Source: an uncultured Verrucomicrobiota bacterium
GTDB taxonomy: Bacteria; Verrucomicrobiota; Kiritimatiellia; Kiritimatiellales; Tichowtungiaceae
Reading direction: 5' to 3'
DNA length: 64,000 nucleotides
Assembly (NCBI GenBank): GCA_903831085.1
Contig: CAIKWE010000060.1
Span: 1 to 64,000, forward strand
Shown: positions 1-64,000 of the stretch, piece after piece
How the letters are laid out: every line of letters begins with the position of its first letter
Numbering within the stretch: position 1 is the first letter of the stretch
Program-made: the position numbers and the translations under genes
The notes under the pieces: generated by a model
Database searches by the model: none
What the model was told of the DNA's origin: nothing
The model's input: only the letters and a program-made list of their open reading frames with translations

Positions 1-24
1 CCGTCAAATAAACGACCGGAGAGT

Positions 25-60
25 TTTGACAGGATGTACAGGACAACAGGATTTAGGATT
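25..60. repeat. Degenerate ACAGGAT tandem repeat
   Basis: The sequence repeats ACAGGA three times at 9-10 base spacing (about 29-34, 38-43 and 45-50) before the first gene. It lies in the untranslated stretch upstream of the exported phosphoesterase and has no coding potential. Similar short tandem intergenic repeats are common in this window. A TTGACA at 26-31 falls within it and could be a -35 element, but no convincing -10 follows at the right distance. Confidence 0.35.
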
Positions 61-185
61 CCTCTTAAAAACTATCCACAGGTGGGTTTTGTCTTTTGCG
101 ATTACGGAATCGTAATCAGGTTTGCTTGGATTTTTCGGAATATGCTGCGGTATTTTACCGGCAGAAAATAAGCATGGAGGTCATT

Positions 186-3100
186 TTGAAAACACAAATC
201 AGACATCTAGGTACAGTGTTCATCTTGTTGCTTGCCGGGTTCGCGGGAGCGCAGCCATTTACAGGATCGATTGTGCTGGGTCGCCCGACCGGTCATTCGA
301 TTACCGTGAGTGTGCTGTCGAGCAACGACCTGCAAATGGTTTTGGAATACGGCCTGGCGCCGGGCGTTTATTCCAATCAAACTGCGGTCACAAATATCAC
401 CGCCGGCCTGCCGCTGGAAGTGGAGCTGACCGGGCTTCAGACGGATACGCTTTACTACTACCGGTTGCAGTGCAAGGGGGCCGGAGATCCGGACTATATC
501 GCGGACACGGTACATACCTTCCGCACGCAGCGGTCTCCGGGCAGCACGTTCACCTTTTGCATGCATGGCGACACCCATCCCGAGCGAGCGGGCAACATGT
601 TCAACGCCAGCCTCTACACCAACACGCTGACCCTTGCCGCGGCGGACAAGCCCGACTTCTATATGCTGATCGGCGACGATTTCAGCGTGGACAATATTCC
701 CACGAACAGTATCAATGCCGATCTTGTCACCGAGAGATACACTCTCCAACGGCCGTGGCTGGGGTTGGTCGCCAACTCCGCATCGCTGTTTCTGGTCAAT
801 GGAAATCACGAACAGGCCGCTCAATATCTGCTCGACGGCACCTCTAACAATATTGCGGTGTGGGCGCAGAATGCCCGCAATAAATATTTCCCGGAGCCTG
901 CCCCCGACGGCTTCTACACGGGCAACACAAATGTCGTGGAATACATCGGCCTGCTGCGGAATTACTTTGCCTGGACTTGGGGCGATGCTCTGTTTGTCAC
1001 CATTGATCCCTACTGGGGTTCTCCCACATGTCCGGATAACAACTACTGGACGAACGAGAAAAGGACCAATATGTGGGATGTAACCCTCGGCGACGCCCAG
1101 TACCAGTGGCTGAAGAAAACGCTCGAAGAGAGCACGGCCCAATTTAAATTCGTATTTGCCCATCACGTCAACGGAACGGGTCGCGGCGGAGTCGACATCG
1201 CATCGCTTTACGAATGGGGTGGACGGAGCGGTGATGGCTCATGGGGCTTTGCGACCAACCGCCCGGGATGGGCGCTGCCTATTCACCAGCTAATGGCCAC
1301 TAACCGTGTCACGATGTTTGTTCAGGGGCACGACCACATCTTCGTCCGCGAAGAGCTCGATGGCGTCACCTATCTGACTCTGCCCATTCCGGCCGACAAC
1401 AAATATGCGTTGTACAACGCGGACGCTTTTGCGAACGCCATCTATAAGACCAACAACTCTGGCTATGTGCGGTTCACGGTCGCCCCGGAACGAGTAAAGG
1501 TGGACTATGTCCGCTCCTACCTGCCGCAGGACGAGGGGCCGGGAAAAACCAACGGCATGGTTGACTACAGTTTCACGCTTCCGACGACAGCCGACAGCAA
1601 CAGCCCTCCGGCGATTCTGAGCGTCACCAACACGCCTGCGGCACCGACCAGCAACGACACGGTCTGGGTCACAGCTTCGGTCACCGATGATGTTTCCGTC
1701 GCGCAAGTGACGTTGACCTATAACACCGGCGCCGGGGCCAGCCAGACGAACACGGTTTTTCTGGAGACGATGGCCTCCATCACCAACAAACCGTGGACGG
1801 GCAGTTTCTGCGATAAGGCCTGGACGGTCTCATTCAGCGGCTCTAATCCGTTTGAACAAAGAGGCTCGGCCAACTACGGCGGCGGCAACACGAATGGACT
1901 ATCATTCAAAAACGGCACGACAAACCTTACCGATTCCATGATCACCACCACCGGATCCCTCGATGCGCAGGGTAATTCGGGGTTTGTTGAATTCTGGATG
2001 CAAACCCTCACGCTGAGTAATCAGTTGGGGAATGCCGGGTGGACATTCCAGCTCAACGCAGGCACCGGATATGTGACCCGGCTGAGCGAGCTAATCAGCA
2101 CCAACCACACCTGGAAGCTTTATCACTACGACCTTCAGTCCGATGAACTGGCCAGTAATCTGACCATGCGATTTCAGTTCCGCGGCGGGGATACAAACAA
2201 CCGCGTTTATCTGGACCAGATTTCCCTGAAGGTCTCTTCGGGCGGAAGCAGTTCCACCCATGTCGCCATGCTGGATGACGGCGCTCATCAGGACGGTACA
2301 GCCGGCGACAGCGTTTATGGCGCGGCGATTCCGGCCATGCCACAGGGAACCACGGTGAACTATTACCTTACCGCCTTTGATGGCGCCGGCCTTTCGTCAG
2401 TCAGTCCCGCCGGTGCGCCCGGCAATTTCTATTCATACACCGTGACGAACATCACCGTTTCTCCAGAGCCGTTCTCGTATGACATTTTGCTGGGTCAGCC
2501 CACGGATCACTCGATCGCCGTGAGCGTGCTGTCGAGTTATGATCTGTCGGCCTATGTGGAATACGGCAACCAGCCGGGCGGCTATACCAGCCAGTCTGTG
2601 ACCAACAGCATCGTCGCCGAAACTCCATTTGTTGTGACGCTCGACCAGCTCCAGGCGGACAGTCCGTACTATTACCGCCTGCGTTACCGCACAACGGGCG
2701 AAACCAATTTCAGCGTCAGCGCGGAACGGACATTCCATACACAGCGGGCGGCGGGCAGTCCGTTCACATTTATCATCGAAGCCGATCCCCACTATCAGGA
2801 TAACGATCCGCCCGTCTGGCGGCTCGCACTCACCAACATGTTGGCGGATAAGCCGGACTTCCTTATCGATCTGGGCGACACATTCATGGGAGAAAAATAT
2901 TACAAGACCAACAGCTACACTCTTTCTCAAGCCGGCATCTACGAGACTTGCAAGATTGTCCGCGAACAATTCTTTGGTGTCTCAGGGCACTCCCTTCCGC
3001 TGTTTCTGGTCATCGGAAACCATGACCCGGAACTCGGCTGGCTGCTGGACAATAATAACCCAACCAGCAATCCCTCTGTATGGGGAGCCCAGGCTCGGGA

Positions 3101-4229
3101 ATTCTATTATCCGAATCCTGTCCCCAACGAATTTTTCAGCGGAAGCACAAACGCCGATGTGTATCTGAGCGGCGGCGTGCGCGATGGTTATTATTCCTTC
3201 GAGTGGGGCGACGCATTGTTTATTGCGCTCGATCCGTACTGGTACACCTGTCCGGGCACTGCCAAATCGACGAATCAGTGGGCCTGGACGCTGGGCACCA
3301 ACCAATATCAATGGCTCAAGCGGACGCTCGAAATCAGCCCGGCGAAATACAAGTTTGTTTTCGCCCACAACCTGGTTGGCGGGGGAGGTAACATGGAGGC
3401 GAGAGGCGGGTTGACCTACGCCCCTTACTTTGAATGGGGCGGCAGGAATCTCGACGGCAGCTGGGGCTTCACAAACAACCGGCCGGGTTGGGATATGCCC
3501 ATTCAGAATCTGCTTCTTTCCAACGGGGTTAACGCCTTTTTCCACGGCCACGATCATCTCTTTGTGAAAGAGGATCTCGACATCAACGGCGATGGTGTCG
3601 CCGAGCTCATTTATCAGGAATGTCCACAACCCAGCCGCACGAACTATAATTCAACCGGCGCGGCGGCCGGCTACGGCTACACCAACGGCGTGCTGCAGGG
3701 CAATTCGGGATATCTGCGCGTTCAGGTGAATTCCACCAACGCGACAATTGATTATGTGCGTGTTTATCTGCCGGCGGATGAAACCTTAGGCAGAACCAAT
3801 CGCATGGTCACATACAGCTATTCGGTCTCCCCGCCCGCTACCGTCGGTGACGGGATTCCTAATTGGTGGCGTGCGCAGTATTTCGGCGGGAACGGCGCCT
3901 CGACCAACGATTCCTCCGGCTCATCCGGAGACCCCGATAACGACGGCATGAACAACTATGCTGAATACATCGCGGACACAAACCCGACGAACGGGTCTTC
4001 CCGTTTTAGTATTCAATCCCTTTCCGGCGGAACCAACCGGGCGGTGTTTTTCCAATCCTCGGCAAACCGCAAATACACCCTGTATTACTCGACCAATTTG
4101 ACCTCCGGAATCTGGACGAACCTTCCTTCGCAAACCGGCATCACCGGCAATGGCGGCGCGGACAAGCTCACCGATTCATTGCCCGCGGCCACGCCTTGCT
4201 TCTACCGGATCGGTGTCAGCCTGCCGTAA
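186..4229 (+). CDS. Secreted two-domain calcineurin-like phosphoesterase (PhoD/purple-acid-phosphatase style, A+B fusion)
   Basis: This 1347-residue exported protein has two metallophosphoesterase domains, each preceded by a fibronectin/PAP-N-like beta domain. A TTG start at 186 is preferred: GGAGG at 176-180 has good spacing and it opens directly into a signal peptide (MKTQIRHLGTVFILLLAGFAGA). Domain A (about 120-430) shows GDTHPE, GDDFS, GNHE, AHHVNG and QGHDH. Domain B (about 858-1140) shows ADPH, DLGDT, GNHD, AHNLVGG and HGHDH, so both keep the two-metal ligands. An Ig-like segment and a jelly-roll-like segment separate them (about 470-740). The C-terminus carries GDGIPNWW and the Ca-binding-like DPDNDGMNNYAEY, typical of secreted PVC proteins. 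The substrate cannot be read from the sequence; phosphomonoester or phosphodiester hydrolysis is inferred from the fold. It heads a run of co-directional genes reaching 8805. Confidence 0.85.
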   Translation: MKTQIRHLGTVFILLLAGFAGAQPFTGSIVLGRPTGHSITVSVLSSNDLQMVLEYGLAPGVYSNQTAVTNITAGLPLEVELTGLQTDTLYYYRLQCKGAGDPDYIADTVHTFRTQRSPGSTFTFCMHGDTHPERAGNMFNASLYTNTLTLAAADKPDFYMLIGDDFSVDNIPTNSINADLVTERYTLQRPWLGLVANSASLFLVNGNHEQAAQYLLDGTSNNIAVWAQNARNKYFPEPAPDGFYTGNTNVVEYIGLLRNYFAWTWGDALFVTIDPYWGSPTCPDNNYWTNEKRTNMWDVTLGDAQYQWLKKTLEESTAQFKFVFAHHVNGTGRGGVDIASLYEWGGRSGDGSWGFATNRPGWALPIHQLMATNRVTMFVQGHDHIFVREELDGVTYLTLPIPADNKYALYNADAFANAIYKTNNSGYVRFTVAPERVKVDYVRSYLPQDEGPGKTNGMVDYSFTLPTTADSNSPPAILSVTNTPAAPTSNDTVWVTASVTDDVSVAQVTLTYNTGAGASQTNTVFLETMASITNKPWTGSFCDKAWTVSFSGSNPFEQRGSANYGGGNTNGLSFKNGTTNLTDSMITTTGSLDAQGNSGFVEFWMQTLTLSNQLGNAGWTFQLNAGTGYVTRLSELISTNHTWKLYHYDLQSDELASNLTMRFQFRGGDTNNRVYLDQISLKVSSGGSSSTHVAMLDDGAHQDGTAGDSVYGAAIPAMPQGTTVNYYLTAFDGAGLSSVSPAGAPGNFYSYTVTNITVSPEPFSYDILLGQPTDHSIAVSVLSSYDLSAYVEYGNQPGGYTSQSVTNSIVAETPFVVTLDQLQADSPYYYRLRYRTTGETNFSVSAERTFHTQRAAGSPFTFIIEADPHYQDNDPPVWRLALTNMLADKPDFLIDLGDTFMGEKYYKTNSYTLSQAGIYETCKIVREQFFGVSGHSLPLFLVIGNHDPELGWLLDNNNPTSNPSVWGAQAREFYYPNPVPNEFFSGSTNADVYLSGGVRDGYYSFEWGDALFIALDPYWYTCPGTAKSTNQWAWTLGTNQYQWLKRTLEISPAKYKFVFAHNLVGGGGNMEARGGLTYAPYFEWGGRNLDGSWGFTNNRPGWDMPIQNLLLSNGVNAFFHGHDHLFVKEDLDINGDGVAELIYQECPQPSRTNYNSTGAAAGYGYTNGVLQGNSGYLRVQVNSTNATIDYVRVYLPADETLGRTNRMVTYSYSVSPPATVGDGIPNWWRAQYFGGNGASTNDSSGSSGDPDNDGMNNYAEYIADTNPTNGSSRFSIQSLSGGTNRAVFFQSSANRKYTLYYSTNLTSGIWTNLPSQTGITGNGGADKLTDSLPAATPCFYRIGVSLP

Positions 4230-4295
4230 CCAATTATCCATTTTCAGGTCTTTGATTAACACCGTGGAAAAAACGTGATAAAAAGGAAAACAGAA

Positions 4296-5885
4296 ATGAA
4301 AAAACGGATCGCCATTCTTCTGCTCATCGCGGGAACCTCGTTGGCCTACGAACGACTGCAAGGTCCGACTGAACTGCTTTTCTGCGATAAAGAGAAAGCG
4401 TTCAACGGCTACACTCTCTTTGGCGTCGGTAGCCGCAGCTACCTGCTCGATCTGGACGGACAGGTGGTTCACACCTGGCCCATCGGAACAAATCCGCATC
4501 TGCTGGACAACGGCAACATACTGGACGCCTCGAAAGATGACCCCAGCGGATTTAAAGGCTTCAAGGAGGTGGACTGGGACGGCAAGACCGTCTGGGAATA
4601 CACCGAGAAGCGTGAAGACTATGCTCCTCATCATGACTGGGTGCGCATCTTCAACAAGAAACTCAATGCGCCCACCACGCTTTACATCGCCAACAAATCG
4701 ATCTCGAATGAACAGGCCCTCGCCGCCGGTGCCGATCCGAAAAAGGGCCCATACGAAGGCGGCCAGATGGATGCCGTTGTCGAAGTGGACATGCAGGGTA
4801 ATGTGGTGTGGGAATGGTGGTTCTTTGATCACGTGGTGCAGGATGTTGACGCGGCGAAATCAAATTATGTCGGAACAGGCAAAACGGTCGCGAATTATCC
4901 CGGGCGCATTAACATCAACATGCCGGGGAAGCCGCTTAAGCGCGACTGGCTGCACTGCAATTCGATGGATTACAACGCGGAGTCCGGCCACATCGTGATC
5001 AACTCCGTGCAGGGCGAACTCTATGTGATCGATCACGACGGCACGTTCGTCGTCGGCGACGCGAAGGCGGGTATCGCCAAAGCCGCCAGTCCGGCGGGCG
5101 ATTTCCTTTATCGCTTCGGCGACCCGGCCCGCTATGCGCAGGGCGATCCGCCGAAGATTCTGGAAAACTGGGACTCGGCGACGTCCGGCCACAAGCAGAT
5201 GGGCGGCGCCCACGACGCGCACTGGATCCGCCCCGGCCTGCCCGGCGCGGGACATATCATGGTGTTCAACAACGGCCAGTATCTCTACCAGCGGACTCCG
5301 CAGTCGTCGGTTCTGGAGATCAATCCGTTCCTTGATGCGAACGGGAATGATACCGGAAAATATGTGAATCCGCCCGATGCGGGTTACCGGCGAGAAACTT
5401 ACGACAAGGACACGCACAACCAGCCCCGGCAGATTTCGAAGCAGGTCGTCTGGAGCTACCGGTCCGTCAACAGTCACGGATTTTTCAGTCATATCGGATC
5501 GAGCGGACAGCGTCTGGCGAATGGCGGCACGTTTGTCTGCTCCGACACCGAAGGGCACTTCTTTGAAATAACCGCCGACGGCAAGCTCGCCTGGGAATAC
5601 GTCAACCCCGTTACACGGGACGGCCCTGTGAAAGTGCTTGGCGACGCCCTTCCGATGGTCAACTCCGCGTTTCGCGCCTACCGTTATGCGACAAATCATC
5701 CAGCCTTCAAAGGGCGCGACTTAAAGCCGGCGGGCACAATCACCGACCGGGCCGCGCAGGGCGTGGATATCTATCGTAAGCCGAATCCGGCCGGAAAGGA
5801 TTCTCCCGGCGGCGGCAATGACCGCCGCGACCGCCGTGGCGGGAAACGCAATCCTCCAGACTCTGGAACGGACGATAAAAAATGA
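4296..5885 (+). CDS. Exported arylsulfotransferase (ASST)-family protein
   Basis: The product is 529 residues. A cleavable signal peptide (MKKRIAILLLIAGTSLA) supports the ATG at 4296 with AAGGAAA upstream, rather than the in-frame GTG at 4275. The body reads as an ASST-type beta propeller with repeated D-x-x-G-x-V-V/W blades (LDGQVVHTWP, WDGKTVWEY, MQGNVVWEWW) and conserved His-rich loops (HHDWVRI near 110, DWLHCNSMDYN near 217, GGAHDAHWIRPG near 303). Known ASSTs move sulfuryl groups between phenolic donors and acceptors in the periplasm without PAPS; the acceptor here is unknown. The C-terminal tail is short, basic and low-complexity. Its stop overlaps the next start (ATGA at 5882-5885), so it is co-translated with the phosphoesterases. 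The family call is firm but the activity is not. Confidence 0.8.
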   Translation: MKKRIAILLLIAGTSLAYERLQGPTELLFCDKEKAFNGYTLFGVGSRSYLLDLDGQVVHTWPIGTNPHLLDNGNILDASKDDPSGFKGFKEVDWDGKTVWEYTEKREDYAPHHDWVRIFNKKLNAPTTLYIANKSISNEQALAAGADPKKGPYEGGQMDAVVEVDMQGNVVWEWWFFDHVVQDVDAAKSNYVGTGKTVANYPGRININMPGKPLKRDWLHCNSMDYNAESGHIVINSVQGELYVIDHDGTFVVGDAKAGIAKAASPAGDFLYRFGDPARYAQGDPPKILENWDSATSGHKQMGGAHDAHWIRPGLPGAGHIMVFNNGQYLYQRTPQSSVLEINPFLDANGNDTGKYVNPPDAGYRRETYDKDTHNQPRQISKQVVWSYRSVNSHGFFSHIGSSGQRLANGGTFVCSDTEGHFFEITADGKLAWEYVNPVTRDGPVKVLGDALPMVNSAFRAYRYATNHPAFKGRDLKPAGTITDRAAQGVDIYRKPNPAGKDSPGGGNDRRDRRGGKRNPPDSGTDDKK

Positions 5886-7339
5886 AACAGGTCGGTCTGC
5901 TTGGAATTTTTCTGATCGCCGCGGTTTTTGCCACTCTCTTCGGTCGTTGCTCTGCGTTCGCAGAGCCTCTCTCGCTTCGCTCGGGTCCAATGGTTGGAAA
6001 CACGGCCGAGAAAGTTTCCACAGATCGGAAAGTCCGGAGCGGGAAGGACATCCCGCTGATGATGGAGGCCAGTCCGGCGTCGGAAGATTTCCGATGTTCG
6101 GAACTGCTGGCGTTTCCGACAGAAAGCTCCATTCAGATCCATCTGATTCCGCGGCACGACATGGCGCTGTCGGTGCGTTACGGGACAGAGGAAACGAAGC
6201 TTGATCAGAGCACGCCGTCCGAAACATTGCGCGGCGGCGAGGCACACATCGTCCGGCTCGAAAATTTAAAACCGGACACGGAATATTTCTACCGGATCGA
6301 GCGGGACGGAAAAGAGAACCCGGTTCGCCGGTTTCATACCGCCCGGCCTGCGGGAGCAACCTTCAGCTTCGCGGTGCAGGCCGACCCTCATCTGGATGGG
6401 AACTCCAGTCTGAGCGCTTATTCCAACACGCAGCAGAACATCGCTCAGGCTAAGCCCGACTTTCTGATCGATCTCGGCGACTCGTCGATGGTCGATAAGC
6501 TGCCCGAAAAAACCGATGAGGCCATCACGATCCGGAATCTGCTGATGCGAAACTGGTACGGGCAGATTGCGCACAGTATTCCTTTGTTCATGGCGCCGGG
6601 TAATCACGACGGCGAAAAAGGCGGGATGTTCGATGGTACCGATAAAAATCTCGGCGTTCGCTCCACGTTGATCCGCAAGCAATTCTATCCGGTTGCGCCG
6701 GACGCCTTCTACAGTTCTGCCGCGCCGGACGAAAAATTCTGCGGGACGGTGCGCAGTTATTACTCGTGGACATGGGGCGATGCGCTGTTCGTCGTGATCG
6801 ATCCGTACCGTTACGCCGCGCGGAACTCCGGTCGCAATTCCGGAGGCTGGGGGTTCACGCTTGGCGAAACGCAGTACCGCTGGTTGCGCGGCGTGCTGGA
6901 GAACAGCACGGCAAAATATAAATTCGTTTTCGGCCACCAGCTGGTCGGCGGCGACGAGCAGGGGCGCGGCGGCGTGGAGCGGGCGGATTTGTACGAATGG
7001 GGCGGGATCGGCGCGGACGGCACATATCAGTTCGACGAAAAACGTCCCGGCTGGGGCAAGCCGGTTCATCAACTGCTGGTGGATACTCATGTCACCGTAT
7101 ATTTCCACGGGCACGACCATTTTTATGCGCGGCAGGAAAAAGACGGCGTAATCTATCAGCTGGTGCCGCAGCCCGCTTCTGAAAGCGGGAAATCTCCCGG
7201 ACATGCCGCCGAATACGGTTACGTCGAGGGCGATGTGCGCGGCGGTTCCGGTTTTATGCTGGTGACGGTTTCTCCCGCCGGGTTTAACATACAATTCGTT
7301 CAGACCGAATCGCCGCGTAAGGGAGGAAGCAGCAAATGA
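5882..7339 (+). CDS. Exported calcineurin-like phosphoesterase, subtype B
   Basis: This 485-residue protein has an N-terminal export signal of about 27 residues. It then has a fibronectin-like domain (about 70-150) and a metallophosphoesterase domain with ADPH (about 166), DLGDSS (about 197), GNHD (about 239), GHQLVGG (about 350) and HGHDH (about 409). The motifs match the second domain of the protein at 186-4229, not its first. Start and stop overlap the neighbours by four bases on both sides (ATGA), so the three genes form a tight operon. The stretch just after the signal peptide (codons at about 5950-6000) is built from a perfect palindrome CTCTGCG-TT-CGCAGAG followed by TCCAA-TGG-TTGGA, so a repeat appears to have entered the mature N-terminus without breaking the frame. 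Confidence 0.85.
   Translation: MKQVGLLGIFLIAAVFATLFGRCSAFAEPLSLRSGPMVGNTAEKVSTDRKVRSGKDIPLMMEASPASEDFRCSELLAFPTESSIQIHLIPRHDMALSVRYGTEETKLDQSTPSETLRGGEAHIVRLENLKPDTEYFYRIERDGKENPVRRFHTARPAGATFSFAVQADPHLDGNSSLSAYSNTQQNIAQAKPDFLIDLGDSSMVDKLPEKTDEAITIRNLLMRNWYGQIAHSIPLFMAPGNHDGEKGGMFDGTDKNLGVRSTLIRKQFYPVAPDAFYSSAAPDEKFCGTVRSYYSWTWGDALFVVIDPYRYAARNSGRNSGGWGFTLGETQYRWLRGVLENSTAKYKFVFGHQLVGGDEQGRGGVERADLYEWGGIGADGTYQFDEKRPGWGKPVHQLLVDTHVTVYFHGHDHFYARQEKDGVIYQLVPQPASESGKSPGHAAEYGYVEGDVRGGSGFMLVTVSPAGFNIQFVQTESPRKGGSSK
5952..5998. repeat. Palindromic element inside a coding sequence
   Basis: A perfect 7-2-7 inverted repeat, CTCTGCG-TT-CGCAGAG, is followed about 20 bases on by the dispersed palindrome core TCCAA-TGG-TTGGA (5986-5998). 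Both lie in the first 40 codons of the phosphoesterase gene that starts at 5882 and are translated in frame. Confidence 0.6.
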
Positions 7340-8805
7340 ATAAACGGATTGTGATTTGTGCGGCGCTGTCTCTGCTGGTTTGTTGCAGTATGGCTCAGCA
7401 GCCGGGCGGCAAAAAAGAGAAGCGGGAAAAACCGGCCGGTAAACAAGGTGGCGGCGGCGGCAACCGCGGAGCTTATCCTCCTCCGGCGCAGGGGTGGAAG
7501 GTCGCGACGATTATTCTGGGCTGTCCCGAAAAAGACCGGATTACGATGAGCATCTATCCGGCAGACGATCTGGAAGGCTATATCGAATACGGCGGTAAAC
7601 AGACCGCCGTGCAGCCGTTTCCCGCGAAGACGCCGACGCAGTTGACGCTGACCGGACTTTCCGCCGATACGGAAACCACCTACCGGCTGCGCTACCGCAA
7701 TCCAGGTGAATCGGAATTCAAGACCGGTCCGGATTATAACTTCCATACATGGCGTGCGCCGGGCAGCCCGTTTGTTTTTGAGATTCAGGGCGATTCCCAT
7801 CCGGAGCGGATGGGGAAACAAAACGATCCGGTGCTGTACGAGCAGACGCTGCTGGCGGTTGCCAAGGATCGGCCCGACTTTTTCTTATGCATCGGCGACG
7901 ACTTCAGCGTCGATACGCTGCAGGACGTTAATGCGGCCACGGTCAGACAGGCCTATTTGAAACAACGGCCTTATTTCGGGCTGTTCGCGCACTCGACTCC
8001 GCTGTTTCTGGTGAACGGGAATCACGAACAGGCTTCGCGGGCCAATCTCGACGGCACGGCGGACAATGTCGCGGTCTGGGCGCAGAACAGCCGGAACAGC
8101 CTGTTTCCTCAGCCCGCGCCCGACAGCTTTTACAGCGGCGACAAAGAAGAGGTTGAGCACATCGGCCTGCTCCGCGACTACTATGCGTGGACATGGGGCG
8201 ATGCGTTGTTCGTGACGATCGATCCGTACTGGCATTCCGAGCAGGCGGTGGACAATAAATTCGGCGGCGGCGACAAGCGCCGCGATCTGTGGGATATCAC
8301 GCTCGGAGCCGCTCAGTACCAGTGGCTCAAGAAAACGCTCGAAGAGAGCACGGCGAAATACAAATTTGTTTTTGCCCACCACGTCAACGGCACGGGGCGC
8401 GGCGGTATAGAGAATGCAGGATTGTATGAGTGGGGCGGTAAAGGGCGCGGCGGACAATCCGAATTTAAAACCAAACGGCCGGGCTGGGAACTGCCGATTC
8501 ATCAGTTGATGGCCAAAAACAAGGTCACGATTTTCTTTCAGGGCCACGATCATATTTTCGTCCGGCAGAAGCTCGACGGCGTGATCTATCAAACTCTGCC
8601 GGAGCCGGGCGATTCCAACTATGCGCTGTATAACGCCGATGCCTATCAGAGCGGCGAGAAGTTTCCAAACTCCGGAAGAGTGCGCGTTTCCGTGGATCCG
8701 GAGAAAGTTCAGGTGGAATATGTCGCCTCTCGGCTTCCGAAGGATTCGACGGCGGAACATCCCGACGGAGAGATTATTTTTAAATATGATATATCTTCAC
8801 AATAA
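7336..8805 (+). CDS. Exported calcineurin-like phosphoesterase, subtype A
   Basis: The product is 489 residues. It has a signal peptide of about 21 residues, then a Lys/Gly/Pro-rich linker (about 24-47) that may span the envelope or bind polymer. A fibronectin-like domain and a phosphoesterase domain follow, with GDSHPE (about 152), GDDFS (about 186), GNHE (about 228), AHHVNGTGRGG (about 347) and QGHDH (about 402). It is strikingly similar to domain A of the protein at 186-4229; the block LKKTLEESTAKYKFVFAHHV, for instance, is nearly unchanged. The ATG overlaps the previous stop (ATGA). It ends the operon; no clear terminator follows within 150 bases. The substrate is unknown. Confidence 0.85.
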   Translation: MNKRIVICAALSLLVCCSMAQQPGGKKEKREKPAGKQGGGGGNRGAYPPPAQGWKVATIILGCPEKDRITMSIYPADDLEGYIEYGGKQTAVQPFPAKTPTQLTLTGLSADTETTYRLRYRNPGESEFKTGPDYNFHTWRAPGSPFVFEIQGDSHPERMGKQNDPVLYEQTLLAVAKDRPDFFLCIGDDFSVDTLQDVNAATVRQAYLKQRPYFGLFAHSTPLFLVNGNHEQASRANLDGTADNVAVWAQNSRNSLFPQPAPDSFYSGDKEEVEHIGLLRDYYAWTWGDALFVTIDPYWHSEQAVDNKFGGGDKRRDLWDITLGAAQYQWLKKTLEESTAKYKFVFAHHVNGTGRGGIENAGLYEWGGKGRGGQSEFKTKRPGWELPIHQLMAKNKVTIFFQGHDHIFVRQKLDGVIYQTLPEPGDSNYALYNADAYQSGEKFPNSGRVRVSVDPEKVQVEYVASRLPKDSTAEHPDGEIIFKYDISSQ

Positions 8806-8959
8806 ACGGAGGGCATCAACGTTATCTTTTTGACAGTCGGATCGGCAGGGAGTGTTACCCCAAAAGGCTCTTTGCATTCCCCTAAGTGCCTTCTTTCCTG
8901 CCGCGTCCGGTTGTCCCTTTTTATTTGCCGCCTGCCGCCGGATGAACGAGAATCGGCGC
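8806..8959. other. Intergenic region with shared CCCCTAAGTG block
   Basis: No gene is seen here. The segment at about 8875-8900 contains CCCCTAAGTG followed by CTTCTTTCCTG, and nearly the same block occurs at 22049-22070. The shared piece is about 22 bases with two mismatches and sits in otherwise unrelated sequence, which makes it a repeated intergenic element of unknown role. Confidence 0.4.
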
Positions 8960-9211
8960 ATGAGTCAGGAGCTGAAACCCGATCCGGAAGCGTTTAAAAA
9001 ACTGGCGACCGCGACGATGCCGTTCGGCAAATATGCAGGGCGGCGGCTGGTCGATCTTCCGGAACCCTACGTGGTCTGGTTTAAGCAGAAGGGTTTCCCG
9101 AAAGGCGAATTGGGACAAATGCTCGAAACGGTTTACACGATCAAAGCCAACGGACTGGAATATCTTTTCCATCCCGGCGCAAAAAACCCCGAAAGGAAAA
9201 GTCAGTCATGA
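8960..9211 (+). CDS. DUF3820-family small protein
   Basis: This 83-residue soluble protein matches the DUF3820 (quorum-sensing-regulated virulence factor-like) pattern: MPFGKYAGRRLVDLPEPYVV, then W-F-x-x-K-G-F-P-x-G-E-L-G, and a final I-K-x-N-G-L-E. These small proteins are widespread and poorly understood. The start at 8960 is chosen because it begins just before the conserved domain; an ATG 18 bases upstream (8942) is in frame and cannot be excluded, since neither has a strong ribosome-binding site. Its stop overlaps the start of the aldo/keto reductase (ATGA at 9208-9211), suggesting translational coupling. Confidence 0.7.
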   Translation: MSQELKPDPEAFKKLATATMPFGKYAGRRLVDLPEPYVVWFKQKGFPKGELGQMLETVYTIKANGLEYLFHPGAKNPERKSQS

Positions 9212-10179
9212 AATACCGCAAACTTGGAACCAGTGAACTTGAAGTGTCGGAAATCAGTCTCGGTTGCTGGACGATGGGCGGCCTGAACTGGGTGGATGGA
9301 CGGGCCAACGGCTGGGCGAATGTGAATGAGGATGAAATTACCGTAGCGGTCAAAAAGGCAGTCGATGCGGGCGTCAACCATTTCGACAACGCCGATGTAT
9401 ACGGCAACGGCAAAGCCGAACGGATGCTGGCTCGCATCCTCAAAAAGCTCGGGCTCAAGAGCGAGGAGTTCATCATCGCCACCAAAATGGGGCATCACAG
9501 CGGAACAGCTGGCCACGCCTACGAACCGGCGCATATCCGGCATCAGTGCGAACAGTCGCTGATCAATCTGCAGCGCGACTTTATCGACATCTATTATTTT
9601 CACCACGGCCGGTTCGACGAACACCTTGAAGAAGCCGCCGCGACAATGGACGCGCTTGTCAAAGAAGGCAAAGTGCGTTTCAAAGGGCAGTCCGGCTACA
9701 CCGACGCCGAGTTCGAACGCGCCGTTCCCGTTGTGAAGCCGATCGTGCTGCAAAGCCGGGCGCATGCGCTTGACCTGCAGTTCATCACGCCCGGCTCGGC
9801 GGTCGCGAACCTGCTCGCGAAACACAATCTGTCTTTCGTCGCCTTCAGTCCGCTGTGCCAGGGGATCCTGCTTGATAAATTTGATCCGGAGAATCCACCG
9901 GAGTTTGAAGCCGGAGACCATCGTGTGGGCGACAAACGGTTCACGACAGAATTTCTGCGCGGTGTGAAACCGAAGCTCGAAAAAATTAAAGCGCGTTTCG
10001 GGTCATCGACCGAAGACCTCGCTGCGGTCGCGCTCAACTATATCCTGAGTTTTCCGAACATCGGATGCGTCATTCCCGGCTTCCGCAACGAACGGCAGGT
10101 TAACTGCAATCTGGCCGCCGCAAGCCGGAGCCTCTCCGCCGCCGACATTGAATTTATCCGCAAAACCTTCGCGGAATAA
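9208..10179 (+). CDS. Aldo/keto reductase
   Basis: The 323-residue cytoplasmic NAD(P)H-dependent oxidoreductase has the aldo/keto reductase barrel layout. It opens with KLGTSELEVSEISLGCW, keeps the catalytic Asp/Tyr in FDNADVYG (about 58-65), the Lys in ATKMGHH (about 91-97) and the His in YYFHHGR (about 129). The C-terminal cofactor part includes VIPGFRNERQV. It resembles the YghZ/IolS-like branch acting on small carbonyl compounds or sugars; the substrate is not predictable. GAAAGGA upstream and the overlap with the preceding small gene support the start. A perfect 11-bp hairpin follows just after the stop. Confidence 0.85.
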   Translation: MKYRKLGTSELEVSEISLGCWTMGGLNWVDGRANGWANVNEDEITVAVKKAVDAGVNHFDNADVYGNGKAERMLARILKKLGLKSEEFIIATKMGHHSGTAGHAYEPAHIRHQCEQSLINLQRDFIDIYYFHHGRFDEHLEEAAATMDALVKEGKVRFKGQSGYTDAEFERAVPVVKPIVLQSRAHALDLQFITPGSAVANLLAKHNLSFVAFSPLCQGILLDKFDPENPPEFEAGDHRVGDKRFTTEFLRGVKPKLEKIKARFGSSTEDLAAVALNYILSFPNIGCVIPGFRNERQVNCNLAAASRSLSAADIEFIRKTFAE

Positions 10180-10182
10180 AAA

Positions 10183-10218
10183 GTCCAAACCTTGGAAATG
10201 ATCTTCTAAGGTTTGGAC
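10183..10218. terminator. Perfect 11-bp hairpin between convergent genes
   Basis: GTCCAAACCTT at 10183-10193 pairs exactly with AAGGTTTGGAC at 10208-10218 across a 14-base loop. It lies four bases after the aldo/keto reductase stop and 12 bases beyond the 3' end of the converging sulfatase gene. There is no T tract, so factor-independent termination is doubtful; a bidirectional stabiliser or attenuator of read-through is possible. The left arm also contains one copy of the dispersed TCCAA-N3-TTGGA palindrome. Confidence 0.45.
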
Positions 10219-10230
10219 GAATCAGCACGG

Positions 10231-11643
10231 CTATAAAACGGAAGGGTTCTTTGCGGTCTTTTTCTTTGACGCCTTCTTGTCTTTCTTCGGCGTGCTGCCG
10301 GGCGGAGGTTCCATCCCGTAGCGCTTAGCCCCGGACTTGATCGGATTCGACATTTCAGCCAACCAGGCATCATGCAGCTTGGTCAGCTCGGCGACTTTCT
10401 CCGGCATCTGTTTCGCGAGGTCGTTCTTCTCTGAGATGTCCTTGCTGAGATCGAAGAGCCCTATGCGCGCCTTGTCGCCGACGAGCTTCCAGTCGCCGGA
10501 ACGCACGGCCCACCAGCCTTCATTGCTTCCTGAGCACCAGAAAAGATTACGCGGCTCTGGTTCCGTTTCGCAGCGGAGCACGGGGAGAATATTCATCCCG
10601 TCGAGCGGCTTGTTGGTCGGCAGCGAAATGCCCGCGGCCGCGAGCACGGTGGGAAGAATATCAAGCGAGCTGACCACTGCCTGGCTTTCGCCAGGCTTTA
10701 ACTTCGCGGGCCAGCAGACGAGGAACGGCACGCGGATGCCGCCTTCGTAGTCCTGATGTTTGCCCCCGCGCAACGGCGCGTTGTTGGCGGTTTGCGCCAG
10801 CGGCCCGCCGTTGTCGCTGATGAAGAAGATCAGTGTGTTGTCCCAGACGCCTTCGCGTTTGAGTTTGGCGACGACGTTGCCGATGGCGTCGTCCATGCGT
10901 TTGCCCATCGCGAGGAGTGTGTTGCGGTCTTTGTTGCCGGTGTTGAATTTCGCGATCTCGTCGGCGGGCGCCTGCAGCGGCGCGTGGACGGCGTTGAAGG
11001 CGAGGTAGAGGAAGAACGGCTGGGCCTTGTGCCGCTCGATAAACGCGACCGCCTCGTCGCCCCAGCAGTCGGTGAGGTAGCCGCTCGGCTTGACCGGAGT
11101 GGTGCCGCGATAAATCGGGTCATCGGGGTCATCGAGTTTGTAGTAGTCATGCGCGCCGCGGCCGAGAAAACCGAAAACCTCGTCGAAGCCGCGCAGCGCC
11201 GGGCTCCACTCCGGCGTCGGGCCGAGATGCCACTTACCGATCTGGATCGAGGTATAGCCGGCCGGCTTGAGGAATTGAGGGAAGAGCTTTTCGGTCATTG
11301 GCACGCCCGAGCCGGCTTCGCCCGCGGTGTAGAGTCCGAGACGTTGCTGGTAGCGTCCGGTCATCAGGCCGGTGCGGGTCGGCGAGCACACGTTGCCGGT
11401 CACGTAACCTTGGCGGCAAATCACGCTCTCTTTCGCCAGTTGGTCGAGGTTCGGCGTGGTGACTTCTTTCAGATGCCGGGGGTTGAAGAGCACGTCTGCA
11501 TAGCCGAGGTCGTCGGCGACGATGACGACGATGTTCGGCTTGCTGACGGGCGGCGCTTTTTCGGCGGCGGATACGCTACCGGATGTCAGAGCCAACGCTG
11601 CCAGTTCAACGCCGGCGAATTTCAGGAAACCAGAATTCTTCAT
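10231..11643 (-). CDS. Secreted S1-family sulfatase
   Basis: This 470-residue formylglycine-dependent sulfatase starts at 11643 (AAGGAG upstream on the minus strand). It has a signal peptide ending near VSA (residue 26). The active-site signature C-S-P-T-R has its Cys at residue 86, the residue that a formylglycine-generating enzyme would oxidise. Metal ligands appear in VADDLGYADV near 43-51 and in ISDNGGPL further on; GKWHLG is also conserved. The C-terminus is Lys/Ala-rich. It likely removes sulfate esters from an algal or host polysaccharide outside the cytoplasm; the exact substrate is unknown. It is followed in the same direction by no other gene and preceded by a related sulfatase, with nearly identical signal peptides and 3' flanks. 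Confidence 0.92.
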   Translation of the reverse strand: MKNSGFLKFAGVELAALALTSGSVSAAEKAPPVSKPNIVVIVADDLGYADVLFNPRHLKEVTTPNLDQLAKESVICRQGYVTGNVCSPTRTGLMTGRYQQRLGLYTAGEAGSGVPMTEKLFPQFLKPAGYTSIQIGKWHLGPTPEWSPALRGFDEVFGFLGRGAHDYYKLDDPDDPIYRGTTPVKPSGYLTDCWGDEAVAFIERHKAQPFFLYLAFNAVHAPLQAPADEIAKFNTGNKDRNTLLAMGKRMDDAIGNVVAKLKREGVWDNTLIFFISDNGGPLAQTANNAPLRGGKHQDYEGGIRVPFLVCWPAKLKPGESQAVVSSLDILPTVLAAAGISLPTNKPLDGMNILPVLRCETEPEPRNLFWCSGSNEGWWAVRSGDWKLVGDKARIGLFDLSKDISEKNDLAKQMPEKVAELTKLHDAWLAEMSNPIKSGAKRYGMEPPPGSTPKKDKKASKKKTAKNPSVL

Positions 11644-11700
11644 GCGGCGGCTCCTTTTGCTAAACGTACCCAAATGAAACGTTTGGACGAATCAGCACGG

Positions 11701-13050
11701 TTATAAAGCGGAAGATTTCTTGGCGGCCTTTTTGTTGGCGGCTTTTTTCTGCTTCTTTTTGCTGTCGTTAGCAGTGACAGGAGCTGCCTGATGCTCATCA
11801 AGAACCTTCTGCAAAGTTGCGCGGGCGGCCGCGGCATCGGCATTCGTCGTGTTGGCTACTATCGGGATTTCCTTGAACGGAGCGTCGCTCATATCGAACA
11901 GCTCGCCGCGGTTGGTCAGTTTGAATCCGGCGTTGCGGGCATAGGACTTCCCGCTCAGCTCAACATATATCCAGTCGCGCGGAACTCCTTTTTTGCCGCT
12001 GATTTGCGGAGCGAAGCTGTGTCCATCAATGGTTACGCCTGCCGGCAGTTTAGCTCCGCCGAGTTCGGCGAAGGTCGGGAAGAAATCGCTGAAATCGATG
12101 AGATCCTTCTTCACCTGTCCGGACGGCGTGGTGCCGGGCCAGCTGACGATGAGCGGCACGCGGCTGCCGCCTTCGAGCATGGTGCCTTTCATGCCGCTGA
12201 TCGGTTTGCCGTCCACGGTGGCCAGTTTGACGCCCATGCGCGCCGTGCCGTTATCGCCGGTGAAGATGATGACGGTTTTTTCGCGCAGGCCCAGACGATC
12301 CAGATCGCTCATTAAGCGCCCGACGAGCTTATCCATGTATTCGACATTGTCGGTGTAAAGCTGATCCGGTTCGTCGCCGGTGGCGCTGTCAGGAGTCCGG
12401 AGGATCGGGGCGTGGACGTGCGGCATCGGATAGTAAGCGAAGAACGGCTGATCTTTGTGCCGCGTGATGAAGTCTATGATGAAATTCTGCGCGACATCCG
12501 GAAAATACGACCCGGCGGGAAGCGTCGCCGGCTTCCCGTTTAGCACATAGGAGCTTGTTGGCTCGGACCAGTAGCGCGACGTGCCATGAGTGCCGAAAAC
12601 AATGGACTCATCAAAGCCCCACTCGGTCGGGCCGTAGCTCATCTGGCCCCATTTACCGGCGCAGACGGTGGCGTAACCGGCGCTCTTCATCACGTTTTGA
12701 ATCATTACTTCACGCGACGGATGGATGGCGTCGGCGCTGTGATTGCTGTTTAATCCGGTCCGGAACGGATAACGTCCGGTGAGCGCCTCGCAGCGCGACG
12801 GCCCGCAAAGCGGATTTGCATAGCAGAGTTCAAAGCGTGTTCCGTTTTTCGCCAGCGCATCGATATTAGGAGTTTTGAACGGGCCGCCGCAGCAACCGAT
12901 GTCTCCAAGGCCCACATCATCGGAGAGAATGAAGATGATATTCGGCTTACTGACGGGCGGGGCTTTTACGACGGCGGATACCTGACCGGCGGTCAGCGTC
13001 AATGCAGCCAGCTCAACACCGGCGATTTTCAGGAAACACGGATTTTTCAT
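11701..13050 (-). CDS. Secreted S1-family sulfatase
   Basis: This 449-residue sulfatase starts at 13050 with AAAGGAG upstream. The signal peptide is almost the same as in the neighbouring sulfatase (MKN-x-x-FLK-x-AGVELAAL). The signature is C-G-P-S-R with Cys at residue 82, fitting the C-x-P-S-R rule for formylglycine formation. Metal-binding LSDDVGLGDIG and TGDNGTAR are present. The catalytic bodies of the two sulfatases differ clearly, so they probably act on different sulfate positions, yet their N-termini, C-terminal Lys/Ala tails and intergenic flanks are nearly copies. They are transcribed together on the minus strand, 57 bases apart. Confidence 0.92.
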   Translation of the reverse strand: MKNPCFLKIAGVELAALTLTAGQVSAVVKAPPVSKPNIIFILSDDVGLGDIGCCGGPFKTPNIDALAKNGTRFELCYANPLCGPSRCEALTGRYPFRTGLNSNHSADAIHPSREVMIQNVMKSAGYATVCAGKWGQMSYGPTEWGFDESIVFGTHGTSRYWSEPTSSYVLNGKPATLPAGSYFPDVAQNFIIDFITRHKDQPFFAYYPMPHVHAPILRTPDSATGDEPDQLYTDNVEYMDKLVGRLMSDLDRLGLREKTVIIFTGDNGTARMGVKLATVDGKPISGMKGTMLEGGSRVPLIVSWPGTTPSGQVKKDLIDFSDFFPTFAELGGAKLPAGVTIDGHSFAPQISGKKGVPRDWIYVELSGKSYARNAGFKLTNRGELFDMSDAPFKEIPIVANTTNADAAAARATLQKVLDEHQAAPVTANDSKKKQKKAANKKAAKKSSAL

Positions 13051-13113
13051 GCGGCGGCTCCTTTCGTTGCAACAGTTTCACATAAAACGTTTGGGAACAG
13101 GTTTTAGTGTGGG

Positions 13114-14436
13114 TTAACGCTTGAGCGGAGAGGGGTCGCTCTGCATGGTTCCGGTTTTGAGGATATCGAGAATTTTATAGGTTCCGCATTTGCGGGCTTT
13201 GAGGAATCCGCTCCAGGCGGCTTCGGCAAGGCGGCCCGCATTGAGCAGGTCGAAGAGCCACTGGTCAGTGTAGCGCGGGTCTTCCTGCGGAATGCCGGCC
13301 TGAATTTCCATCAGCCATTTGGCGTTATAGCGCTCCTGCGCGCCGATGGGCGGCGACATGATGATCGGGAGGCCGAGCCCGCAGTAGAAGGAGAGTTCGC
13401 TCGGCTTGGTCCAGAGGATGTCGGTGGTGCGGATCGCCTGCGCGAAGAGTCGGAAATATTCATTTTTTTCGGGGCTGTACAGAATGCGCAAATTGGGCGA
13501 CCCGGGTAGCAGATCGGTTTTGACCTGTTCGAAATAATCGCGGACATCTTCCCGGACGCCTGCGACGAGGTTGAGGATGATTCCGCCGGCTTCGATTTTT
13601 GGACGCAGGCTTTCGGCAATCTGCCGTCCGGCTTCGCGCTGCGCACCCGCGCCGCCGATGGCGTAGGTAAGGGTGAGAACACGCGCCTGTTTCGGAGAGC
13701 AGTTTTCTTTGCCCAGGAAGTGCTCGACGTTGAGCTTGTGCAGGGGCCAGAAGCGGTCGGCGGGGTCAAGGTAGAGGAGGCGCTGAGCCATGTCGGCGCG
13801 CAGGATGTCGAGATCGCGGTTCCCGAGCACTTCGAGCGGCATGGGGAAGCCGGTGAGAAAGATGCGCTCGTCGGGAACGCCGTAGCTTTTAAGGCGACGA
13901 AAGGAGCGTCCGCAGGGGACGAAATAAATGATGCGGCTGGCGGCGGGATCTTTGGCGACCCACGCACGGCTGATTTCGGCGTCGCAGATGATGCAGTAGA
14001 CCGGCTCATAGCCAGCGGCATCGGCGGCAACAGCCGGCAGCATGAAGGAGGTGACCATGGGCAGCGGTTTTGTGCGCATTTTTTCGATCAGCGCGGCACC
14101 GATGCCTTTGCGGATAAGCGAGTCCATCAGGTGAACCTGATACGTTGTGTGCGACAGGTCGCGCAGCGGATAGAAGGGGGCGATTTTCTGGAGTTCGTCG
14201 AGCAGACCAAAAAGCGGTTTTCCAAGGATTGGAATGCTGCGGATGCGGGAGAGGAATTCATAGGCGTGGCGGGTTTTATCCCAGAGTTTCTTTTCCCTCG
14301 GCGAGCAGACGCCTTCGCTCCCGGCGGTCAGAATACCTTCTTCGGCAATGCAGCTCAGCGGATTCGCCGCCCGCTGATGACCGAGGCCCATGTCCGCCGA
14401 AACCACCCACGCCCGAATGTCGCCGTTCTGAAGCAT
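13114..14436 (-). CDS. GT-B-type glycosyltransferase-like protein (MurG/MGDG-synthase-like)
   Basis: The 440-residue protein begins with AWVVSADMGLGHQRAA, which resembles the S-A-D-x-G-x-G-H entry motif of MGDG synthase and processive diacylglycerol glucosyltransferases. Further on, CIICDAEISRAW and IYFVPCGRSFRRLKSYGV parallel the acceptor-side segment of those enzymes, and a C-terminal half with TLTYAIGGAGAQREAG and TKPSELSFYCGLGLPIIMSPP looks like the nucleotide-sugar side. There is no signal peptide or membrane helix, so a peripheral membrane enzyme is plausible. I do not recognise a characterised orthologue, and the lipid or sugar substrate is unknown. It is monocistronic on the minus strand and is read away from tRNA-Ile2. 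Confidence 0.6.
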   Translation of the reverse strand: MLQNGDIRAWVVSADMGLGHQRAANPLSCIAEEGILTAGSEGVCSPREKKLWDKTRHAYEFLSRIRSIPILGKPLFGLLDELQKIAPFYPLRDLSHTTYQVHLMDSLIRKGIGAALIEKMRTKPLPMVTSFMLPAVAADAAGYEPVYCIICDAEISRAWVAKDPAASRIIYFVPCGRSFRRLKSYGVPDERIFLTGFPMPLEVLGNRDLDILRADMAQRLLYLDPADRFWPLHKLNVEHFLGKENCSPKQARVLTLTYAIGGAGAQREAGRQIAESLRPKIEAGGIILNLVAGVREDVRDYFEQVKTDLLPGSPNLRILYSPEKNEYFRLFAQAIRTTDILWTKPSELSFYCGLGLPIIMSPPIGAQERYNAKWLMEIQAGIPQEDPRYTDQWLFDLLNAGRLAEAAWSGFLKARKCGTYKILDILKTGTMQSDPSPLKR

Positions 14437-14500
14437 GAGGGCAGGATGGCGGAGAGGGGACGCAAAAACAAGTCTGGATGCGGCTGTGCGGCATAAGTGC

Positions 14501-14529
14501 TTGCGTCGAAACGGAGGGCGAACTATCTT
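14501..14529 (+). promoter_or_regulatory. Putative promoter of tRNA-Ile2
   Basis: TTGCGT at 14501-14506 and TATCTT at 14524-14529 are 17 bases apart and end 12 bases before the tRNA. The tRNA-Leu gene has a similar arrangement (TTGCGC, 17 bases, GATACT), which supports this reading. It is a prediction from spacing and consensus only. Confidence 0.4.
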
Positions 14530-14540
14530 TCTGCCTCTTC

Positions 14541-14614
14541 GGGCCCGTAGCTCAGTTGGTCAGAGCAGGAGACTCATAATCTCTTGGTCCTCGGTTCAAG
14601 TCCGAGCGGGCCCA
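14541..14614 (+). tRNA. tRNA with CAU anticodon, best read as tRNA-Ile2 (lysidine type)
   Basis: A complete cloverleaf can be folded: 7-bp acceptor GGGCCCG/CGGGCCC, D arm GCTC...GAGC, anticodon stem GGAGA/TCTCT with loop CTCATAA, and T arm CTCGG TTCAAGT CCGAG. The anticodon is CAT. The stretch GCAGGxGACTCATAATCxCTTGG is like bacterial tRNA-Ile2, whose C34 is modified to lysidine so that it reads AUA; elongator tRNA-Met usually differs there. The assignment to Ile rather than Met is an inference from these identity positions. The 3' CCA is not encoded. Confidence 0.85.
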
Positions 14615-14731
14615 TACTCTTTTTCCCGGCAAAACATCGGTCTCAGCCTTTATTTGATGTTCCATGAAAAGATCTGTACTATGCGACGCAGGCGGGTCGG
14701 TATGGATCAACGGAACAAGAAGGTTTCACAT

Positions 14732-15178
14732 ATGAACAAAAGAAACATTGGCGGAGCGGCGGGTGTTGTTGCATGCGGTTTGATCGCGGTTTCTCTGTTT
14801 ACCGGGTGTGCGACGTTCGGCGGCAAAGAAAAGCCGGCGATATCCGTGGCTGAGATTGTGCAGATGAGCAAGGCAGGAATGCCTGCGGCGGATATCATCG
14901 CGAAACTTCACGAATCCGGCACGATTTACCGGATGAAAGCCAGCGAGCTGGCCGGACTTAAGGAGCAGGGGGTTTCTGCCGAAGTGATCGATTACATGCA
15001 GGAAACCTATCTCCGCGCGGTTCAGCACGATCAGCGCTTGCAGGACGACAGCCATTGGACCCGTTCAAATGACAACTACTGGTATGGCGGGACGGCGGCT
15101 GACTGGCCGTACGACCCCATTTGGCCCGGACCCGGGGACTCCGAACGCGGTGGCAAATCGCATCACGCCCGGCATTAA
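14732..15178 (+). CDS. Small predicted lipoprotein of unknown function
   Basis: The 148-residue protein starts at the ATG at 14732 (AGAAGG upstream) with a lipoprotein signal whose lipobox ends L-F-T-G-C (Cys26). The mature part has a compact helical section with ISVAEIVQMSKAGMPAADII and a second copy-like helix ELAGLKEQGVSAEVIDYM. This resembles the short I-x-x-M-x-x-x-G-x-x-x-x-x-I repeats found in small envelope proteins. The tail is rich in Trp, Tyr, Pro and Gly. I do not recognise a functional family. It stands alone between tRNA-Ile2 and the converging TrmJ gene. Confidence 0.7.
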   Translation: MNKRNIGGAAGVVACGLIAVSLFTGCATFGGKEKPAISVAEIVQMSKAGMPAADIIAKLHESGTIYRMKASELAGLKEQGVSAEVIDYMQETYLRAVQHDQRLQDDSHWTRSNDNYWYGGTAADWPYDPIWPGPGDSERGGKSHHARH

Positions 15179-15203
15179 TTCAGGCAGCTCATACGGCGGC
15201 GGG

Positions 15204-15950
15204 TTACTTCTTTTTCTTCTGCAACTGCGCGGCGCACCAGCGGGACTGCTTGGCGAGGCCGAGCAGAATTTTCGTATCGTTTTCGGTGAGCTTGCCGCGG
15301 CTTAAAATGCGGCGCAGGCCGAGCATCATGTGCTCAAGCTTTTCTATTTCGCAGAAGCCGGTTTCAAGCATCATGGCGCTCCACGCTTCGTAGAGCCGCT
15401 CGCGCATCGCGCCGTCGGCTTCCGGTGAGCCTTCTTCCGGCGGTTTGTAGGAAGCGTCGTTCGCCAGCAGGAACAGTTCGTAGCAGCAGATCATGACGGC
15501 GTGCGAGAGGTTCAGCGAGCGGTAGAGTTCGCTCGACGGAATATTGATGATGTGGGTGCAGACTGCGATCTCTTCGTTGAAGAGTCCTTTGTCTTCGCGG
15601 CCGAAAACGAGCGCGGCTTTATGGTGCGCGGCGGAGTCGAGAACGACCGGCGCGATTTCGCGCGGCAGATAGGCGTGGTCGCGGTAGAAACCGGTGCGGG
15701 CGCTGGTCCCGGCCACGACGGTGCAGTCGGCGACCGCTTCTTCCAAGGTTTGGAAACGCTGAATCCGGTCGAGCAGATCCTCCGCTTTGTAAGCGAGCTT
15801 GCGGGCTTCCGCCCAGTCGAGATGTTCGCCCGGAGAGACCAGTGCGAGATCCGTGATGCCCATATTCATCATGACGCGGCAGATCGAGCCGATATTCCCG
15901 GCATATTTCGGGTCGACCAGCACAATGCGGATGTTTTCGAGCGGGTTCAT
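15204..15950 (-). CDS. trmJ: TrmJ-like tRNA (cytidine/uridine-2'-O-)-methyltransferase
   Basis: This 248-residue SPOUT-class RNA 2'-O-methyltransferase should use S-adenosylmethionine to modify a ribose, in TrmJ at position 32 of the anticodon loop. Family marks are IVLVDPKYAGNIGSICRVMMN at the N-terminus, VFGREDKGLFNEE in the middle and LYRSLNLSHAVMICCYELF, the deep-knot SAM site. The C-terminal helical extension fits TrmJ rather than the shorter TrmL. The start at 15950 is chosen because the domain begins at once; upstream in-frame codons lack a ribosome site. An exact TTCCAA-GGT-TTGGAA palindrome lies inside the gene (15741-15755). Confidence 0.85.
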   Translation of the reverse strand: MNPLENIRIVLVDPKYAGNIGSICRVMMNMGITDLALVSPGEHLDWAEARKLAYKAEDLLDRIQRFQTLEEAVADCTVVAGTSARTGFYRDHAYLPREIAPVVLDSAAHHKAALVFGREDKGLFNEEIAVCTHIINIPSSELYRSLNLSHAVMICCYELFLLANDASYKPPEEGSPEADGAMRERLYEAWSAMMLETGFCEIEKLEHMMLGLRRILSRGKLTENDTKILLGLAKQSRWCAAQLQKKKK

Positions 15951-16017
15951 AGGTTGATTTCTGATTTGAGCAGATGAGGGGGTGCGGCTACAATGCAAAA
16001 GACGGAAGACAAATCCT

Positions 16018-16677
16018 ATGAAACGCAAAAACATTGTGTCCGGGCTGGGAGTCCTCCTCCTGATGGCGGGGTGCGCATCGGTGTCGCAGCAGCGCGCCGT
16101 TGTGGCAGACGGAACGATTCAAAACGCCGCGCTCGGATTTTTTGGGTTCAGTTTCCAGATCCCGTCCGGATTCGAGGTGTACAGTCCGGCGGCGAAAAAT
16201 CCGGCGGAGTACAATGAGTTGCAGCGCATGGCGATCCGTATCTATGACACCAACAAGGCGTATCATCCGCGCGGCAATGAGCAATTCTACGAGAGTTTTC
16301 TGCTGATGTCAGATGAAAGCTGCTTTCTGCTGATCACACTCAAGTCTTTCCCCTCGGCGCAGCTCTATAATTCACCCTTTGATGACACGTCGGTTTCGCA
16401 GTGGGAGCTTATGCCTCTCTATAATGTGACTGCGAACCGTTCGTTGGCATTGGGCAGAACCCGCCAGCCGGCGGTTTACAGTCGCGGTTCTGCCTATGAG
16501 CAGAAGGGCTGGCATTATGCCGATCCGAAGCGCAACAGCGTATTATTCAACTACGAAGCCTGCAAGGTGACGGGTGGCAAACGCGACAGCTACATCCTGA
16601 TAGGGTTCGCACTGCCTGAAGATGCCAAGGCGCTTACCGCGCCGATGCAACAGATGATGGACGGCATGAAGCTCTGA
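16018..16677 (+). CDS. Predicted lipoprotein of unknown function
   Basis: The 219-residue protein begins at 16018 with a lipoprotein signal and lipobox L-M-A-G-C (Cys19). The mature domain starts with a segment (FGFSFQIPSGFEVYSP) that looks like the beta-strand opening of PsbP/Mog1-like small domains, where a membrane-anchored protein senses or binds a partner. This similarity is weak and only suggestive. It has no catalytic motif that I recognise. It is divergently arranged with trmJ (67 bases apart) and ends 53 bases before the HAD-UbiA gene, with which it may be co-transcribed. Confidence 0.65.
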   Translation: MKRKNIVSGLGVLLLMAGCASVSQQRAVVADGTIQNAALGFFGFSFQIPSGFEVYSPAAKNPAEYNELQRMAIRIYDTNKAYHPRGNEQFYESFLLMSDESCFLLITLKSFPSAQLYNSPFDDTSVSQWELMPLYNVTANRSLALGRTRQPAVYSRGSAYEQKGWHYADPKRNSVLFNYEACKVTGGKRDSYILIGFALPEDAKALTAPMQQMMDGMKL

Positions 16678-16730
16678 ACCCTGTAAAACGGGGTTGAACT
16701 TGCCGCTGATCTTCTGAATACTCCCGCTCA

Positions 16731-18173
16731 ATGGCTGAAACATCCACAACCGCGCTGAAGCCTCTTTGCGTCGACCTCGACGGAACACTGGTCAAGACCG
16801 ATACCTTTGCTCAGGCGCTTCTGCTTCTCGTCCGCACGCGTCCTGCCGCGCTCTTTGCCATTCCCCGCTGGGCGGCCAACGGGCTGGCCGCTTTTAAACG
16901 GCGCATCGCTCAGGAAGTTCAACTCGACTCGGCCGCGCTTCCGTTCCATCCCGGTTTGCTTACCTTTTTGAAGAGCGAGCGCGAAAAAGGGCGCGAACTG
17001 CTCTTGGTGACCGCTTCTGATGCGCTGCCTGCCCGCGCCGTCGCCGCGCACCTCGGTCTTTTTTCCGATGTCATGGCGAGCGACGGCGTTACCAATCTCA
17101 AAGCCGGACGCAAGCGCGACGCTCTCGTCGCCCGTTTCGGTGAAAAGGGGTTTGATTATGCCGGCAACGCCACCGACGATCTGCCGGTCTGGGAAGCCGC
17201 CGCCGGAATCATCGCGGTCAATCCCTGCGCGCCGGTGCGCCGTGCGCTCAAAAATCGTCCCGCGCGGATTTTTGAAGACCGTCCGGCTAAAGTGAAGTCC
17301 TGGTTTAAGGCCATCCGCGTGCACCAGTGGACAAAAAACATCCTCGTCTTTCTGCCGATGCTGCTGGCGCACGAGTTTTCCACGCCCTCGCTGTACATCA
17401 AAGCCGCGCTGGCTTTCTTTGCCTTCAGTTTTGCCGCCTCGGCCATTTATATTTTCAACGACCTCTTTGATCTGCATGCGGATCAACACCATCCGCGCAA
17501 AAAGAACCGTCCGTTCGCGGCGGGCAATCTGAACCTGCTCGCCGCGGCCGTTACAGGCCCGCTGCTGGTGCTGGCGGCGCTCGGCGTTTCGCTACTTCTG
17601 CCCGCCGCTTTCACCGCCGTGCTTCTGCTTTATCTCGTCATCACCACGCTTTACTCATGGCGGCTCAAACAGATCGCGCTTCTCGATGTGATGACACTGG
17701 CCGGACTCTACGCCATCCGCATTCTCGCGGGCACGGCGGCGTACGGTGTTGAAACCTCGACATGGCTGATCGCCTTTTCCATTTTCCTTTTCTTCAGTCT
17801 TGCCATGGTCAAGCGCTATGCCGAACTGCGCGAAGCCTCGGAAAGCAGTTCCGAGTCGGTGCGTGTGCGTGGTCGCGGCTACTGCGAAGCCGACCTGCCG
17901 TTGCTGGCGGGCTTCGGCGCGGGCAGCGGGTGCGTCGCCGTGCTGGTGCTCGCGCTCTATATCAACAGCGAAAAGGTTGTGCAGTTCTATAAAAACCCGG
18001 CCATGCTTTGGCTGCTCTGCCCGCTGTTTCTTTACTGGATCGCCCGCATCTGGCTGCTCGCCAGCCGCGGCGAACTCTCTGACGATCCGCTTGACTTCGC
18101 CGCCCGCGACCGGCAGACGTGGATCATCGGCGCGCTCAGCGCCGCCGTTTTAATTCTCGGAAGCATTCTATGA
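16731..18173 (+). CDS. HAD phosphatase-UbiA prenyltransferase fusion (DPPR-synthase-like)
   Basis: The 480-residue protein joins two enzymes. Residues about 10-195 are a HAD-type phosphatase with the nucleophile motif D15-x-D17-G-T and a downstream GNATDDLPVWEAA loop. Residues about 200-480 are a polytopic UbiA prenyltransferase with N243-D-x-x-D247-L-H-A-D and a KNRPFAAG segment. In actinobacteria UbiA enzymes of this type transfer phosphoribose to decaprenyl phosphate, and HAD fusions of this kind are predicted to act on polyprenyl-phosphoribose intermediates. A polyprenyl-phosphate pentose donor for surface glycans is a fair inference. Its stop overlaps the next start by ATGA (18170-18173), tying it to a nucleotidyltransferase. 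Confidence 0.82.
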   Translation: MAETSTTALKPLCVDLDGTLVKTDTFAQALLLLVRTRPAALFAIPRWAANGLAAFKRRIAQEVQLDSAALPFHPGLLTFLKSEREKGRELLLVTASDALPARAVAAHLGLFSDVMASDGVTNLKAGRKRDALVARFGEKGFDYAGNATDDLPVWEAAAGIIAVNPCAPVRRALKNRPARIFEDRPAKVKSWFKAIRVHQWTKNILVFLPMLLAHEFSTPSLYIKAALAFFAFSFAASAIYIFNDLFDLHADQHHPRKKNRPFAAGNLNLLAAAVTGPLLVLAALGVSLLLPAAFTAVLLLYLVITTLYSWRLKQIALLDVMTLAGLYAIRILAGTAAYGVETSTWLIAFSIFLFFSLAMVKRYAELREASESSSESVRVRGRGYCEADLPLLAGFGAGSGCVAVLVLALYINSEKVVQFYKNPAMLWLLCPLFLYWIARIWLLASRGELSDDPLDFAARDRQTWIIGALSAAVLILGSIL

Positions 18174-19060
18174 AACCGACTCTCGTGATCATGGCCGCCG
18201 GTATCGGCAGCCGCTATGGCGGACTCAAACAGATCGACCCCGTCGGCCCGTCCGGCGAAATCGTCCTCGACTATTCCGTGTACGACGCCATTCAGGCCGG
18301 CTTCGGCAAAGTCGTCTTCATCATCCGTCCCGACATCGAAGAGGCCTTCAAAGAAGTCATCGGCCACAAGCTCGATGGAAAAATTCAGGTCGAATATGTT
18401 TTCCAAACCTTGGACAAACTTCCCGCCGGGTTTGCTGTTCCGGAAGGCCGCACCAAACCGTGGGGTACCGGACAGGCTGTACTGATGGCCGCGCCCGTGG
18501 TTCACGAGCCTTTTGCCGTCATCAACGCCGACGACTTTTACGGCCGCGAGTCCTTCAACGTCATCGCGAAAAAGCTGATGACGATGGATGTGAACAGCAC
18601 GGATTTCTGCATGGCCGGGTTCTATATCAAAAACACTCTCTCGCCGAACGGTGGCGTGGCGCGCGGGTATTGCAAGGTGCAGGACGGCAAGCTCTGCCGT
18701 ATCACCGAACGCTATAACATCGAGCGCAGATCGAACGGAATCATCCGCTATGACGGCGGGAAGATGGCCGATACCGACATCGTTTCCATGAACACCTGGG
18801 GCTTCACGCCGCGCTTGTTTGATTTTCTGGAGCGCGGCTTCGCCGACTTCCTCGCGAACAAAGGCGCGGAACTCAAAAGCGAATTTTACCTGCTCGAAGT
18901 CGTCGACGGCATGATCCAGCACGGCGAAGCCAAAGTGGCCGTTCTGCCCACCAACGAAAAATGGATGGGCGTCACCTATGCGGAAGACAAACCGCAGGTC
19001 ATGGCCGGTATCCGCGCTTTAGTCGCCACCGGAATCTATCCTTCCAACCTTTGGGCGTAA
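18170..19060 (+). CDS. Sugar nucleotidyltransferase
   Basis: This 296-residue protein of the NDP-sugar pyrophosphorylase superfamily begins LVIMAAGIGSRYGGLKQIDP, the nucleotide-binding G-x-G-x-R-x-x-x-K loop, and carries PWGTGQAVLMA and INADDFYGRE, where the Asp pair binds metal. It lacks a left-handed beta-helix acetyltransferase domain. The sugar is not identifiable; MurNAc-1-P or a hexose-1-P are typical substrates of close relatives. It is translationally coupled to the HAD-UbiA gene. A near-perfect copy of the dispersed palindrome (TTCCAA-ACC-TTGGAC, 18401-18415) is translated as part of the protein. Confidence 0.8.
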   Translation: MKPTLVIMAAGIGSRYGGLKQIDPVGPSGEIVLDYSVYDAIQAGFGKVVFIIRPDIEEAFKEVIGHKLDGKIQVEYVFQTLDKLPAGFAVPEGRTKPWGTGQAVLMAAPVVHEPFAVINADDFYGRESFNVIAKKLMTMDVNSTDFCMAGFYIKNTLSPNGGVARGYCKVQDGKLCRITERYNIERRSNGIIRYDGGKMADTDIVSMNTWGFTPRLFDFLERGFADFLANKGAELKSEFYLLEVVDGMIQHGEAKVAVLPTNEKWMGVTYAEDKPQVMAGIRALVATGIYPSNLWA

Positions 19061-19062
19061 AA

Positions 19063-19377
19063 TCTTCCGAGCATTGGAAGAACCGCGCCCACCGTGCGCG
19101 GCTACAGAAGATTTCTCCACTATGGGTGCCTGTCACGCCGTAGCGTGAAACGCGAAGGAGGACGGGCGGGCTCCGGTGAGCTTCACCGAACCGTGACCGC
19201 GCCGATTCCAAACATTGGAAGAATCATGCCTCGCGGAGCCGCAAAGAATTGTGGCCGCGATCCATGATCGCGGAACCGAGGTCGAGGACCTCGGCTACAA
19301 GGTGGAACGCGCCGTCCCGGCGCGTTTAAGCGTGCGCGGAGCGCCCGCTCCACCAGATGCTTTTCCAAGCCTTGGAA
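19063..19377. repeat. Array of palindromes with 3-base loops in an intergenic region
   Basis: No gene is seen between 19061 and 19450. Instead there is a run of perfect inverted repeats with three-base loops: CCGCGATC-CAT-GATCGCGG (19255-19273), CCGAGGTC-GAG-GACCTCGG (19276-19294) and ACGCGCCG-TCC-CGGCGCGT (19307-19325). The last lies inside an outer GGTGGA/TCCACC pair (19301-19354). Flanking them are exact copies of the dispersed palindrome, TTCCAA-ACA-TTGGAA (19206-19220) and TTCCAA-GCC-TTGGAA (19363-19377). The array should form strong hairpins in RNA. The same style of element is found inside a coding sequence at about 62939-62976. Confidence 0.75.
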
Positions 19378-19453
19378 ACCGGAAGGCGGTTGCTCTCTTC
19401 GCCCCTTCCTGCTAAAACATCCCCGTACTCGGATTTGGTTGATCGGCGACTTT

Positions 19454-19512
19454 GCCTAACACCGGAATCCTCGTGATAGGAAGAGTCGTTTTTGTCTAAT
19501 CAACAGTTAGGT
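19454..19512 (+). other. attC-like site upstream of a small gene (integron cassette candidate)
   Basis: GCCTAAC (19454-19460) fits the attC R-Y-Y-Y-A-A-C core and GTTAGGT (19506-19512) fits the complementary G-T-T-R-R-R-Y core; together they bound 59 bases. A further ACCTAAC (19804-19810) ends the small gene that follows. The central parts of the site do not pair well and no integrase is seen in the window, so this is at most a degenerate or isolated cassette boundary. Confidence 0.3.
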
Positions 19513-19517
19513 AATAT

Positions 19518-19832
19518 ATGGATACTTATACATTATTTTCGACAATAGTAGGGCTGAGTACATTTATCCTAATATTCATACTAGCCTACGCACTCAGGCT
19601 TCGTACTAGAAACCCATGGCTTGCATGGGGAATTTCCGGAATGGTTCTTCCTGTCTTTGTTCTCATTGATGAATTCTTACTGCCTTATTCGGGCGGAGGG
19701 GCATCCTTCTTTCCGTTGTCGCTAATATTTGCTATCGGCTACGGCGCAATGATAGGCGGTGCGGGGGTATACGCTTCATCTTTTAACAAAAAAATTAAAC
19801 AAGGACCTAACCAATCAAGTGAGCCTACGTGA
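19518..19832 (+). CDS. Small integral membrane protein, possibly cassette-borne
   Basis: The 104-residue protein has about three hydrophobic helices (about 8-27, 38-55 and 62-87) and a short basic tail ending PNQSSEPT. I do not recognise a family. The coding sequence is visibly richer in A and T than its neighbours. Its 3' end, reading CCTAAC and on, overlaps an attC-like core, and another attC-like pair lies just upstream, which together suggest acquisition as a mobile gene cassette. The ribosome site is weak (TTAGGT overlapping the putative core). Being a gene at all is likely but not certain. Confidence 0.55.
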   Translation: MDTYTLFSTIVGLSTFILIFILAYALRLRTRNPWLAWGISGMVLPVFVLIDEFLLPYSGGGASFFPLSLIFAIGYGAMIGGAGVYASSFNKKIKQGPNQSSEPT

Positions 19833-19885
19833 AACTCGTCGCATTTTTATGCAAAGCACAATCCACGAGGCCCCTTTCAGACATT

Positions 19886-21670
19886 CTAAAGCCCGAAAGT
19901 TCCGGGCTGGTTGAATTCACAAACTTTGGCGGCGCGGCTGACGATGCGATAGCCGCGGATGCGCAGGTATTCCGGTGTGGCGGAGCTGGTCTGTTCGTCA
20001 GCTGAAAGCTTCACCAATTCGAATCCGTCGTTTTTAACCTTTAGATTTTTGACGGTCACTTTCGCGCCATCACAGGCTTTGATCACCAGTGCGGAGCCCG
20101 CCGTGATCTCGACGTTTTCAAGCGTGATGTCTTTGCCGTCGAGGACGAGCGTAGCGTCGCCGGAAATTGTGCCGCCTTTGATTTTTTCGCGGACTTCGGC
20201 GAGGGTCATGGCGAACGACGGACGCAGCAAAACGCGCGGGCCGGGCGTGAACGGGATGCCGAGGATCAATTCTTCTTTGGCTGTTTCAACTTTTACACCG
20301 GCGGCGGCGAGTCTCATGCGGCCGGCGAGATAGAAGTCGGATTCGGCAGTGGTGCCGGATTCCGGCGTTCCGCCCGCCGCGTGTTTGGCGGCGGCGTCTT
20401 TGATATTGTTTTTATTGGCCGAGAAGGACCACTTGCGGTCGAAAATGGTGACGCCGACTTTTTCATCCGGGCCGAACAGCTTCGGCAGATCCTGCATCAT
20501 CGTTTCAAGGCGGGTCGGGCTCTTGAATGTGGTTTTGGTTCCGTCGGCGTACTTCGGGTTGACGAATTCGGCGATGATGCCGCGGGTGCGCTCAAGGATT
20601 TTGACATAGGAGGCCAGCCGGATGACCAGCACGTTAATGTTGCCGGGGAACATGGAGAAGCCCTGTTCATTTGGCACGTCGCCCTGCGGGCTGACGGTGG
20701 CGCGCAACAGCGGGTCGAGCTGGTTGTATTCGACGTTGAGCGTCAGTTCGGTTTTCCCCTTCACCAGTTTGGCCAGTCCGCCGACCGCTTCGCCGGGGAT
20801 GCGGTTGACGGCAATGGAGTTGAAATCGAAACCTTTTTCGACCGAGACGCCGAGCGCGGCGGGCAGGGCGTTGAAGACCTGTCCGTTGGTGTCCTGAATG
20901 AAAACGAAATGCTCGATTCCCTGCTTCTGAAGCTTGGCGGCAAGGCCGCTGGTGTGGAGCAGCATGTGGATATCGCCGTGGCCGTGCGGCTTGAGGATGA
21001 GTTTATATTTTTCCTGCAGCGCGAGGCGTCCGTCATTGTCGGCGATGGCCGGAACCAGTTCCTGCTTCAAAATGTGAACCTGCTCTTTTTTCAGACCGAA
21101 CCAGTTGTTGGCTTCGAGCGCGGCGACCGTTTTGGCATTGGTGTCGTCGGATGTCATGATGATGAACGGCACCGACTTCGGCTGTTTCATACGCGCCTCC
21201 ATTGCCTTGAGGCAGGCGGCGTAGTGAGCGAGATAGGACGTGGCCTCGGTCACTTCGACCGGAATATCGAGTTTGATGCCGGAATAGCCCAGCCGTTCAC
21301 CGAGTCCTCCAGCAACCAGCACCACGGCAGTCTTGTCGAAATGGTTTTTGCCCAGCGCTTCGTAACGATCGTAAGCGGCATTGAATTGCGTCAGATCAAC
21401 CTTGTCCGGCTGATGCGGCACAAAACCCTCGAACGGATTGGCTCCGATCTTGGCTTCGGCCAGAAGTTTCCGGGCATTGGAAATATAACCGGTCAATCCA
21501 CCGGGGTAGGAACCGTTGATCCGCGCTAGGCTGTTCAGGAAAGCGGCCTTGGCTTCATCGTTGGTTCCGGGGGCGTCCCAGTTGGCAAATAGATGTTCCT
21601 GGCCGTTGGTCATTAATTCGGCGATCATCTCCTGATGGTTTTTGTCTTGGCTCAAATCAGGAATATGCAT
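19886..21670 (-). CDS. UDP-sugar pyrophosphorylase (UTP-sugar-1-phosphate uridylyltransferase)
   Basis: The 594-residue enzyme starts at 21670 (GAGGAG upstream on the minus strand). An open frame extends about 80 codons further but runs through the tRNA-Leu gene and is not coding. The UDPGP-type nucleotide loop LVAGGLGERLGYSGIKLDIP lies near residue 115, followed by PFIIMTSDDTN and KPHGHGDIHMLLHTSGLA, a pattern of plant-type UDP-sugar pyrophosphorylases with broad sugar-1-phosphate range. The C-terminal region is beta-helical (TLVLDGKDITLENVEITAGSALVI). It should make UDP-glucose or related UDP-sugars for the surface polysaccharide genes in this window. Confidence 0.85.
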   Translation of the reverse strand: MHIPDLSQDKNHQEMIAELMTNGQEHLFANWDAPGTNDEAKAAFLNSLARINGSYPGGLTGYISNARKLLAEAKIGANPFEGFVPHQPDKVDLTQFNAAYDRYEALGKNHFDKTAVVLVAGGLGERLGYSGIKLDIPVEVTEATSYLAHYAACLKAMEARMKQPKSVPFIIMTSDDTNAKTVAALEANNWFGLKKEQVHILKQELVPAIADNDGRLALQEKYKLILKPHGHGDIHMLLHTSGLAAKLQKQGIEHFVFIQDTNGQVFNALPAALGVSVEKGFDFNSIAVNRIPGEAVGGLAKLVKGKTELTLNVEYNQLDPLLRATVSPQGDVPNEQGFSMFPGNINVLVIRLASYVKILERTRGIIAEFVNPKYADGTKTTFKSPTRLETMMQDLPKLFGPDEKVGVTIFDRKWSFSANKNNIKDAAAKHAAGGTPESGTTAESDFYLAGRMRLAAAGVKVETAKEELILGIPFTPGPRVLLRPSFAMTLAEVREKIKGGTISGDATLVLDGKDITLENVEITAGSALVIKACDGAKVTVKNLKVKNDGFELVKLSADEQTSSATPEYLRIRGYRIVSRAAKVCEFNQPGTFGL

Positions 21671-21769
21671 GGATGTTTTCTCCTCAAAATTGAAATGACA
21701 GACTATGTAGAAAGGAGAACTAAAATCAATGCGCGAGGGGATAAAATGTCGTTTTGGAATATCTTGCTC

Positions 21770-21798
21770 TTGCGCTTTTAGGCAATCCTCCCGATACT
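21770..21798 (+). promoter_or_regulatory. Putative promoter of tRNA-Leu
   Basis: TTGCGC at 21770-21775 and GATACT at 21793-21798 are 17 bases apart and end 21 bases before the tRNA. It mirrors the arrangement at tRNA-Ile2. Prediction only. Confidence 0.35.
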
Positions 21799-21819
21799 CC
21801 CGCATTCCTCGCTTTTTTA

Positions 21820-21902
<83 letters not shown>

Positions 21903-21963
21903 CGTTTTTTCAAACAGCAGTCCTTGCCGAGGCCGCGCCCTGACAGGTTGGAAAAACAAAAAA

Positions 21964-21993
21964 GCCCTCACAGCCGCAAGCGATTGTGAGGGC
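21964..21993 (-). terminator. Intrinsic terminator on the minus strand
   Basis: GCCCTCACA (21964-21972) pairs exactly with TGTGAGGGC (21985-21993). Read on the minus strand the hairpin is followed directly by TTTTTTGTTTTT, a good uridine tract. No minus-strand protein gene ends here, so it may end a small RNA transcribed from about 22000-22200, or it may act against read-through from the right. Confidence 0.6.
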
Positions 21994-22120
21994 CCAGATT
22001 CTTTCGTTGTCGAAAGAACCCGAGAGGCAGAGAAGCCGGCAACAAACCCCTAAGTGTCTTCTTCCCTGAAACTCTAATAGCGCACTATACATTTTTGTAG
22101 CAGAGACGAAAGGAATTTTA

Positions 22121-22139
22121 TGTAGGGACTTTCCCTACA
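22121..22139. promoter_or_regulatory. Perfect 8-3-8 palindrome, possible operator
   Basis: TGTAGGGA-CTT-TCCCTACA is a perfect palindrome 94 bases upstream of the FrdX-like gene. It could be a binding site for a dimeric regulator acting in either direction; no matching regulator gene is adjacent. Confidence 0.4.
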
Positions 22140-22164
22140 CCACGGACGGCTGTTTTTGGGAAAC

Positions 22165-22178
22165 TTGATGCGGGTCAA
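22165..22178. promoter_or_regulatory. FNR/HcpR-type box
   Basis: TTGAT-GCGG-GTCAA closely matches the CRP/FNR-family site TTGAT-N4-ATCAA, and matches the NO- and anaerobiosis-responsive DNR/HcpR-style variant. It lies 54 bases before the FrdX-like gene. Regulation by an FNR-family protein in response to oxygen limitation or nitrosative stress is inferred. Confidence 0.5.
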
Positions 22179-22232
22179 TGTGGCGGATCGGGAGTTCTGG
22201 TAGACTGTTTTCCAATCAATGGGAGAACCGTA

Positions 22233-22943
22233 ATGAAGCGCAAAATCATAGAAATAGACGAGGGAAAGTGCAATGGTTGCGGGGTCTGTGTCACCGGTTG
22301 CGCCGAAGGAGCGCTCGTCATCGTGAACGGCAAAGCAAAACTGGTGAACGAAGTTTTTTGCGATGGGCTCGGTGCCTGTATCGGGGAATGCCCGACAGGC
22401 GCTTTAAAAATTATTGAACGGGAAGCCTTGGAATTTGACGAGGCTGCCGTGCAGAAAAAGCCCATGAATCCGACGGGATGTCCCGGTCTTCAAATCCGGT
22501 TCGGGCAGCAGAAGGCGGCGGCGAAGCCCGTTGAGTCGACGGTTTCGGGGCAGGTCATACCGTCCGAGCTTAATCAGTGGCCGACACAACTGCATCTGGT
22601 GCCGCCGGTCGCGCCGTTTTTCAAAAACCGCGAACTGGTCGTGCTCAGCACCTGTTCGCCGTCGGCCTCGCCGGATGTCAACTGGCGGTTTATCCGCGGT
22701 CGCGCTATCGCTGTCGCCTGTCCGAAGCTCGACCGCACGGAAGGTTATGTTGAAAAGCTGACAGAGATTTTGAAGTTGAACGGCATTCCAAAAGTGATCG
22801 TTGTCCGTATGGAAGTTCCCTGCTGCGGCGGGCTCACCATGATGGTCAAAGAAGCCGCACGGCAAAGCGGGCGCACCGATCTGATTGTCGAAGAGGCGGT
22901 GATTGGTCTTGACGGCGAATTGCGCGAAATTAAAGCTCTGTAG
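22233..22943 (+). CDS. 4Fe-4S protein, FrdX-like
   Basis: The 236-residue cytoplasmic iron-sulfur protein has an N-terminal dicluster ferredoxin domain: C13-N-G-C16-G-V-C19-V-T-G-C23, and a second set around C43 and C49-x-x-x-C53-P. Later cysteines (STCSPSASP, VACPKLD, VPCCGG) suggest a further redox or metal site. This architecture is known as a companion of hybrid cluster protein in HcpR regulons (frdX); no hcp gene is present here. The upstream FNR/HcpR-type box agrees with that role. GGGAGAA before the ATG supports the start. It converges with the lyase gene, the two 3' ends overlapping by 14 bases. Confidence 0.8.
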   Translation: MKRKIIEIDEGKCNGCGVCVTGCAEGALVIVNGKAKLVNEVFCDGLGACIGECPTGALKIIEREALEFDEAAVQKKPMNPTGCPGLQIRFGQQKAAAKPVESTVSGQVIPSELNQWPTQLHLVPPVAPFFKNRELVVLSTCSPSASPDVNWRFIRGRAIAVACPKLDRTEGYVEKLTEILKLNGIPKVIVVRMEVPCCGGLTMMVKEAARQSGRTDLIVEEAVIGLDGELREIKAL

Positions 22944-24447
22944 CGTTGAGGCCCACGTCGTCCGCAGTTAGAGGACGACGTGGCAATGCCTCGTTGCTGA
23001 ATTCCTCAGCGCCGATGTCTCTTGGTCCGGACCGCACGCGGCCGAACACATCGTCATTTATTGCCGGGGAGACCTCGATCGCCGCATCGATGGCGGGACT
23101 CGAATCCGTTAAACGCCAAAGGCTCCGGCCGTCTTCCGGACGGTACAGGCGGGGGTCTTCGCGTCGGAACCAGTCGGCCCATTCATTGCCAAAGGCCGTC
23201 CCGAAATTGTATCCGATATTGTCATGCGCATGCAGACTGCGGACGAGCTCGAGGTTTACGAGGGGCGCGGATCGGGACTTGGTGCGGATGACCATGTTGT
23301 TGACGAAGGTGCATTCATTCGGAGTGTATATGCGCACCTTGTCCTCCTTGAGGCCGAACTGGAGCGGCGCGCAGTCGACCCAGGTATTAAAGGCGATCCA
23401 GGCTCGCGTGGGCGCAACGGACGTAAGGCTGTCGTATTCCTTGCCGATTTTCTCCGTGGTCGGCGTGTCGAACGTGCCGGGAATCAGAGCCAGGGGCGCT
23501 TCGTACTTCGTGCCCGTCAGGCCCTGAAAATAGTTGTTGAAGATGCGGTGATCGAAGCCATAGAACCTGACTCCGCCGCGGCTGGGCCCGCCGTCGGCGG
23601 CGAGGATGAAATTGCCCGAGACCTCATTGCGGTTCCCCAGCCTGAGGCAGATCGTGCCGCGGCAGTTGAGGAGCGTGTTGCGGCGGACCACGTTGTCCGA
23701 TGACTTCAGCGACATGATCTCGGCTTCGCCGCTGCATTGCTCCAGAAGGTTGTCCTCAATGATCGTGAACGAGCTTTGGCCGCTGGCACCGAGATCATTG
23801 CCGCCGGTACGGATGGTCTCATGGCCGTTCTCGCCGTTGGCGTAGATGACATCGCGGAAGTGGTTGTGGTCAATGCGGTCATACTGTGAACAAACAAGTG
23901 CGGCATCATCACCGCGGACAAAGACATGGCTGCCGCGATTGACCTTGCGCTCGAATAGATTGTGATCAATGCGGTTGTGCGCACTCTGAATGCCGATCAC
24001 ATAGACCCAATGCTCCCAGTGCCGCGGCTTGTCGCGCTCCTGCAGACGGAAGCAGTTCCGGGTCACGCGAACTTGCCGGCAGTTATCGAGGAGCACGGAT
24101 GGTTTGTCGGCATCGTGCGTCAGAACGAAACCATCAAGCGTCAGATATTCGCAATCTTTGATGGCAAAACCGGCTACGCCGCCAATCACCGCCTGACCGC
24201 GATGTTCAGCGCGAATAACGATCGGAGCCTCGGCCGTGCCGCGTTTTCCCTCGATGCGTATTGTGCGCGCCGTCTCGTATGAACCATCGGCCAGCAGAAC
24301 CGTTGCACCCGGGCCAAGACCCTGTATCGCCTTTTCCAGCTCGTTCAGTGATTTGACGGTCAGCGTCGCGCTTTGGGCTTGGGCAACAAGCAGGTACCCG
24401 ATGATCGCCAAGAGCCAGCTCAGCTTTCCAGTATTCCAGCGTTCCAT
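22930..24447 (-). CDS. Secreted PL6-family polysaccharide lyase (chondroitinase-B/alginate-lyase-like)
   Basis: The 505-residue exported right-handed beta-helix protein starts at 24447. The motifs NRIDHNLFERK, NGHETIRTGG, EAEIMSLKSSDNVVRRNT and RLGNRNEVSGN form the calcium-site and active-site set of PL6, where Ca neutralises the uronate and Lys/Arg act in beta-elimination. The likely substrate is a uronic acid-rich polysaccharide such as alginate or a sulfated glycosaminoglycan. The start codon shares a base with the stop of the upstream ferritin-like gene (TAATG), with AGAGGA in front. The first codons (MERWNTGKLSW) are made of a short TGGAA repeat that recurs at 25.1 kb. Confidence 0.85.
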   Translation of the reverse strand: MERWNTGKLSWLLAIIGYLLVAQAQSATLTVKSLNELEKAIQGLGPGATVLLADGSYETARTIRIEGKRGTAEAPIVIRAEHRGQAVIGGVAGFAIKDCEYLTLDGFVLTHDADKPSVLLDNCRQVRVTRNCFRLQERDKPRHWEHWVYVIGIQSAHNRIDHNLFERKVNRGSHVFVRGDDAALVCSQYDRIDHNHFRDVIYANGENGHETIRTGGNDLGASGQSSFTIIEDNLLEQCSGEAEIMSLKSSDNVVRRNTLLNCRGTICLRLGNRNEVSGNFILAADGGPSRGGVRFYGFDHRIFNNYFQGLTGTKYEAPLALIPGTFDTPTTEKIGKEYDSLTSVAPTRAWIAFNTWVDCAPLQFGLKEDKVRIYTPNECTFVNNMVIRTKSRSAPLVNLELVRSLHAHDNIGYNFGTAFGNEWADWFRREDPRLYRPEDGRSLWRLTDSSPAIDAAIEVSPAINDDVFGRVRSGPRDIGAEEFSNEALPRRPLTADDVGLNATEL

Positions 24448-24475
24448 TAATCCTCTTCCCACGAATATCCACTGT
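24422..24475. repeat. Repeat R1, copy overlapping the PL6 start codon
   Basis: A stretch of about 54 bases at the 5' end of the PL6 gene is nearly repeated at about 25073-25125. Both copies contain a short run of TTCCA units 8-9 bases apart, then GTTCCATTAAT, then a CCCA-GAATAT-CACTG end. Here the repeat encodes the PL6 start and its ribosome site as well as the end of the upstream gene. Confidence 0.55.
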
Positions 24476-24956
24476 TCGCGCGCGGCTCTACTTTTTCGAC
24501 GATTTTATCCTTCAACTGCTGAAAATGCTTCTCCGTTGCTCTGGAAAGAGCCTGACAGGCATAGGTGAACTCTTTCGCTTCGCTTGTGACGACGGAGTAG
24601 AACTTGGAGTCGATCAGCGAACTTTCGATCTGGAGCGCCGTCTTGAGACATTCGAATTCAGACTGCTTGCTACCACGGGCCCAGCTCAAAGCAGTGTGAA
24701 TTACCGCAAGCTGTTCGGCGACATTTGTGCTGGCGAACTCGCCGAGGTTCCAGAATAGGCTGCCGTTATCAAGCAACTTGTTCAGGGAGGTCAGTATGGA
24801 CGAGTGTTCCCGCTCCTCTTTGGCCAGAGCAGACCACAGGGAACTGCTCTGCGGATGCATGGCGGCATACAGATCGTATAGCTCGCCGATCATTGATTCA
24901 TGGGCGGCGAGGTCATTCAGTATCTGACGCTGCGCCTGTATGATGCGGTCTTTCAT
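24447..24956 (-). CDS. Ferritin-like / rubrerythrin-type four-helix protein
   Basis: The 169-residue protein looks like a ferritin-like bundle. An early Glu (AAHESMIGELYDLYA), an E-E-R-E-H segment (ALAKEEREHSSIL) and a late E-S helix could form a di-iron centre. The usual rubredoxin domain of rubrerythrins is missing, and not all ligands are clear, so metal binding is uncertain. It may handle peroxide or iron. It is on the minus strand, immediately upstream of the PL6 lyase and sharing the TAATG junction with it, so the two are co-translated, which is an odd pairing. AAAGG precedes the ATG. Confidence 0.65.
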   Translation of the reverse strand: MKDRIIQAQRQILNDLAAHESMIGELYDLYAAMHPQSSSLWSALAKEEREHSSILTSLNKLLDNGSLFWNLGEFASTNVAEQLAVIHTALSWARGSKQSEFECLKTALQIESSLIDSKFYSVVTSEAKEFTYACQALSRATEKHFQQLKDKIVEKVEPRANSGYSWEED

Positions 24957-25072
24957 GTGGACCTTTCTTTTCCGGCATGTCCGGCTAGGCTAGGTTGCCA
25001 ACGCTGTAAATATAGCGCGCCGGCTCGAAGGCGGCAAACCGGAACTGCTGTTTGGTCATTTGCGGCACATCC

Positions 25073-25125
25073 GGCTTTCCAATGTTCCATCGTTCCATTA
25101 ATTCTTATACCCATGAATATTCACT
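25073..25125. repeat. Repeat R1, copy at the glutamine amidotransferase start
   Basis: This is the second copy of the repeat described at 24422-24475, in the same orientation. It covers the start codon (25113) of the glutamine amidotransferase gene, so the first codons of that protein come from the repeat. Confidence 0.55.
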
Positions 25126-25811
25126 GGCTACAGCATGTGCCGTTCGAAGGGCTTGGTTGTATCGAGCCGTGGTTGATTGAAAACGGCCACGCCGTTTCCT
25201 GCACGCGGCTTTGGGCTGGCGACAGACTTCCAGACATTGAAAACATTGACGGGCTGATTGTGATGGGCGGGCCGATGGGCGTTTATGACGAAGCCATCTA
25301 TTCGTGGCTGGCGGAAGAAAAAGCATTCATCCAACAAATCATCGCGCAAAATAAGCCGGTGCTCGGCATTTGTCTCGGCGCGCAGCTCATCGCCGAAGTG
25401 CTCGGTTCCCGCGTCACTCGCTTGCGCGAGCAAGCGGCTGGCAACGTTTGGAAAAACAGTCAGCGCGAAATCGGCTTCTTCCCGGTGGCCGGCGACGGGA
25501 AAATATTTCCGGAAGAGTTCACGGCGTTTCACTGGCACGGCGACACCTTTGGTATTCCGGAAGGAGCCGTACATCTGGCGTCGAGCGCGGCCTGCGAGAA
25601 TCAGGCGTTTATCTATAAAGACAACGTGCTGGCACTCCAGTTCCACCTTGAGACGACCGAACAGAGCCTGCTGTCGCTCTATGCGCACTGCAAAGACGAA
25701 GTGACTTGCGGGCCGTTTATCCAGACCTTGGAAAAGATGAAACCGTTTTTTCCGATGCTTGGGGAAGCCAATGTCCTCATGCGGGAACTGCTCAAGCGAC
25801 TATTTGTCTAA
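25113..25811 (+). CDS. Class I glutamine amidotransferase (GMP-synthase-like)
   Basis: The 232-residue protein has the class I amidotransferase triad: the nucleophile in VLGICLGAQLIAEV (Cys87), a His in LQFHLETTE and the paired Glu two residues on. MGGPMGVYD and HWHGDTF are also typical of the GMP-synthase-like stand-alone subfamily (GuaA_N-like), which hydrolyses gamma-glutamyl amides or similar compounds. No synthetase partner is adjacent, so the substrate is unknown. Residues near SRVTRLREQAAG are encoded by an inverted repeat CGCTTGC/GCAAGCG. A TTCCAA-CCT-TTGGAA palindrome (25832-25846) lies 20 bases after the stop. Confidence 0.8.
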   Translation: MNIHWLQHVPFEGLGCIEPWLIENGHAVSCTRLWAGDRLPDIENIDGLIVMGGPMGVYDEAIYSWLAEEKAFIQQIIAQNKPVLGICLGAQLIAEVLGSRVTRLREQAAGNVWKNSQREIGFFPVAGDGKIFPEEFTAFHWHGDTFGIPEGAVHLASSAACENQAFIYKDNVLALQFHLETTEQSLLSLYAHCKDEVTCGPFIQTLEKMKPFFPMLGEANVLMRELLKRLFV

Positions 25812-25831
25812 GAGATTTTGGGAATGGTTTA

Positions 25832-25846
25832 TTCCAACCTTTGGAA
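25832..25846. repeat. Dispersed palindrome TTCCAA-N3-TTGGAA
   Basis: An exact copy of the 15-base dispersed palindrome, in the intergenic region after the glutamine amidotransferase gene. Another exact copy closes the same region at 26401-26415. Confidence 0.8.
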
Positions 25847-25917
25847 AAATTTGAAGTGACCGGCACCGCCGGTTTGACTTGTTAAAACGGCTGTTTTGAT
25901 TTATCACTCAGCGCAGG

Positions 25918-26160
25918 TTTTTCTTTAAGAAGAAGTTCCGTCTGGTCATCGTCTGTACGGCGAACCGCACGCGTAGCGCCTGTCTCGCCGACTACCTCAA
26001 CCATTACCTTTCGCGCAATACCGCCCCGGATCGCTCAAACGCATTAAGGTCATGTCGGCGGGCACGAAGGCGGTGAGCGGCGGGCGGGTGAACGACGTCG
26101 TTGCGCTGATCGCGCGAAAGAACGGCGTGAGTCTGGCCCGGCAGGGGAGGCGGTCAGCCG
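25918..26160 (+). pseudogene. Low-molecular-weight protein-tyrosine-phosphatase remnant
   Basis: Two frames together give an LMW-PTP-like protein. The first reads RLVIVCTANRTRSACLADYL, where C-x5-R-S is the phosphatase loop. About 50 bases later the reading moves to another frame giving YRPGSLKRIKVMSAGTKAVS and IARKNGVSLA. The frameshift, absence of a start and lack of the C-terminal Asp motif mark it as decayed. Functional LMW-PTPs often sit in capsule loci, so it may be a relic of the neighbouring polysaccharide region. Confidence 0.6.
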
Positions 26161-26163
26161 AAG

Positions 26164-26310
26164 TTTCCAGCGCAAGGGACAGATTTATATTGATGCCGCC
26201 GGAGCGGATGAAGATACGTTGCTGAATATCGTGCTTGAAGCGGGTGCCGATGAGATGCGCCGAAAGGCCAAATGGATCCAAAGCGGTAAAGGGATTGGGG
26301 AAAGTCTCTG
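26164..26310 (+). pseudogene. YebC-like gene fragment
   Basis: One frame reads FQRKGQIYIDAAGADEDTLL and then EAGADEM, matching the central domain of YebC/PmpR proteins (F-x-x-K-G-x-I ... E-D-x-L-L ... LEAGA-x-D). Neither end of the gene is present. It directly abuts the phosphatase remnant, so this 0.5-kb stretch holds pieces of at least two dead genes. Confidence 0.55.
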
Positions 26311-26400
26311 CGTCCACGTCGCTTGCGGTTCTTCCCGAGATCGGCGATTTGTCCCTTCAGGAAGTCGCCGGAATTTCAACCTCGTCCGAGCATGAGATTT

Positions 26401-26415
26401 TTCCAATGGTTGGAA
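26401..26415. repeat. Dispersed palindrome TTCCAA-N3-TTGGAA
   Basis: An exact copy (TTCCAA-TGG-TTGGAA) about 40 bases before the -35 element of the regulator gene that heads the polysaccharide locus. Confidence 0.8.
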
Positions 26416-26457
26416 ATTCTAAGCTACTCTAACACATCGGTTTTACAGGAATTTAAC

Positions 26458-26494
26458 TTGGCAAAGTCCGCCTTGTTCATTATATTTTGAACAA
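26458..26494 (+). promoter_or_regulatory. Promoter with overlapping palindromic operator
   Basis: TTGGCA (26458-26463) and TATATT (26481-26486) form a sigma70-like promoter with 17-base spacing. The inverted repeat TTGTTCA (26473-26479) / TGAACAA (26488-26494) covers the -10 element, a position where a bound dimer would block transcription. It lies 24-61 bases before the GbsR/MarR-type regulator gene, so autoregulation is likely. Confidence 0.55.
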
Positions 26495-26518
26495 TCTGAA
26501 TTATCAGGAGGAGTCTCC

Positions 26519-27001
26519 ATGAAACCGGCGCTTTCAGAACTCGAAAAAGAGGTCGTCGACATTTTTGTGCGTATCGCCGGGGTGCTGAGCCTGCCGCGTT
26601 CGGTCGGCGAGCTCTACGGTATCCTTTTTATCTCCCCGGAACCGATGTGTATTGACGATCTGATGCTCAAGCTGAAAATCAGCAAAGGCTCTACCAGCCA
26701 AGGACTTAAGATTCTGCGCTCCTTCGGAGCAGTCAACCCGGTTTATGTGGCGGGCGATCGCCGGGATTTCTATGCGGCGGAAGCCGAACTGCGTAAGATC
26801 GTCGCCGGTTTTGTCAACGAACAGGTTCGTCCTCACTTGGATAACGGCAAAGCTCGCATGGCCCGGATTGAAGGGCTGATTGACGCGGAAGAGACTGGAC
26901 GGAAGGAATTTATTGCCGAGCGGATCGAACGATTGCAGGGATGGCAGAAGCGCGCCGGAGCGCTCCTTCCTTTTGCGCTTAATTTCATAAAACCTGAATA
27001 A
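26519..27001 (+). CDS. GbsR/MarR-family transcriptional regulator
   Basis: The 160-residue protein has a winged helix-turn-helix domain with DLMLKLKISKGSTSQGLKIL as the recognition region, followed by a wing (GAVNPVYVAGDRRDFYAAE) and C-terminal dimerising helices. This is the GbsR subgroup, which often lacks the extra helices of MarR. AGGAGGAG stands before the ATG. The gene is the first of the polysaccharide locus; its stop is directly followed by the ATG of the NusG paralogue. A palindrome over its own promoter suggests autorepression, and read-through would couple it to the glycan genes. The ligand is unknown. Confidence 0.8.
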   Translation: MKPALSELEKEVVDIFVRIAGVLSLPRSVGELYGILFISPEPMCIDDLMLKLKISKGSTSQGLKILRSFGAVNPVYVAGDRRDFYAAEAELRKIVAGFVNEQVRPHLDNGKARMARIEGLIDAEETGRKEFIAERIERLQGWQKRAGALLPFALNFIKPE

Positions 27002-27523
27002 ATGAACGAAACCCCGTTAACTTTATCTGCCGTCTGGTATTGCGTAAGGACGCAAACCAAGCGCGAGCATATTGCCGCCGGGCAGCTTGAACGGTTGGCG
27101 GGAATTGAGGTGTTCTGTCCGCGCATCCGCTTCCAGCGCAATACCAAGCGCGGCAAGGTCTGGTTCGAAGAGGCTCTGTTCCCCGGCTATTTGTTCGCCC
27201 GGTTTGATATGTCGACCATGCTTCGCGCCGTTTCCAGCGCCTATGGCGTGCGGGGACTGGTACGTTTCGCCGGAGAGTGCGCACAGGTTCCCGATTTTGT
27301 GATGAGTACGCTGCGGAGCGCGGCGGACGGCGTGGTTGTGATCAAAGAGCCCACGCTGAAAACGGGCGACAAAGCCATGATCAGCGAAGGAGCGATGCGT
27401 GGACTGCGCGCCGTCGTGACGCAGGTTCTGCCCGGCGGTGAGCGCGTGAAGATTTTGATGGACCTGATGGGAACTGCAGTGGAGGCCGAAGTGCCGATGG
27501 ATGCGCTGGAGCCCGCTGCGTGA
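27002..27523 (+). CDS. Specialised NusG paralogue (RfaH/LoaP/UpxY-type antiterminator)
   Basis: The 173-residue protein has an N-terminal NGN domain (WYCVRTQTKREHIAAGQL, then FPGYLFARFD) and a C-terminal KOW domain (GDKAMISEGAMRGLRAVV). Paralogues of this kind bind paused RNA polymerase and allow it to traverse long polysaccharide operons. The gene follows the regulator without a gap and precedes over 35 kb of co-directional glycan genes, the classic setting for RfaH or UpxY. An ops-like sequence and a stable hairpin stand between it and the first sugar gene. Which of the subfamilies it belongs to cannot be decided by eye. Confidence 0.88.
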   Translation: MNETPLTLSAVWYCVRTQTKREHIAAGQLERLAGIEVFCPRIRFQRNTKRGKVWFEEALFPGYLFARFDMSTMLRAVSSAYGVRGLVRFAGECAQVPDFVMSTLRSAADGVVVIKEPTLKTGDKAMISEGAMRGLRAVVTQVLPGGERVKILMDLMGTAVEAEVPMDALEPAA

Positions 27524-27530
27524 GATAGAA

Positions 27531-27552
27531 ATTTCGCAATTGACTGCGAAAT
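27531..27552 (+). promoter_or_regulatory. Leader hairpin after the NusG paralogue
   Basis: ATTTCGCA (27531-27538) pairs perfectly with TGCGAAAT (27545-27552) across a six-base loop. No T tract follows, so it is not a normal terminator. Some NusG paralogues (LoaP) recognise an RNA hairpin in the leader, so a recruitment role is conceivable. Confidence 0.4.
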
Positions 27553-27606
27553 ACATAGAAAACGTCGAAAAGGAAGGTTTCGGGCGAAAATCCCCGAGCG
27601 ACCGCG

Positions 27607-27618
27607 GGCGGCAGCCTG
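27607..27618 (+). promoter_or_regulatory. ops-like element
   Basis: GGCGGCAGCCTG differs at only two positions from the RfaH-recruiting ops core GGCGGTAGCGTG. It lies on the coding strand between the NusG paralogue and the first sugar gene, 13 bases before its GTG start. Position and resemblance make it a candidate pause and recruitment site. Confidence 0.4.
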
Positions 27619-27631
27619 TTCGGAGGATACA

Positions 27632-28591
27632 GTGAAAATATTCGTAACAGGAACGGCCGGATTTATCGGCATGCATCTGGCCGAGTCGCTTCTGAAGGAC
27701 GGCCATGAAGTGGTCGGCATCGATAATTTTAATGACTACTACGATATATCCTTGAAAGATGCGCGCAGCGCCCGTCTGGAAGGACGCAAGGGATATACTG
27801 CGGTTCAGGGCGATCTGGCGGACTATGAACTGCTCGCGATGCTATGCCGCGAACACAAGTTTGATCGCGTGTGTCACCTGGCGGCACAGGCCGGGGTGCG
27901 TTATTCCATTCAGAATCCGGCGGCCTATCAGAAGGCCAATCTGGAAGGGCACCTGAATATTCTGGAGGCCTGCCGCCATGCGAAAATCCCGCGGCTGGTT
28001 TATGCCTCCAGTTCCAGTGTGTACGGCGGAAACAAAAAGATTCCGTTCAGCGAGACTGATCCAGTGGACAATCCGATCAGTCTGTATGCGGCGACCAAGA
28101 AGGCGGACGAGCTGATGAGCCATACCTACACGCATTTGTACGGCTTGCAGACGGTCGGTCTGCGCTTTTTCACGGTGTACGGTCCGTGGGGCCGGCCGGA
28201 TATGGCCTACTGGACGTTTACCGAGGCGATGCTGAAGGGTAAGTCGATCCCGGTTTTTAACCACGGCAAGATGGAGCGCGATTTCACCTACATCACCGAT
28301 ATTGTCGCCGGCGTGAAGGCGGCGCTGTTTGCCGAGGGACTGGAGCCGTACGAAATTTTTAATCTAGGCAACAGCAAGCCGGAAAACCTGATGGATTTTA
28401 TCAAGACGCTGGCGGGCGCGCTTGGTGTGGAGCCGAAGATGGAAATGCTACCGATGCAGCCGGGCGATGTTCCGGTGACGTTCGCCGATGTTTCCAAGGC
28501 CCGGAAAAAGCTGGGCTACGACCCGGCCACTCCGATTTCAAAGGGGCTCCCTGAATTTGTGAAGTGGTACACGGAATACTTTAACCGATAA
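27632..28591 (+). CDS. UDP-glucuronate 4-epimerase-like SDR
   Basis: This 319-residue extended SDR opens with FVTGTAGFIGMHLAESLL and has GIDNFNDYYDISLK, a signature of UDP-glucuronate 4-epimerases, plus the catalytic S-S-S and Y-A-A-T-K of the active site. It should interconvert UDP-GlcA and UDP-GalA, with NAD held in the first Rossmann fold. A GTG start at 27632 is taken because GGAGGA lies just before it and the NAD-binding strand begins at once. It is the first enzyme gene after the antiterminator gene and its leader signals. Confidence 0.8.
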   Translation: MKIFVTGTAGFIGMHLAESLLKDGHEVVGIDNFNDYYDISLKDARSARLEGRKGYTAVQGDLADYELLAMLCREHKFDRVCHLAAQAGVRYSIQNPAAYQKANLEGHLNILEACRHAKIPRLVYASSSSVYGGNKKIPFSETDPVDNPISLYAATKKADELMSHTYTHLYGLQTVGLRFFTVYGPWGRPDMAYWTFTEAMLKGKSIPVFNHGKMERDFTYITDIVAGVKAALFAEGLEPYEIFNLGNSKPENLMDFIKTLAGALGVEPKMEMLPMQPGDVPVTFADVSKARKKLGYDPATPISKGLPEFVKWYTEYFNR

Positions 28592-28616
28592 CTGTTAACT
28601 CAACCAAAGGTTGCGC

Positions 28617-29669
28617 ATGAAAAAAGCACTCATCACCGGAATAACCGGACAAGACGGATCGTATCTCGCAGAACTGCTGCTTGATAAAGGCTACGAAGTT
28701 CACGGGATCATTCGCCGAGCCAGTTCGTTCAACACCGACCGGATCGACCATCTCTACAAAGACCGGCACGAGACCGGCGTAAAGATGTTTCTGCATTACG
28801 GCGACCTGACCGACTCGAGCAATCTCAATCGGCTGATCGAAAAAATTCATCCGTCGGAAATCTACAACCTCGGCGCGCAGTCGCATGTGCAGGTTTCTTT
28901 TGAGGTTCCGGAATACACCGCCGAAGTGGACGGTATCGGAACGTTGCGCCTGCTCGACGCCATCCGCGAAACCGGCGTGAACTGCCGGTTCTATCAGGCA
29001 TCCACATCCGAACTCTACGGAATGGTGCAGGAAGTTCCGCAGACGGAGACCACGCCATTTTATCCGCGCTCGCCGTACGCGGTGGCCAAGCAATACGGTT
29101 TCTGGATCGTCAAAAACTATCGCGAAGCCTATGGCCTGCACGCCAGCAACGGCATTCTCTTCAACCACGAATCGCCCCGCCGCGGCGAAACGTTTGTTAC
29201 CCGCAAGATCACCATGGCGGTGGCGCGCATTTCCCGCGGTTTGCAGGAATGCCTCTACATGGGGAACATCAACGCCCTGCGCGACTGGGGCTATGCGCCC
29301 GACTACGTCCTGATGATGTGGATGATGCTTCAACAGGACAAACCGGATGATTATGTTGTTGCCACTAACGAGATGCATACCGTCCGCGAATTCATCGAAA
29401 AATCGTTTGGACATGTCGGGATTAAAATCTTGTGGGAAGGCGAGGGCGTCAAAGAGGTCGGCAAAAACAAAGCCACCGGCGAGATCGTCGTCCGCATGGA
29501 CGAACGCTATTACCGCCCGGCCGAAGTGGAACAGCTGCTCGGCAATCCGGCCAAAGCCAAAAAACAGCTCGGCTGGGAACCGAAAGTAAAATTTGAAGAA
29601 CTCGTCAAAATCATGATGGACGGGGATCTGAAAATTCTCGATGGCGCTCCTTATTCCAAAGGATTCTGA
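28617..29669 (+). CDS. gmd: GDP-mannose 4,6-dehydratase
   Basis: This 350-residue enzyme converts GDP-D-mannose to GDP-4-keto-6-deoxy-D-mannose. Signs are [47 protein letters not shown], the active-site T-S-E and Y-x-x-x-K (YAVAKQYGF), and [19 protein letters not shown], all diagnostic of Gmd. The product feeds the adjacent GDP-fucose synthase gene and, in this window, a ColD/ColC-like pair (46.8-48.9 kb). The ATG at 28617 is preferred to the in-frame TTG six bases upstream because AAAGG fits it better. Confidence 0.93.
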
Positions 29670-29679
29670 GGAGAGTTTT

Positions 29680-30642
29680 GTGAAAAAAGATTCAAAAATC
29701 TATATTGCCGGTCACTTGGGTCTTGTTGGCGGAGGAATCTGGCGGGCATTTGAACGCCATGGTTATACGAACCTGATCGGGCGCTCCATTGAGGAAATGG
29801 ATCTGATGAATCAGGCTGAGGCGGATGCCTTCTTCTCCAAAGAGAAGCCGGAGTACGTGGTGCTGGTGGCGGCAAAAGTCGGCGGCATTCACGCCAACAA
29901 CACCTACCGCGGACAGTTCATTTATGAAAACCTCATGATTGAACTGAACGTCATTCACACGGCGTACAAACACGGCGTCAAAAAACTGCTCTTCCTTGGA
30001 TCGAGCTGCATTTATCCCAAGCTGGCGCCGCAGCCGATTAAAGAAGAGGCACTGTTAACCGGCCCGCTCGAGCCGACCAACGAACCATATGCCATTGCCA
30101 AAATCGCGGGCATCCGGTTGTGCGACGCCTATAACCGGCAGTACGGCACGAACTTCATCTCCGCCATGCCGACCAATATGTATGGACCCGGCGACAACTA
30201 TCATCCTGAAAATTCCCACGTTCTTCCGGCGCTGATCCGTCGTTTTCACGAAGCCAAAGTGAGCGGTGCCGCGGAGGTGGTTTGCTGGGGAACCGGTTCG
30301 CCGTTGCGCGAATTTTTATACAGCGACGACCTTGCCGAAGCGTGTGTGTTCCTTGTCGAGAAAGCCAACTACAAAGACATGGCCTTCACCGATGAGTCGG
30401 GAACGGTACAGTCGCATATCAATGTCGGCTCGGGCAAAGAGGTCACGATCAAACAGCTGGCCGAAACAGTCAGAGACGTTGTCGGATTTAAAGGGAAAAT
30501 CTCCTGGGATTCGAGTAAGCCTGACGGCACGCCGCGCAAGCTGATAGATTCTTCCCGAATCAATGCACTCGGCTGGACTTCCCAAGTGACTCTCAAAGAG
30601 GGGATCACCCGCGCTTATCAGGATTTCCTTTCACGAGTTTAG
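29680..30642 (+). CDS. fcl: GDP-L-fucose synthase
   Basis: This 320-residue SDR epimerises and reduces GDP-4-keto-6-deoxymannose to GDP-L-fucose with NADPH. It has the Rossmann motif [23 protein letters not shown], the SSCIYP catalytic segment and [11 protein letters not shown] (Y-x-x-x-K), and the N-M-Y-G-P-G-D-N-Y sequence typical of Fcl/WcaG. A GTG start at 29680 with GAGGAG in front is chosen; an in-frame ATG at 29641 lies inside gmd and would add 13 non-conserved residues. It follows gmd by ten bases. Confidence 0.92.
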
Positions 30643-31533
30643 ATGAATTCTGCGGGCAATATTTTGATTGTCGGATGTAACGGCCAGCTCGGCACGGACT
30701 GTATGTCGGTGTTGGGAAAAAAAGCCGTCGGAATCGATCTTCCCGACATAAATATCGCCGATCGTTTCCAATGTTTGGAAAAACTGGACGTGGTTGCTCC
30801 GGCGGTCATCGTGAATTGCGCGGCCTACACCGCTGTCGATGCCTGCGAAACCGATCCGGCCTGCTGGAAGGTGAATGCGGACGGCCCGAAACATCTGGCG
30901 GAGTGGGCCGCGCCCAACGGGGCGTTTCTGGTGCATGTCTCGACCGACTATGTTTTTGACGGGAATAAGCCCCTGTTTCAGGTTTATACCGAAACCGAAA
31001 ATCCTGCGCCGGTTTCCGAATACGGGAAATCCAAACTGGCGGGCGAGCAGGCCGTTCTGGAAAGCGGAGCAAATGCCGCCATCCTGCGCACGGCATGGCT
31101 CTACGGGGCGCACGGGAAAAATTTTCTGAAAACCATGCTGCGGCTGGCGTTGCAAAATCCGGAGCGCGGAATTCGTGTGGTGAACGATCAGTTTGGTTCG
31201 CCGACATGGTCGTACACGCTGGCGCGGCAGATCGCGGCGGTTGTTGATGCCAGAGCGACCGGCCTTTTCCACGCAACGTCGGAAGGGTATTGCAGCTGGT
31301 ACGATCTGGCCGGACGCTTTCTTCAACTGATGAACGTGCCGTATCGCATGGCGCCCTGCACAACAGCTGAATATCCGACGCCTGCAAGCCGTCCGAAAAA
31401 TTCCATTTTGGAAAACGTTGCATTGAAGCGGTTGGGGCTGAATGTTTTTGACAACTGGGAAACGGAACTGAAGCATTTCGTCAACGGACACCGCGCATCA
31501 TTGATCAGCGAGATAAAAGGATCACTGAAATGA
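30643..31533 (+). CDS. rmlD: dTDP-4-dehydrorhamnose reductase
   Basis: The 296-residue RmlD reduces dTDP-4-keto-L-rhamnose to dTDP-L-rhamnose. Marks are [11 protein letters not shown], the conserved [22 protein letters not shown] and [10 protein letters not shown] (Y-x-x-x-K). The ATG touches the preceding TAG. An exact TTCCAA-TGT-TTGGAA palindrome (30766-30780) is translated as part of RFQCLEKL, and the identical F-Q-C-L-E-K string appears in the product of the gene at 62267. It is followed with overlap (ATGA) by rmlB. Confidence 0.92.
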
Positions 31534-32582
31534 AAAAAATACTGGTGACGGGCGGAGCGGGGTTTATCGGTTCAGCGGTTTGCCGCTATCTGGTGAAAGA
31601 AAAAAACATCAGCGTGCTGAATGTCGACAAACTCACCTACGCGGGCAACACGGAATCGCTGAAGGAAATTGATCAAAGCCCGCTTTACCGGTTTGCGCAG
31701 GCGGATATTTGCGATCGGGAAAAAATCGCCGGACTTTTTGCCGCGTTTCAGCCGGACGCGGTGATGCATCTGGCGGCCGAGTCGCATGTAGATCGTTCGA
31801 TTGACGGGCCGGCGGCATTTATTGAAACCAATATCGTCGGCACCTATACGATGCTCGACTGCGTCCGTGAATATTGGAGCGGACTTTCCAATGATCGGAA
31901 ACAGGCGTTCCGCTTTCACCACATTTCAACGGATGAAGTGTACGGGTCGCTGGGAGACGAAGGATTTTTTCAGGAGACGACGCCTTATGATCCGCGCTCG
32001 CCGTATTCAGCGAGCAAGGCCTCCAGCGACCATCTGGTGATGGCTTGGCACCATACTTACGGCCTGCCGACGGTTATCACAAACTGTTCGAACAACTATG
32101 GCCCCTATCACTTTCCGGAAAAACTGATTCCGCTGGTGATCCTGAATGCTCTGGATCAAAAGCCGCTTCCAATCTATGGGAAGGGCGACAACATCCGAGA
32201 CTGGCTCTATGTGGAAGATCACGCCCGTGCGCTGGTTCTTGCCGTTGAAAAGGGCGTTCCCGGCGAAACCTATAACGTCGGCGGACGGAACGAGCGAACC
32301 AACCTCGAGGTGGTTGAAACCATCTGCAGAATTTTGGATGAACTGAAGCCGCGCCAGAACGGAACCTATAAAGATTTGATCACGTTCGTGAAAGACCGCC
32401 CCGGTCATGATCAACGCTATGCGATTGATGCAACCAAGCTTGAAACAGAGCTCGGCTGGCGCGCGCTAGAGGATTTCGACAGCGGTATCCGACGCACGGT
32501 ACAGTGGTATCTGGATAACGAGTGGTGGTGGGGCCCGATTCGTTCCGGCAAATATGCCGGTGAGCGGCTGGGGAAATCTTAA
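31530..32582 (+). CDS. rmlB: dTDP-glucose 4,6-dehydratase
   Basis: The 350-residue enzyme makes dTDP-4-keto-6-deoxyglucose, the branch point for rhamnose and for 4-amino-4,6-dideoxy sugars. It has [30 protein letters not shown], the catalytic [13 protein letters not shown] (Asp-Glu) and [11 protein letters not shown], and [12 protein letters not shown]. The start overlaps rmlD by four bases. It can supply both the rhamnose genes that surround it and the aminotransferase gene at 43.8 kb. Confidence 0.95.
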
Positions 32583-32602
32583 GTTAAACGGAGGCTGAAT
32601 CT

Positions 32603-33484
32603 ATGAGAAAAGGAATCATTCTGGCTGGCGGATCGGGAACGAGGCTTCATCCCTTGACACGGGTGGTCAGCAAACAACTGCTGCCGGTTTACGATAAACC
32701 AATGGTCTATTATCCGCTGTCGGTTCTGATGCTGGCGGGGATTCGCGAAATCCTCATCATCAGCACACCACACGACCTGCCGATGTTCCGGGAGTTGCTC
32801 GGAAGCGGCGAGCAGTGGGGGCTCTCGTTCAGCTATGCCGAACAGCCGAAGCCCGAAGGATTGGCGCAGGCTTTTTTAATCGGCGAAAAATTTATCGGCA
32901 AAGACCCGGTGTGCATGGTGCTGGGCGATAATATTTTTTACGGACACGGCTTCGGCGGCATGTTGAAAAACGCGGACGAGCGCGTCGAGGGCGGAACCAT
33001 CTTTGCCTATCCGGTTCTCGATCCGGAACGCTACGGGGTCGTAGAGTTTGATTCAAACGGCAAGGCGCTGTCGATCGAGGAAAAGCCGACTAAGCCGAAA
33101 TCGCACTACGCTGTGCCGGGGCTCTATTTCTATGACAACCGGGTTGTTGAGATGGTCAAACACCAAAAACCTTCGGCACGCGGTGAACTGGAAATCACGA
33201 CGATCAATCAGCGGTATCTTGAAGCGGGCAAGTTGCATGTTGAAGTGCTGGGTCGCGGATTCGCCTGGCTGGACACCGGCACACACGAATCGCTGCAGCA
33301 GGCCGGGAGTTATGTGGAAACCATCGAAGCGCGGCAGGGGTTGAAAATCTCCTGCGTCGAAGAAATTGCCTGGCGGAAAGGATTTATCAACTCCGCACAG
33401 CTCGAAAAGCTCGGACGAGAACTCTCCAAAAACCAGTATGGGCAGTATCTTCTCCGGCTCCTTAAGGAAGGAAAAAACAGTTGA
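32603..33484 (+). CDS. rmlA: Glucose-1-phosphate thymidylyltransferase
   Basis: The 293-residue enzyme forms dTDP-glucose from dTTP and glucose-1-phosphate. [20 protein letters not shown] is the nucleotide loop; [11 protein letters not shown], with the metal Asp, and [12 protein letters not shown] are standard for RmlA. Spacing after rmlB is 20 bases with CGGAGG in front of the ATG. Confidence 0.95.
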
Positions 33485-33513
33485 TATGCTAATCTATTAC
33501 TGAGGGTGAAATT

Positions 33514-34077
33514 ATGATCATTATCAAAACAGATATCCATGAGGTGAAACTGCTCAAGCCGAGTGTCTTTCCGGATGACCGTGGTTTTTTTCAGCAGACG
33601 TATCACGAAAAACAATACCACGAGATGGGCCTCACTGCGCACTTTGTGCAGGATAACTGGTCGCGCTCAGCCTGCGGCGTGTTGCGCGGACTGCATTACC
33701 AGCTTCGAAATGCGCAGGATAAGCTCGTTTCTGTCGTTCGCGGCGAAGTATTTGATGTCGCGGTGGATATCCGCCAAGGTTCTCCAACCTTTGGGAGATG
33801 GGTCGGCACCATCCTGTCAGAAAAAAATCACCATCAGCTTTTTATTCCGCAAGGGTTCGCGCACGGATTCTGCGTGCTGAGTAGCGAAGTCGACATGGTT
33901 TACAAATGCAGCGACTTCTACACGCTGAGCGATGAATACGCCTTGCGCTGGAATGACTCGGACGTTGGAATTCAATGGCCCGGTCAGGACTTTCTCGTCT
34001 CAGAAAAAGATCAGAAGGCCCCGCTTCTAAAAAACATACCGCCACATCAGCTACCGATTTTTGGAGGCAAATCATGA
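33514..34077 (+). CDS. rmlC: dTDP-4-dehydrorhamnose 3,5-epimerase
   Basis: The 187-residue cupin epimerises dTDP-4-keto-6-deoxyglucose. The catalytic His-Asp set is seen in VLRGLHYQ and KLVSVVRGEVFDVAVDIRQG, and FVQDNWSRS and PQGFAHGF are conserved. It completes a full rhamnose pathway in the order D-B-A-C. The last codons overlap the next start (ATGA at 34074). Confidence 0.94.
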   Translation: MIIIKTDIHEVKLLKPSVFPDDRGFFQQTYHEKQYHEMGLTAHFVQDNWSRSACGVLRGLHYQLRNAQDKLVSVVRGEVFDVAVDIRQGSPTFGRWVGTILSEKNHHQLFIPQGFAHGFCVLSSEVDMVYKCSDFYTLSDEYALRWNDSDVGIQWPGQDFLVSEKDQKAPLLKNIPPHQLPIFGGKS

Positions 34078-35372
34078 AAAAGAATCTGCTGTCTTCGGCC
34101 GACTTTAAAATCGGCATCATCGGGCTCGGGTACGTCGGCCTGCCGCTGGCGGTCGAATTCGGCAAAAAGTTTCCAACCCTTGGATTCGATATCAACAAAG
34201 CCCGGGTGGCTGAGCTGGCCTCCGGCAAAGACCATACTCTGGAATGCTCTCCGGAAGAGATGGCGGGATCAAAACATTTGTCTTATTCGACGGATTTGTC
34301 AGATCTGTCGGCATGCAATGTGTTTATCGTCACAGTTCCCACTCCTGTCGACAAATCCAACCGCCCCGACCTGACCCCGTTGATCAAAGCCAGCGAAACG
34401 GTCGGCAAAGTCATCTCCAAAGGCGATGTGGTGATTTACGAATCCACCGTTTATCCGGGCGCGACGGAAGAAGACTGTATTCCGGTGGTGGAAAAAGTTT
34501 CCGGGCTCAAATTCAACAAGGATTTTTTTGCAGGCTACAGTCCGGAGCGCATCAACCCCGGCGACAAGCAGCGCCGTTTGACCAACATCGTGAAAATCAC
34601 CTCGGGTTCCACGCCGGAAACCGCCGACTTTGTAGATGCTCTTTATCGCAGCATCCTCACGGTCGAGACACACAAAGCGCCGTCCATCAAAGTGGCGGAA
34701 GCGGCCAAGGTCATTGAAAATACACAACGCGACGTCAACATCGCTTTGATGAACGAGCTGGCCATGATTTTCAGCCGCATAGGCATTGACACGCTGGATG
34801 TGCTGGAGGCTGCCGGATCGAAGTGGAACTTTCTGCCGTTCCGGCCCGGGCTGGTCGGAGGTCATTGCATCGGAGTCGATCCGTATTATCTCAGCTTTAA
34901 GGCACAGCAGGCGGGCTATTACCCCGAATTGATTTCAGCGCAGCGCCGCGTCAATGACCGGATGGGGCAGTTCGTCACGGACGAGGTGATCAAGCTGATG
35001 CTCAAAAAGAAAATCACGGTGAATGGATCCAGGGTGCTTGTCTTGGGACTCACCTTTAAGGAAAACTGCCCCGACATTCGCAACACCCGTGTCGTTGATA
35101 TCGTCCGCGCACTGGAAGAATACGGTTGTGACGTTGATGTTTACGATCCCTGGGCCGATCCTGCGGAAGTTCTTCGCGAATATGGGCTCTCGCTGACCTC
35201 TGATCTCTGGCCTCCGACCTCCGGCGGCTACTCCGCCATCGTGCTTGCCGTCGCACATGATGAATTCAAAGCAATGAGCGAGGCGAAGTTGAAAGCTCTC
35301 TGCGCCGATTCCTGCGTTATCTACGACATCAAAAACGTCCTGCCCCGTGATCTGGCGGATGCGCGACTGTAA
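34074..35372 (+). CDS. UDP-N-acetylhexosamine 6-dehydrogenase (TviB/WbpO-like)
   Basis: The 432-residue NAD-dependent dehydrogenase oxidises the C6 hydroxyl of a UDP-HexNAc to a uronate. It has IGIIGLGYVGLPLAVEFGKK, YESTVYPGATEEDCIP, the active-site GGHCIGVDPYYL (Cys near 266) and a C-terminal UDP-binding domain with VLGLTFKENCPDIRNTRV. The sequence and the epimerase at 35975 point to the UDP-GalNAcA route (TviB/TviC or WbpO/WbpP). The segment TSDLWPPTSG near the C-terminus is encoded by a CTGACCTCTGA-type repeat and looks inserted. A near-copy of the dispersed palindrome lies at 34171-34185. Confidence 0.88.
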   Translation: MKKNLLSSADFKIGIIGLGYVGLPLAVEFGKKFPTLGFDINKARVAELASGKDHTLECSPEEMAGSKHLSYSTDLSDLSACNVFIVTVPTPVDKSNRPDLTPLIKASETVGKVISKGDVVIYESTVYPGATEEDCIPVVEKVSGLKFNKDFFAGYSPERINPGDKQRRLTNIVKITSGSTPETADFVDALYRSILTVETHKAPSIKVAEAAKVIENTQRDVNIALMNELAMIFSRIGIDTLDVLEAAGSKWNFLPFRPGLVGGHCIGVDPYYLSFKAQQAGYYPELISAQRRVNDRMGQFVTDEVIKLMLKKKITVNGSRVLVLGLTFKENCPDIRNTRVVDIVRALEEYGCDVDVYDPWADPAEVLREYGLSLTSDLWPPTSGGYSAIVLAVAHDEFKAMSEAKLKALCADSCVIYDIKNVLPRDLADARL

Positions 35373-35391
35373 CCCTAAAGCCCAATGTCTA

Positions 35392-35928
35392 ATGTCTAAT
35401 TCATATAAAACCGCATTTCTTTATCTGAGCCTCAAGGCTCTGGGACATGTCCCGTCCCGGCGGGTGCGGAAGGTTGTTCTCACGCATCTTTTCGGGGTGG
35501 ACATTGCTTCATCCGCGGTTCTTTACGGCGGGTTTGAAATCCGCAGTCCGCGAAAACTCAAAATCGGCGCGAACACGGTGATCGGACATCGCGCGACGCT
35601 AGATGCGCGCGGCGGACTGACGATCGGAAATAACATCAACCTCAGCAGTGAGGTGATGATCTGGACGGCGCAGCACGATTACTGCGATCCGGAGTTTGGA
35701 ACGATGTTCAAGCCGGTCGTGATTGGCGACTATGTCTGGCTGGGGCCTCGCTGCATCATTCTGCCCGGTGTGACCATCGGGGCGGGGGCGGTTGTCGCGG
35801 CCGGAGCTGTGGTGACGAAAGATGTCGAACCTTACACTGTTGTTGGCGGCGTGCCGGCGCAAAAAATCGCCGACCGGCCAAAAGGGCTGAACTACAATCC
35901 CGCTGCCGGTCCGATTCCATTTATCTGA
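35392..35928 (+). CDS. Left-handed beta-helix acetyltransferase (WcaF/Maa-like)
   Basis: The 178-residue enzyme probably transfers acetyl from acetyl-CoA to a sugar hydroxyl or amine. Hexapeptide repeats fill residues about 60-170 (IGANTVIGHRATLDA, IGDYVWLGPRCIILPGVTIG, AVVAAGAVVTKDV), with the catalytic His region WTAQHDYCDPEF. The start at 35392 is in a repeated ATGTCTAATGTCTAATTC tract, so alternative starts upstream share similar context. A hydrophobic N-terminal segment (YLSLKALGHV) is typical of capsule acetyltransferases. Confidence 0.82.
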   Translation: MSNSYKTAFLYLSLKALGHVPSRRVRKVVLTHLFGVDIASSAVLYGGFEIRSPRKLKIGANTVIGHRATLDARGGLTIGNNINLSSEVMIWTAQHDYCDPEFGTMFKPVVIGDYVWLGPRCIILPGVTIGAGAVVAAGAVVTKDVEPYTVVGGVPAQKIADRPKGLNYNPAAGPIPFI

Positions 35929-35974
35929 TTGTAACAGCGTATCATTCATCGCTTATCGTTTAGCATTGGACATC

Positions 35975-36931
35975 ATGAAATACTTAGTCACAGGCGGGGC
36001 CGGATTCATCGGCTCCCATATTGTTGATGCTTTGGTTGAGCAGGGCTATGACGTGATCGTGCTCGATGACCTTTCGTCCGGTCATAAAGAGAATCTTTCC
36101 GAAGTTTGGAACAAGATTGAATTTATTGAAGGCGACATCCGTGATGCGAAAACCTGCCTGAAGGCGGCGGAAGGGTGCGCCGGTATTTTCCATGAAGCCG
36201 CTTTGGTTTCCGTGCCCGATTCAATCAACCGTCCGCGCGACAATCACGACATTAATATCACCGGAACACTGAATATTCTGGAAGCGGCGCGACAGCAAGG
36301 GGTCAAACGCGTTGTCTTTGCCAGCTCGGCGGCGGTGTACGGCGACAACCCTGAACTGCCCAAGCGGGAGGATATGCTGCCGGAACCGAAAAGTCCGTAT
36401 GCGCTGGCTAAGCTGACCGGAGAATATTATCTCAAAGTTTATGCCGAATGCTTCGGCCTCGAAACGGTGGCGCTGCGCTACTTCAACGTATTTGGTCCGC
36501 GGCAGGATCCGTCGTCCATGTACTCCGGAGTCATTTCGATTTTTTCCGAGCGGATAAAAAAAGGCCTGCCGATTACTGTCTATGGCGACGGGGAGCAGGC
36601 CAGAGACTTCGTCAACGTCGCGGATGTCGTTCAAGCCAACCTTCTTGCAATGGGATCGCAGTCTCTTAAAACTTCAAACCTAAAACCTCAAACCGGCGGC
36701 GGCTTTGCCATCTTCAACGTGGCGACGGCTCGCCAAACTTCTCTGCTCCAGTTGCTGTCCACTCTCGAAGAACTCACGGGAAACAGAGTAGAGCGCAATT
36801 TCGCGGCCGCAAGGCCCGGCGACATCCAGCACTCGCTGGCCGACATTTCCAAAGTCCGGAAATTTTTTAAATATGCTCCGAACGTCTGTTTAAAGGATGG
36901 CCTGAGCCAATTACTTGGAACCCTTCATTAA
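35975..36931 (+). CDS. UDP-hexose 4-epimerase-like SDR (TviC/WbpP-like)
   Basis: This 318-residue extended SDR has [29 protein letters not shown] and YALAKLTGEYY (Y-x-x-x-K), and RYFNVFGPRQDPSSMYSGVI. This combination is typical of UDP-GlcNAc(A) 4-epimerases such as WbpP and TviC. With the dehydrogenase at 34074 it should produce UDP-GalNAcA. An odd segment, SLKTSNLKPQTGG, near residue 235 is encoded by a CTTAAAACTTCAAACC repeat and seems to be an insertion in a surface loop. Confidence 0.82.
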   Translation: MKYLVTGGAGFIGSHIVDALVEQGYDVIVLDDLSSGHKENLSEVWNKIEFIEGDIRDAKTCLKAAEGCAGIFHEAALVSVPDSINRPRDNHDINITGTLNILEAARQQGVKRVVFASSAAVYGDNPELPKREDMLPEPKSPYALAKLTGEYYLKVYAECFGLETVALRYFNVFGPRQDPSSMYSGVISIFSERIKKGLPITVYGDGEQARDFVNVADVVQANLLAMGSQSLKTSNLKPQTGGGFAIFNVATARQTSLLQLLSTLEELTGNRVERNFAAARPGDIQHSLADISKVRKFFKYAPNVCLKDGLSQLLGTLH

Positions 36932-36939
36932 AATGCGGG

Positions 36940-37277
36940 AATTGAGATACAAAAACTGGATAACAGTCACCTCAAAGGCATTTCGCGGGGATGAAAAGAC
37001 CTTTTTCAGTCGGGATTCGGGACTCTGCTGCCGTGCGTTGCAATCTCTGGGAGCGAAGGCAAAAGTAGTCATGCAGGAACCGGCCTGGGACGACGAACCG
37101 GATGTCTTGCGCGTCCCCTATAAGCGGCCAAGCGATTCATCCTTCTGGCGGGAGAGGGGGCTGAGGCGGGCCTTCTCTATTCCTGGGCACACCTCGCTAC
37201 ACATCGATTGCCAAAACCTGGCGCGGACGCATCTCTTCGGGAACCGTTGTTCAGAAAATCGACAAGTGGCTTTTTAA
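36940..37277 (+). pseudogene. Glycosyltransferase N-terminal remnant, copy 1
   Basis: The frame reads AFRGDEKTFFSRDSGLCCRA and then GAKAKVVMQEPAWDDEPDVL, the opening of a family of group-1 glycosyltransferases known from PVC genomes. After about 37150 the reading shifts frame (AGLLYSWAHLA continues it) and then ends. It lacks the rest of the enzyme, so it is decayed. A second, shorter copy of the same 5' piece lies at 46654-46770, nearly identical in DNA over about 100 bases. Confidence 0.6.
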
Positions 37278-37295
37278 GGCAAGTGGCACGTAATA

Positions 37296-38342
37296 ATGGA
37301 CATTAACAAACAAAAGAAGGGTGAACCATTTAGGTTGGCCGACAGCGACCCATCATCCAATGGGGCGCTGAGAAGAAAGTCGGGATTTCGACATCGTGCG
37401 ATAACGACCGGATTCAGTGCGGCCGTCTTTTTGGGAAGTGTTTGGTACATCGGGCGGACATTTCAATGGCGGGAACTTGGGCCGGTGCTTAAGGATGTAG
37501 ATCTGATCTGCCTGATCGCGGGAGGCGGAGCCTCCATTATGGCCTACTGGATGTTGCGAACGCTCAGGTGGTGTATCCTGTTGCGGCGAACCGGAGCCCA
37601 CGTGCCGTTTCTGGACTTGTATCTTTGTACGGCCGTTTCGTTGAGTTTTGCGGCGTTCACGCCGCTCCAATCCGGCGAAATGCTAAAAGTAGAACTGTTA
37701 AAAAAATACGGCATGATCCAACGCTCGCCAGGCTACGGCTCCTTCCTGGTCGAGAAGGCTTTGGACTTGATGGTTTTGATGACGATGGCTTGCGTTAGCC
37801 TGCTGACAACCCTCAATATTCTTCCAGATCGCGCTTACTCCTATTGGATTTTCGGAGGCTTGGTTCTGACGTGCATTGTGAGTTTGATCGTGCTGGCAAA
37901 GCTTCGGCTTAAGGGCCGGTTGCAACAGTTGCTTGAGCATATACGCCAATGTGCGGGCGACACCCCGACTCTGTTGCTGGTAATTGTGATCACTTGTGCA
38001 TCATGGGCGGCGGTCGCATTTAGTTGGCAGGTTTTACTATATGCCGGCGGGATTCATTTGGGCTTCGCAAAGACCGTGGCATTGATGTCGACTGTGGCGC
38101 TGATCAGCATCCTCAGTCTAATTCCCGCGGGCGCAGGTGTTTTTGAAGCCGGAACTTCGCAACTACTGATACACTTCGGAGTTGTTGCAGCAGTTGCGCA
38201 GGCGGGGGCCCTCGTGATTCGATCCGGTGATGTGCTGGCCGCTGCCTTGGGAATTGGTCATCTGGGACTGTGGAAATTAGTCCGACTCCTCCGCGGCCAA
38301 AGAGCTCAGACTGCGGCTTCTCCTGGGAAACGAGCCTTGTAA
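37296..38342 (+). CDS. Flippase-like polytopic membrane protein (LPG synthase TM/AglD-like)
   Basis: The 348-residue protein has about eight hydrophobic helices and the UPF0104 pattern: STVALISILSLIPAGAGVFE is the conserved P-x-G-x-G motif near the C-terminus, and SFAAFTPLQSGEMLKVELLK the equivalent N-terminal loop. Family members (AglD, the MprF flippase part) occur next to polyprenyl-phosphate sugar genes and are thought to move or process lipid-linked intermediates. It precedes the ATP-grasp/radical SAM gene by 53 bases in the same direction, so a shared role is likely. Confidence 0.8.
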   Translation: MDINKQKKGEPFRLADSDPSSNGALRRKSGFRHRAITTGFSAAVFLGSVWYIGRTFQWRELGPVLKDVDLICLIAGGGASIMAYWMLRTLRWCILLRRTGAHVPFLDLYLCTAVSLSFAAFTPLQSGEMLKVELLKKYGMIQRSPGYGSFLVEKALDLMVLMTMACVSLLTTLNILPDRAYSYWIFGGLVLTCIVSLIVLAKLRLKGRLQQLLEHIRQCAGDTPTLLLVIVITCASWAAVAFSWQVLLYAGGIHLGFAKTVALMSTVALISILSLIPAGAGVFEAGTSQLLIHFGVVAAVAQAGALVIRSGDVLAAALGIGHLGLWKLVRLLRGQRAQTAASPGKRAL

Positions 38343-38395
38343 TTAGTTGTGAGATGATTTTATAAATAAAAAGTTGAGTGGAGAAAGGGAGTAAT

Positions 38396-40756
38396 ATGAG
38401 AGGGGTATCGTCCAATGTAAAATCCGAGGTGATCTCAACAATCGGCCGACGGCTGCTTCATCTCGGTGGCGCAGAGTTTCAGATTCCGGCGATCGAATGT
38501 GCAAAGAGCCTCGGGTGTTTTGTGATCACGGCCGACAACCAACCCGAAAATCCAGGGCACCGGCTGGCTGATCTTTATGTGAATGTCAGCACGGTCGACA
38601 AGGAAGCCATACTTGCTGTTGCCCGGCAGCATCGAATTGATGGGATTATGACTTATGGTTCCGATGTCGCTGCGCCAACCGTGAGTTATGTATCGGAAAC
38701 CCTTGGGCTGCCGGGGAATCCTTTGGCTGCAGCCACCGTGTTGCAACGGAAAGACCTGTTTCGCGCTTTCCAGCGGGAGTTGGGGCTGCCTCATCCCGAG
38801 TTCGTGTCCGTCTCTACGGCGGCAGAGGCTCAGGCAGCTTATCAGTTATTGAGCGGGGCTGTTGTTGTCAAGGCGGCAGATTCAAGCGGATCTAAAGGGC
38901 TTTCAGTGATTCATGATAAGCAGGAGGCCGCGACGGCCTTTCAGCGGGCGGGTAGCTTTTCTCGTTGCGGGATCGTGGTGCTGGAGCGGTTTTTGACGCC
39001 TGACATGTTCGAACTCGACGGGGATGTGCTGGTTAAAAACGGGAAACTGGCATTCCGACATTACGGGCACAATTACTTCACAAAACGAAATAAGTCGTTT
39101 GCTCCTTGCGGTGAGATATTTCCCGGCTTTTTCGGTGCGGACATTTCGGAGCAGTTGGATGAACAGCTGCAGAAGGTTATTACGGCTTTGAATATCTGTA
39201 CGGGCTGTATGAACTTTGACGCGATTGTTTCCGCAGGCCGGGTTCATTTGCTGGAGATAGGGCTTCGCAACGGTGGCAACTATGTGCCGCATCTTATTTA
39301 TCTGTCTACAGGGTATGACTTAACCCGCGCCGCCGTGCTTTCCGCTTTGGGTGCCGATGTGCGGTGCGACCGTCTGTCAGTTCCTGACGCTTTGCCGGTG
39401 GCTTCATACATCCTGAATTCAGACATTGAAGGGCGGTTTGAGGGATTCGACATATCTCCTGCCATCGAAAAATTTGTGGTCGGCAGTCGCTTGTTTTGTG
39501 AGATTGATTCGCACGTGCTGCCTTTCACCCGCGGGGATCGCGCTTTGGGCATCGTATTCCTCAAGTTTCCGGACAGGGAAACCATGAGCCGGATAACGGA
39601 AGAAATCGAGCAGCACATCTCCTTGCGGGTGCTCGCAGCGAATGTTGCGACCTCAACCGGCTCGGTTGATGGGGAAGTTCGTTATGATTATGTTCGGTAT
39701 TCCGAATTACTGTCACCTTTTCTGCGGCGCAAGTTAGCCGAGGCGGAACAGGCGGGGGACAAAACAGTTCAGCGCGTGCTCGGCCGGCAATTCATTGAAA
39801 CGCAGGCCGAGAAAGATGTTTTTTCTGGGGAAACCCAGAAACATTACGAGGCCGAGGTGAACAGCGTGTTTGAGGGCGTTCAGCTAAAGGGGGTTGAGCG
39901 GCTCTACGAGCGGGTCATCGTGGTGGAGCCGCTGCTCCAGTGCGTTGCGCATTGTCGGCACTGCCTGCGGCGATGTTATGAGCCGTTTCATTTGTCGCGG
40001 GAGGATCTGAGCCGCATTGCAAGGTTTATTGGCAAGGACCCGGCGAATGCAGCTTTGCGCGAGGTTTTGATCACCGGCGGAGATCCGTTCCTGATTCCCG
40101 ACCGGCTAAGCTATCTCCTCAACGAATTGGCCGAACATGCGCCGCAGATTCGGATCGCCCGGATCGCCTCCCGGCTTCCCGTTCAGCAGCCGGAGTGGGT
40201 CTCCGAAGCTTTACTTTCAGTTCTTGGCGGGCACTATCCGTTTCGAATTGAAGTGGCCACGCAAGTCAACCATGCGTCGGAGCTTTTTCCAGAGACTGTG
40301 ACAGCGTATGAGCGAATTCTGCGTGCGGTCAGGGTGGTTTATAATCAAAGTGTGATGTTGGCGGGTGTCAATGATACCCTCGACGAACTGGTCGACTTGT
40401 GCTACGCGTTGCGCGAGGTCGGGATTGAAAATCACTACATCTTTCATTGCGTACCCATTGCCGGCATTGCCTCGCAACGCGTTCCTCTGGAACGTATGCT
40501 TTTCTTGGTGAGTCAGCTTAGTTCGTGCGGACGGATTTCGGGACGGTCAAAACCTAAGCTCTGTGTCATGACGGACATAGGGAAAATTACCTTGTACGAC
40601 GGGGTTATCCTGAAAAGAGACAAAAACAGATACCTGCTCCAGTCTGGATACTTGCTGAAGGACCGCTTGAAGTGGAATCCCGGATGGGTGCTGCCGCAAA
40701 ACGCGGAAGTGGATGAGAACGGATATTTGAGGATATGGTATGTTGACATACTCTGA
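38396..40756 (+). CDS. ATP-grasp ligase fused to a lysine-2,3-aminomutase-type radical SAM domain
   Basis: The 786-residue protein combines two parts. Residues about 20-400 are an ATP-grasp ligase: pre-ATP-grasp LLHLGGAEFQIPAIECAKSL, VVVKAADSSGSKGLSVI as the grasp lobe, and MNFDAIVSAGRVHLLEIGLR with the Mg site. Residues about 480-760 are a radical SAM domain with C-V-A-H-C-R-H-C near residue 515 (C-x3-C-x2-C) and LITGGDPFL, the KamA-style SAM site. A late TDIGKITLYDG keeps the Lys that binds PLP in lysine 2,3-aminomutase (PGGGGK). It may make a beta-amino acid and ligate it to an acceptor; that is inference. GGGAG before the ATG at 38396 sets the start; a GTG 18 bases upstream is possible. 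Neighbours are a flippase-like protein and two polyprenyl-phosphate glycosyltransferases. Confidence 0.82.
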   Translation: MRGVSSNVKSEVISTIGRRLLHLGGAEFQIPAIECAKSLGCFVITADNQPENPGHRLADLYVNVSTVDKEAILAVARQHRIDGIMTYGSDVAAPTVSYVSETLGLPGNPLAAATVLQRKDLFRAFQRELGLPHPEFVSVSTAAEAQAAYQLLSGAVVVKAADSSGSKGLSVIHDKQEAATAFQRAGSFSRCGIVVLERFLTPDMFELDGDVLVKNGKLAFRHYGHNYFTKRNKSFAPCGEIFPGFFGADISEQLDEQLQKVITALNICTGCMNFDAIVSAGRVHLLEIGLRNGGNYVPHLIYLSTGYDLTRAAVLSALGADVRCDRLSVPDALPVASYILNSDIEGRFEGFDISPAIEKFVVGSRLFCEIDSHVLPFTRGDRALGIVFLKFPDRETMSRITEEIEQHISLRVLAANVATSTGSVDGEVRYDYVRYSELLSPFLRRKLAEAEQAGDKTVQRVLGRQFIETQAEKDVFSGETQKHYEAEVNSVFEGVQLKGVERLYERVIVVEPLLQCVAHCRHCLRRCYEPFHLSREDLSRIARFIGKDPANAALREVLITGGDPFLIPDRLSYLLNELAEHAPQIRIARIASRLPVQQPEWVSEALLSVLGGHYPFRIEVATQVNHASELFPETVTAYERILRAVRVVYNQSVMLAGVNDTLDELVDLCYALREVGIENHYIFHCVPIAGIASQRVPLERMLFLVSQLSSCGRISGRSKPKLCVMTDIGKITLYDGVILKRDKNRYLLQSGYLLKDRLKWNPGWVLPQNAEVDENGYLRIWYVDIL

Positions 40757-40868
40757 GAAACCACATGATCTCAGTATCGTTGCGGTTACTTGTTGTACGG
40801 AGGATGCGGCGGTTTTTTGGTCGACAGTTGGCCCGCGGCGATTCAGGACATCCCGCCACACGAGGTGA
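40740..40868 (+). other. Possible short reading frame or gene remnant
   Basis: An ATG within the end of the previous gene opens a 42-codon frame beginning MLTYSEKPHDLSIVAVTCCT, which resembles the first strand of a GT2-like domain. It ends just before the next gene. It may be a relic of another glycosyltransferase; translation is doubtful. Confidence 0.25.
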
Positions 40869-40876
40869 ATACGCTT

Positions 40877-41806
40877 ATGAAACTTTCAATTGTTGCTACG
40901 CTCTACCACTCTTCAAAGTATATTGAAGAATTCTGTCGGCGCGTCAGCGCCGCCGCCCAACAATTTGTTGGCGATGACTATGAGATCATTTTAGTCAATG
41001 ATGGTTCACCCGACAATAGCCTTGAGATTGCCGTCGGCCTTGTGAAGACGAATGCTCACCTCGTCATAGTTGACCTGTCGCGCAATTTCGGACACTACAA
41101 AGCTATAATGACAGGCCTCGCCCAAACCTGCGGAGAGCGTGTTTTTCTAATCGATGTTGACTTGGAAGAAGAGCCTGAATGGTTGCTTAGTTTTTCCGCA
41201 CAGATGGAGCAAGAGCATTGCGACGTGGTGTATGGCGTTCAGAAAAAACGAAAGGGTGGACTGTTTGAGCGATTGAGCGGGCAGTGGTTTTACCGATTCT
41301 TTAATGTACTCACAGGCATCGCTTTGCCAGAAAATACCGTTGTTGCCCGATTGATGACCCGCAGATACGTCGCGGCGCTATTGCGCCATGAAGAGCGGGA
41401 GGTCTTTATCGATGGCCTGTGGCACATCACAGGCTTTGCCCAAAGACCGCAAATAATACGGAAGCATAGCAAAGGAGAGACAACCTACACTTTCCGGCGC
41501 AAAATGAACATACTGATAGATGCGGTTACTTCATTCAGCAATGCACCACTCATCGCTATCTTTTATATTGGATTGATCATTTTTCTCTTCGCGGGTGCCT
41601 ATAACGTGTATCTCATCATCAATCGGTATTTTTTTGAGGCCCCTCCCAGCGGTTGGTCATCCGTTATAGCCTCAGTTTGGCTGTTGGGAGGTCTTGTCAT
41701 TTTGTTTGTAGGCGTAGTCGGCATCTATCTTTCTAAGATATTTTCCGAAGTCAAACAACGACCCTACACCATTGTACGGAAGGTGTATGGGCAACAAGAA
41801 AACTAA
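40877..41806 (+). CDS. GT2 polyprenyl-phosphate glycosyltransferase (ArnC/GtrB-like)
   Basis: The 309-residue protein has a GT-A domain with SIVATLYHSSKYIEEF, DYEIILVNDGSPDNSLE (Asp motif), SRNFGHYKAIMTGL and LIDVDLEEEPEWL, followed by two C-terminal helices (IAIFYIGLIIFLFAG, WLLGGLVILFVGVVGIYLS). This is the DPM1/ArnC/GtrB form, which moves a sugar from a nucleotide donor onto undecaprenyl phosphate. The conserved DxD is replaced by DVDLEEE, as in these enzymes. GAGGTG upstream of the ATG supports the start. A similar gene follows at 41842, suggesting two different lipid-linked sugars. Confidence 0.85.
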   Translation: MKLSIVATLYHSSKYIEEFCRRVSAAAQQFVGDDYEIILVNDGSPDNSLEIAVGLVKTNAHLVIVDLSRNFGHYKAIMTGLAQTCGERVFLIDVDLEEEPEWLLSFSAQMEQEHCDVVYGVQKKRKGGLFERLSGQWFYRFFNVLTGIALPENTVVARLMTRRYVAALLRHEEREVFIDGLWHITGFAQRPQIIRKHSKGETTYTFRRKMNILIDAVTSFSNAPLIAIFYIGLIIFLFAGAYNVYLIINRYFFEAPPSGWSSVIASVWLLGGLVILFVGVVGIYLSKIFSEVKQRPYTIVRKVYGQQEN

Positions 41807-41841
41807 AATAGTCAAAGAAGTGAACACGGAGTTTTCTGAAG

Positions 41842-42792
41842 ATGAGTAAACCAGTCAAAATATCAGTAGTTTCCCCAGTCTACGGCAGCCCCGAAACGAT
41901 ACCGGTGCTGTGCGGGCGACTGCATAAATCATTGAGGAGTCTGACGGAAGATTATGAAATCATTCTGGTATTTGACTGCTCTCCCGACAACGGCTGGGAG
42001 CGGATTTGTGAGGAAGGCCAAAAGGACGCCCGTGTCAAAGGCATCAACCTCTCCCGCAACTTCGGACAGCACTACGCCATTATCGCCGGATTGACCTATG
42101 TCTCCGGGGAGTGGGTGGTGGTCATGGACTGCGACCTTCAGGACCCCCCGGAAGAAATCCCGGATCTCTACAAAAAAGCCCGAGAAGGATTTTCCGTGGT
42201 CTTTGCGCAACGGGTCGAACGAGAGGACTCCTGGCTTAAGCGGACGCAGTCCGCAATGTTCCACGCGGTCTTTGATTACCTCACGGATCGTAAGTCCGAT
42301 CCAAGCGTGGCGAATTTTGGAATTTATCATCAAAAAGTCATTCAGGCGGTTCTGGTATTCGGCGACAGTATTAAGTGCTTTCCTCTGATCGTATCCTATG
42401 TGGGATTTAAGACCGCCTATCTGCCGATTGCGCAGGCCTCTCGCGCGTCGGGCGAGTCATCGTACACGCTGGGCAAGGCGATACGGCTTGCCGTGGATCT
42501 CATGCTGGCTTACTCCAACAAGCCCTTGCGCATGTTCACGTCCGGCGGGTTTGTGGTGGTGGCAATATCACTTCTAGTTAGTATGTATTATTTAGTTTTA
42601 CACCTGTTGGGGAAAATCATGGTGTCCGGGTATGCAAGCTTGATTCTTTCCGTGTGGTTCATTGGCGGGATGCTGATGCTGCAAATTGGCGTCATCGGCG
42701 TGTACCTTGGGCGGGTTTTTAACCAGACAAAAAACCGCCCGAGTTTTGTGGTGGATGAAACCATCAATACGCGGGAGAAATCCGGTGAATAG
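41842..42792 (+). CDS. GT2 polyprenyl-phosphate glycosyltransferase (ArnC/GtrB-like), second copy
   Basis: The 316-residue protein has the same layout as its neighbour: VSPVYGSPETIPVLC, YEIILVFDCSPDNGWE, INLSRNFGQHYAIIAG and VMDCDLQDPPEEIP, and two C-terminal membrane helices. It matches ArnC more closely (DCDLQDPPE). The donor sugar is unknown; the aminotransferase nearby suggests a 4-amino sugar. It is followed with overlap by the acyltransferase gene (GTG at 42785, before this gene's stop). Confidence 0.87.
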   Translation: MSKPVKISVVSPVYGSPETIPVLCGRLHKSLRSLTEDYEIILVFDCSPDNGWERICEEGQKDARVKGINLSRNFGQHYAIIAGLTYVSGEWVVVMDCDLQDPPEEIPDLYKKAREGFSVVFAQRVEREDSWLKRTQSAMFHAVFDYLTDRKSDPSVANFGIYHQKVIQAVLVFGDSIKCFPLIVSYVGFKTAYLPIAQASRASGESSYTLGKAIRLAVDLMLAYSNKPLRMFTSGGFVVVAISLLVSMYYLVLHLLGKIMVSGYASLILSVWFIGGMLMLQIGVIGVYLGRVFNQTKNRPSFVVDETINTREKSGE

Positions 42793-43318
42793 AGCAGTTA
42801 TAGAAAAATACGGCATCAGGCTTCGGCGGTTGCGGCCGGAGGATCTTGAGTTGCTGCGCTATTGGCGCAATCAACCCAGGATCTCTCAATACATGAACTA
42901 TCGGGAATATATAACAGAAGAAATGCAGATCGCCTGGTTTAACCGGATCAACAAAGACCATAACTACTATTATATTGTCGAGTGGCAAAAAAGAAGCGTC
43001 GGCGTAATCAACATCAAGAACACAAGCGAAGCCGATAAAAGCGGCGAAGCCGGGGTGTTTTTCTGGGATAATGAGTGCCTTAATAGTGAGGTTCCTTTCC
43101 TGGCCTCTTTGGCTTTATATGATTTTACGTATGAAATATTAGGACTCAAATTTCTCTGGGCGCATATTTTACGAACTAATACGCGGACCATACGGTACAA
43201 CAAACACATGGGGTTCAAGTTGCAGCCGGGACAGGAAAATGTGGAAAACCAGCTTTACCGCCAAACCCGCGAGGATTACTTCCTGTGGCGAGACCGCGTG
43301 GCACCCTTGTTTGAGTGA
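42785..43318 (+). CDS. GNAT N-acyltransferase for an amino sugar (PseH/WecD-like)
   Basis: The 177-residue GNAT protein has LRPEDLELLRYWRNQPRISQ, typical of RimJ/RimL- and PseH-like enzymes, and an acyl-CoA site at the conserved V-G-V-I and G-F regions (IRYNKHMGFKLQ). The overlap of the GTG start with the preceding stop and the GGGAG before it support this start. Its place beside an aminotransferase and polyprenyl glycosyltransferases suggests N-acylation of a 4-amino-4,6-dideoxyhexose, but the acyl group is unknown. Confidence 0.8.
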   Translation: MNRAVIEKYGIRLRRLRPEDLELLRYWRNQPRISQYMNYREYITEEMQIAWFNRINKDHNYYYIVEWQKRSVGVINIKNTSEADKSGEAGVFFWDNECLNSEVPFLASLALYDFTYEILGLKFLWAHILRTNTRTIRYNKHMGFKLQPGQENVENQLYRQTREDYFLWRDRVAPLFE

Positions 43319-43398
43319 ACCGGAAGATGAGGCGCATGCCGTGGATTTTCTTTTGAGCGATGCGGCCAAATTTATAACAGGAACGTAATGAGTCGTCG

Positions 43399-43575
43399 AT
43401 GGCGGTTATTTGGCTCAGTGAAGGGGCTCTCTGGATTATGCCTTTAACCCTTGTTTCCCAATTACCTGTTATCTGGCGGCGGCTTGCCGGGGCTATGATT
43501 ATCCTGTGCGGGGTTGCGCTGCTCTCTTTTTCCAAACATCGGAATGAAGTCCGGACCGCCGGAGGTTCGGTATGA
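43399..43575 (+). CDS. Half-size SMR/ArnE-like membrane protein
   Basis: The 58-residue frame begins MAVIWLSEGALWIMPLTLVS and goes on to RRLAGAMIILCGVALLSF. That is the pattern of transmembrane helices 3 and 4 of SMR-type flippases (EmrE, ArnE/ArnF), but without helices 1 and 2. Its stop overlaps the next ATG (43572-43575), so the two tiny genes are coupled. Together they stand where Arn clusters have arnEF. They could form a flippase from halves or be a shortened remnant; small size makes this uncertain. Confidence 0.5.
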   Translation: MAVIWLSEGALWIMPLTLVSQLPVIWRRLAGAMIILCGVALLSFSKHRNEVRTAGGSV

Positions 43576-43739
43576 CGCTGCTGCCAGGCTTTGTTTTGAT
43601 GACATTGGCCTGGACCTCGCTGAATTTTGTGTTGGTTCTGTTTCTTTCACGCTGGATTTTAAAAGAAAAAATAGATTGGCCGAAGAGGGTTGGCGTATTC
43701 GTCATCCTGATCGGCCTGCTGGGGATGGTGTCTGTTTAA
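43572..43739 (+). CDS. Second half-size SMR/ArnE-like membrane protein
   Basis: The 55-residue frame contains TSLNFVLVLFLSRWILKEKI and VGVFVILIGLLGM, again matching helices 3 and 4 of ArnE/ArnF, including the S-L-N-F-V-L-V string. It is translationally coupled to the preceding half and is followed after 15 bases by the aminotransferase. A role as part of a lipid-linked amino sugar flippase is inferred. Confidence 0.5.
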   Translation: MTLLPGFVLMTLAWTSLNFVLVLFLSRWILKEKIDWPKRVGVFVILIGLLGMVSV

Positions 43740-43754
43740 TATTTGCGAGGCCCT

Positions 43755-44900
43755 ATGAGCACTAAAATTCCTTTCAATAAGCCGTTTATTATCGGCAAAG
43801 AGCTGGAGTATATCACTCAGGCGGTGGAGCTGGGCCATTTGTCCGGTGACGGCCAGTTCACTAAAAAATGCCATGCCTGGATGGAGCAGAAGTTTGGTGC
43901 GGAAAAAGTGCTGCTGACCCATTCCTGCACCGCGGCGCTCGAGATGGCGGCTATTCTGGCAGATATTCGGCCCGGCGATGAGGTGATTCTTCCGTCCTAT
44001 ACCTTTGTTTCGACCGCCAATGCCTTTGTTCTTCGCGGCGCTGTGCCGGTTTGGTGTGATATTCGGCAAGACACCTTGAATATCGACGAGACGAAAATTG
44101 AGGCCCTGATTACTAAAAAGACCAAAGTCATTGTGCCGGTGCATTATGCAGGAGTCGGTTGCGAAATGGATACGATTATGGAAATCGCCGGGCGGCACAA
44201 TCTGCTGGTGATTGAGGATGCGGCACAGGCGGTCAACGCCACTTACAAAAGTCGCTATCTCGGCACCATTGGGCATTTTGGGTGCTATAGCTTTCATGAA
44301 ACCAAAAACTTTATTTCCGGCGAAGGCGGCGCACTGGTTATTAACGACGCCCGGTTTGTCGAACGGGCCGAAATTATCCGGGAGAAGGGCACTAACCGGG
44401 CCAAGTTTTTCCGGGGACAGGTGGATAAATATACCTGGGTGGATTGCGGCTCCTCGTTTCTTCCCTCCGAGCTGACCGCCGCCTTCTTGTATGCCCAACT
44501 CGAAGAGGCGGAGAATATCAGTCAAAGGCGGCTAACTATCTGGAATGCTTATCGCCAAGGGTTAAAACCGCTGGAAGATGCAGGGCGGTTGAGACTCCCG
44601 GTTATTCCGTCGCACTGCGGACACAACGCCCACATGTTCTACATCATTCTGCCGACGGCGGAACGGCGGGATGCGCTGATGGCCGCCCTGAAAGAGCAGG
44701 ATATCCTCTCGGTGTTTCACTACATTCCATTGCACACCGCGCCGATGGGAAGCAGAGTTCAGCCCGCCGTGCCCGAACTGCCGGTTACTGAAGAGATTGC
44801 CCCGCGCCTTCTGCGCCTGCCGATGTTTTTTGAACTGACACGAGCGGAGCAGGAGACCATCTGCGCAGCGATTTGTCGATGGGAGTCCGCTGATGTTTAA
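43755..44900 (+). CDS. PLP aminotransferase for dTDP-4-amino-4,6-dideoxyhexose (RffA/WecE-like)
   Basis: The 381-residue DegT/DnrJ-family enzyme opens with IPFNKPFIIGKELEYITQAV, characteristic of RffA/WecE. PLP-binding features are EDAAQAV and the catalytic Lys in CYSFHETKNFISGEGGAL (T-K). The likely reaction is glutamate-dependent amination of dTDP-4-keto-6-deoxyglucose, giving dTDP-Fuc4N. The substrate can come from rmlAB in the same locus. Together with the GNAT gene at 42785 this makes an N-acyl-Fuc4N-type donor plausible. The start at 43755 avoids four extra in-frame residues from a TTG. Confidence 0.85.
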   Translation: MSTKIPFNKPFIIGKELEYITQAVELGHLSGDGQFTKKCHAWMEQKFGAEKVLLTHSCTAALEMAAILADIRPGDEVILPSYTFVSTANAFVLRGAVPVWCDIRQDTLNIDETKIEALITKKTKVIVPVHYAGVGCEMDTIMEIAGRHNLLVIEDAAQAVNATYKSRYLGTIGHFGCYSFHETKNFISGEGGALVINDARFVERAEIIREKGTNRAKFFRGQVDKYTWVDCGSSFLPSELTAAFLYAQLEEAENISQRRLTIWNAYRQGLKPLEDAGRLRLPVIPSHCGHNAHMFYIILPTAERRDALMAALKEQDILSVFHYIPLHTAPMGSRVQPAVPELPVTEEIAPRLLRLPMFFELTRAEQETICAAICRWESADV

Positions 44901-46536
44901 AAAGTACGGAACACCATTGTTTTGGTTGTTTTGTGTGATACTTGCCGCATCACGCTTTATCGGCCTTGGATTTGCGCCTCTTCGTTATGATGAGTCGCAT
45001 CAATTGATTCGTGCCGCTGATTGTGTTGAGAAAATGAATAGGGATTTAGGAGGCCTGCAGGCGGTCTTTAGTGACCCATCAATAATATTCCATGCCTTAT
45101 CTGTCAGCCTCTTCGGAGCGACCGAATTTGCGACACGCTTGCCCGTGGTTATTCAGGGACTGTTTATCTGTTTGTTTGCCTACTTCACCGCCCGGCGTTT
45201 CGTTGGGGAGAAAGAGGCCCGCTGGATCTTGCTGGTTTCAATGATCCTGCCCTTCATCTTTGCATACTCGAGGTATGCGCAATACGATATTGGGCAAACC
45301 TTTTATTTTACCATGGGTTTGTACGCGCTGTTCTGCTGGATATTTGATCAGAAATCCTGGGGGCGCTGGTGTGCGCCGGCATTATTCGCTCTGGCTTTCC
45401 TTTCCAAATATAATGCGATCATAATGCAAGGGGTCGTGTTGGGATCCTATCTGTTATGCGGGTTGAGGCAGAAATCTAGATGGTGGGCGTGCATCGAAAA
45501 TGTTTTTTTAACCGGTATTTTCATTTTGTTATTCTCCTTAAATCAGCTTTCTGAGTTTATCGCTGATTTGTTGGGATGGGTGTCGGTGCTTTTTTCCAGT
45601 AGGAATGAAACCGTGGCGTTGGGGATGGGAAATTCAATTTTAACCGTTTTTGGCTACCATTTTATTGCATTCTCCGGGCTGTTTTTTATTGCGGTCATCT
45701 GGGGGCTGGTTCGTCTAAAAAAACAGAGTGAGCCGTTAAGAGTCATTATTCTGACCGTTTTGTTTTACCTTGTGGCGGTTGCTCTTCAGGGACGGGTGCA
45801 GATGCGCTATTTGTGCCTGATAATTGCGCCGGGTTCTGTTCTGGTTGGATTGGCTCTGATGAAACTGGCAGAGATGAAGCGCGTCTGGGCCTGGGTATTG
45901 ATTGGACTGTCAGCCGGGCAGTGCGTGTATGAGTATGGCTGTTATTACGCCTTTGAAACCGCCGGGGTTCCTTACAGAGAGGTGCGCATCGAGCTGGAGA
46001 AATTGGAAAAGGAGGCCTCAGCGATTTATCTGCCTGTAAATTTTCCGTTAAATTACGCAGGAATTTATCAGTTGGAGTTCATGGCCGCAATGGACGGCGT
46101 GAAGGATTCTCAAAAAGCGAAAGTGTATCACATTGATCTGCATCCGCTTCCGTATGCAGAGGTGGCGACCTATAATTATCCGAGTCGATTGAGACTCCAG
46201 CAAGTCATCCAGACACTCCCTTTTGTTTTTAAAGATCAAGGGGTGGCGGGTGTTCGTGATGCGGGATTGTCTTTTGTCGAAAGCGAGAGGCGGGGAAAAC
46301 CAAAAAGGGAGAGCCTCTCTCTGGAGCAGTTTTTCGAGGATTCCCGCATTTCTGAAAATGCATATTTTCTAAAAATGGAGCAGGCCCTTCCCATGTATCC
46401 CGATCTAACCTCCTTGATCCGATTTGATGCCGAGGAGGTCGGGTGCAGTGAAAATGTGAGACGGGTGTTTTACTTTTCGGCACGGAATGTTCCGTGTGCG
46501 GTTTTGTATAGTAAGAAAAAAACAGGTGGAACTTGA
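44893..46536 (+). CDS. ArnT-like polytopic glycosyltransferase (PMT superfamily)
   Basis: The 547-residue membrane protein has about ten helices and an early extracytoplasmic Asp-Glu (GFAPLRYDESHQLIRAAD), the catalytic position of GT39/GT83 enzymes such as PMT and ArnT, followed by an acidic-rich periplasmic loop. A soluble C-terminal domain of about 150 residues follows. It should transfer a sugar from a polyprenyl-phosphate carrier to lipid A, a glycan or a protein. Its place next to the half-SMR genes and polyprenyl-phosphate glycosyltransferases supports an Arn-like modification route. The start overlaps the aminotransferase gene by eight bases. Confidence 0.8.
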   Translation: MFKKYGTPLFWLFCVILAASRFIGLGFAPLRYDESHQLIRAADCVEKMNRDLGGLQAVFSDPSIIFHALSVSLFGATEFATRLPVVIQGLFICLFAYFTARRFVGEKEARWILLVSMILPFIFAYSRYAQYDIGQTFYFTMGLYALFCWIFDQKSWGRWCAPALFALAFLSKYNAIIMQGVVLGSYLLCGLRQKSRWWACIENVFLTGIFILLFSLNQLSEFIADLLGWVSVLFSSRNETVALGMGNSILTVFGYHFIAFSGLFFIAVIWGLVRLKKQSEPLRVIILTVLFYLVAVALQGRVQMRYLCLIIAPGSVLVGLALMKLAEMKRVWAWVLIGLSAGQCVYEYGCYYAFETAGVPYREVRIELEKLEKEASAIYLPVNFPLNYAGIYQLEFMAAMDGVKDSQKAKVYHIDLHPLPYAEVATYNYPSRLRLQQVIQTLPFVFKDQGVAGVRDAGLSFVESERRGKPKRESLSLEQFFEDSRISENAYFLKMEQALPMYPDLTSLIRFDAEEVGCSENVRRVFYFSARNVPCAVLYSKKKTGGT

Positions 46537-46653
46537 CTGCGGAGGAAATGGGCTCCGATTTTGCCGGAGGCTAAAGGGGGCTCTTGTCACCGAGCTGATC
46601 TCGTGCGGTTACGGTAAGATTTCAGTCTGGGTAATCGAAAAATCGTATGAGGC

Positions 46654-46770
46654 ATGAAGACCTTCCGTGGGGATGAAGAAACCTTTTTCAGCCGGGATTC
46701 TGGGTTATGTTGCCGTGCGTTGCAATCTCCGGGAGCCAAGGCGAAAGTAGTCATGCCGGAGCCGGCCGTG
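46654..46770 (+). pseudogene. Glycosyltransferase N-terminal remnant, copy 2
   Basis: A short frame reads FRGDEETFFSRDSGLCCRAL and GAKAKVVMPEPAVEY, nearly the same as copy 1 at 36940-37277 at DNA and protein level. Only the first 40 codons remain before it runs into the next gene. This marks a duplicated and truncated glycosyltransferase start upstream of the ColC-like gene. Confidence 0.6.
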
Positions 46771-46792
46771 GAATATCGGAGAGGACTGATAA

Positions 46793-47722
46793 ATGCGAAT
46801 AATGATCACTGGCGCCAATGGAATGGTTGGCAAAAACATTCTCGAACAGGCCGCCACAGAGAAATATAAAGTTTTCGCGCCGTTGCGCGGTGAACTGGAT
46901 CTGTCCAATTCTGTTGCGGTTGATGAATACGTGTCTCGGATAAAACCGGATATGGTTATTCATACGGCCGGGAAAGTCGGCGGCATTCAGGCGAATATGC
47001 GCGAGCCGGTTAACTTCCTTTTGGAGAATCTGGATATGGGACGGAATATCGTTTGGGCCGCGCGTAAGTGCGGAGTCAAACGACTCATCAATCTGGCCAG
47101 CTCGTGTATCTATCCGCGCAATGCGGCTAATCCGCTTAAAGAGGAAATGATCCTGCAGGGCGAACTGGAACCGACCAACGAAGGCTATGCCTTGGCAAAG
47201 ATCGCGGTCTCCAGACTCTGCTCTTATATCTCCCGGGAAAATCCGGAGTTCCAATACAAAACCCTCATTCCCTGCAACCTGTACGGGCGCTGGGATAAAT
47301 TCGCGCCGGTGCATTCGCACATGATACCGGCCGTGATACGCAAACTGCATCTGGCTGTACTCGCCGGGGACAAAACAGTGGAGATTTGGGGCGACGGTAT
47401 GGCCCGTCGCGAGTTTATGTACGCCGGGGATGTCGCTGACTGCATATACAGAGCGGTTGAAAAATTTGATACGATGCCGGATCTTATGAATGTGGGACTT
47501 GGGAATGACTACTCCATCAACGATTATTATCAGGTTGCGGCCGAAGTCGTGGGCTACAAAGGATCCTTCACCCACGACCTGACAAAACCGGTCGGCATGG
47601 CCCGCAAGCTGGTGGATATTTCCCGCATGACAACCTGGGGCTGGAAACCCGCCACATCCCTGACGGATGGTCTGGCCGCCACCTATGAATTTTTTAAAGC
47701 CAATAACGGAGATAAAAAATGA
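46793..47722 (+). CDS. GDP-colitose synthase-like epimerase/reductase (ColC/Fcl-like)
   Basis: The 309-residue SDR is of the GDP-fucose synthase type: IMITGANGMVGKNILEQA, KVGGIQANM, LASSCIYPRNAANP and EGYALAKIAVSRL (Y-x-x-x-K), with CNLYGRWDKF. The true Fcl is already present at 29680. Because the next gene is a ColD-type sugar 3-dehydratase, this copy is best read as ColC, which epimerises and reduces GDP-4-keto-3,6-dideoxymannose to GDP-L-colitose. This is inference from context; Fcl activity is the alternative. Confidence 0.7.
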   Translation: MRIMITGANGMVGKNILEQAATEKYKVFAPLRGELDLSNSVAVDEYVSRIKPDMVIHTAGKVGGIQANMREPVNFLLENLDMGRNIVWAARKCGVKRLINLASSCIYPRNAANPLKEEMILQGELEPTNEGYALAKIAVSRLCSYISRENPEFQYKTLIPCNLYGRWDKFAPVHSHMIPAVIRKLHLAVLAGDKTVEIWGDGMARREFMYAGDVADCIYRAVEKFDTMPDLMNVGLGNDYSINDYYQVAAEVVGYKGSFTHDLTKPVGMARKLVDISRMTTWGWKPATSLTDGLAATYEFFKANNGDKK

Positions 47723-48894
47723 TACCTCTGATGAAGAATACGTTCCTGAACGAGTACGAAACCAAGAAGGAGCTGGTTGATTTCATACTCAAAGCCAAAA
47801 TCCTCAGCATGGGCGAGAAGTGTCTGGAGTTTGAAAAGGCCTTCGCCAAGGTGCAGGGCCGTAAACACTGCATACTTTTTAACAGCGGCGGAAGCGCCAA
47901 CCTGGCTTTGCTGCAGGCGCTTAAAAACCTCGGGCGGCTCAAGGACGGCGATTCCGTCGGCTTTTCGGCGCTGACTTGGTCCACCAACGTGATGCCGATT
48001 CTACAGCTGGGTATGAAAGCCGTGCCGGTGGACTGCGAAGTGCAGTCGCTTAACTGCATGGCGCACAACCTGACCGAAACGCTCAAGACGAAAAAGCTCA
48101 ATGCCTTTTTCATCACCAACGCGCTGGGCTTTGCCGGCAACCTGAGCGAGATCCGCGAGGTTTGCAAAAAGAACGGCGTGCTTCTTATCGAGGACAACTG
48201 CGAATCACTCGGCACGGCCCTCCCGGAAGGTAGAACCGGCAACTTCGGTCAGGCCTCCACCTTCTCGTTCTTCGTGGCACACCATATGTCCACCATTGAA
48301 GGCGGGTGCGCCTGCACCGACGACGACGAGCTGGACGAAATGCTCCGCATTACCCGCGCCAACGGCTGGGACAGAAACCTGCAGTTTTCCGCACAGCGCC
48401 GGTTGCGCGAGAAACACGGGGTCAAAAGCGAATTTGAGGCGAAGTATACTTTCTACGATCTGGGATTTAACATGCGTCCCACGGAGATAACGGGCTTCCT
48501 TGGACTTTCACAGCTGAAGTACCTTGCGGACAACTGCGAGGTTCGCCAGAAGAACTACCTGACCCTTGAAGAAGAGGTGAACAACAATCCCGACCTGTTG
48601 CCGATCAAGCGGGGGCATCTTTCCTTTATCTCAAACTTCGCCTTTCCCGTAATTTGTAAAAACAAAGAATTGCGCAGCAACTATATGGAGCAATTCTCCG
48701 GTAACGGCGTGGAGATCCGCCCCGTAATAGCCGGCAATATGCAGCGCCAGCCGTTCTACGCCAAGTACGTGGCGGAAACCTTCGACCTGAAAGGTGCGGA
48801 ATTCCTCCACGAATGCGGATTCTACTTTGGCAATTATCCGGAACTGACGGAGTCTGACCTGGATATGCTCAAGAGCTGTCTGCGGAAGTATTAA
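47719..48894 (+). CDS. GDP-4-keto-6-deoxymannose 3-dehydratase-like (ColD type)
   Basis: The 391-residue DegT-fold PLP enzyme has, in place of the Lys of aminotransferases, His188-His189 in SFFVAHHMSTIEGGC. In E. coli ColD the catalytic base is a His at this very position (H188), which turns the enzyme into a C3-deoxygenating dehydratase. It shares the E-D-N-C-E loop and a large PLP fold with these enzymes. With Gmd upstream in the locus it should yield GDP-4-keto-3,6-dideoxymannose, for colitose. The ATG overlaps the preceding stop. Confidence 0.75.
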   Translation: MIPLMKNTFLNEYETKKELVDFILKAKILSMGEKCLEFEKAFAKVQGRKHCILFNSGGSANLALLQALKNLGRLKDGDSVGFSALTWSTNVMPILQLGMKAVPVDCEVQSLNCMAHNLTETLKTKKLNAFFITNALGFAGNLSEIREVCKKNGVLLIEDNCESLGTALPEGRTGNFGQASTFSFFVAHHMSTIEGGCACTDDDELDEMLRITRANGWDRNLQFSAQRRLREKHGVKSEFEAKYTFYDLGFNMRPTEITGFLGLSQLKYLADNCEVRQKNYLTLEEEVNNNPDLLPIKRGHLSFISNFAFPVICKNKELRSNYMEQFSGNGVEIRPVIAGNMQRQPFYAKYVAETFDLKGAEFLHECGFYFGNYPELTESDLDMLKSCLRKY

Positions 48895-48973
48895 TCCGCT
48901 AAAAAGAGCGATGCGATGATTCAATAATGAAGCGGATCGTTCCAATGTGTCAGAAAAATTGAGGATTTTAACC

Positions 48974-50125
48974 ATGTCATTTAACTCTATTCGACGAGCG
49001 ATAGCAAAATTCGTCTTGAAAGGCGCTTTTCTCAGATGGTGGTGCCATCGGAAAAGCCTGCTGGTAGAGGATCTTTGCCTGCGCAAGATAATAGAGATGT
49101 CAAAGCAGGTGCCGAACGAAATACCTCGCCCGAAAACGGCCCCAAAGCAGCAGCTCCGAAAACTTCTTTTCATTGCTGACGTGATGTGGGAGAAGAACGA
49201 ACTTATCCCTGAGCTTGAAAAAATCTGCACAGTCGAGGCCTTGGATATTCACTCGGCTCTACAAAATCTACCAGCTGAAAAGGCTGCACCTGCTGTTGCT
49301 CGAGCGGTTGAAAAATTCCTTCATGAAAATCGTTCTGAAAACCCGGATGCCATTTTCTTTTATGCCAAAGGGAATCATCTTTCCGAAGATGTGTTTTCTC
49401 TCCTTCGGAAAAAATGCTCCGGCCCGTTAATCGGCATGAATCTTGACGACAAAGTGGCTTTTTGGCCTTATGAGGTTTATCGCAATGGGGAGAGCTATCG
49501 TAAATGGACGAAGCATTTCGATTTAAATCTAACGGACGAAAAGACGGCCATCAGTTGGTATAAGGAGGCGGGGGCTGCATGCCTTTACATTCCGCCGGCA
49601 ATGCGACTGCCGACGGGGCTGAAAATGCCAACCAGCACTAACTTCAAGTATCCTTTGAGTTTCGTTGGATCACCCAAGCCCGACCGTGAAATTATTATTT
49701 CAAAGCTTCAATCCTACGATATTCCTATTTCCCTTTTCGGAAAAGGGTGGCCGGGATCGCTCTGGGAGTCCGACACGGCAAGTATTTATCGATCAAGCCA
49801 AATTAATCTTGGTATTGGAATGATTTCGCCGAACCTTACACATCTCAAGAATCGCGACTTCGAGTGTCCGGGTTCTGGGGCCTGCTATTTGACTACTTTC
49901 AACTGGGAGCTCGCCGAGTGGTGGGATATCGGCAAAGAAATCCTTTGCTACCGAAACACGGAAGAACTCATTGAGATTGTTTCATGGTATCGAAACCGTC
50001 CGGAAGACTGTCTGGCAATTGCTCAGGCGGCGTGGAATCGCGCCATCCGTGAACACACATGGGAAATCCGCTTCAGAGACATATTCGGTCGGTTAGGCTT
50101 TCGCCTGCCGCCAAAAACAGCGTGA
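48974..50125 (+). CDS. CgeB-like glycosyltransferase
   Basis: The 383-residue protein has a GT-B C-terminal half of the CgeB/spore-coat type: YPLSFVGSPKPDREIIISKL, a nucleotide-side region SLFGKGWPGSLW, then INLGIGMISPNLTHLKNRDF and the F-E-C-P-G-S-G acidic motif, and a C-terminal E-H-T-W-x-x-R-F. It adds one sugar to the growing unit; donor and acceptor are unknown. The start at 48974 has GAGGA upstream; the in-frame GTG 27 bases before has no ribosome site. An N-terminal basic helical segment may bind the membrane. Confidence 0.75.
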   Translation: MSFNSIRRAIAKFVLKGAFLRWWCHRKSLLVEDLCLRKIIEMSKQVPNEIPRPKTAPKQQLRKLLFIADVMWEKNELIPELEKICTVEALDIHSALQNLPAEKAAPAVARAVEKFLHENRSENPDAIFFYAKGNHLSEDVFSLLRKKCSGPLIGMNLDDKVAFWPYEVYRNGESYRKWTKHFDLNLTDEKTAISWYKEAGAACLYIPPAMRLPTGLKMPTSTNFKYPLSFVGSPKPDREIIISKLQSYDIPISLFGKGWPGSLWESDTASIYRSSQINLGIGMISPNLTHLKNRDFECPGSGACYLTTFNWELAEWWDIGKEILCYRNTEELIEIVSWYRNRPEDCLAIAQAAWNRAIREHTWEIRFRDIFGRLGFRLPPKTA

Positions 50126-50431
50126 GGCGTTCTGGACGAGAAAGCCTCAAGCAGTTGAGCGAGGGGACGGATTTTAGTGTCTGCGGTGGTTTTTAACCAG
50201 ACTGCGCAAGCGTAGCTGTTATATGCGGGCCATGTCTGATAGGGAATTAACCAAACTGGTATTGATTTCTACAGAAGGCAACAAAGGGCAACAGAGGCAG
50301 TAAAAGCCAATCAACCCCGGTTTTAGTTTCATTCCAATCCCCCTTGGTTTTCCTTCGTTTCCTTCTGTTTAAAATATCAATCAGGTTGATTGTGGATGAG
50401 CGGCTGTAAAACATAAAAACGGGAGAACATA
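50126..50431. other. AT-rich intergenic region with short repeats
   Basis: No gene is seen. A purine-rich tandem stretch (about 50274-50300, CAGAAGGCAACAAAGGGCAA and on) and an inverted repeat CAATCA-GGT-TGATTG near 50377 stand here. The region is richer in A and T than the genes around it and separates two blocks of glycan genes. Confidence 0.4.
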
Positions 50432-51091
50432 ATGACGATACTTAAAAAAATAACGAATAGAGTCCACAACATCATAGACGTGTATCTATTACGTAAACCT
50501 TTGGCAAGATGGTATCAAGAGCGCGGGGACGAAACAGCAAGACTGGATTATCCACTAAATCAGACGAGTATTGTGTTCGATGTGGGCGGGTATGTAGGCG
50601 ACTACGCAGATGAGATTTATAAAAAATTCGGTTGCCGTATCTATATATTCGAACCCGTGCCTTTATTTTACGATCGATGTGTTAAGCGTTTCAGCGGCAA
50701 CTCATCAATCGCATGTTTTAATTATGGTTTAGCTGCGAGGTCTGGCCGACTGGAAATAAACGTGCATGATGAATCGTCGAGCTTCAAAAAAGAAGTCGAT
50801 GGGTCTGTAAAACAGCAGGCGGAACTTCGGTCCATTACAGAAGCTGTTGCTGATTTGGGAATAGAAAAGATCGACTTGATAAAAATAAATATCGAAGGCG
50901 GTGAGTTTGATTTGCTGCCAGCAATCATTGATTCAGGTCTGGTTAAACGCATCAAATATATTCAGGTTCAATTCCATAATTTTGATGCAAATGCGGCAGA
51001 TGCACGATCGCGGATTCGCAGTTTGCTTGAAAAAACACACCGCGAAATGTGGAACTATGAATTTGTATGGGAGAGTTGGGAGCTGCTTTGA
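50432..51091 (+). CDS. FkbM-family methyltransferase
   Basis: The 219-residue SAM-dependent methyltransferase shows FDVGGYVGDYADEIYKK (SAM loop), IYIFEPVP (acidic E) and DLIKINIEGGEFDLL, the hallmark of FkbM proteins, which methylate sugar hydroxyls in polysaccharide clusters. The target sugar cannot be told. The gene has lower GC than its neighbours, as does the region upstream, which may signal later acquisition. GGGAGAA precedes the ATG. Confidence 0.85.
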   Translation: MTILKKITNRVHNIIDVYLLRKPLARWYQERGDETARLDYPLNQTSIVFDVGGYVGDYADEIYKKFGCRIYIFEPVPLFYDRCVKRFSGNSSIACFNYGLAARSGRLEINVHDESSSFKKEVDGSVKQQAELRSITEAVADLGIEKIDLIKINIEGGEFDLLPAIIDSGLVKRIKYIQVQFHNFDANAADARSRIRSLLEKTHREMWNYEFVWESWELL

Positions 51092-51179
51092 TTTTGTCTC
51101 GGGGCGGAGGAGTCCATGTCGTTTTAGGAAATGGCGTAGCCGCTGGAAGATTTGTGACGCAGGCTTCCCGGCTGGTGCT

Positions 51180-51203
51180 AAGGCAGGCAAGGATGCCTGC
51201 CTT
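51180..51203. repeat. Perfect 9-6-9 inverted repeat (REP-like)
   Basis: AAGGCAGGC and GCCTGCCTT pair across AAGGAT between the FkbM gene and the flippase gene. It may stabilise or attenuate the transcript. There is no T tract. Confidence 0.5.
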
Positions 51204-51270
51204 ACAGGTTGCTCCCAAAACAAGCGGTTGCAGTTTTTTATAAATCCACTCTATCGGATGAATTATCAAG

Positions 51271-52731
51271 ATGCCTGAAAGTCATAAATCGGTAACACTG
51301 CATAAGCACGCCAAGTCCGGGTGGCTGTGGTGCGGGATTGATCAGTTTGCAGAGCGGGGTTTGGCGATGATCGTCAGTTTGATACTGGCGCGCATCCTGG
51401 GTCCCTCCGCGTTCGGTTTGATTGCTTCGGTTTCCATTTTCTTTGGTGTCGCCTCGCAGCTTATAGATGGAGGGATTGGTCAGCGGGTGTTGCAAAAAGA
51501 AGAGGTCACGGATGATGATTGTTGCGCGCTGTTCTGGTGTACTGGGCTCGTAGCGTTGTTATGCAGCAGTCTGTTGATCCTCCTTTCCGGAATGATAGCC
51601 CGGTTTTATGGCAACCCGCAAATACAGCTCATTGTCATTGCCATGGCAGTAAATATTTTTTTGGCGAGCGCGAGCCGGGTGCAGGATCACCTGCTTATTC
51701 GGAATCTGCAGTTTCGTGTAGTATCCATCAGCAAAATCATATCAGTTATTGCCGGGTGTATCACCGGGCTGGTCATGGCGTTCTCGGGCTGCGGGATATG
51801 GTCGCTGGTCGGGCAGCTGCTCGTCGCTACTCTGGTCCGGGTCGGATATATTCTGGTCGTGATGCCGTGGCGTCCGTCAAAATGGCCGTCATGGGTTGCG
51901 GTTAAAGGATTGTATGAATACGGGTTGCCTGTTTTCTTTTCCTCGACGGTTAAAATCCTCGCTGATTCATTAATCAATGTGCTGGTTGCCAAACGCAGTT
52001 CGCTTGAAGCTCTTGGGTTTCTCGATCGGGGCCGGGTCGTGCCGCAAAACATTGGGAATTCTTTGGCGGGGATTTTCAGCCGGGTTAATTTTCCGGTACT
52101 GGCCAAGTTGCAATTTGATGAGATGGCCTTGCGTGAGACATACATCAAGTTCCTCCGTATTAGTTCGGCGATCTATTTTATGCTGATGACCGGTCTGGCC
52201 GTGTGTGCGCAAGATGTAATCCTTGTTCTCTTAGGTGCGAAATGGCTTTCCAGCGTCTGGTTTTTGCGGGCCAGTTGCGTGGTCTTTTCAATTTTTATGA
52301 TTTTCACGGCAAACACCGAATTGCTCCGTTCCAAAGGCCGGACAGGGTTGTTTTTCAAATACAATATGATTTCTGCCGGCTTCCAAATTGTCGGTATTTT
52401 GATAGGCATGTTCTGGGGAGTAAAAGGAATGGTCATCGGCGATATCGCGGCGCGCGGGCTGATTTGTATTCCGTTGGTGATGGTGGTCAGCAAAATCAGT
52501 CTGATAACAGTGCTTTGTCAACTTCGGGCACTTATACGTCCGCTGGCCGGGTCGGCGGTAGTCGCCGCAGGCTTGATGGCCGTTCGATTGACCGCACTGC
52601 CGCTGTGGCCGCGCTTCATTCTGTGCTGCATGACGGGCGCGGGGATCATTTTCCTATATTGGCGCACAAACGGCTTTAACCCTGCCGATCTTTTAGTTGC
52701 GAATCAAAGGGCGGATAAATTATATAAGTAA
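51271..52731 (+). CDS. Wzx-type polysaccharide flippase (MATE/PST superfamily)
   Basis: The 486-residue polytopic membrane protein of about 12 helices matches the WzxC/AmsL/TuaB group: LARILGPSAFGLIASVSIFF, GIGQRVLQKEEVTDDDCCAL, and the long loop around LDRGRVVPQNIGNSLAGIFS. It should move lipid-linked repeat units across the inner membrane. It is followed eight bases later by the polymerase/ligase-like gene. Confidence 0.88.
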   Translation: MPESHKSVTLHKHAKSGWLWCGIDQFAERGLAMIVSLILARILGPSAFGLIASVSIFFGVASQLIDGGIGQRVLQKEEVTDDDCCALFWCTGLVALLCSSLLILLSGMIARFYGNPQIQLIVIAMAVNIFLASASRVQDHLLIRNLQFRVVSISKIISVIAGCITGLVMAFSGCGIWSLVGQLLVATLVRVGYILVVMPWRPSKWPSWVAVKGLYEYGLPVFFSSTVKILADSLINVLVAKRSSLEALGFLDRGRVVPQNIGNSLAGIFSRVNFPVLAKLQFDEMALRETYIKFLRISSAIYFMLMTGLAVCAQDVILVLLGAKWLSSVWFLRASCVVFSIFMIFTANTELLRSKGRTGLFFKYNMISAGFQIVGILIGMFWGVKGMVIGDIAARGLICIPLVMVVSKISLITVLCQLRALIRPLAGSAVVAAGLMAVRLTALPLWPRFILCCMTGAGIIFLYWRTNGFNPADLLVANQRADKLYK

Positions 52732-52739
52732 GCAAGGCG

Positions 52740-54362
52740 ATGATACAAAAAACTATAGATGAATCACGGATACAGCGGGGGCTTTTAACCGGACTTTTAA
52801 TTCTGGGGTCAGTTATTTTCTCCTATTTTGGGCTGAGCAGGGGCATGCCCGCAGTCGGCTTAATAATCCCGGCCATTGCCATTCTAAGCTGGCTGTTCGG
52901 GCGTCCGACAGATCTGTTCCTGCTTCTTTTCTTTGTTTCCTTCGCTAAGATCAAAATTCCCGGATTGCCCGGTTCTCTTGCGCTTCCGCAGCTATTTATG
53001 ATTTTGATGATAGGGTGGGCTTTGCTTGATGCGGCCATTGGAAAACAAAAACGCCCGTTTTCTTTCGAACGTAGCACGGACATATGGCCGACTCTTTTTT
53101 TGATCAATGTCTTGTTAATCATGGCGGTGCGCGGGACTGGGTTTGCCCAGCTGGGCGGATCCACGTATGGAGGAGCATCGTATGTTAGACTGCTGATATC
53201 TATCATGTTCTATTTTGCTGCGGTTCGAATCCGGCTGTCCAGCAAGCAGGTGAAAGTTTTGCTGCTGCTGGGAGTTTTAGGCACCCTGATCCCGGTAACG
53301 GCGGAATTGCTGACCGCTTATGGGGGGAAATCGTTTGTCTGGCTTGTCCCGTTCGTTGGTGATACCCGCGATTTACAACAGGGGATTGCAACGACTATAG
53401 GGGCGGCTGGGAAAATAGAGCGCTGGGTAACTTTCAGGGAGCTTGCATTTGCGCTGATGCCTGTGACTTATCTGTTTTGTCGTAAGAAAATAACTCGCGG
53501 AATATTGATCATCCTGATGTTTCTGCTTATAGGTCTGACCGGCTATCGCAGTGAGATGACGAGGTTAATGCTGCTCGTGGTTCTTGTCAGTGTCTATTTT
53601 TCAAAAACCCGCGCAAAAACGGTTGTTTTTTGGGGCGTGCTCGGCCTGATAGGGTTCATTCTTCTAATAGTAGTATCCCCGTTACTGCCGCTTTCTATGC
53701 AACGGGCTATTTCGTTTTTGCCCGGTGTTTCTATCGGAACGGATGTCGTTACGGGAACAGAGTTGTCCTCTAACTTCCGTTTTGATATGTGGCGTGATTA
53801 TTGTATTCCTAATGTGCCGAAATATCTGCTGATCGGGCGAGGACTCGCCCATGATATAACAGGGTTCGCTTGGTTGAGTGCACAATGGTATTCTTCAAGC
53901 GAGTTTTTCTATTACATGGGCTCCTACCACAGCGGACCGTTCACTTTACTGCTGGATTTTGGGTTGCTGGGGACTGTTTCCTTCAGCCTATTCTTTTTGC
54001 TGACGATCCATGACAGCTGGAGAACGGTACACCAATATGCATCGCACCAAACTTCACCGGCGGCTCTATATTATGGTTTCTTAACCGTTCTTTTGACGTA
54101 CGAAATCATCTCGTTTTATTTTATTTACGGGGACGTACTAGTATTTATTCGGCTTTTAATTATCGCTATACAGTTGCGGATTTTAAAGAAGAATTTTTTG
54201 ATGGGGGAGCCGGGGGCGGCTGCAGCAGAAGTCGGAGATCAAAGGTCTGTGGTCAGTTCGTCAACCCAACAGATGAAAACAGGCAACAGAACGCTCGTAA
54301 ACAGATGGGCGCGGCACCGGACCGGCGCGAGAAATGGGCCGTTGCCTTCTGCCGGTCGATAA
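52740..54362 (+). CDS. O-antigen polymerase/ligase-like membrane protein (Wzy/WaaL)
   Basis: The 540-residue protein has about 11 helices and a large periplasmic loop (about 340-400), the plan of Wzy polymerases and WaaL ligases. Whether it polymerises the repeat or ligates it cannot be told from sequence. The C-terminal 50 residues after GEPGAAAAEVGDQRSVVSSS look unrelated to the fold; they are encoded by a CGGAGATCAAAGGTCTGTGG repeat and probably result from an extension past an older stop. Confidence 0.75.
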   Translation: MIQKTIDESRIQRGLLTGLLILGSVIFSYFGLSRGMPAVGLIIPAIAILSWLFGRPTDLFLLLFFVSFAKIKIPGLPGSLALPQLFMILMIGWALLDAAIGKQKRPFSFERSTDIWPTLFLINVLLIMAVRGTGFAQLGGSTYGGASYVRLLISIMFYFAAVRIRLSSKQVKVLLLLGVLGTLIPVTAELLTAYGGKSFVWLVPFVGDTRDLQQGIATTIGAAGKIERWVTFRELAFALMPVTYLFCRKKITRGILIILMFLLIGLTGYRSEMTRLMLLVVLVSVYFSKTRAKTVVFWGVLGLIGFILLIVVSPLLPLSMQRAISFLPGVSIGTDVVTGTELSSNFRFDMWRDYCIPNVPKYLLIGRGLAHDITGFAWLSAQWYSSSEFFYYMGSYHSGPFTLLLDFGLLGTVSFSLFFLLTIHDSWRTVHQYASHQTSPAALYYGFLTVLLTYEIISFYFIYGDVLVFIRLLIIAIQLRILKKNFLMGEPGAAAAEVGDQRSVVSSSTQQMKTGNRTLVNRWARHRTGARNGPLPSAGR

Positions 54363-54403
54363 CACTTCACCTTTTTCGCGGTTTTTATGCTTCAGCCTTT
54401 GGT

Positions 54404-54421
54404 GGATCTGCCGCAGGCAGA
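54404..54421. repeat. GGATCTGCCGCAGGCAGA element, copy 1
   Basis: An 18-base block, with hairpin core TCTGCC-GCA-GGCAGA (6-3-6), identical to a block at 62194-62211. The three-base loop matches the architecture of the other palindromes in this window. Confidence 0.6.
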
Positions 54422-54553
54422 AAAGCTCGACTCCTGAAAGTCTAACGCCCCTTGCAATAAGGAACGAAATCAAAGACAAAGCCTGATTTTAACGAGGTGC
54501 TCCGCACCGTTTCAGCGAGCGGCTGCGCCGCACCTCACCGCAGGATTATTTAT

Positions 54554-55849
54554 ATGAAGGTCTTACATTTAAATTATTACAATTTTGGAGGGGCCGGCAT
54601 TGCTGCGACCCGCTTAAATCAGGCGCTTGTTGAGTCGGGTGTCGACTCGACCTTGCTGGTTTGCCGCAAGCAGGGCGACCCCGCTTTTGTAAATGAAGCT
54701 TCAAGTTTTCAAAAAGGGTTGGCGCAAATCCGCAATTCTTTGTCGTATCGCGGATTGAAGCGGCTGGGATTTATTCAAAACGAAATAAAAAGTGTGAACA
54801 TCCTGCCGTCCGGGATTATTCGCGTAATCAATGACATGAATCCAGATGTTGTTCACTTGCATTGGATCAATGCCGAAATGCTCTCCATTGCCCAGCTGGC
54901 GAGAATAAAACAACCGGTGGTCTGGACCTTGCACGATATGTGGCCTTTCTGCGGAGCGGAACATTATACAACAAGCACCCGCTACATAAGCGGGTATCAA
55001 AAGTCAGGGGTCAGCGGTCGGGGAGCAGAAGCTGGAGGTCAGAAGACGGACAGGGAGTTGCCTGACGCCTCAAGCCTAAGGCCTGAAGCCTTCTTTGACC
55101 TCGACCGCTGGACTTTTTTGCGCAAGCAGAAGCACTGGAAAGCGTGGCATCCTCATGTTGTAACGCCCAGCCGGTGGCTGGCGGAATGTGCCCGGCAAAG
55201 CGTGCTGTTTAAAAATCTTTCGGTGGAAGCTATTCCGAATTGCCTGAATTTAAAGGTGTTCAAACCGCTGGATCGGGCAGAAGCAAAAAACCGGTTCGGA
55301 TTGCCCTTAGATAAAAAATTGATTTTATTCGGAGCCTACTCGCCAATGGATATTCGCAAAGGTGGAGACCTGCTCGAAGCGGCCCTAAAGCAGGGGGTCG
55401 ATAAGAATTGGGAGCTGGTGGTTTTTGGAGCCAGCAAAGGCGAGCAGGTTGCCGGATTAAAGACGCACTGGCTGGGAAGTTTTTCTGATGAAGACGATCT
55501 GGCCAAGCTTTACAATGCGACAGATTTGTTTGCCGCACCTTCCCGGCAGGACAATCTGCCGAATACCTGCGTTGAGGCTCAAGCCTGCGGGGTTCCGGTG
55601 GTTGCCTTTAATATCGGCGGGCTGAGTGACATTGTCGAACATGAAACAACCGGGTTTCTCGCAAGGCCGTTTGATACACGGCATTTAATGGAGGGGATTT
55701 GTCAGGTGTTCGCGCAGGATCGGCATGCGGCGGAAGCGATGCGCAAAAAAGCGCGGGAGAATGCGGAAAAGAAGTTTTCTATGGCAGAGGTGGCATCACA
55801 GTACAGCACGATATATAATGAGGTTCTTGGACGAGACGATAGCCGGTGA
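54554..55849 (+). CDS. GT4-type glycosyltransferase with a repeat-encoded insertion
   Basis: The 431-residue glycosyltransferase starts VLHLNYYNFGGAGIAATRLN and has a typical GT4 C-terminal half: LFGAYSPMDIRKGGDLLEAA, LFAAPSRQDNLPNTCVEAQA (E-x7-E) and VAFNIGGLSDIVEH. It adds a sugar in the repeat unit. Residues about 145-177 (SGYQKSGVSGRGAEAGGQKT and after) are encoded by a GGTCAGCGGTCGGGG-type low-complexity stretch and lie where related enzymes have a short Cys-rich loop, so this looks like an in-frame repeat insertion. The start at 54554 lies just before the conserved domain. Confidence 0.82.
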   Translation: MKVLHLNYYNFGGAGIAATRLNQALVESGVDSTLLVCRKQGDPAFVNEASSFQKGLAQIRNSLSYRGLKRLGFIQNEIKSVNILPSGIIRVINDMNPDVVHLHWINAEMLSIAQLARIKQPVVWTLHDMWPFCGAEHYTTSTRYISGYQKSGVSGRGAEAGGQKTDRELPDASSLRPEAFFDLDRWTFLRKQKHWKAWHPHVVTPSRWLAECARQSVLFKNLSVEAIPNCLNLKVFKPLDRAEAKNRFGLPLDKKLILFGAYSPMDIRKGGDLLEAALKQGVDKNWELVVFGASKGEQVAGLKTHWLGSFSDEDDLAKLYNATDLFAAPSRQDNLPNTCVEAQACGVPVVAFNIGGLSDIVEHETTGFLARPFDTRHLMEGICQVFAQDRHAAEAMRKKARENAEKKFSMAEVASQYSTIYNEVLGRDDSR

Positions 55850-55877
55850 TGATTTTGCTAGTTGCAGGGGAAGTTTA

Positions 55878-56588
55878 ATGAAAAAGAGGATCAAGAATAT
55901 ACTGCTCACAGCACGTGATCGGATGCCGGTGATTTATACAACGAGCCTTTTTGCGTCCGCCTGGCTTGTAAATCTTTCAACTCGCCGCAAAATCAGAGGC
56001 AAAGGCAATATCGTTGTTTCAAAAGGGGCTTTTCTAAAAAACTGTTCTATTGATATATGCGGTAACAATAATCAAATCCGGATAGCTCCGGAATGTGTGT
56101 TGCGTAAAGTGAAATTCTTTGTTCGCGGGGATGGACATATTATTGAGATAAGTCCGCGCGTTCGCATTAACCGTTTCGCATTGCTCTGGTGCCAAGACGA
56201 AAACGGCACTCTTGCCATTGGCGAAGGCACCTCTATAGAAGAAGCTCATATTGCGGTGTCGGAGCCGGGATCCAGGATTGAAATCGGATCTGGGTGCATG
56301 TTCGCGTACGATATTGAAATTCGGTGCGGCGATTCGCATTCGATTTTGGATGCACAGACCAAAAAGCGGATCAATCCTCCGGCGAACGTAACAATCCACG
56401 ACCGGGTGTGGATCGGCATGGGCGCAAAAATTCTTAAGGGCGTCGAAATCGGTTCGGACAGTGTTATAGCAACAGGTGCGGTTGTGACAAAATCAGTGCC
56501 GTCAGGATCGATTTCTGCCGGCAATCCGGCAAAAATTGTTCGTGAAGGTATTTGCTGGAACAACCAGCGTTTGCAGGATCGTTATTAA
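55878..56588 (+). CDS. Left-handed beta-helix acyltransferase
   Basis: The 236-residue protein has hexapeptide repeats from about residue 55 onward (CVLRKVKFFVRGDG, IEIGSGCMFAYDIEIRCGDS, IHDRVWIGMGAKILKGVEIG, VIATGAVVTKSVPSG), as in sugar O-acetyltransferases of the WbbJ/MaaA kind. Catalytic His is likely in the GDSHSI segment. An N-terminal hydrophobic stretch may tether it to the membrane. AGGGGAAG precedes the ATG. Confidence 0.8.
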   Translation: MKKRIKNILLTARDRMPVIYTTSLFASAWLVNLSTRRKIRGKGNIVVSKGAFLKNCSIDICGNNNQIRIAPECVLRKVKFFVRGDGHIIEISPRVRINRFALLWCQDENGTLAIGEGTSIEEAHIAVSEPGSRIEIGSGCMFAYDIEIRCGDSHSILDAQTKKRINPPANVTIHDRVWIGMGAKILKGVEIGSDSVIATGAVVTKSVPSGSISAGNPAKIVREGICWNNQRLQDRY

Positions 56589-56655
56589 ACAGGCCGGTTG
56601 AGTTCGTTTGTTTGACAAAAAAAGCTGATTCATACCCCGCAGGTAAGAGTTGTTC

Positions 56656-57603
56656 GTGCAAAAAATGGCAAAAGAAAAATTGGATACAGGTGCGGGCTGT
56701 AATCGGGAACCGTGTGCGGATAGAGGCTTGGTTTTCGCTGTCATCGCGTCGTATAACCGGGTGGCTTTCACGCTGGACATGCTTCGACAGCTCGAACAGC
56801 AGACCGTTCCTCCTGATGCCGTTATTCTGGTGGATGATGCCTCCACAGACGGCACGGTGGAGCAGGTCAAGGCGCGGTTTCCTCGTGTGCGAATCGTCTG
56901 CGGGCCCGGGGACTGGTTCTGGTGTCGATCCATGCACATGGGGGTTCGTGAGGCGTTGAAGGAGGCGGTTCCTGGTGATTTCCTGCTCATGTTGAATGAC
57001 GACCTTCAGATCAGACCGGATTTTGTGGAGCGCCTTCTGGCTGCGGCGCGGCTCAAGCCAGGATGTGTACTCCATGCCGCCAACGCCCCGGTGGGCAATC
57101 CGGATGTGATTCAATTCGGCGGGATGAAGATGGATTGGGGCAAAGTAACCTCTTCGCCGATAAACAAAGGGCGTTTGTTTTCAGATTTCGATGCCGGGCA
57201 TTGTGAGCCGACGGATTGTGTGTGGGGGCGGGGGCTTCTTGTTCCTGTTGAGGCCGTTTTAAAAGCAGGAAATTATAGTTGGCGGATTCCCCATCGGGGG
57301 GACAATGAGTTCGCTTTTCGTCTGGCTCGGTATGGATTCCCTCTGGTTGTTGCGTACGACGCCGTCGCCTATACCCATGATGATGAATTGGGTGCCGCGT
57401 GGATCCATCCAGAATATCGGCTGAAAAATTTCGGTAGTTTTTTTTTCGGAGTGCGGTCGAATGGAAGCCTGAGAACTGCTTTCTGGACAGCGATGGGTTG
57501 TAGTACAGCATGGTGGTACCGCATTTATTTTTTCTTCATGACGACGTGCCGGCTGGCCGGCCACTTTTTTACGCATGTCCGTATCCGTCCGAAATTCCGG
57601 TGA
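56656..57603 (+). CDS. GT2 glycosyltransferase (rhamnosyltransferase-like)
   Basis: The 315-residue protein is a GT-A enzyme: FAVIASYNRVAFTLDMLRQL, VILVDDASTDGTVEQV, the donor Asp-Asp in LLMLNDDLQI and a C-terminal HDDELG. Similar enzymes transfer rhamnose or galactofuranose, but the sugar is not certain. The start is uncertain among TTG 56650, GTG 56656 and ATG 56665; GTG is taken because AAGAG lies six bases before it. Confidence 0.82.
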   Translation: MQKMAKEKLDTGAGCNREPCADRGLVFAVIASYNRVAFTLDMLRQLEQQTVPPDAVILVDDASTDGTVEQVKARFPRVRIVCGPGDWFWCRSMHMGVREALKEAVPGDFLLMLNDDLQIRPDFVERLLAAARLKPGCVLHAANAPVGNPDVIQFGGMKMDWGKVTSSPINKGRLFSDFDAGHCEPTDCVWGRGLLVPVEAVLKAGNYSWRIPHRGDNEFAFRLARYGFPLVVAYDAVAYTHDDELGAAWIHPEYRLKNFGSFFFGVRSNGSLRTAFWTAMGCSTAWWYRIYFFFMTTCRLAGHFFTHVRIRPKFR

Positions 57604-57701
57604 CCGGCTGAGGAATCGGCGCGAAAGATCCCAAAGACGTATGATGTTGAAAGAGATAAATGTGCAGGCTAGGTGGTGCCGTAAGAGATGAAAAACGCAT
57701 T

Positions 57702-58811
57702 ATGAATGAAGTTTCGATTACATTTTGGTGGGCGTATCCCGGGGAACATTATTCTCCTCTGTTCGCTGCATTGCGAGAGATGGGCGTGGATGTTCGGGTT
57801 TACTATTTCTCTCGCCTGCCGGAATGGCGACAGCGGATGGGCTGGCGGTCGGAATCTGACTTGCCTGCCGGGGAGCGATATATCAACGCCGGTGAAAATG
57901 CTGCTGCAGTAATCATGGAAGAGCAAAACCGTATCCATATTCTACCCGTCTCGCTGAAAGATTCTTTCGAGCACGGGTTGCTGGCGACATTGATTCGGAG
58001 CAAAGCCCGCTGGTTTCACTGGAGCGAGTGTTCCCGACCGTCCCTGCGTGCCCGCGTCGCGTTGTTTCTCAAGATCCAGTACGTCCGTCGATTCGGGGTC
58101 GGCGCGTTTGGAATCGGCGAAGCGGCCAGGACTCAATTTGTCCGGTACGGGCTGGATCCGGTGCGGATCGGGCTGCTCCCGTATTCAATTTCGCCTCTTT
58201 CGTCCTCCGCAGTACCGGATGCAAAGATTCTGGAGTTCGCCAATGGCAGGAGAACATTTGTTTTTGTGGGCGCGTTGTGCTCCCGGAAAGGGGTGGATGT
58301 GTTGCTGAAGGCTTTTGCCGCCTTGATTCAGCATGATTCTGCGAAGGATTGGGTTTTGATCCTCGCCGGGCCGGACCGGAGCGGCGGGCGCTATGCCCGT
58401 TTGGCAGAAAAGCTAGGGATCGGGTCGCGTGTGATGTGGTATGGCGTGGTTGCTCAGTCGAATGTGTCTGAGGTGATAACGGCAGCTGATGTGTTTGTTT
58501 TGCCCAGCCGTCATGACGGCTGGGGCGCGGTGGTGAACGAGGCGGCCAGTCTAGGGAGGGGTCTGATTTCTACGGATCGGACAGCGTCAGCGCATCATTT
58601 GATCGAACACGGAATTAATGGGTACAGGGTTCGGGCGGGATGCGTGAATTCGCTTCGTCTGGCCATGGAATTCTATGTCCGGCAGCCGGATCTTACGGAA
58701 ATACATGGGAAAGAGAGTCGTCGGATTTTTCAGGCGTATTCCCCTGCCGCCAATGCCGCACGGTTGCTGCATCAACTGCAGAGCTTTTGTGAAAATATTC
58801 AATGCCGATAA
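57702..58811 (+). CDS. GT4-type glycosyltransferase
   Basis: The 369-residue protein has a GT-B fold with FVFVGALCSRKGVDVLLKAF, ILAGPDRSGG and FVLPSRHDGWGAVVNEAASL (the E-x7-E donor motif), as in GT4. It is probably cytoplasmic and adds one sugar of the repeat unit. The 3' end stops before the small acetyltransferase-like gene. Confidence 0.82.
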   Translation: MNEVSITFWWAYPGEHYSPLFAALREMGVDVRVYYFSRLPEWRQRMGWRSESDLPAGERYINAGENAAAVIMEEQNRIHILPVSLKDSFEHGLLATLIRSKARWFHWSECSRPSLRARVALFLKIQYVRRFGVGAFGIGEAARTQFVRYGLDPVRIGLLPYSISPLSSSAVPDAKILEFANGRRTFVFVGALCSRKGVDVLLKAFAALIQHDSAKDWVLILAGPDRSGGRYARLAEKLGIGSRVMWYGVVAQSNVSEVITAADVFVLPSRHDGWGAVVNEAASLGRGLISTDRTASAHHLIEHGINGYRVRAGCVNSLRLAMEFYVRQPDLTEIHGKESRRIFQAYSPAANAARLLHQLQSFCENIQCR

Positions 58812-58857
58812 TGCATCAGACCGATACGGCCTTTCCGAAAAAAAGGGGGGGGCAATC

Positions 58858-59298
58858 TTGAGACTTGTTTTTTCTTCAAGTGCGGATCGAAAATATCGCG
58901 AAACGGTTGAAAATCTCCTTTTCTTCAATCCTCAGCAGGATCGTGCCCGCACCGGCATTCTTAACTCACTAAAGCGTTTCGGGTTACCGCAACTCAAAGA
59001 AGCGGCCCATGAGCTTAAAATCGAACTGGATGAACACGAGACGCAAACAATCTTTGCTTACGATCAGGACGAACCCCAAAAAGGCCCCGTCGGGGTTGTT
59101 GTCTTTCTCCGCAGCGGAGCGAATGAGCTGGGCATTATACACATTGCGGTTCAGCCCGAGTATTCCTCTAGCGGCACTCATGCCGCCGAGGGCTTGATCT
59201 TTAAGTTGGTGGATGAGGTCCGCACGGTTAGTCGTAGAATTAAAGGGATTGAACGGCTGCTGTTTTTTTATCACAAGGAGCACAGCCTGCCCGTTTGA
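58858..59298 (+). CDS. GNAT-like protein at the head of an acyl-carrier module
   Basis: The 146-residue frame starts at a TTG with GGGGGG upstream and shows a GNAT-like core, GVVVFLRSGANELGIIHIAV then GTHAAEGLIFKLVDEVRTVS. The acyl-CoA-binding segment is present but the end is short. After the TGA the same frame continues for about 110 bases, broken only by single stops at 59365 and 59410, so the C-terminus may have been lost. It may acylate a sugar with the acyl group made by the next genes. Confidence 0.5.
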   Translation: MRLVFSSSADRKYRETVENLLFFNPQQDRARTGILNSLKRFGLPQLKEAAHELKIELDEHETQTIFAYDQDEPQKGPVGVVVFLRSGANELGIIHIAVQPEYSSSGTHAAEGLIFKLVDEVRTVSRRIKGIERLLFFYHKEHSLPV

Positions 59299-59491
59299 AG
59301 GCCGCCCCTGCAGGATATTTATGCGGGAAACTTTCATAAGATCCTCTCGGGTATGGAGCTGGAATAAGTATTGGCTCACCGCATCGCTCCGTTTGATTTT
59401 GTATGCCGCTGAGGAATGAAGAATTGACTGCAAATTAAGCCGGTCGCATTATGAACAAGGAAATAAAACGCAGTAAAAAAAGGAGCTACCT

Positions 59492-59725
59492 ATGGATGTT
59501 AATGAGTTTGTGAATGCGTTTGCCGCGGAGTTTGAAGAAACTGATCCGTCGGAATTTACAGCGGGGACAAGTTTTAAGGATCTTGGCGAGTGGAGTTCGC
59601 TGACCTCTCTCTCCGTTATTTCGATGATCAAATTGAAATACGGGGTGATTGTATCAGGCCTTGATGTGAACAAATGCACAACGGTTGCGGATGTCTTCGC
59701 GCTGGTTAAGAAGTCCAATGGATAA
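59492..59725 (+). CDS. Acyl carrier protein
   Basis: The 77-residue acidic protein matches stand-alone ACPs of glycan clusters: FKDLGEWSSLTSLSVISMIK contains the Ser for phosphopantetheine in the S-S-L equivalent of D-S-L. AAGGAG precedes the ATG. It ends in the start of the ketoreductase (overlap of eight bases), with KAS III next, so it very likely carries the acyl chain built by those two. Confidence 0.82.
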   Translation: MDVNEFVNAFAAEFEETDPSEFTAGTSFKDLGEWSSLTSLSVISMIKLKYGVIVSGLDVNKCTTVADVFALVKKSNG

Positions 59726-60464
59726 AAACCCGTTCTCATTAACAGGGCGTCATGTTCTGGTAACGGGCGCTTCTTCCGGGATCGGGAGGGCGATTGCCGT
59801 AGAGTCTTCGCGGGCAGGCGCTCGCGTGACAGTGCTCGGACGTGATCAGAACCGGCTGGCGCAGACGCTGTCGGCGCTTGAGGGCGACGGACATGAAATG
59901 AACGCCTTGGATTTGAACCATGCGGATGCTCTTGAGCGCATGGTTCTTGGTCTTGATGGAGTGGACGGGGTGGTGCATGCCGCGGGTATTACACGTACGG
60001 CTCCGGCCAAGTTCATCTCTCAGGATGATTTTCAGGAAATCATGTCGGTGAATGTACAGGCCCCGATGGAGCTGACCCGGCAGTTACTGCAGCATAAAAA
60101 AATCAACAAAGCAGCATCACTGGTTTTCATCTCTTCTGTCGTCGGCGGCATCATGCCCTATAAGGGGCAGGGGGTGTATGCCGCATCGAAGGGAGCTTTA
60201 TCCGCTTATGCCAAAGTGCTGGCACTGGAACTTTCGGCACGGAAAATCCGTGCGAACAGCATCTCCCCGGCCATGGTGCGAACCAGGCTGCTGGATTCGG
60301 TGAATATAGATGCTGCGACACTTGATGCGGATGAACAGAGGTATCCGCTAGGGTACGGAACCCCGGAAGATGTTGCCTGGGCGGCGGTTTACTTGCTGTC
60401 GGATGCTTCGCGCTGGATGACAGGCAGTAACTTGGTGATCGATGGAGGCGTCACGCTGACGTAA
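59718..60464 (+). CDS. Ketoacyl-ACP reductase-like SDR
   Basis: The 248-residue classical SDR has VLVTGASSGIGRAIAVESSR (cofactor), HAAGITRTAP, and the active site SSVVGGIMPYKGQGVYAASK (S-x12-Y-x3-K), with IDGGVTLT at the C-terminus, all typical of FabG. Next to an ACP and KAS III it should reduce a 3-ketoacyl-ACP, giving a 3-hydroxyacyl group. It is co-translated with the ACP gene. Confidence 0.85.
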   Translation: MDKNPFSLTGRHVLVTGASSGIGRAIAVESSRAGARVTVLGRDQNRLAQTLSALEGDGHEMNALDLNHADALERMVLGLDGVDGVVHAAGITRTAPAKFISQDDFQEIMSVNVQAPMELTRQLLQHKKINKAASLVFISSVVGGIMPYKGQGVYAASKGALSAYAKVLALELSARKIRANSISPAMVRTRLLDSVNIDAATLDADEQRYPLGYGTPEDVAWAAVYLLSDASRWMTGSNLVIDGGVTLT

Positions 60465-60469
60465 ATAAT

Positions 60470-61468
60470 ATGAAAGCGTTTATAAAAGGGATTTCTTATT
60501 ATCTTCCGGTAAAAGAACTCACCAACCAGGAACTGGTTGCCGAATTTCCCGAGTGGACGGTTGATAAGGTGGCCGCAAAAGTGGGCATCAACAGCCGCCA
60601 TATTGCGGCGCCGGATGAAACTGCGGGCGACATGGCGGAGAAAGCTGCGGAAGCGCTGTTCGTGGAATACAAAATTGATCGCAACACGATTGATTTTATT
60701 CTGCTCTGCACACAGAGCCCGGATTATCCATTGCCAACAACGGCCTGCATCCTGCAAGACCGTCTGGATATCCCGACAGGCTGCGGGGCGCTCGATTTTA
60801 ATCTGGGCTGCTCCGGATATGTCTATGGGCTTTCGCTTGCCAAGGGCCTGATTTTATCCGGTACGGCCAAAAATGTACTGTTCATCACATCGGAGGTCTA
60901 TACAAAGCAGTTGCATCCGCAGGACAAGGGGAATCGTACGATTTTTGGTGATGCGGCGACCGCTACGCTGATTTCAACCGAGGGGTTCGCTGAGATTGGA
61001 AGCTTTTGTCTAGGTACGGATGGGAGCGGTGCGGATAATCTGATTTTGCGCAGTGGCGGACGCAGAAACCCGAGTCCGATGCAGGAGACGGTTGCGGAAG
61101 ACGGCTCGCCGGTTTATCCCAACCATATTCAGATGAACGGGGCCGAGGTCTTTAACTTCACGCTGACCATGGTGCCGCCTCTTGTTGAGGGCACCCTGAA
61201 AAACAACGGTTTAGAGAATGAGCAGATTAATTTGTACGTATTTCATCAGGCCAACAAATTCATGCTCAATACACTGCGCAAGCTGTGCCGGATTGATCCA
61301 GAGCGATTCTATTACTGCATGGAGGATGTGGGCAATACGGTTTCAAATACGATTCCGATTGCCCTGAAGCGAGCGCAGGAAGAAACCGCAATTAAGCCCG
61401 GATTTCAGGTTTTGCTTGCCGGTTTTGGTGTCGGGTACTCCTGGGGCGGGTGCGTGCTGGGGTATTGA
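60470..61468 (+). CDS. KAS III (FabH-like) ketoacyl-ACP synthase
   Basis: The 332-residue thiolase-fold enzyme has the triad Cys114 (DFNLGCSGYVYGLS), His near 262 (YVFHQANKFMLNT) and Asn near 293 (GNTVSNTIP), placed as in FabH (C112, H244, N274). It should condense a short acyl-CoA with malonyl-ACP. The locus gives it a private ACP and ketoreductase, suggesting 3-hydroxybutyryl- or similar ACP for sugar acylation, rather than general fatty acid synthesis. Confidence 0.88.
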   Translation: MKAFIKGISYYLPVKELTNQELVAEFPEWTVDKVAAKVGINSRHIAAPDETAGDMAEKAAEALFVEYKIDRNTIDFILLCTQSPDYPLPTTACILQDRLDIPTGCGALDFNLGCSGYVYGLSLAKGLILSGTAKNVLFITSEVYTKQLHPQDKGNRTIFGDAATATLISTEGFAEIGSFCLGTDGSGADNLILRSGGRRNPSPMQETVAEDGSPVYPNHIQMNGAEVFNFTLTMVPPLVEGTLKNNGLENEQINLYVFHQANKFMLNTLRKLCRIDPERFYYCMEDVGNTVSNTIPIALKRAQEETAIKPGFQVLLAGFGVGYSWGGCVLGY

Positions 61469-61645
61469 CCGGACGCTAGCTGGAACGGTAGGACTTTTAA
61501 GTTACAGTTCCTTCACTATGATGCGGCTCATTTGAATTTATCACGCTGCTTAGAAGGGGTTCTGCGTGCAAAGGTTTTATTCATCCCACGCTAAGCCGCT
61601 TAAAGAGATAGATCGAGGCTCGTTGTCAAACAAAGGAAATGCGCA

Positions 61646-62140
61646 ATGAATGAACTGTTTCTTTATCGGATAAGCCATTGGGCCTATGTGCGGAAAATTC
61701 CGCTGATTCCGCAGATGGTAAAGTTTTTAATGATTCTAATCTATAACAGCAGGATATCAGCATCCTGCCGGATCGGTAAGGGCACCAAATTAGCTCATGT
61801 CGGCATGGGCGGCGTTATGATCGTTTCAAACGCTGAAATCGGGGAAAACTGCCTTATAGGGGCTGGGTGCAAAATTATCCGCAATTTTCCGTACAAGAAT
61901 GTTCCAACCATTGGAAACAATGTTTTTCTGGGAGCCGGGTGTGTAATTTGCGGGCCGGTTAAAATCGGGAACCATGTGGTGGTGGCTCCCAATACCGTGG
62001 TGAGAAACAGCATACATGACGGGGATATTGTCAGCGGGATGCCTGCGCGCGTTCTCGGAAACGTAAAGGATCTCGATTACAACATTCTCGAAAACCCGCA
62101 ATACAAGGAGGGATGGATGGGCTATTTGAAGCCGCGCTAG
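61646..62140 (+). CDS. Serine-acetyltransferase-like sugar acetyltransferase
   Basis: The 164-residue protein has a left-handed beta-helix of CysE type: ISASCRIGKGTKLAHVGMGG, NCLIGAGCKIIRNF and GNNVFLGAGCVICGPVKIGN. A serine acetyltransferase role is unlikely inside a polysaccharide locus; sugar O- or N-acetylation is more plausible. An exact dispersed palindrome (TTCCAA-CCA-TTGGAA, 61902-61916) is translated within it. Confidence 0.82.
   Translation: MNELFLYRISHWAYVRKIPLIPQMVKFLMILIYNSRISASCRIGKGTKLAHVGMGGVMIVSNAEIGENCLIGAGCKIIRNFPYKNVPTIGNNVFLGAGCVICGPVKIGNHVVVAPNTVVRNSIHDGDIVSGMPARVLGNVKDLDYNILENPQYKEGWMGYLKPR
61902..61916. repeat. Dispersed palindrome TTCCAA-N3-TTGGAA in a coding sequence
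   Basis: An exact copy inside the CysE-like acetyltransferase gene. Other exact in-gene copies are at 15741-15755 (trmJ), 30766-30780 (rmlD) and 62291-62305 (gene at 62267). Confidence 0.8.
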
Positions 62141-62193
62141 TCCCAGATGTCAGCGATTTTTTAACGGAGATAAAAACTCTTTCCGCCCTCGGA

Positions 62194-62211
62194 GGATCTG
62201 CCGCAGGCAGA
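62194..62211. repeat. GGATCTGCCGCAGGCAGA element, copy 2
   Basis: The same 18-base block as at 54404-54421, in the intergenic stretch after the CysE-like gene. It is followed by a CTCTTAACCTGCTAACCC low-complexity tract. Confidence 0.6.
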
Positions 62212-62266
62212 CAACCTTTCCATCTCTTAACCTGCTAACCCTATAACCATTCAACCGGAATACAAA

Positions 62267-63523
62267 ATGACTAATAATGTGAGCCATCTTTTCCAATGTT
62301 TGGAAAAACATCTGATCGCGACAGACTTTAAGGGGATTGATCCGTTTGACGGGATGAACAGTCCTCTGGTGAAATCTCTGACGTTCGGCAATCGGCGGCT
62401 GGGGATAGCCGCGCTTCAATTTTTCAAGCGCTGTCCGGTGAATTTGCGTCCGCTTTTCGGTATCCGCTCCGGAACCAATCCCAAGGGGCACGGGTTGCTG
62501 GCCGCGACATATATTCAGAAATACCGCATGACCGGCGATGCGTCCGATCTGTCCCGGGCAAAAGAATTTGCGGACTGGCTGATTGTGAACCGTTCACACG
62601 GCTGTTCCGGTGCAGCATGGGGATATAACTTTGACTGGCCGAACCGTAATGCGATCTTCCCTGCGGGCACCCCGACGAGCGTGAACACAGCCTACATTGC
62701 CGAGGCGCTACTCGATCTCTTCGAAGTGACCGGCGATGAAAAATATAAAGCCGTCGCCGTTTCCTCAGCTGATTTCCTGCTGAAAGATCTTAATCGTAGC
62801 GGAACGGACGATGAGTTCTGTTTTTCCTATACCCCGCTTGATCAGACGCAGATTCATAACGCAAATATGCTGAGCGCCACTCTGCTGGCGCGGATTTACA
62901 CTGTAGCTACGGGCGGCGACCGCGGACTCCCTTCTGCAGCCGGGGTCGCTGACCCCGGAACCGGCGCGGGCACCGCCCGCACCTACAGTATTGGAATTGA
63001 TGTAGAGAAGATATCAGGCGCCGCTCAGGCTTCGATGCGCTTCTCCCTGAACCGCCAACAGCCGGACGGCTCCTGGCTTTATGGCACCGAGCCGCGCAAC
63101 AGCTGGATTGATAGCTACCACACCGGCTACAACCTGCTGTCCATTAAACGGTACTCCGCCGCCTTCCAAACAATGGAACATGAAGAAGCATTGCGCAAAG
63201 GCTACACCTTCTATCTGGATCATTTTTTCACCCCGGAAGGATTTGTAAAATATTACCATAACCGGACGTATCCGTGGGACGGCCATGCGATGGCGCATGC
63301 CCTGCTGACGCTCGATGAACTGGGGCACCTCGAGCCGGAACGTAGCGGCGCAATTCGTGACAAGGTCATGGCTCGTATCCAAGACACCTTCTGGGATGAG
63401 CGCCGGGGATGCTTTATTTACCTCGTTTCCAAACATTTGAAAAACCGCATCGACTATTATCGCTGGGTGCAGTGCTGGATGTTTTATGCACTCGTCACCC
63501 ACCAGTGGAAGACGGCAGATTAA
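62267..63523 (+). CDS. Alpha/alpha-toroid glycan-locus protein of unknown function
   Basis: The 418-residue protein has a helical repeat (alpha6/alpha6 barrel-like) layout with motifs GIRSGTNPKGHGLLAATYIQ, AGTPTSVNTAYIAEALLDL, NANMLSATLLARI and NSWIDSYHTGYNLLSIKRYS. Such proteins appear in many LPS loci and are sometimes mislabelled as aminolevulinate dehydratase; they could be glycan hydrolases or epimerases. Residues about 225-240 (SAAGVADPGTGAGTARTYS) come from a perfect 8-3-8 palindrome inserted in frame. An exact dispersed palindrome is translated near the N-terminus (LFQCLEK). Confidence 0.6.
   Translation: MTNNVSHLFQCLEKHLIATDFKGIDPFDGMNSPLVKSLTFGNRRLGIAALQFFKRCPVNLRPLFGIRSGTNPKGHGLLAATYIQKYRMTGDASDLSRAKEFADWLIVNRSHGCSGAAWGYNFDWPNRNAIFPAGTPTSVNTAYIAEALLDLFEVTGDEKYKAVAVSSADFLLKDLNRSGTDDEFCFSYTPLDQTQIHNANMLSATLLARIYTVATGGDRGLPSAAGVADPGTGAGTARTYSIGIDVEKISGAAQASMRFSLNRQQPDGSWLYGTEPRNSWIDSYHTGYNLLSIKRYSAAFQTMEHEEALRKGYTFYLDHFFTPEGFVKYYHNRTYPWDGHAMAHALLTLDELGHLEPERSGAIRDKVMARIQDTFWDERRGCFIYLVSKHLKNRIDYYRWVQCWMFYALVTHQWKTAD
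62939..62976. repeat. Palindromic element inserted in frame in a gene
   Basis: CCGGGGTC-GCT-GACCCCGG is followed by GCGGGC-ACC-GCCCGC. Both have three-base loops and the first shares the C-C-G-x-G-G-T-C design and length of the palindrome at 19276-19294. The inserted codons keep the frame of the gene at 62267. Confidence 0.65.
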
Positions 63524-63553
63524 TGCGTGACGCATGAACAATCCGGGAGAGAT

Positions 63554-64000
63554 ATGAGAAACATGAAGCTTCAGGTGTTTTACATACTACTTGCATTGTT
63601 TAATGCCGCACACAAGGCGGTGGCATTTCGCTTTGCACGGCAACTGCTGTATTGCATTGCCGGATTTCGTATAGCCCGCTCCGCGTCAATACACAATGTC
63701 CGGTTCTTTACCTTCGGCAAGCTGGAGATTGGTTCAAACACGATTGTTAATCGCGGCTGTTATCTGGACAGTCGGCGCGGATTGACGATAGGAGATAATG
63801 TTGTCATTGCCCATGATACGAAAATCTACACATTAGGACATGATATCAACTGCGCGGATTTTTCAACCAAGGGCGCTCCCGTGCGTATAGAGGATCATGC
63901 CGTGCTCTTCAGCAACGTCCTGGTCATGCCGGGAGTAACTGTGGGCAAAGGGGCGGTAGTACTGCCCGGGTGTGTGGTGACAAAGGATGTTGCACCCATG
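63554..64000 (+). CDS. Left-handed beta-helix acetyltransferase, 3' end cut off by the window
   Basis: The frame is open to the right edge and gives 149 residues. It starts at ATG 63554 with GGGAGAG in front. A hydrophobic N-terminus (about 4-40) precedes hexapeptide repeats: [39 protein letters not shown] (catalytic His region), then [18 protein letters not shown] and [10 protein letters not shown]. This is the WcaF/Maa-like plan of the protein at 35392. It is the last gene in the window and belongs to the polysaccharide locus. Confidence 0.8.

Follow-up and report, generated by a model that had tools for sequence, protein, structure and literature searches.

The stretch of DNA analysed here (64,000 nucleotides, hereafter the window) encodes a protein in which an ATP-grasp ligase is fused to a KamA-type radical SAM aminomutase, and at least three such fusions are now known (in the window and in loci L046 and L210). 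This protein is probably a two-step enzyme, by which a beta-amino acid would be made and then joined through an amide bond to a 4-amino sugar nucleotide for a surface glycan.

A recurrent fusion among sugar-nucleotide genes

The fusion, 786 residues long, is encoded by a single frame, which starts with the ATG at 38396 and runs without interruption; an AGGGAG resembling a ribosome-binding site lies upstream. The following features were assigned in the locus:

31530..32582, + strand: RmlB-type dTDP-glucose 4,6-dehydratase, read from the translation; as a query it recovers co-located rmlB-like genes
32603..33484, + strand: RmlA-type glucose-1-phosphate thymidylyltransferase, 63% identical to the NTP_transferase protein adjoining the fusion of L046
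37296..38342, + strand: flippase-like membrane protein (TIGR00374, 67.5 versus 43.2 bits; PF03706)
38396..40756, + strand: fusion gene, ATP-grasp ligase and KamA-type radical SAM aminomutase; frame intact, full-length homologues in L046 and L210
40877..41806, + strand: GT2, ArnC/PgfS-like polyprenyl-phosphate glycosyltransferase, below cut-offs
41842..42792, + strand: GT2, ArnC/PgfS-like polyprenyl-phosphate glycosyltransferase, below cut-offs
42791..43318, + strand: PseH-like GNAT N-acetyltransferase (TIGR03585, 73 bits, below the cut-off of 93)
43743..44900, + strand: WecE, dTDP-4-amino-4,6-dideoxygalactose transaminase (NF008687, 629 versus 375 bits; TIGR02379, 599 versus 435 bits)
44893..46536, + strand: PMT-like membrane glycosyltransferase (PF13231)

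In a GTDB scan with one genome per species and an alignment as query, a full-length homologue with 49% identity was detected in a Melioribacter MAG (L046), and a class-level search recovered another with 46-47% identity in G834, a genome of the window's own genus (L210). As the fusion is present in two more genomes it is no assembly artefact, and a chance fusion was ruled out by the same full-length homologues. The frame, the domain matches described below and the two homologues confirm the fused protein that a preliminary description had read from the sequence. The fusion is rare, being found in 2 of 43 genomes of the window's order (the window's own counted) and in one of 396 genomes sampled from the Melioribacter phylum. 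No match was obtained when genome contigs were scanned with the window protein alone as query, nor in a viral scan with an alignment of two fusions.

The neighbours named in the preliminary description were recovered, with the flippase-like gene before the fusion and the two ArnC/PgfS-like GT2 genes (both below cut-offs) after it. WecE, the likely supplier of the acceptor amine, is encoded four genes downstream of the fusion and is not adjacent to it. In L046 the gene order is rmlA, a WecF-like GT56 gene (Fuc4NAc transferase) and the fusion, and WecE is present in this genome on a different contig. In L210 the fusion lies between PseG (over cut-off) and PseI/NeuB, and occupies the slot in which one might look for PseH. 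G834 was searched for PseH without a match at 1e-5, whereas the same search was positive in 12 of 14 control genomes; the absence of PseH is nevertheless unproven because G834 is only 87% complete. PseC-like matches in this genome were below cut-off. The proposed search for other fusions near glycan genes has yielded L046 and L210, both among sugar-nucleotide genes. All three fusion contexts concern 4-amino-4,6-dideoxy sugars, which supports, by inference, the transfer of an aminoacyl group to an amino sugar.

Stand-alone relatives of the ATP-grasp half are likewise found near sugar aminotransferases. A DegT aminotransferase lies within five genes in 58 of 78 such loci, counts that are not independent because several of the loci come from related species. 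Its position peaks directly upstream of the ligase (20/74, 27%) and beyond five genes the count is close to zero. None of the 78 relatives proved to have a stand-alone KamA gene nearby, so the two clades were not encountered as a split ATP-grasp/KamA pair. Some stand-alone ligases adjoin a conserved protein of ~310 residues (L025:8364-9281, L027:8448-9392, L028:8587-9555 and L031:8392-9339), which contains IGGYFELE, carries an SPRKFFG motif and resembles PLP fold-type I; its L025 copy has no Pfam match. On a Brachyspira hyodysenteriae plasmid (L043), a stand-alone relative directly follows a radical SAM/SPASM protein in a glycan locus with several other ATP-grasp amidoligases.

Active sites of the two halves

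Within the fusion gene, the halves and their motifs were located as follows:

38396..39640, + strand: ATP-grasp half, residues 1-415, carboxylate-amine ligase type (family matches, model, Foldseek)
39701..40753, + strand: KamA-type radical SAM/PLP aminomutase half, residues ~436-786, with a subfamily-specific C-terminal extension (families, model)
39941..39964, + strand: CxxxCxxC [4Fe-4S] motif, C516/C520/C523, invariant in alignments A4, A8 and A10
39968..39970, + strand: R525, in the place of the Arg that binds the carboxylate in lysine 2,3-aminomutase, invariant in A4, A8 and A10
40076..40087, + strand: GGDP SAM-binding motif, residues 561-564, invariant in A4 and A10
40583..40585, + strand: K730 (in MTDIGKIT), which corresponds to the PLP lysine and does not vary in A4 or A8

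Residues 1-415 match Pfam PF02222 (9.8e-6), ATPgrasp_N (4.3e-5) and a PurT-like NCBIfam family (1e-16) as well as the structures 4dim (4e-18) and 3vot, an L-amino acid ligase (1e-8); the PF02222 score of 25.8 bits does not reach the gathering cut-off of 27. The LAL_C2 domain of Pfam is absent. In the full-length model most of residues 20-400 have a pLDDT above 90, and Foldseek returned 4dim (1.7e-27), the L-amino acid ligases 3vot and 4wd3, and PurT among the top matches. K159, E197, N273, R291, G293 and G294 are invariant in an ATP-grasp alignment of 32 rows. The family matches, the modelled fold and these residues bear out a complete N-terminal ATP-grasp ligase, as had been claimed earlier, and the half is predicted to be of the type that joins carboxylates to amines. 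In the linker and the radical SAM half, where the alignment is thin, the full-length model is of low quality, and the mutual placement of the halves was left uninterpreted.

Residues ~460-725 match the KamA families TIGR03822 (1e-34), TIGR00238 (4e-33) and EpmB (3e-32), the glutamate, arginine and lysine 2,3-aminomutase families (1e-30 to 6e-32) and the structure of lysine 2,3-aminomutase, 2a5h (1e-23). The TIGR00238 score of 114.7 bits misses the cut-off of 199.2, and the half is therefore termed KamA-type and not a TIGR00238 member; the lysine 2,3-aminomutase and EpmB equivalogs are not reached either (106.5 versus 525 and 111.7 versus 369 bits). Since the window protein falls below every curated cut-off in both halves, it counts as divergent within each family. 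Modelled alone, the radical SAM half reached a pLDDT of 89.7 and showed the lysine 2,3-aminomutase fold, with 2a5h by far the best Foldseek match (2.8e-20, probability 1.00, TM 0.65, rmsd 8.9; next fold 6.5e-6).

The C-x3-C-x2-C and GGDP motifs and the PLP lysine of IGKIT, all pointed out in the preliminary description, were found to be conserved: C516, C520, C523 and K730 do not vary across the 28 rows of a KamA alignment, G561-P564 is kept in the alignments, and neither the PLP lysine nor an Fe-S ligand has been lost. In lysine 2,3-aminomutase the residue equivalent to R525 binds the carboxylate. Asp293 and Asp330 of that enzyme, which in the 2a5h work reportedly bind the epsilon-ammonium group of the lysine side chain, correspond to V686 and M725. 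Because both aspartates are replaced, by Val and Met, lysine appears an unlikely substrate of the radical SAM half. Function as lysine 2,3-aminomutase or EpmB was ruled out by these side-chain residues together with the equivalog cut-offs.

A radical SAM subfamily in bacteria and phage

Phylogenetic analysis placed the radical SAM half in a separate clade supported 100/100, with the arginine 2,3-aminomutase BlsG outside. This subfamily has seven members, the three fusions on one side of the tree and four stand-alone proteins on the other (L141, L226, L229 and L230). L141 is a phage contig with a topoisomerase (PHROG 543) and PHROG 877, and its protein shares 39-40% identity, C-terminal extension included; L226, L229 and L230 are bacterial. 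All seven members, from several lineages, keep the catalytic residues, and all have Val/Ile and Met at the positions of Asp293 and Asp330. The subfamily can be recognised by the signature HY[ED]A ... CRxCLR ... FHxxPxxG ... MTxxGKI ... NPxW/Y.

In each of the seven, an enzyme of a carboxylic-acid-activating type is fused to the aminomutase or encoded next to it. The aminomutases of L229, L230 and L141 adjoin a PaaK-like adenylate-forming ligase and an LpxD-like sugar N-acyltransferase, which is thus present near three of the four stand-alone members (first LpxD-like protein of L230: 250.6 versus a cut-off of 207, NF002060), and a PIG-L deacetylase is encoded near the aminomutase in L230 and L141. 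In L226 the neighbours are an adenylation domain and, after it, a short frame resembling a carrier protein, for which no Pfam match was obtained, beside genes read as flhA/flhF. We give even odds to the reading that this KamA subfamily, represented by the radical SAM half, is devoted to the beta-aminoacylation of amino sugars in the surface glycans of bacteria, and also in phage.

The phage operon (L141:2627-8415, IMGVR_UViG_3300029305_001653) comprises a YfbR-like HD protein, PIG-L, an LpxD-like hexapeptide protein, the PaaK-like ligase, the aminomutase and a glycosyltransferase-like protein, and looks like a phage-borne pathway for amino-sugar beta-aminoacylation. The presence of the same subfamily in phage points to modification of glycans or other sugars by phages. 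Bacterial operons of like design are present at L230:5584-10505 and L229:6488-11309 (with PIG-L, a PaaK-like ligase, one or two LpxD-like acyltransferases and the aminomutase); the literature covered yielded no description of them. KamA-type proteins outside the subfamily (27-28% identity) are encoded by large phages, namely Vibrio phage GR11A (L224) and the Pseudomonas putida phages PP496436-PP496444.

Proposed reaction, alternatives and related systems

From the fusion loci and the conserved residues we infer two reactions in the following order. In the first, the C-terminal half would act as a PLP/radical-SAM 2,3-aminomutase and transfer the alpha-amino group of a free amino acid, whose side chain is probably neutral, to the beta position. 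In the second, the ATP-grasp half would activate the resulting beta-amino acid as an acyl phosphate and form a beta-aminoacyl amide on the 4-amino group of the acceptor, which, judging by the fusion loci, is most likely a nucleotide-linked 4-amino-4,6-dideoxyhexose. This would be dTDP-Fuc4N, provided by RmlA, RmlB and WecE, in the window and a pseudaminic-acid precursor in L210, and the modified sugar would then be transferred to a polyprenyl-linked glycan. The fusion would thereby stand in for an N-acetyltransferase of the type of WecD (Fuc4N pathway) or PseH (pseudaminic acid pathway), with which it would share the acceptor amine and the pathway position, whereas WecD and PseH are acetyl-CoA-dependent GNAT enzymes unrelated to it in sequence. 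The catalytic residues of both half-reactions are retained in the three fusions, and O-antigens carry aminoacyl groups on 4-amino-4,6-dideoxyglucose (PMC3210612). The earlier proposal that a beta-amino acyl group is made and attached to an amino sugar is thus supported, as a reading of the three fusion loci and the DegT neighbours (58/78), with the refinement that lysine is unlikely to be the amino acid. Against it, the ATP-grasp half could link the beta-amino acid to another amine, and the PseH-like GNAT of the window could itself acylate Fuc4N.

The order of the two steps might be reversed, such that an alpha-amino acid is first ligated to the sugar amine and the bound residue is then rearranged by the radical SAM half. 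The fused form would suit such on-site processing, and stand-alone ATP-grasp relatives without a KamA neighbour must use another acid; however, the invariant carboxylate-binding R525 suits a free amino acid and the stand-alone aminomutase sisters adjoin carboxylate-activating enzymes, which leaves this order improbable. Equally improbable in our view is the formation of a small beta-amino-acid dipeptide or other amide, with the glycan location secondary. L-amino acid dipeptide ligases are among the top fold matches, and on Rhizobium plasmids KamA occurs together with LAL_C2 ATP-grasp ligases in non-glycan loci, but all three fusions lie among sugar-nucleotide genes, the window ligase lacks LAL_C2, and sugar aminotransferases are frequent neighbours of its close relatives.

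The replacement of both lysine-recognising aspartates throughout the subfamily, together with the sugar context, would also fit a radical SAM half that shifts or removes the 4-amino group of a nucleotide sugar, as DesII does in deoxysugar pathways, with the ATP-grasp half acylating separately. We consider this quite unlikely, since the carboxylate Arg and the PLP Lys are retained in every member of the subfamily, which pairs with carboxylate-activating enzymes. A radical SAM half that has degenerated, or that has a structural role at most, would make the protein merely an alpha-aminoacyl ligase; this is very hard to reconcile with the retention of every catalytic residue in all seven subfamily members across several lineages, even though ATP-grasp relatives without a radical SAM half exist.

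In the Rhizobium and Sinorhizobium plasmid loci (L040, L041, L042, L221 and L222), KamA has one or two LAL_C2 ATP-grasp ligases as neighbours, and some of the loci also encode ectB and an aspartate-semialdehyde dehydrogenase; they represent a probable beta-amino acid peptide pathway.

The preliminary description knew of no system of this shape, but the two-step logic favoured here has a precedent, as blasticidin S clusters pair the same enzyme types encoded by separate genes. In blasticidin S, beta-arginine is amide-linked to a 4-amino sugar, and BlsI has a role in the pathway. In the Kitasatospora cluster (L220), blsG (arginine 2,3-aminomutase), a DegT aminotransferase and an ATP-grasp ligase lie in a row, so that a KamA aminomutase, a sugar aminotransferase and an ATP-grasp ligase share one locus, as the fusion and WecE do in the window, and the product carries beta-arginine (PMC5572114). 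This product is a nucleoside antibiotic and not a glycan; the Kitasatospora ligase has LAL_C2, unlike the window ATP-grasp, to which it is 24% identical over 237 residues, and BlsG (29% identity) falls outside the fusion clade.

Lysine 2,3-aminomutase (2a5h), EpmB and glutamate 2,3-aminomutase share the fold, CxxxCxxC, GGD, the carboxylate Arg and the PLP Lys with the radical SAM half, which differs from lysine 2,3-aminomutase and EpmB in V686/M725, the additional C-terminal extension, the fused ligase and scores far below the equivalog cut-offs. Pyrrolysine biosynthesis resembles the fusion in that a radical SAM mutase (PylB) is followed by an ATP-grasp amide ligase (PylC), but PylB is not a PLP-dependent KamA enzyme and the product is an amino acid. 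In incednine biosynthesis, the KamA-type IdnL4 is the likely source of a beta-amino acid that passes to an adenylation enzyme and an ACP (PMC11284099). This arrangement resembles L226, with its adenylation domain, small ACP-like frame and KamA protein, but serves a polyketide starter unit instead of sugar acylation and contains no ATP-grasp enzyme.

As far as the literature was searched, the fusion, its glycan setting and the radical SAM subfamily are new, while the logic is already known from blasticidin S; no description of the fusion, the glycan version or the subfamily was found in the papers covered, which include few subscription papers and are weak evidence on this point. We know of no dedicated pathway for beta-aminoacyl modification of glycans. 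If the proposed function holds, surface glycans would join primary metabolism, EF-P and antibiotics as settings of radical aminomutase chemistry, a single chain would both make a beta-amino acid and couple it to an amino sugar, and a genetic signature would be available for locating beta-aminoacylated sugars, which are chemically unusual and possibly charged epitopes.

Elsewhere in the window, positions 96-8805 encode a run of related secreted metallophosphatase-like proteins, with several copies of the same type of domain, followed by sulfatase-like proteins.
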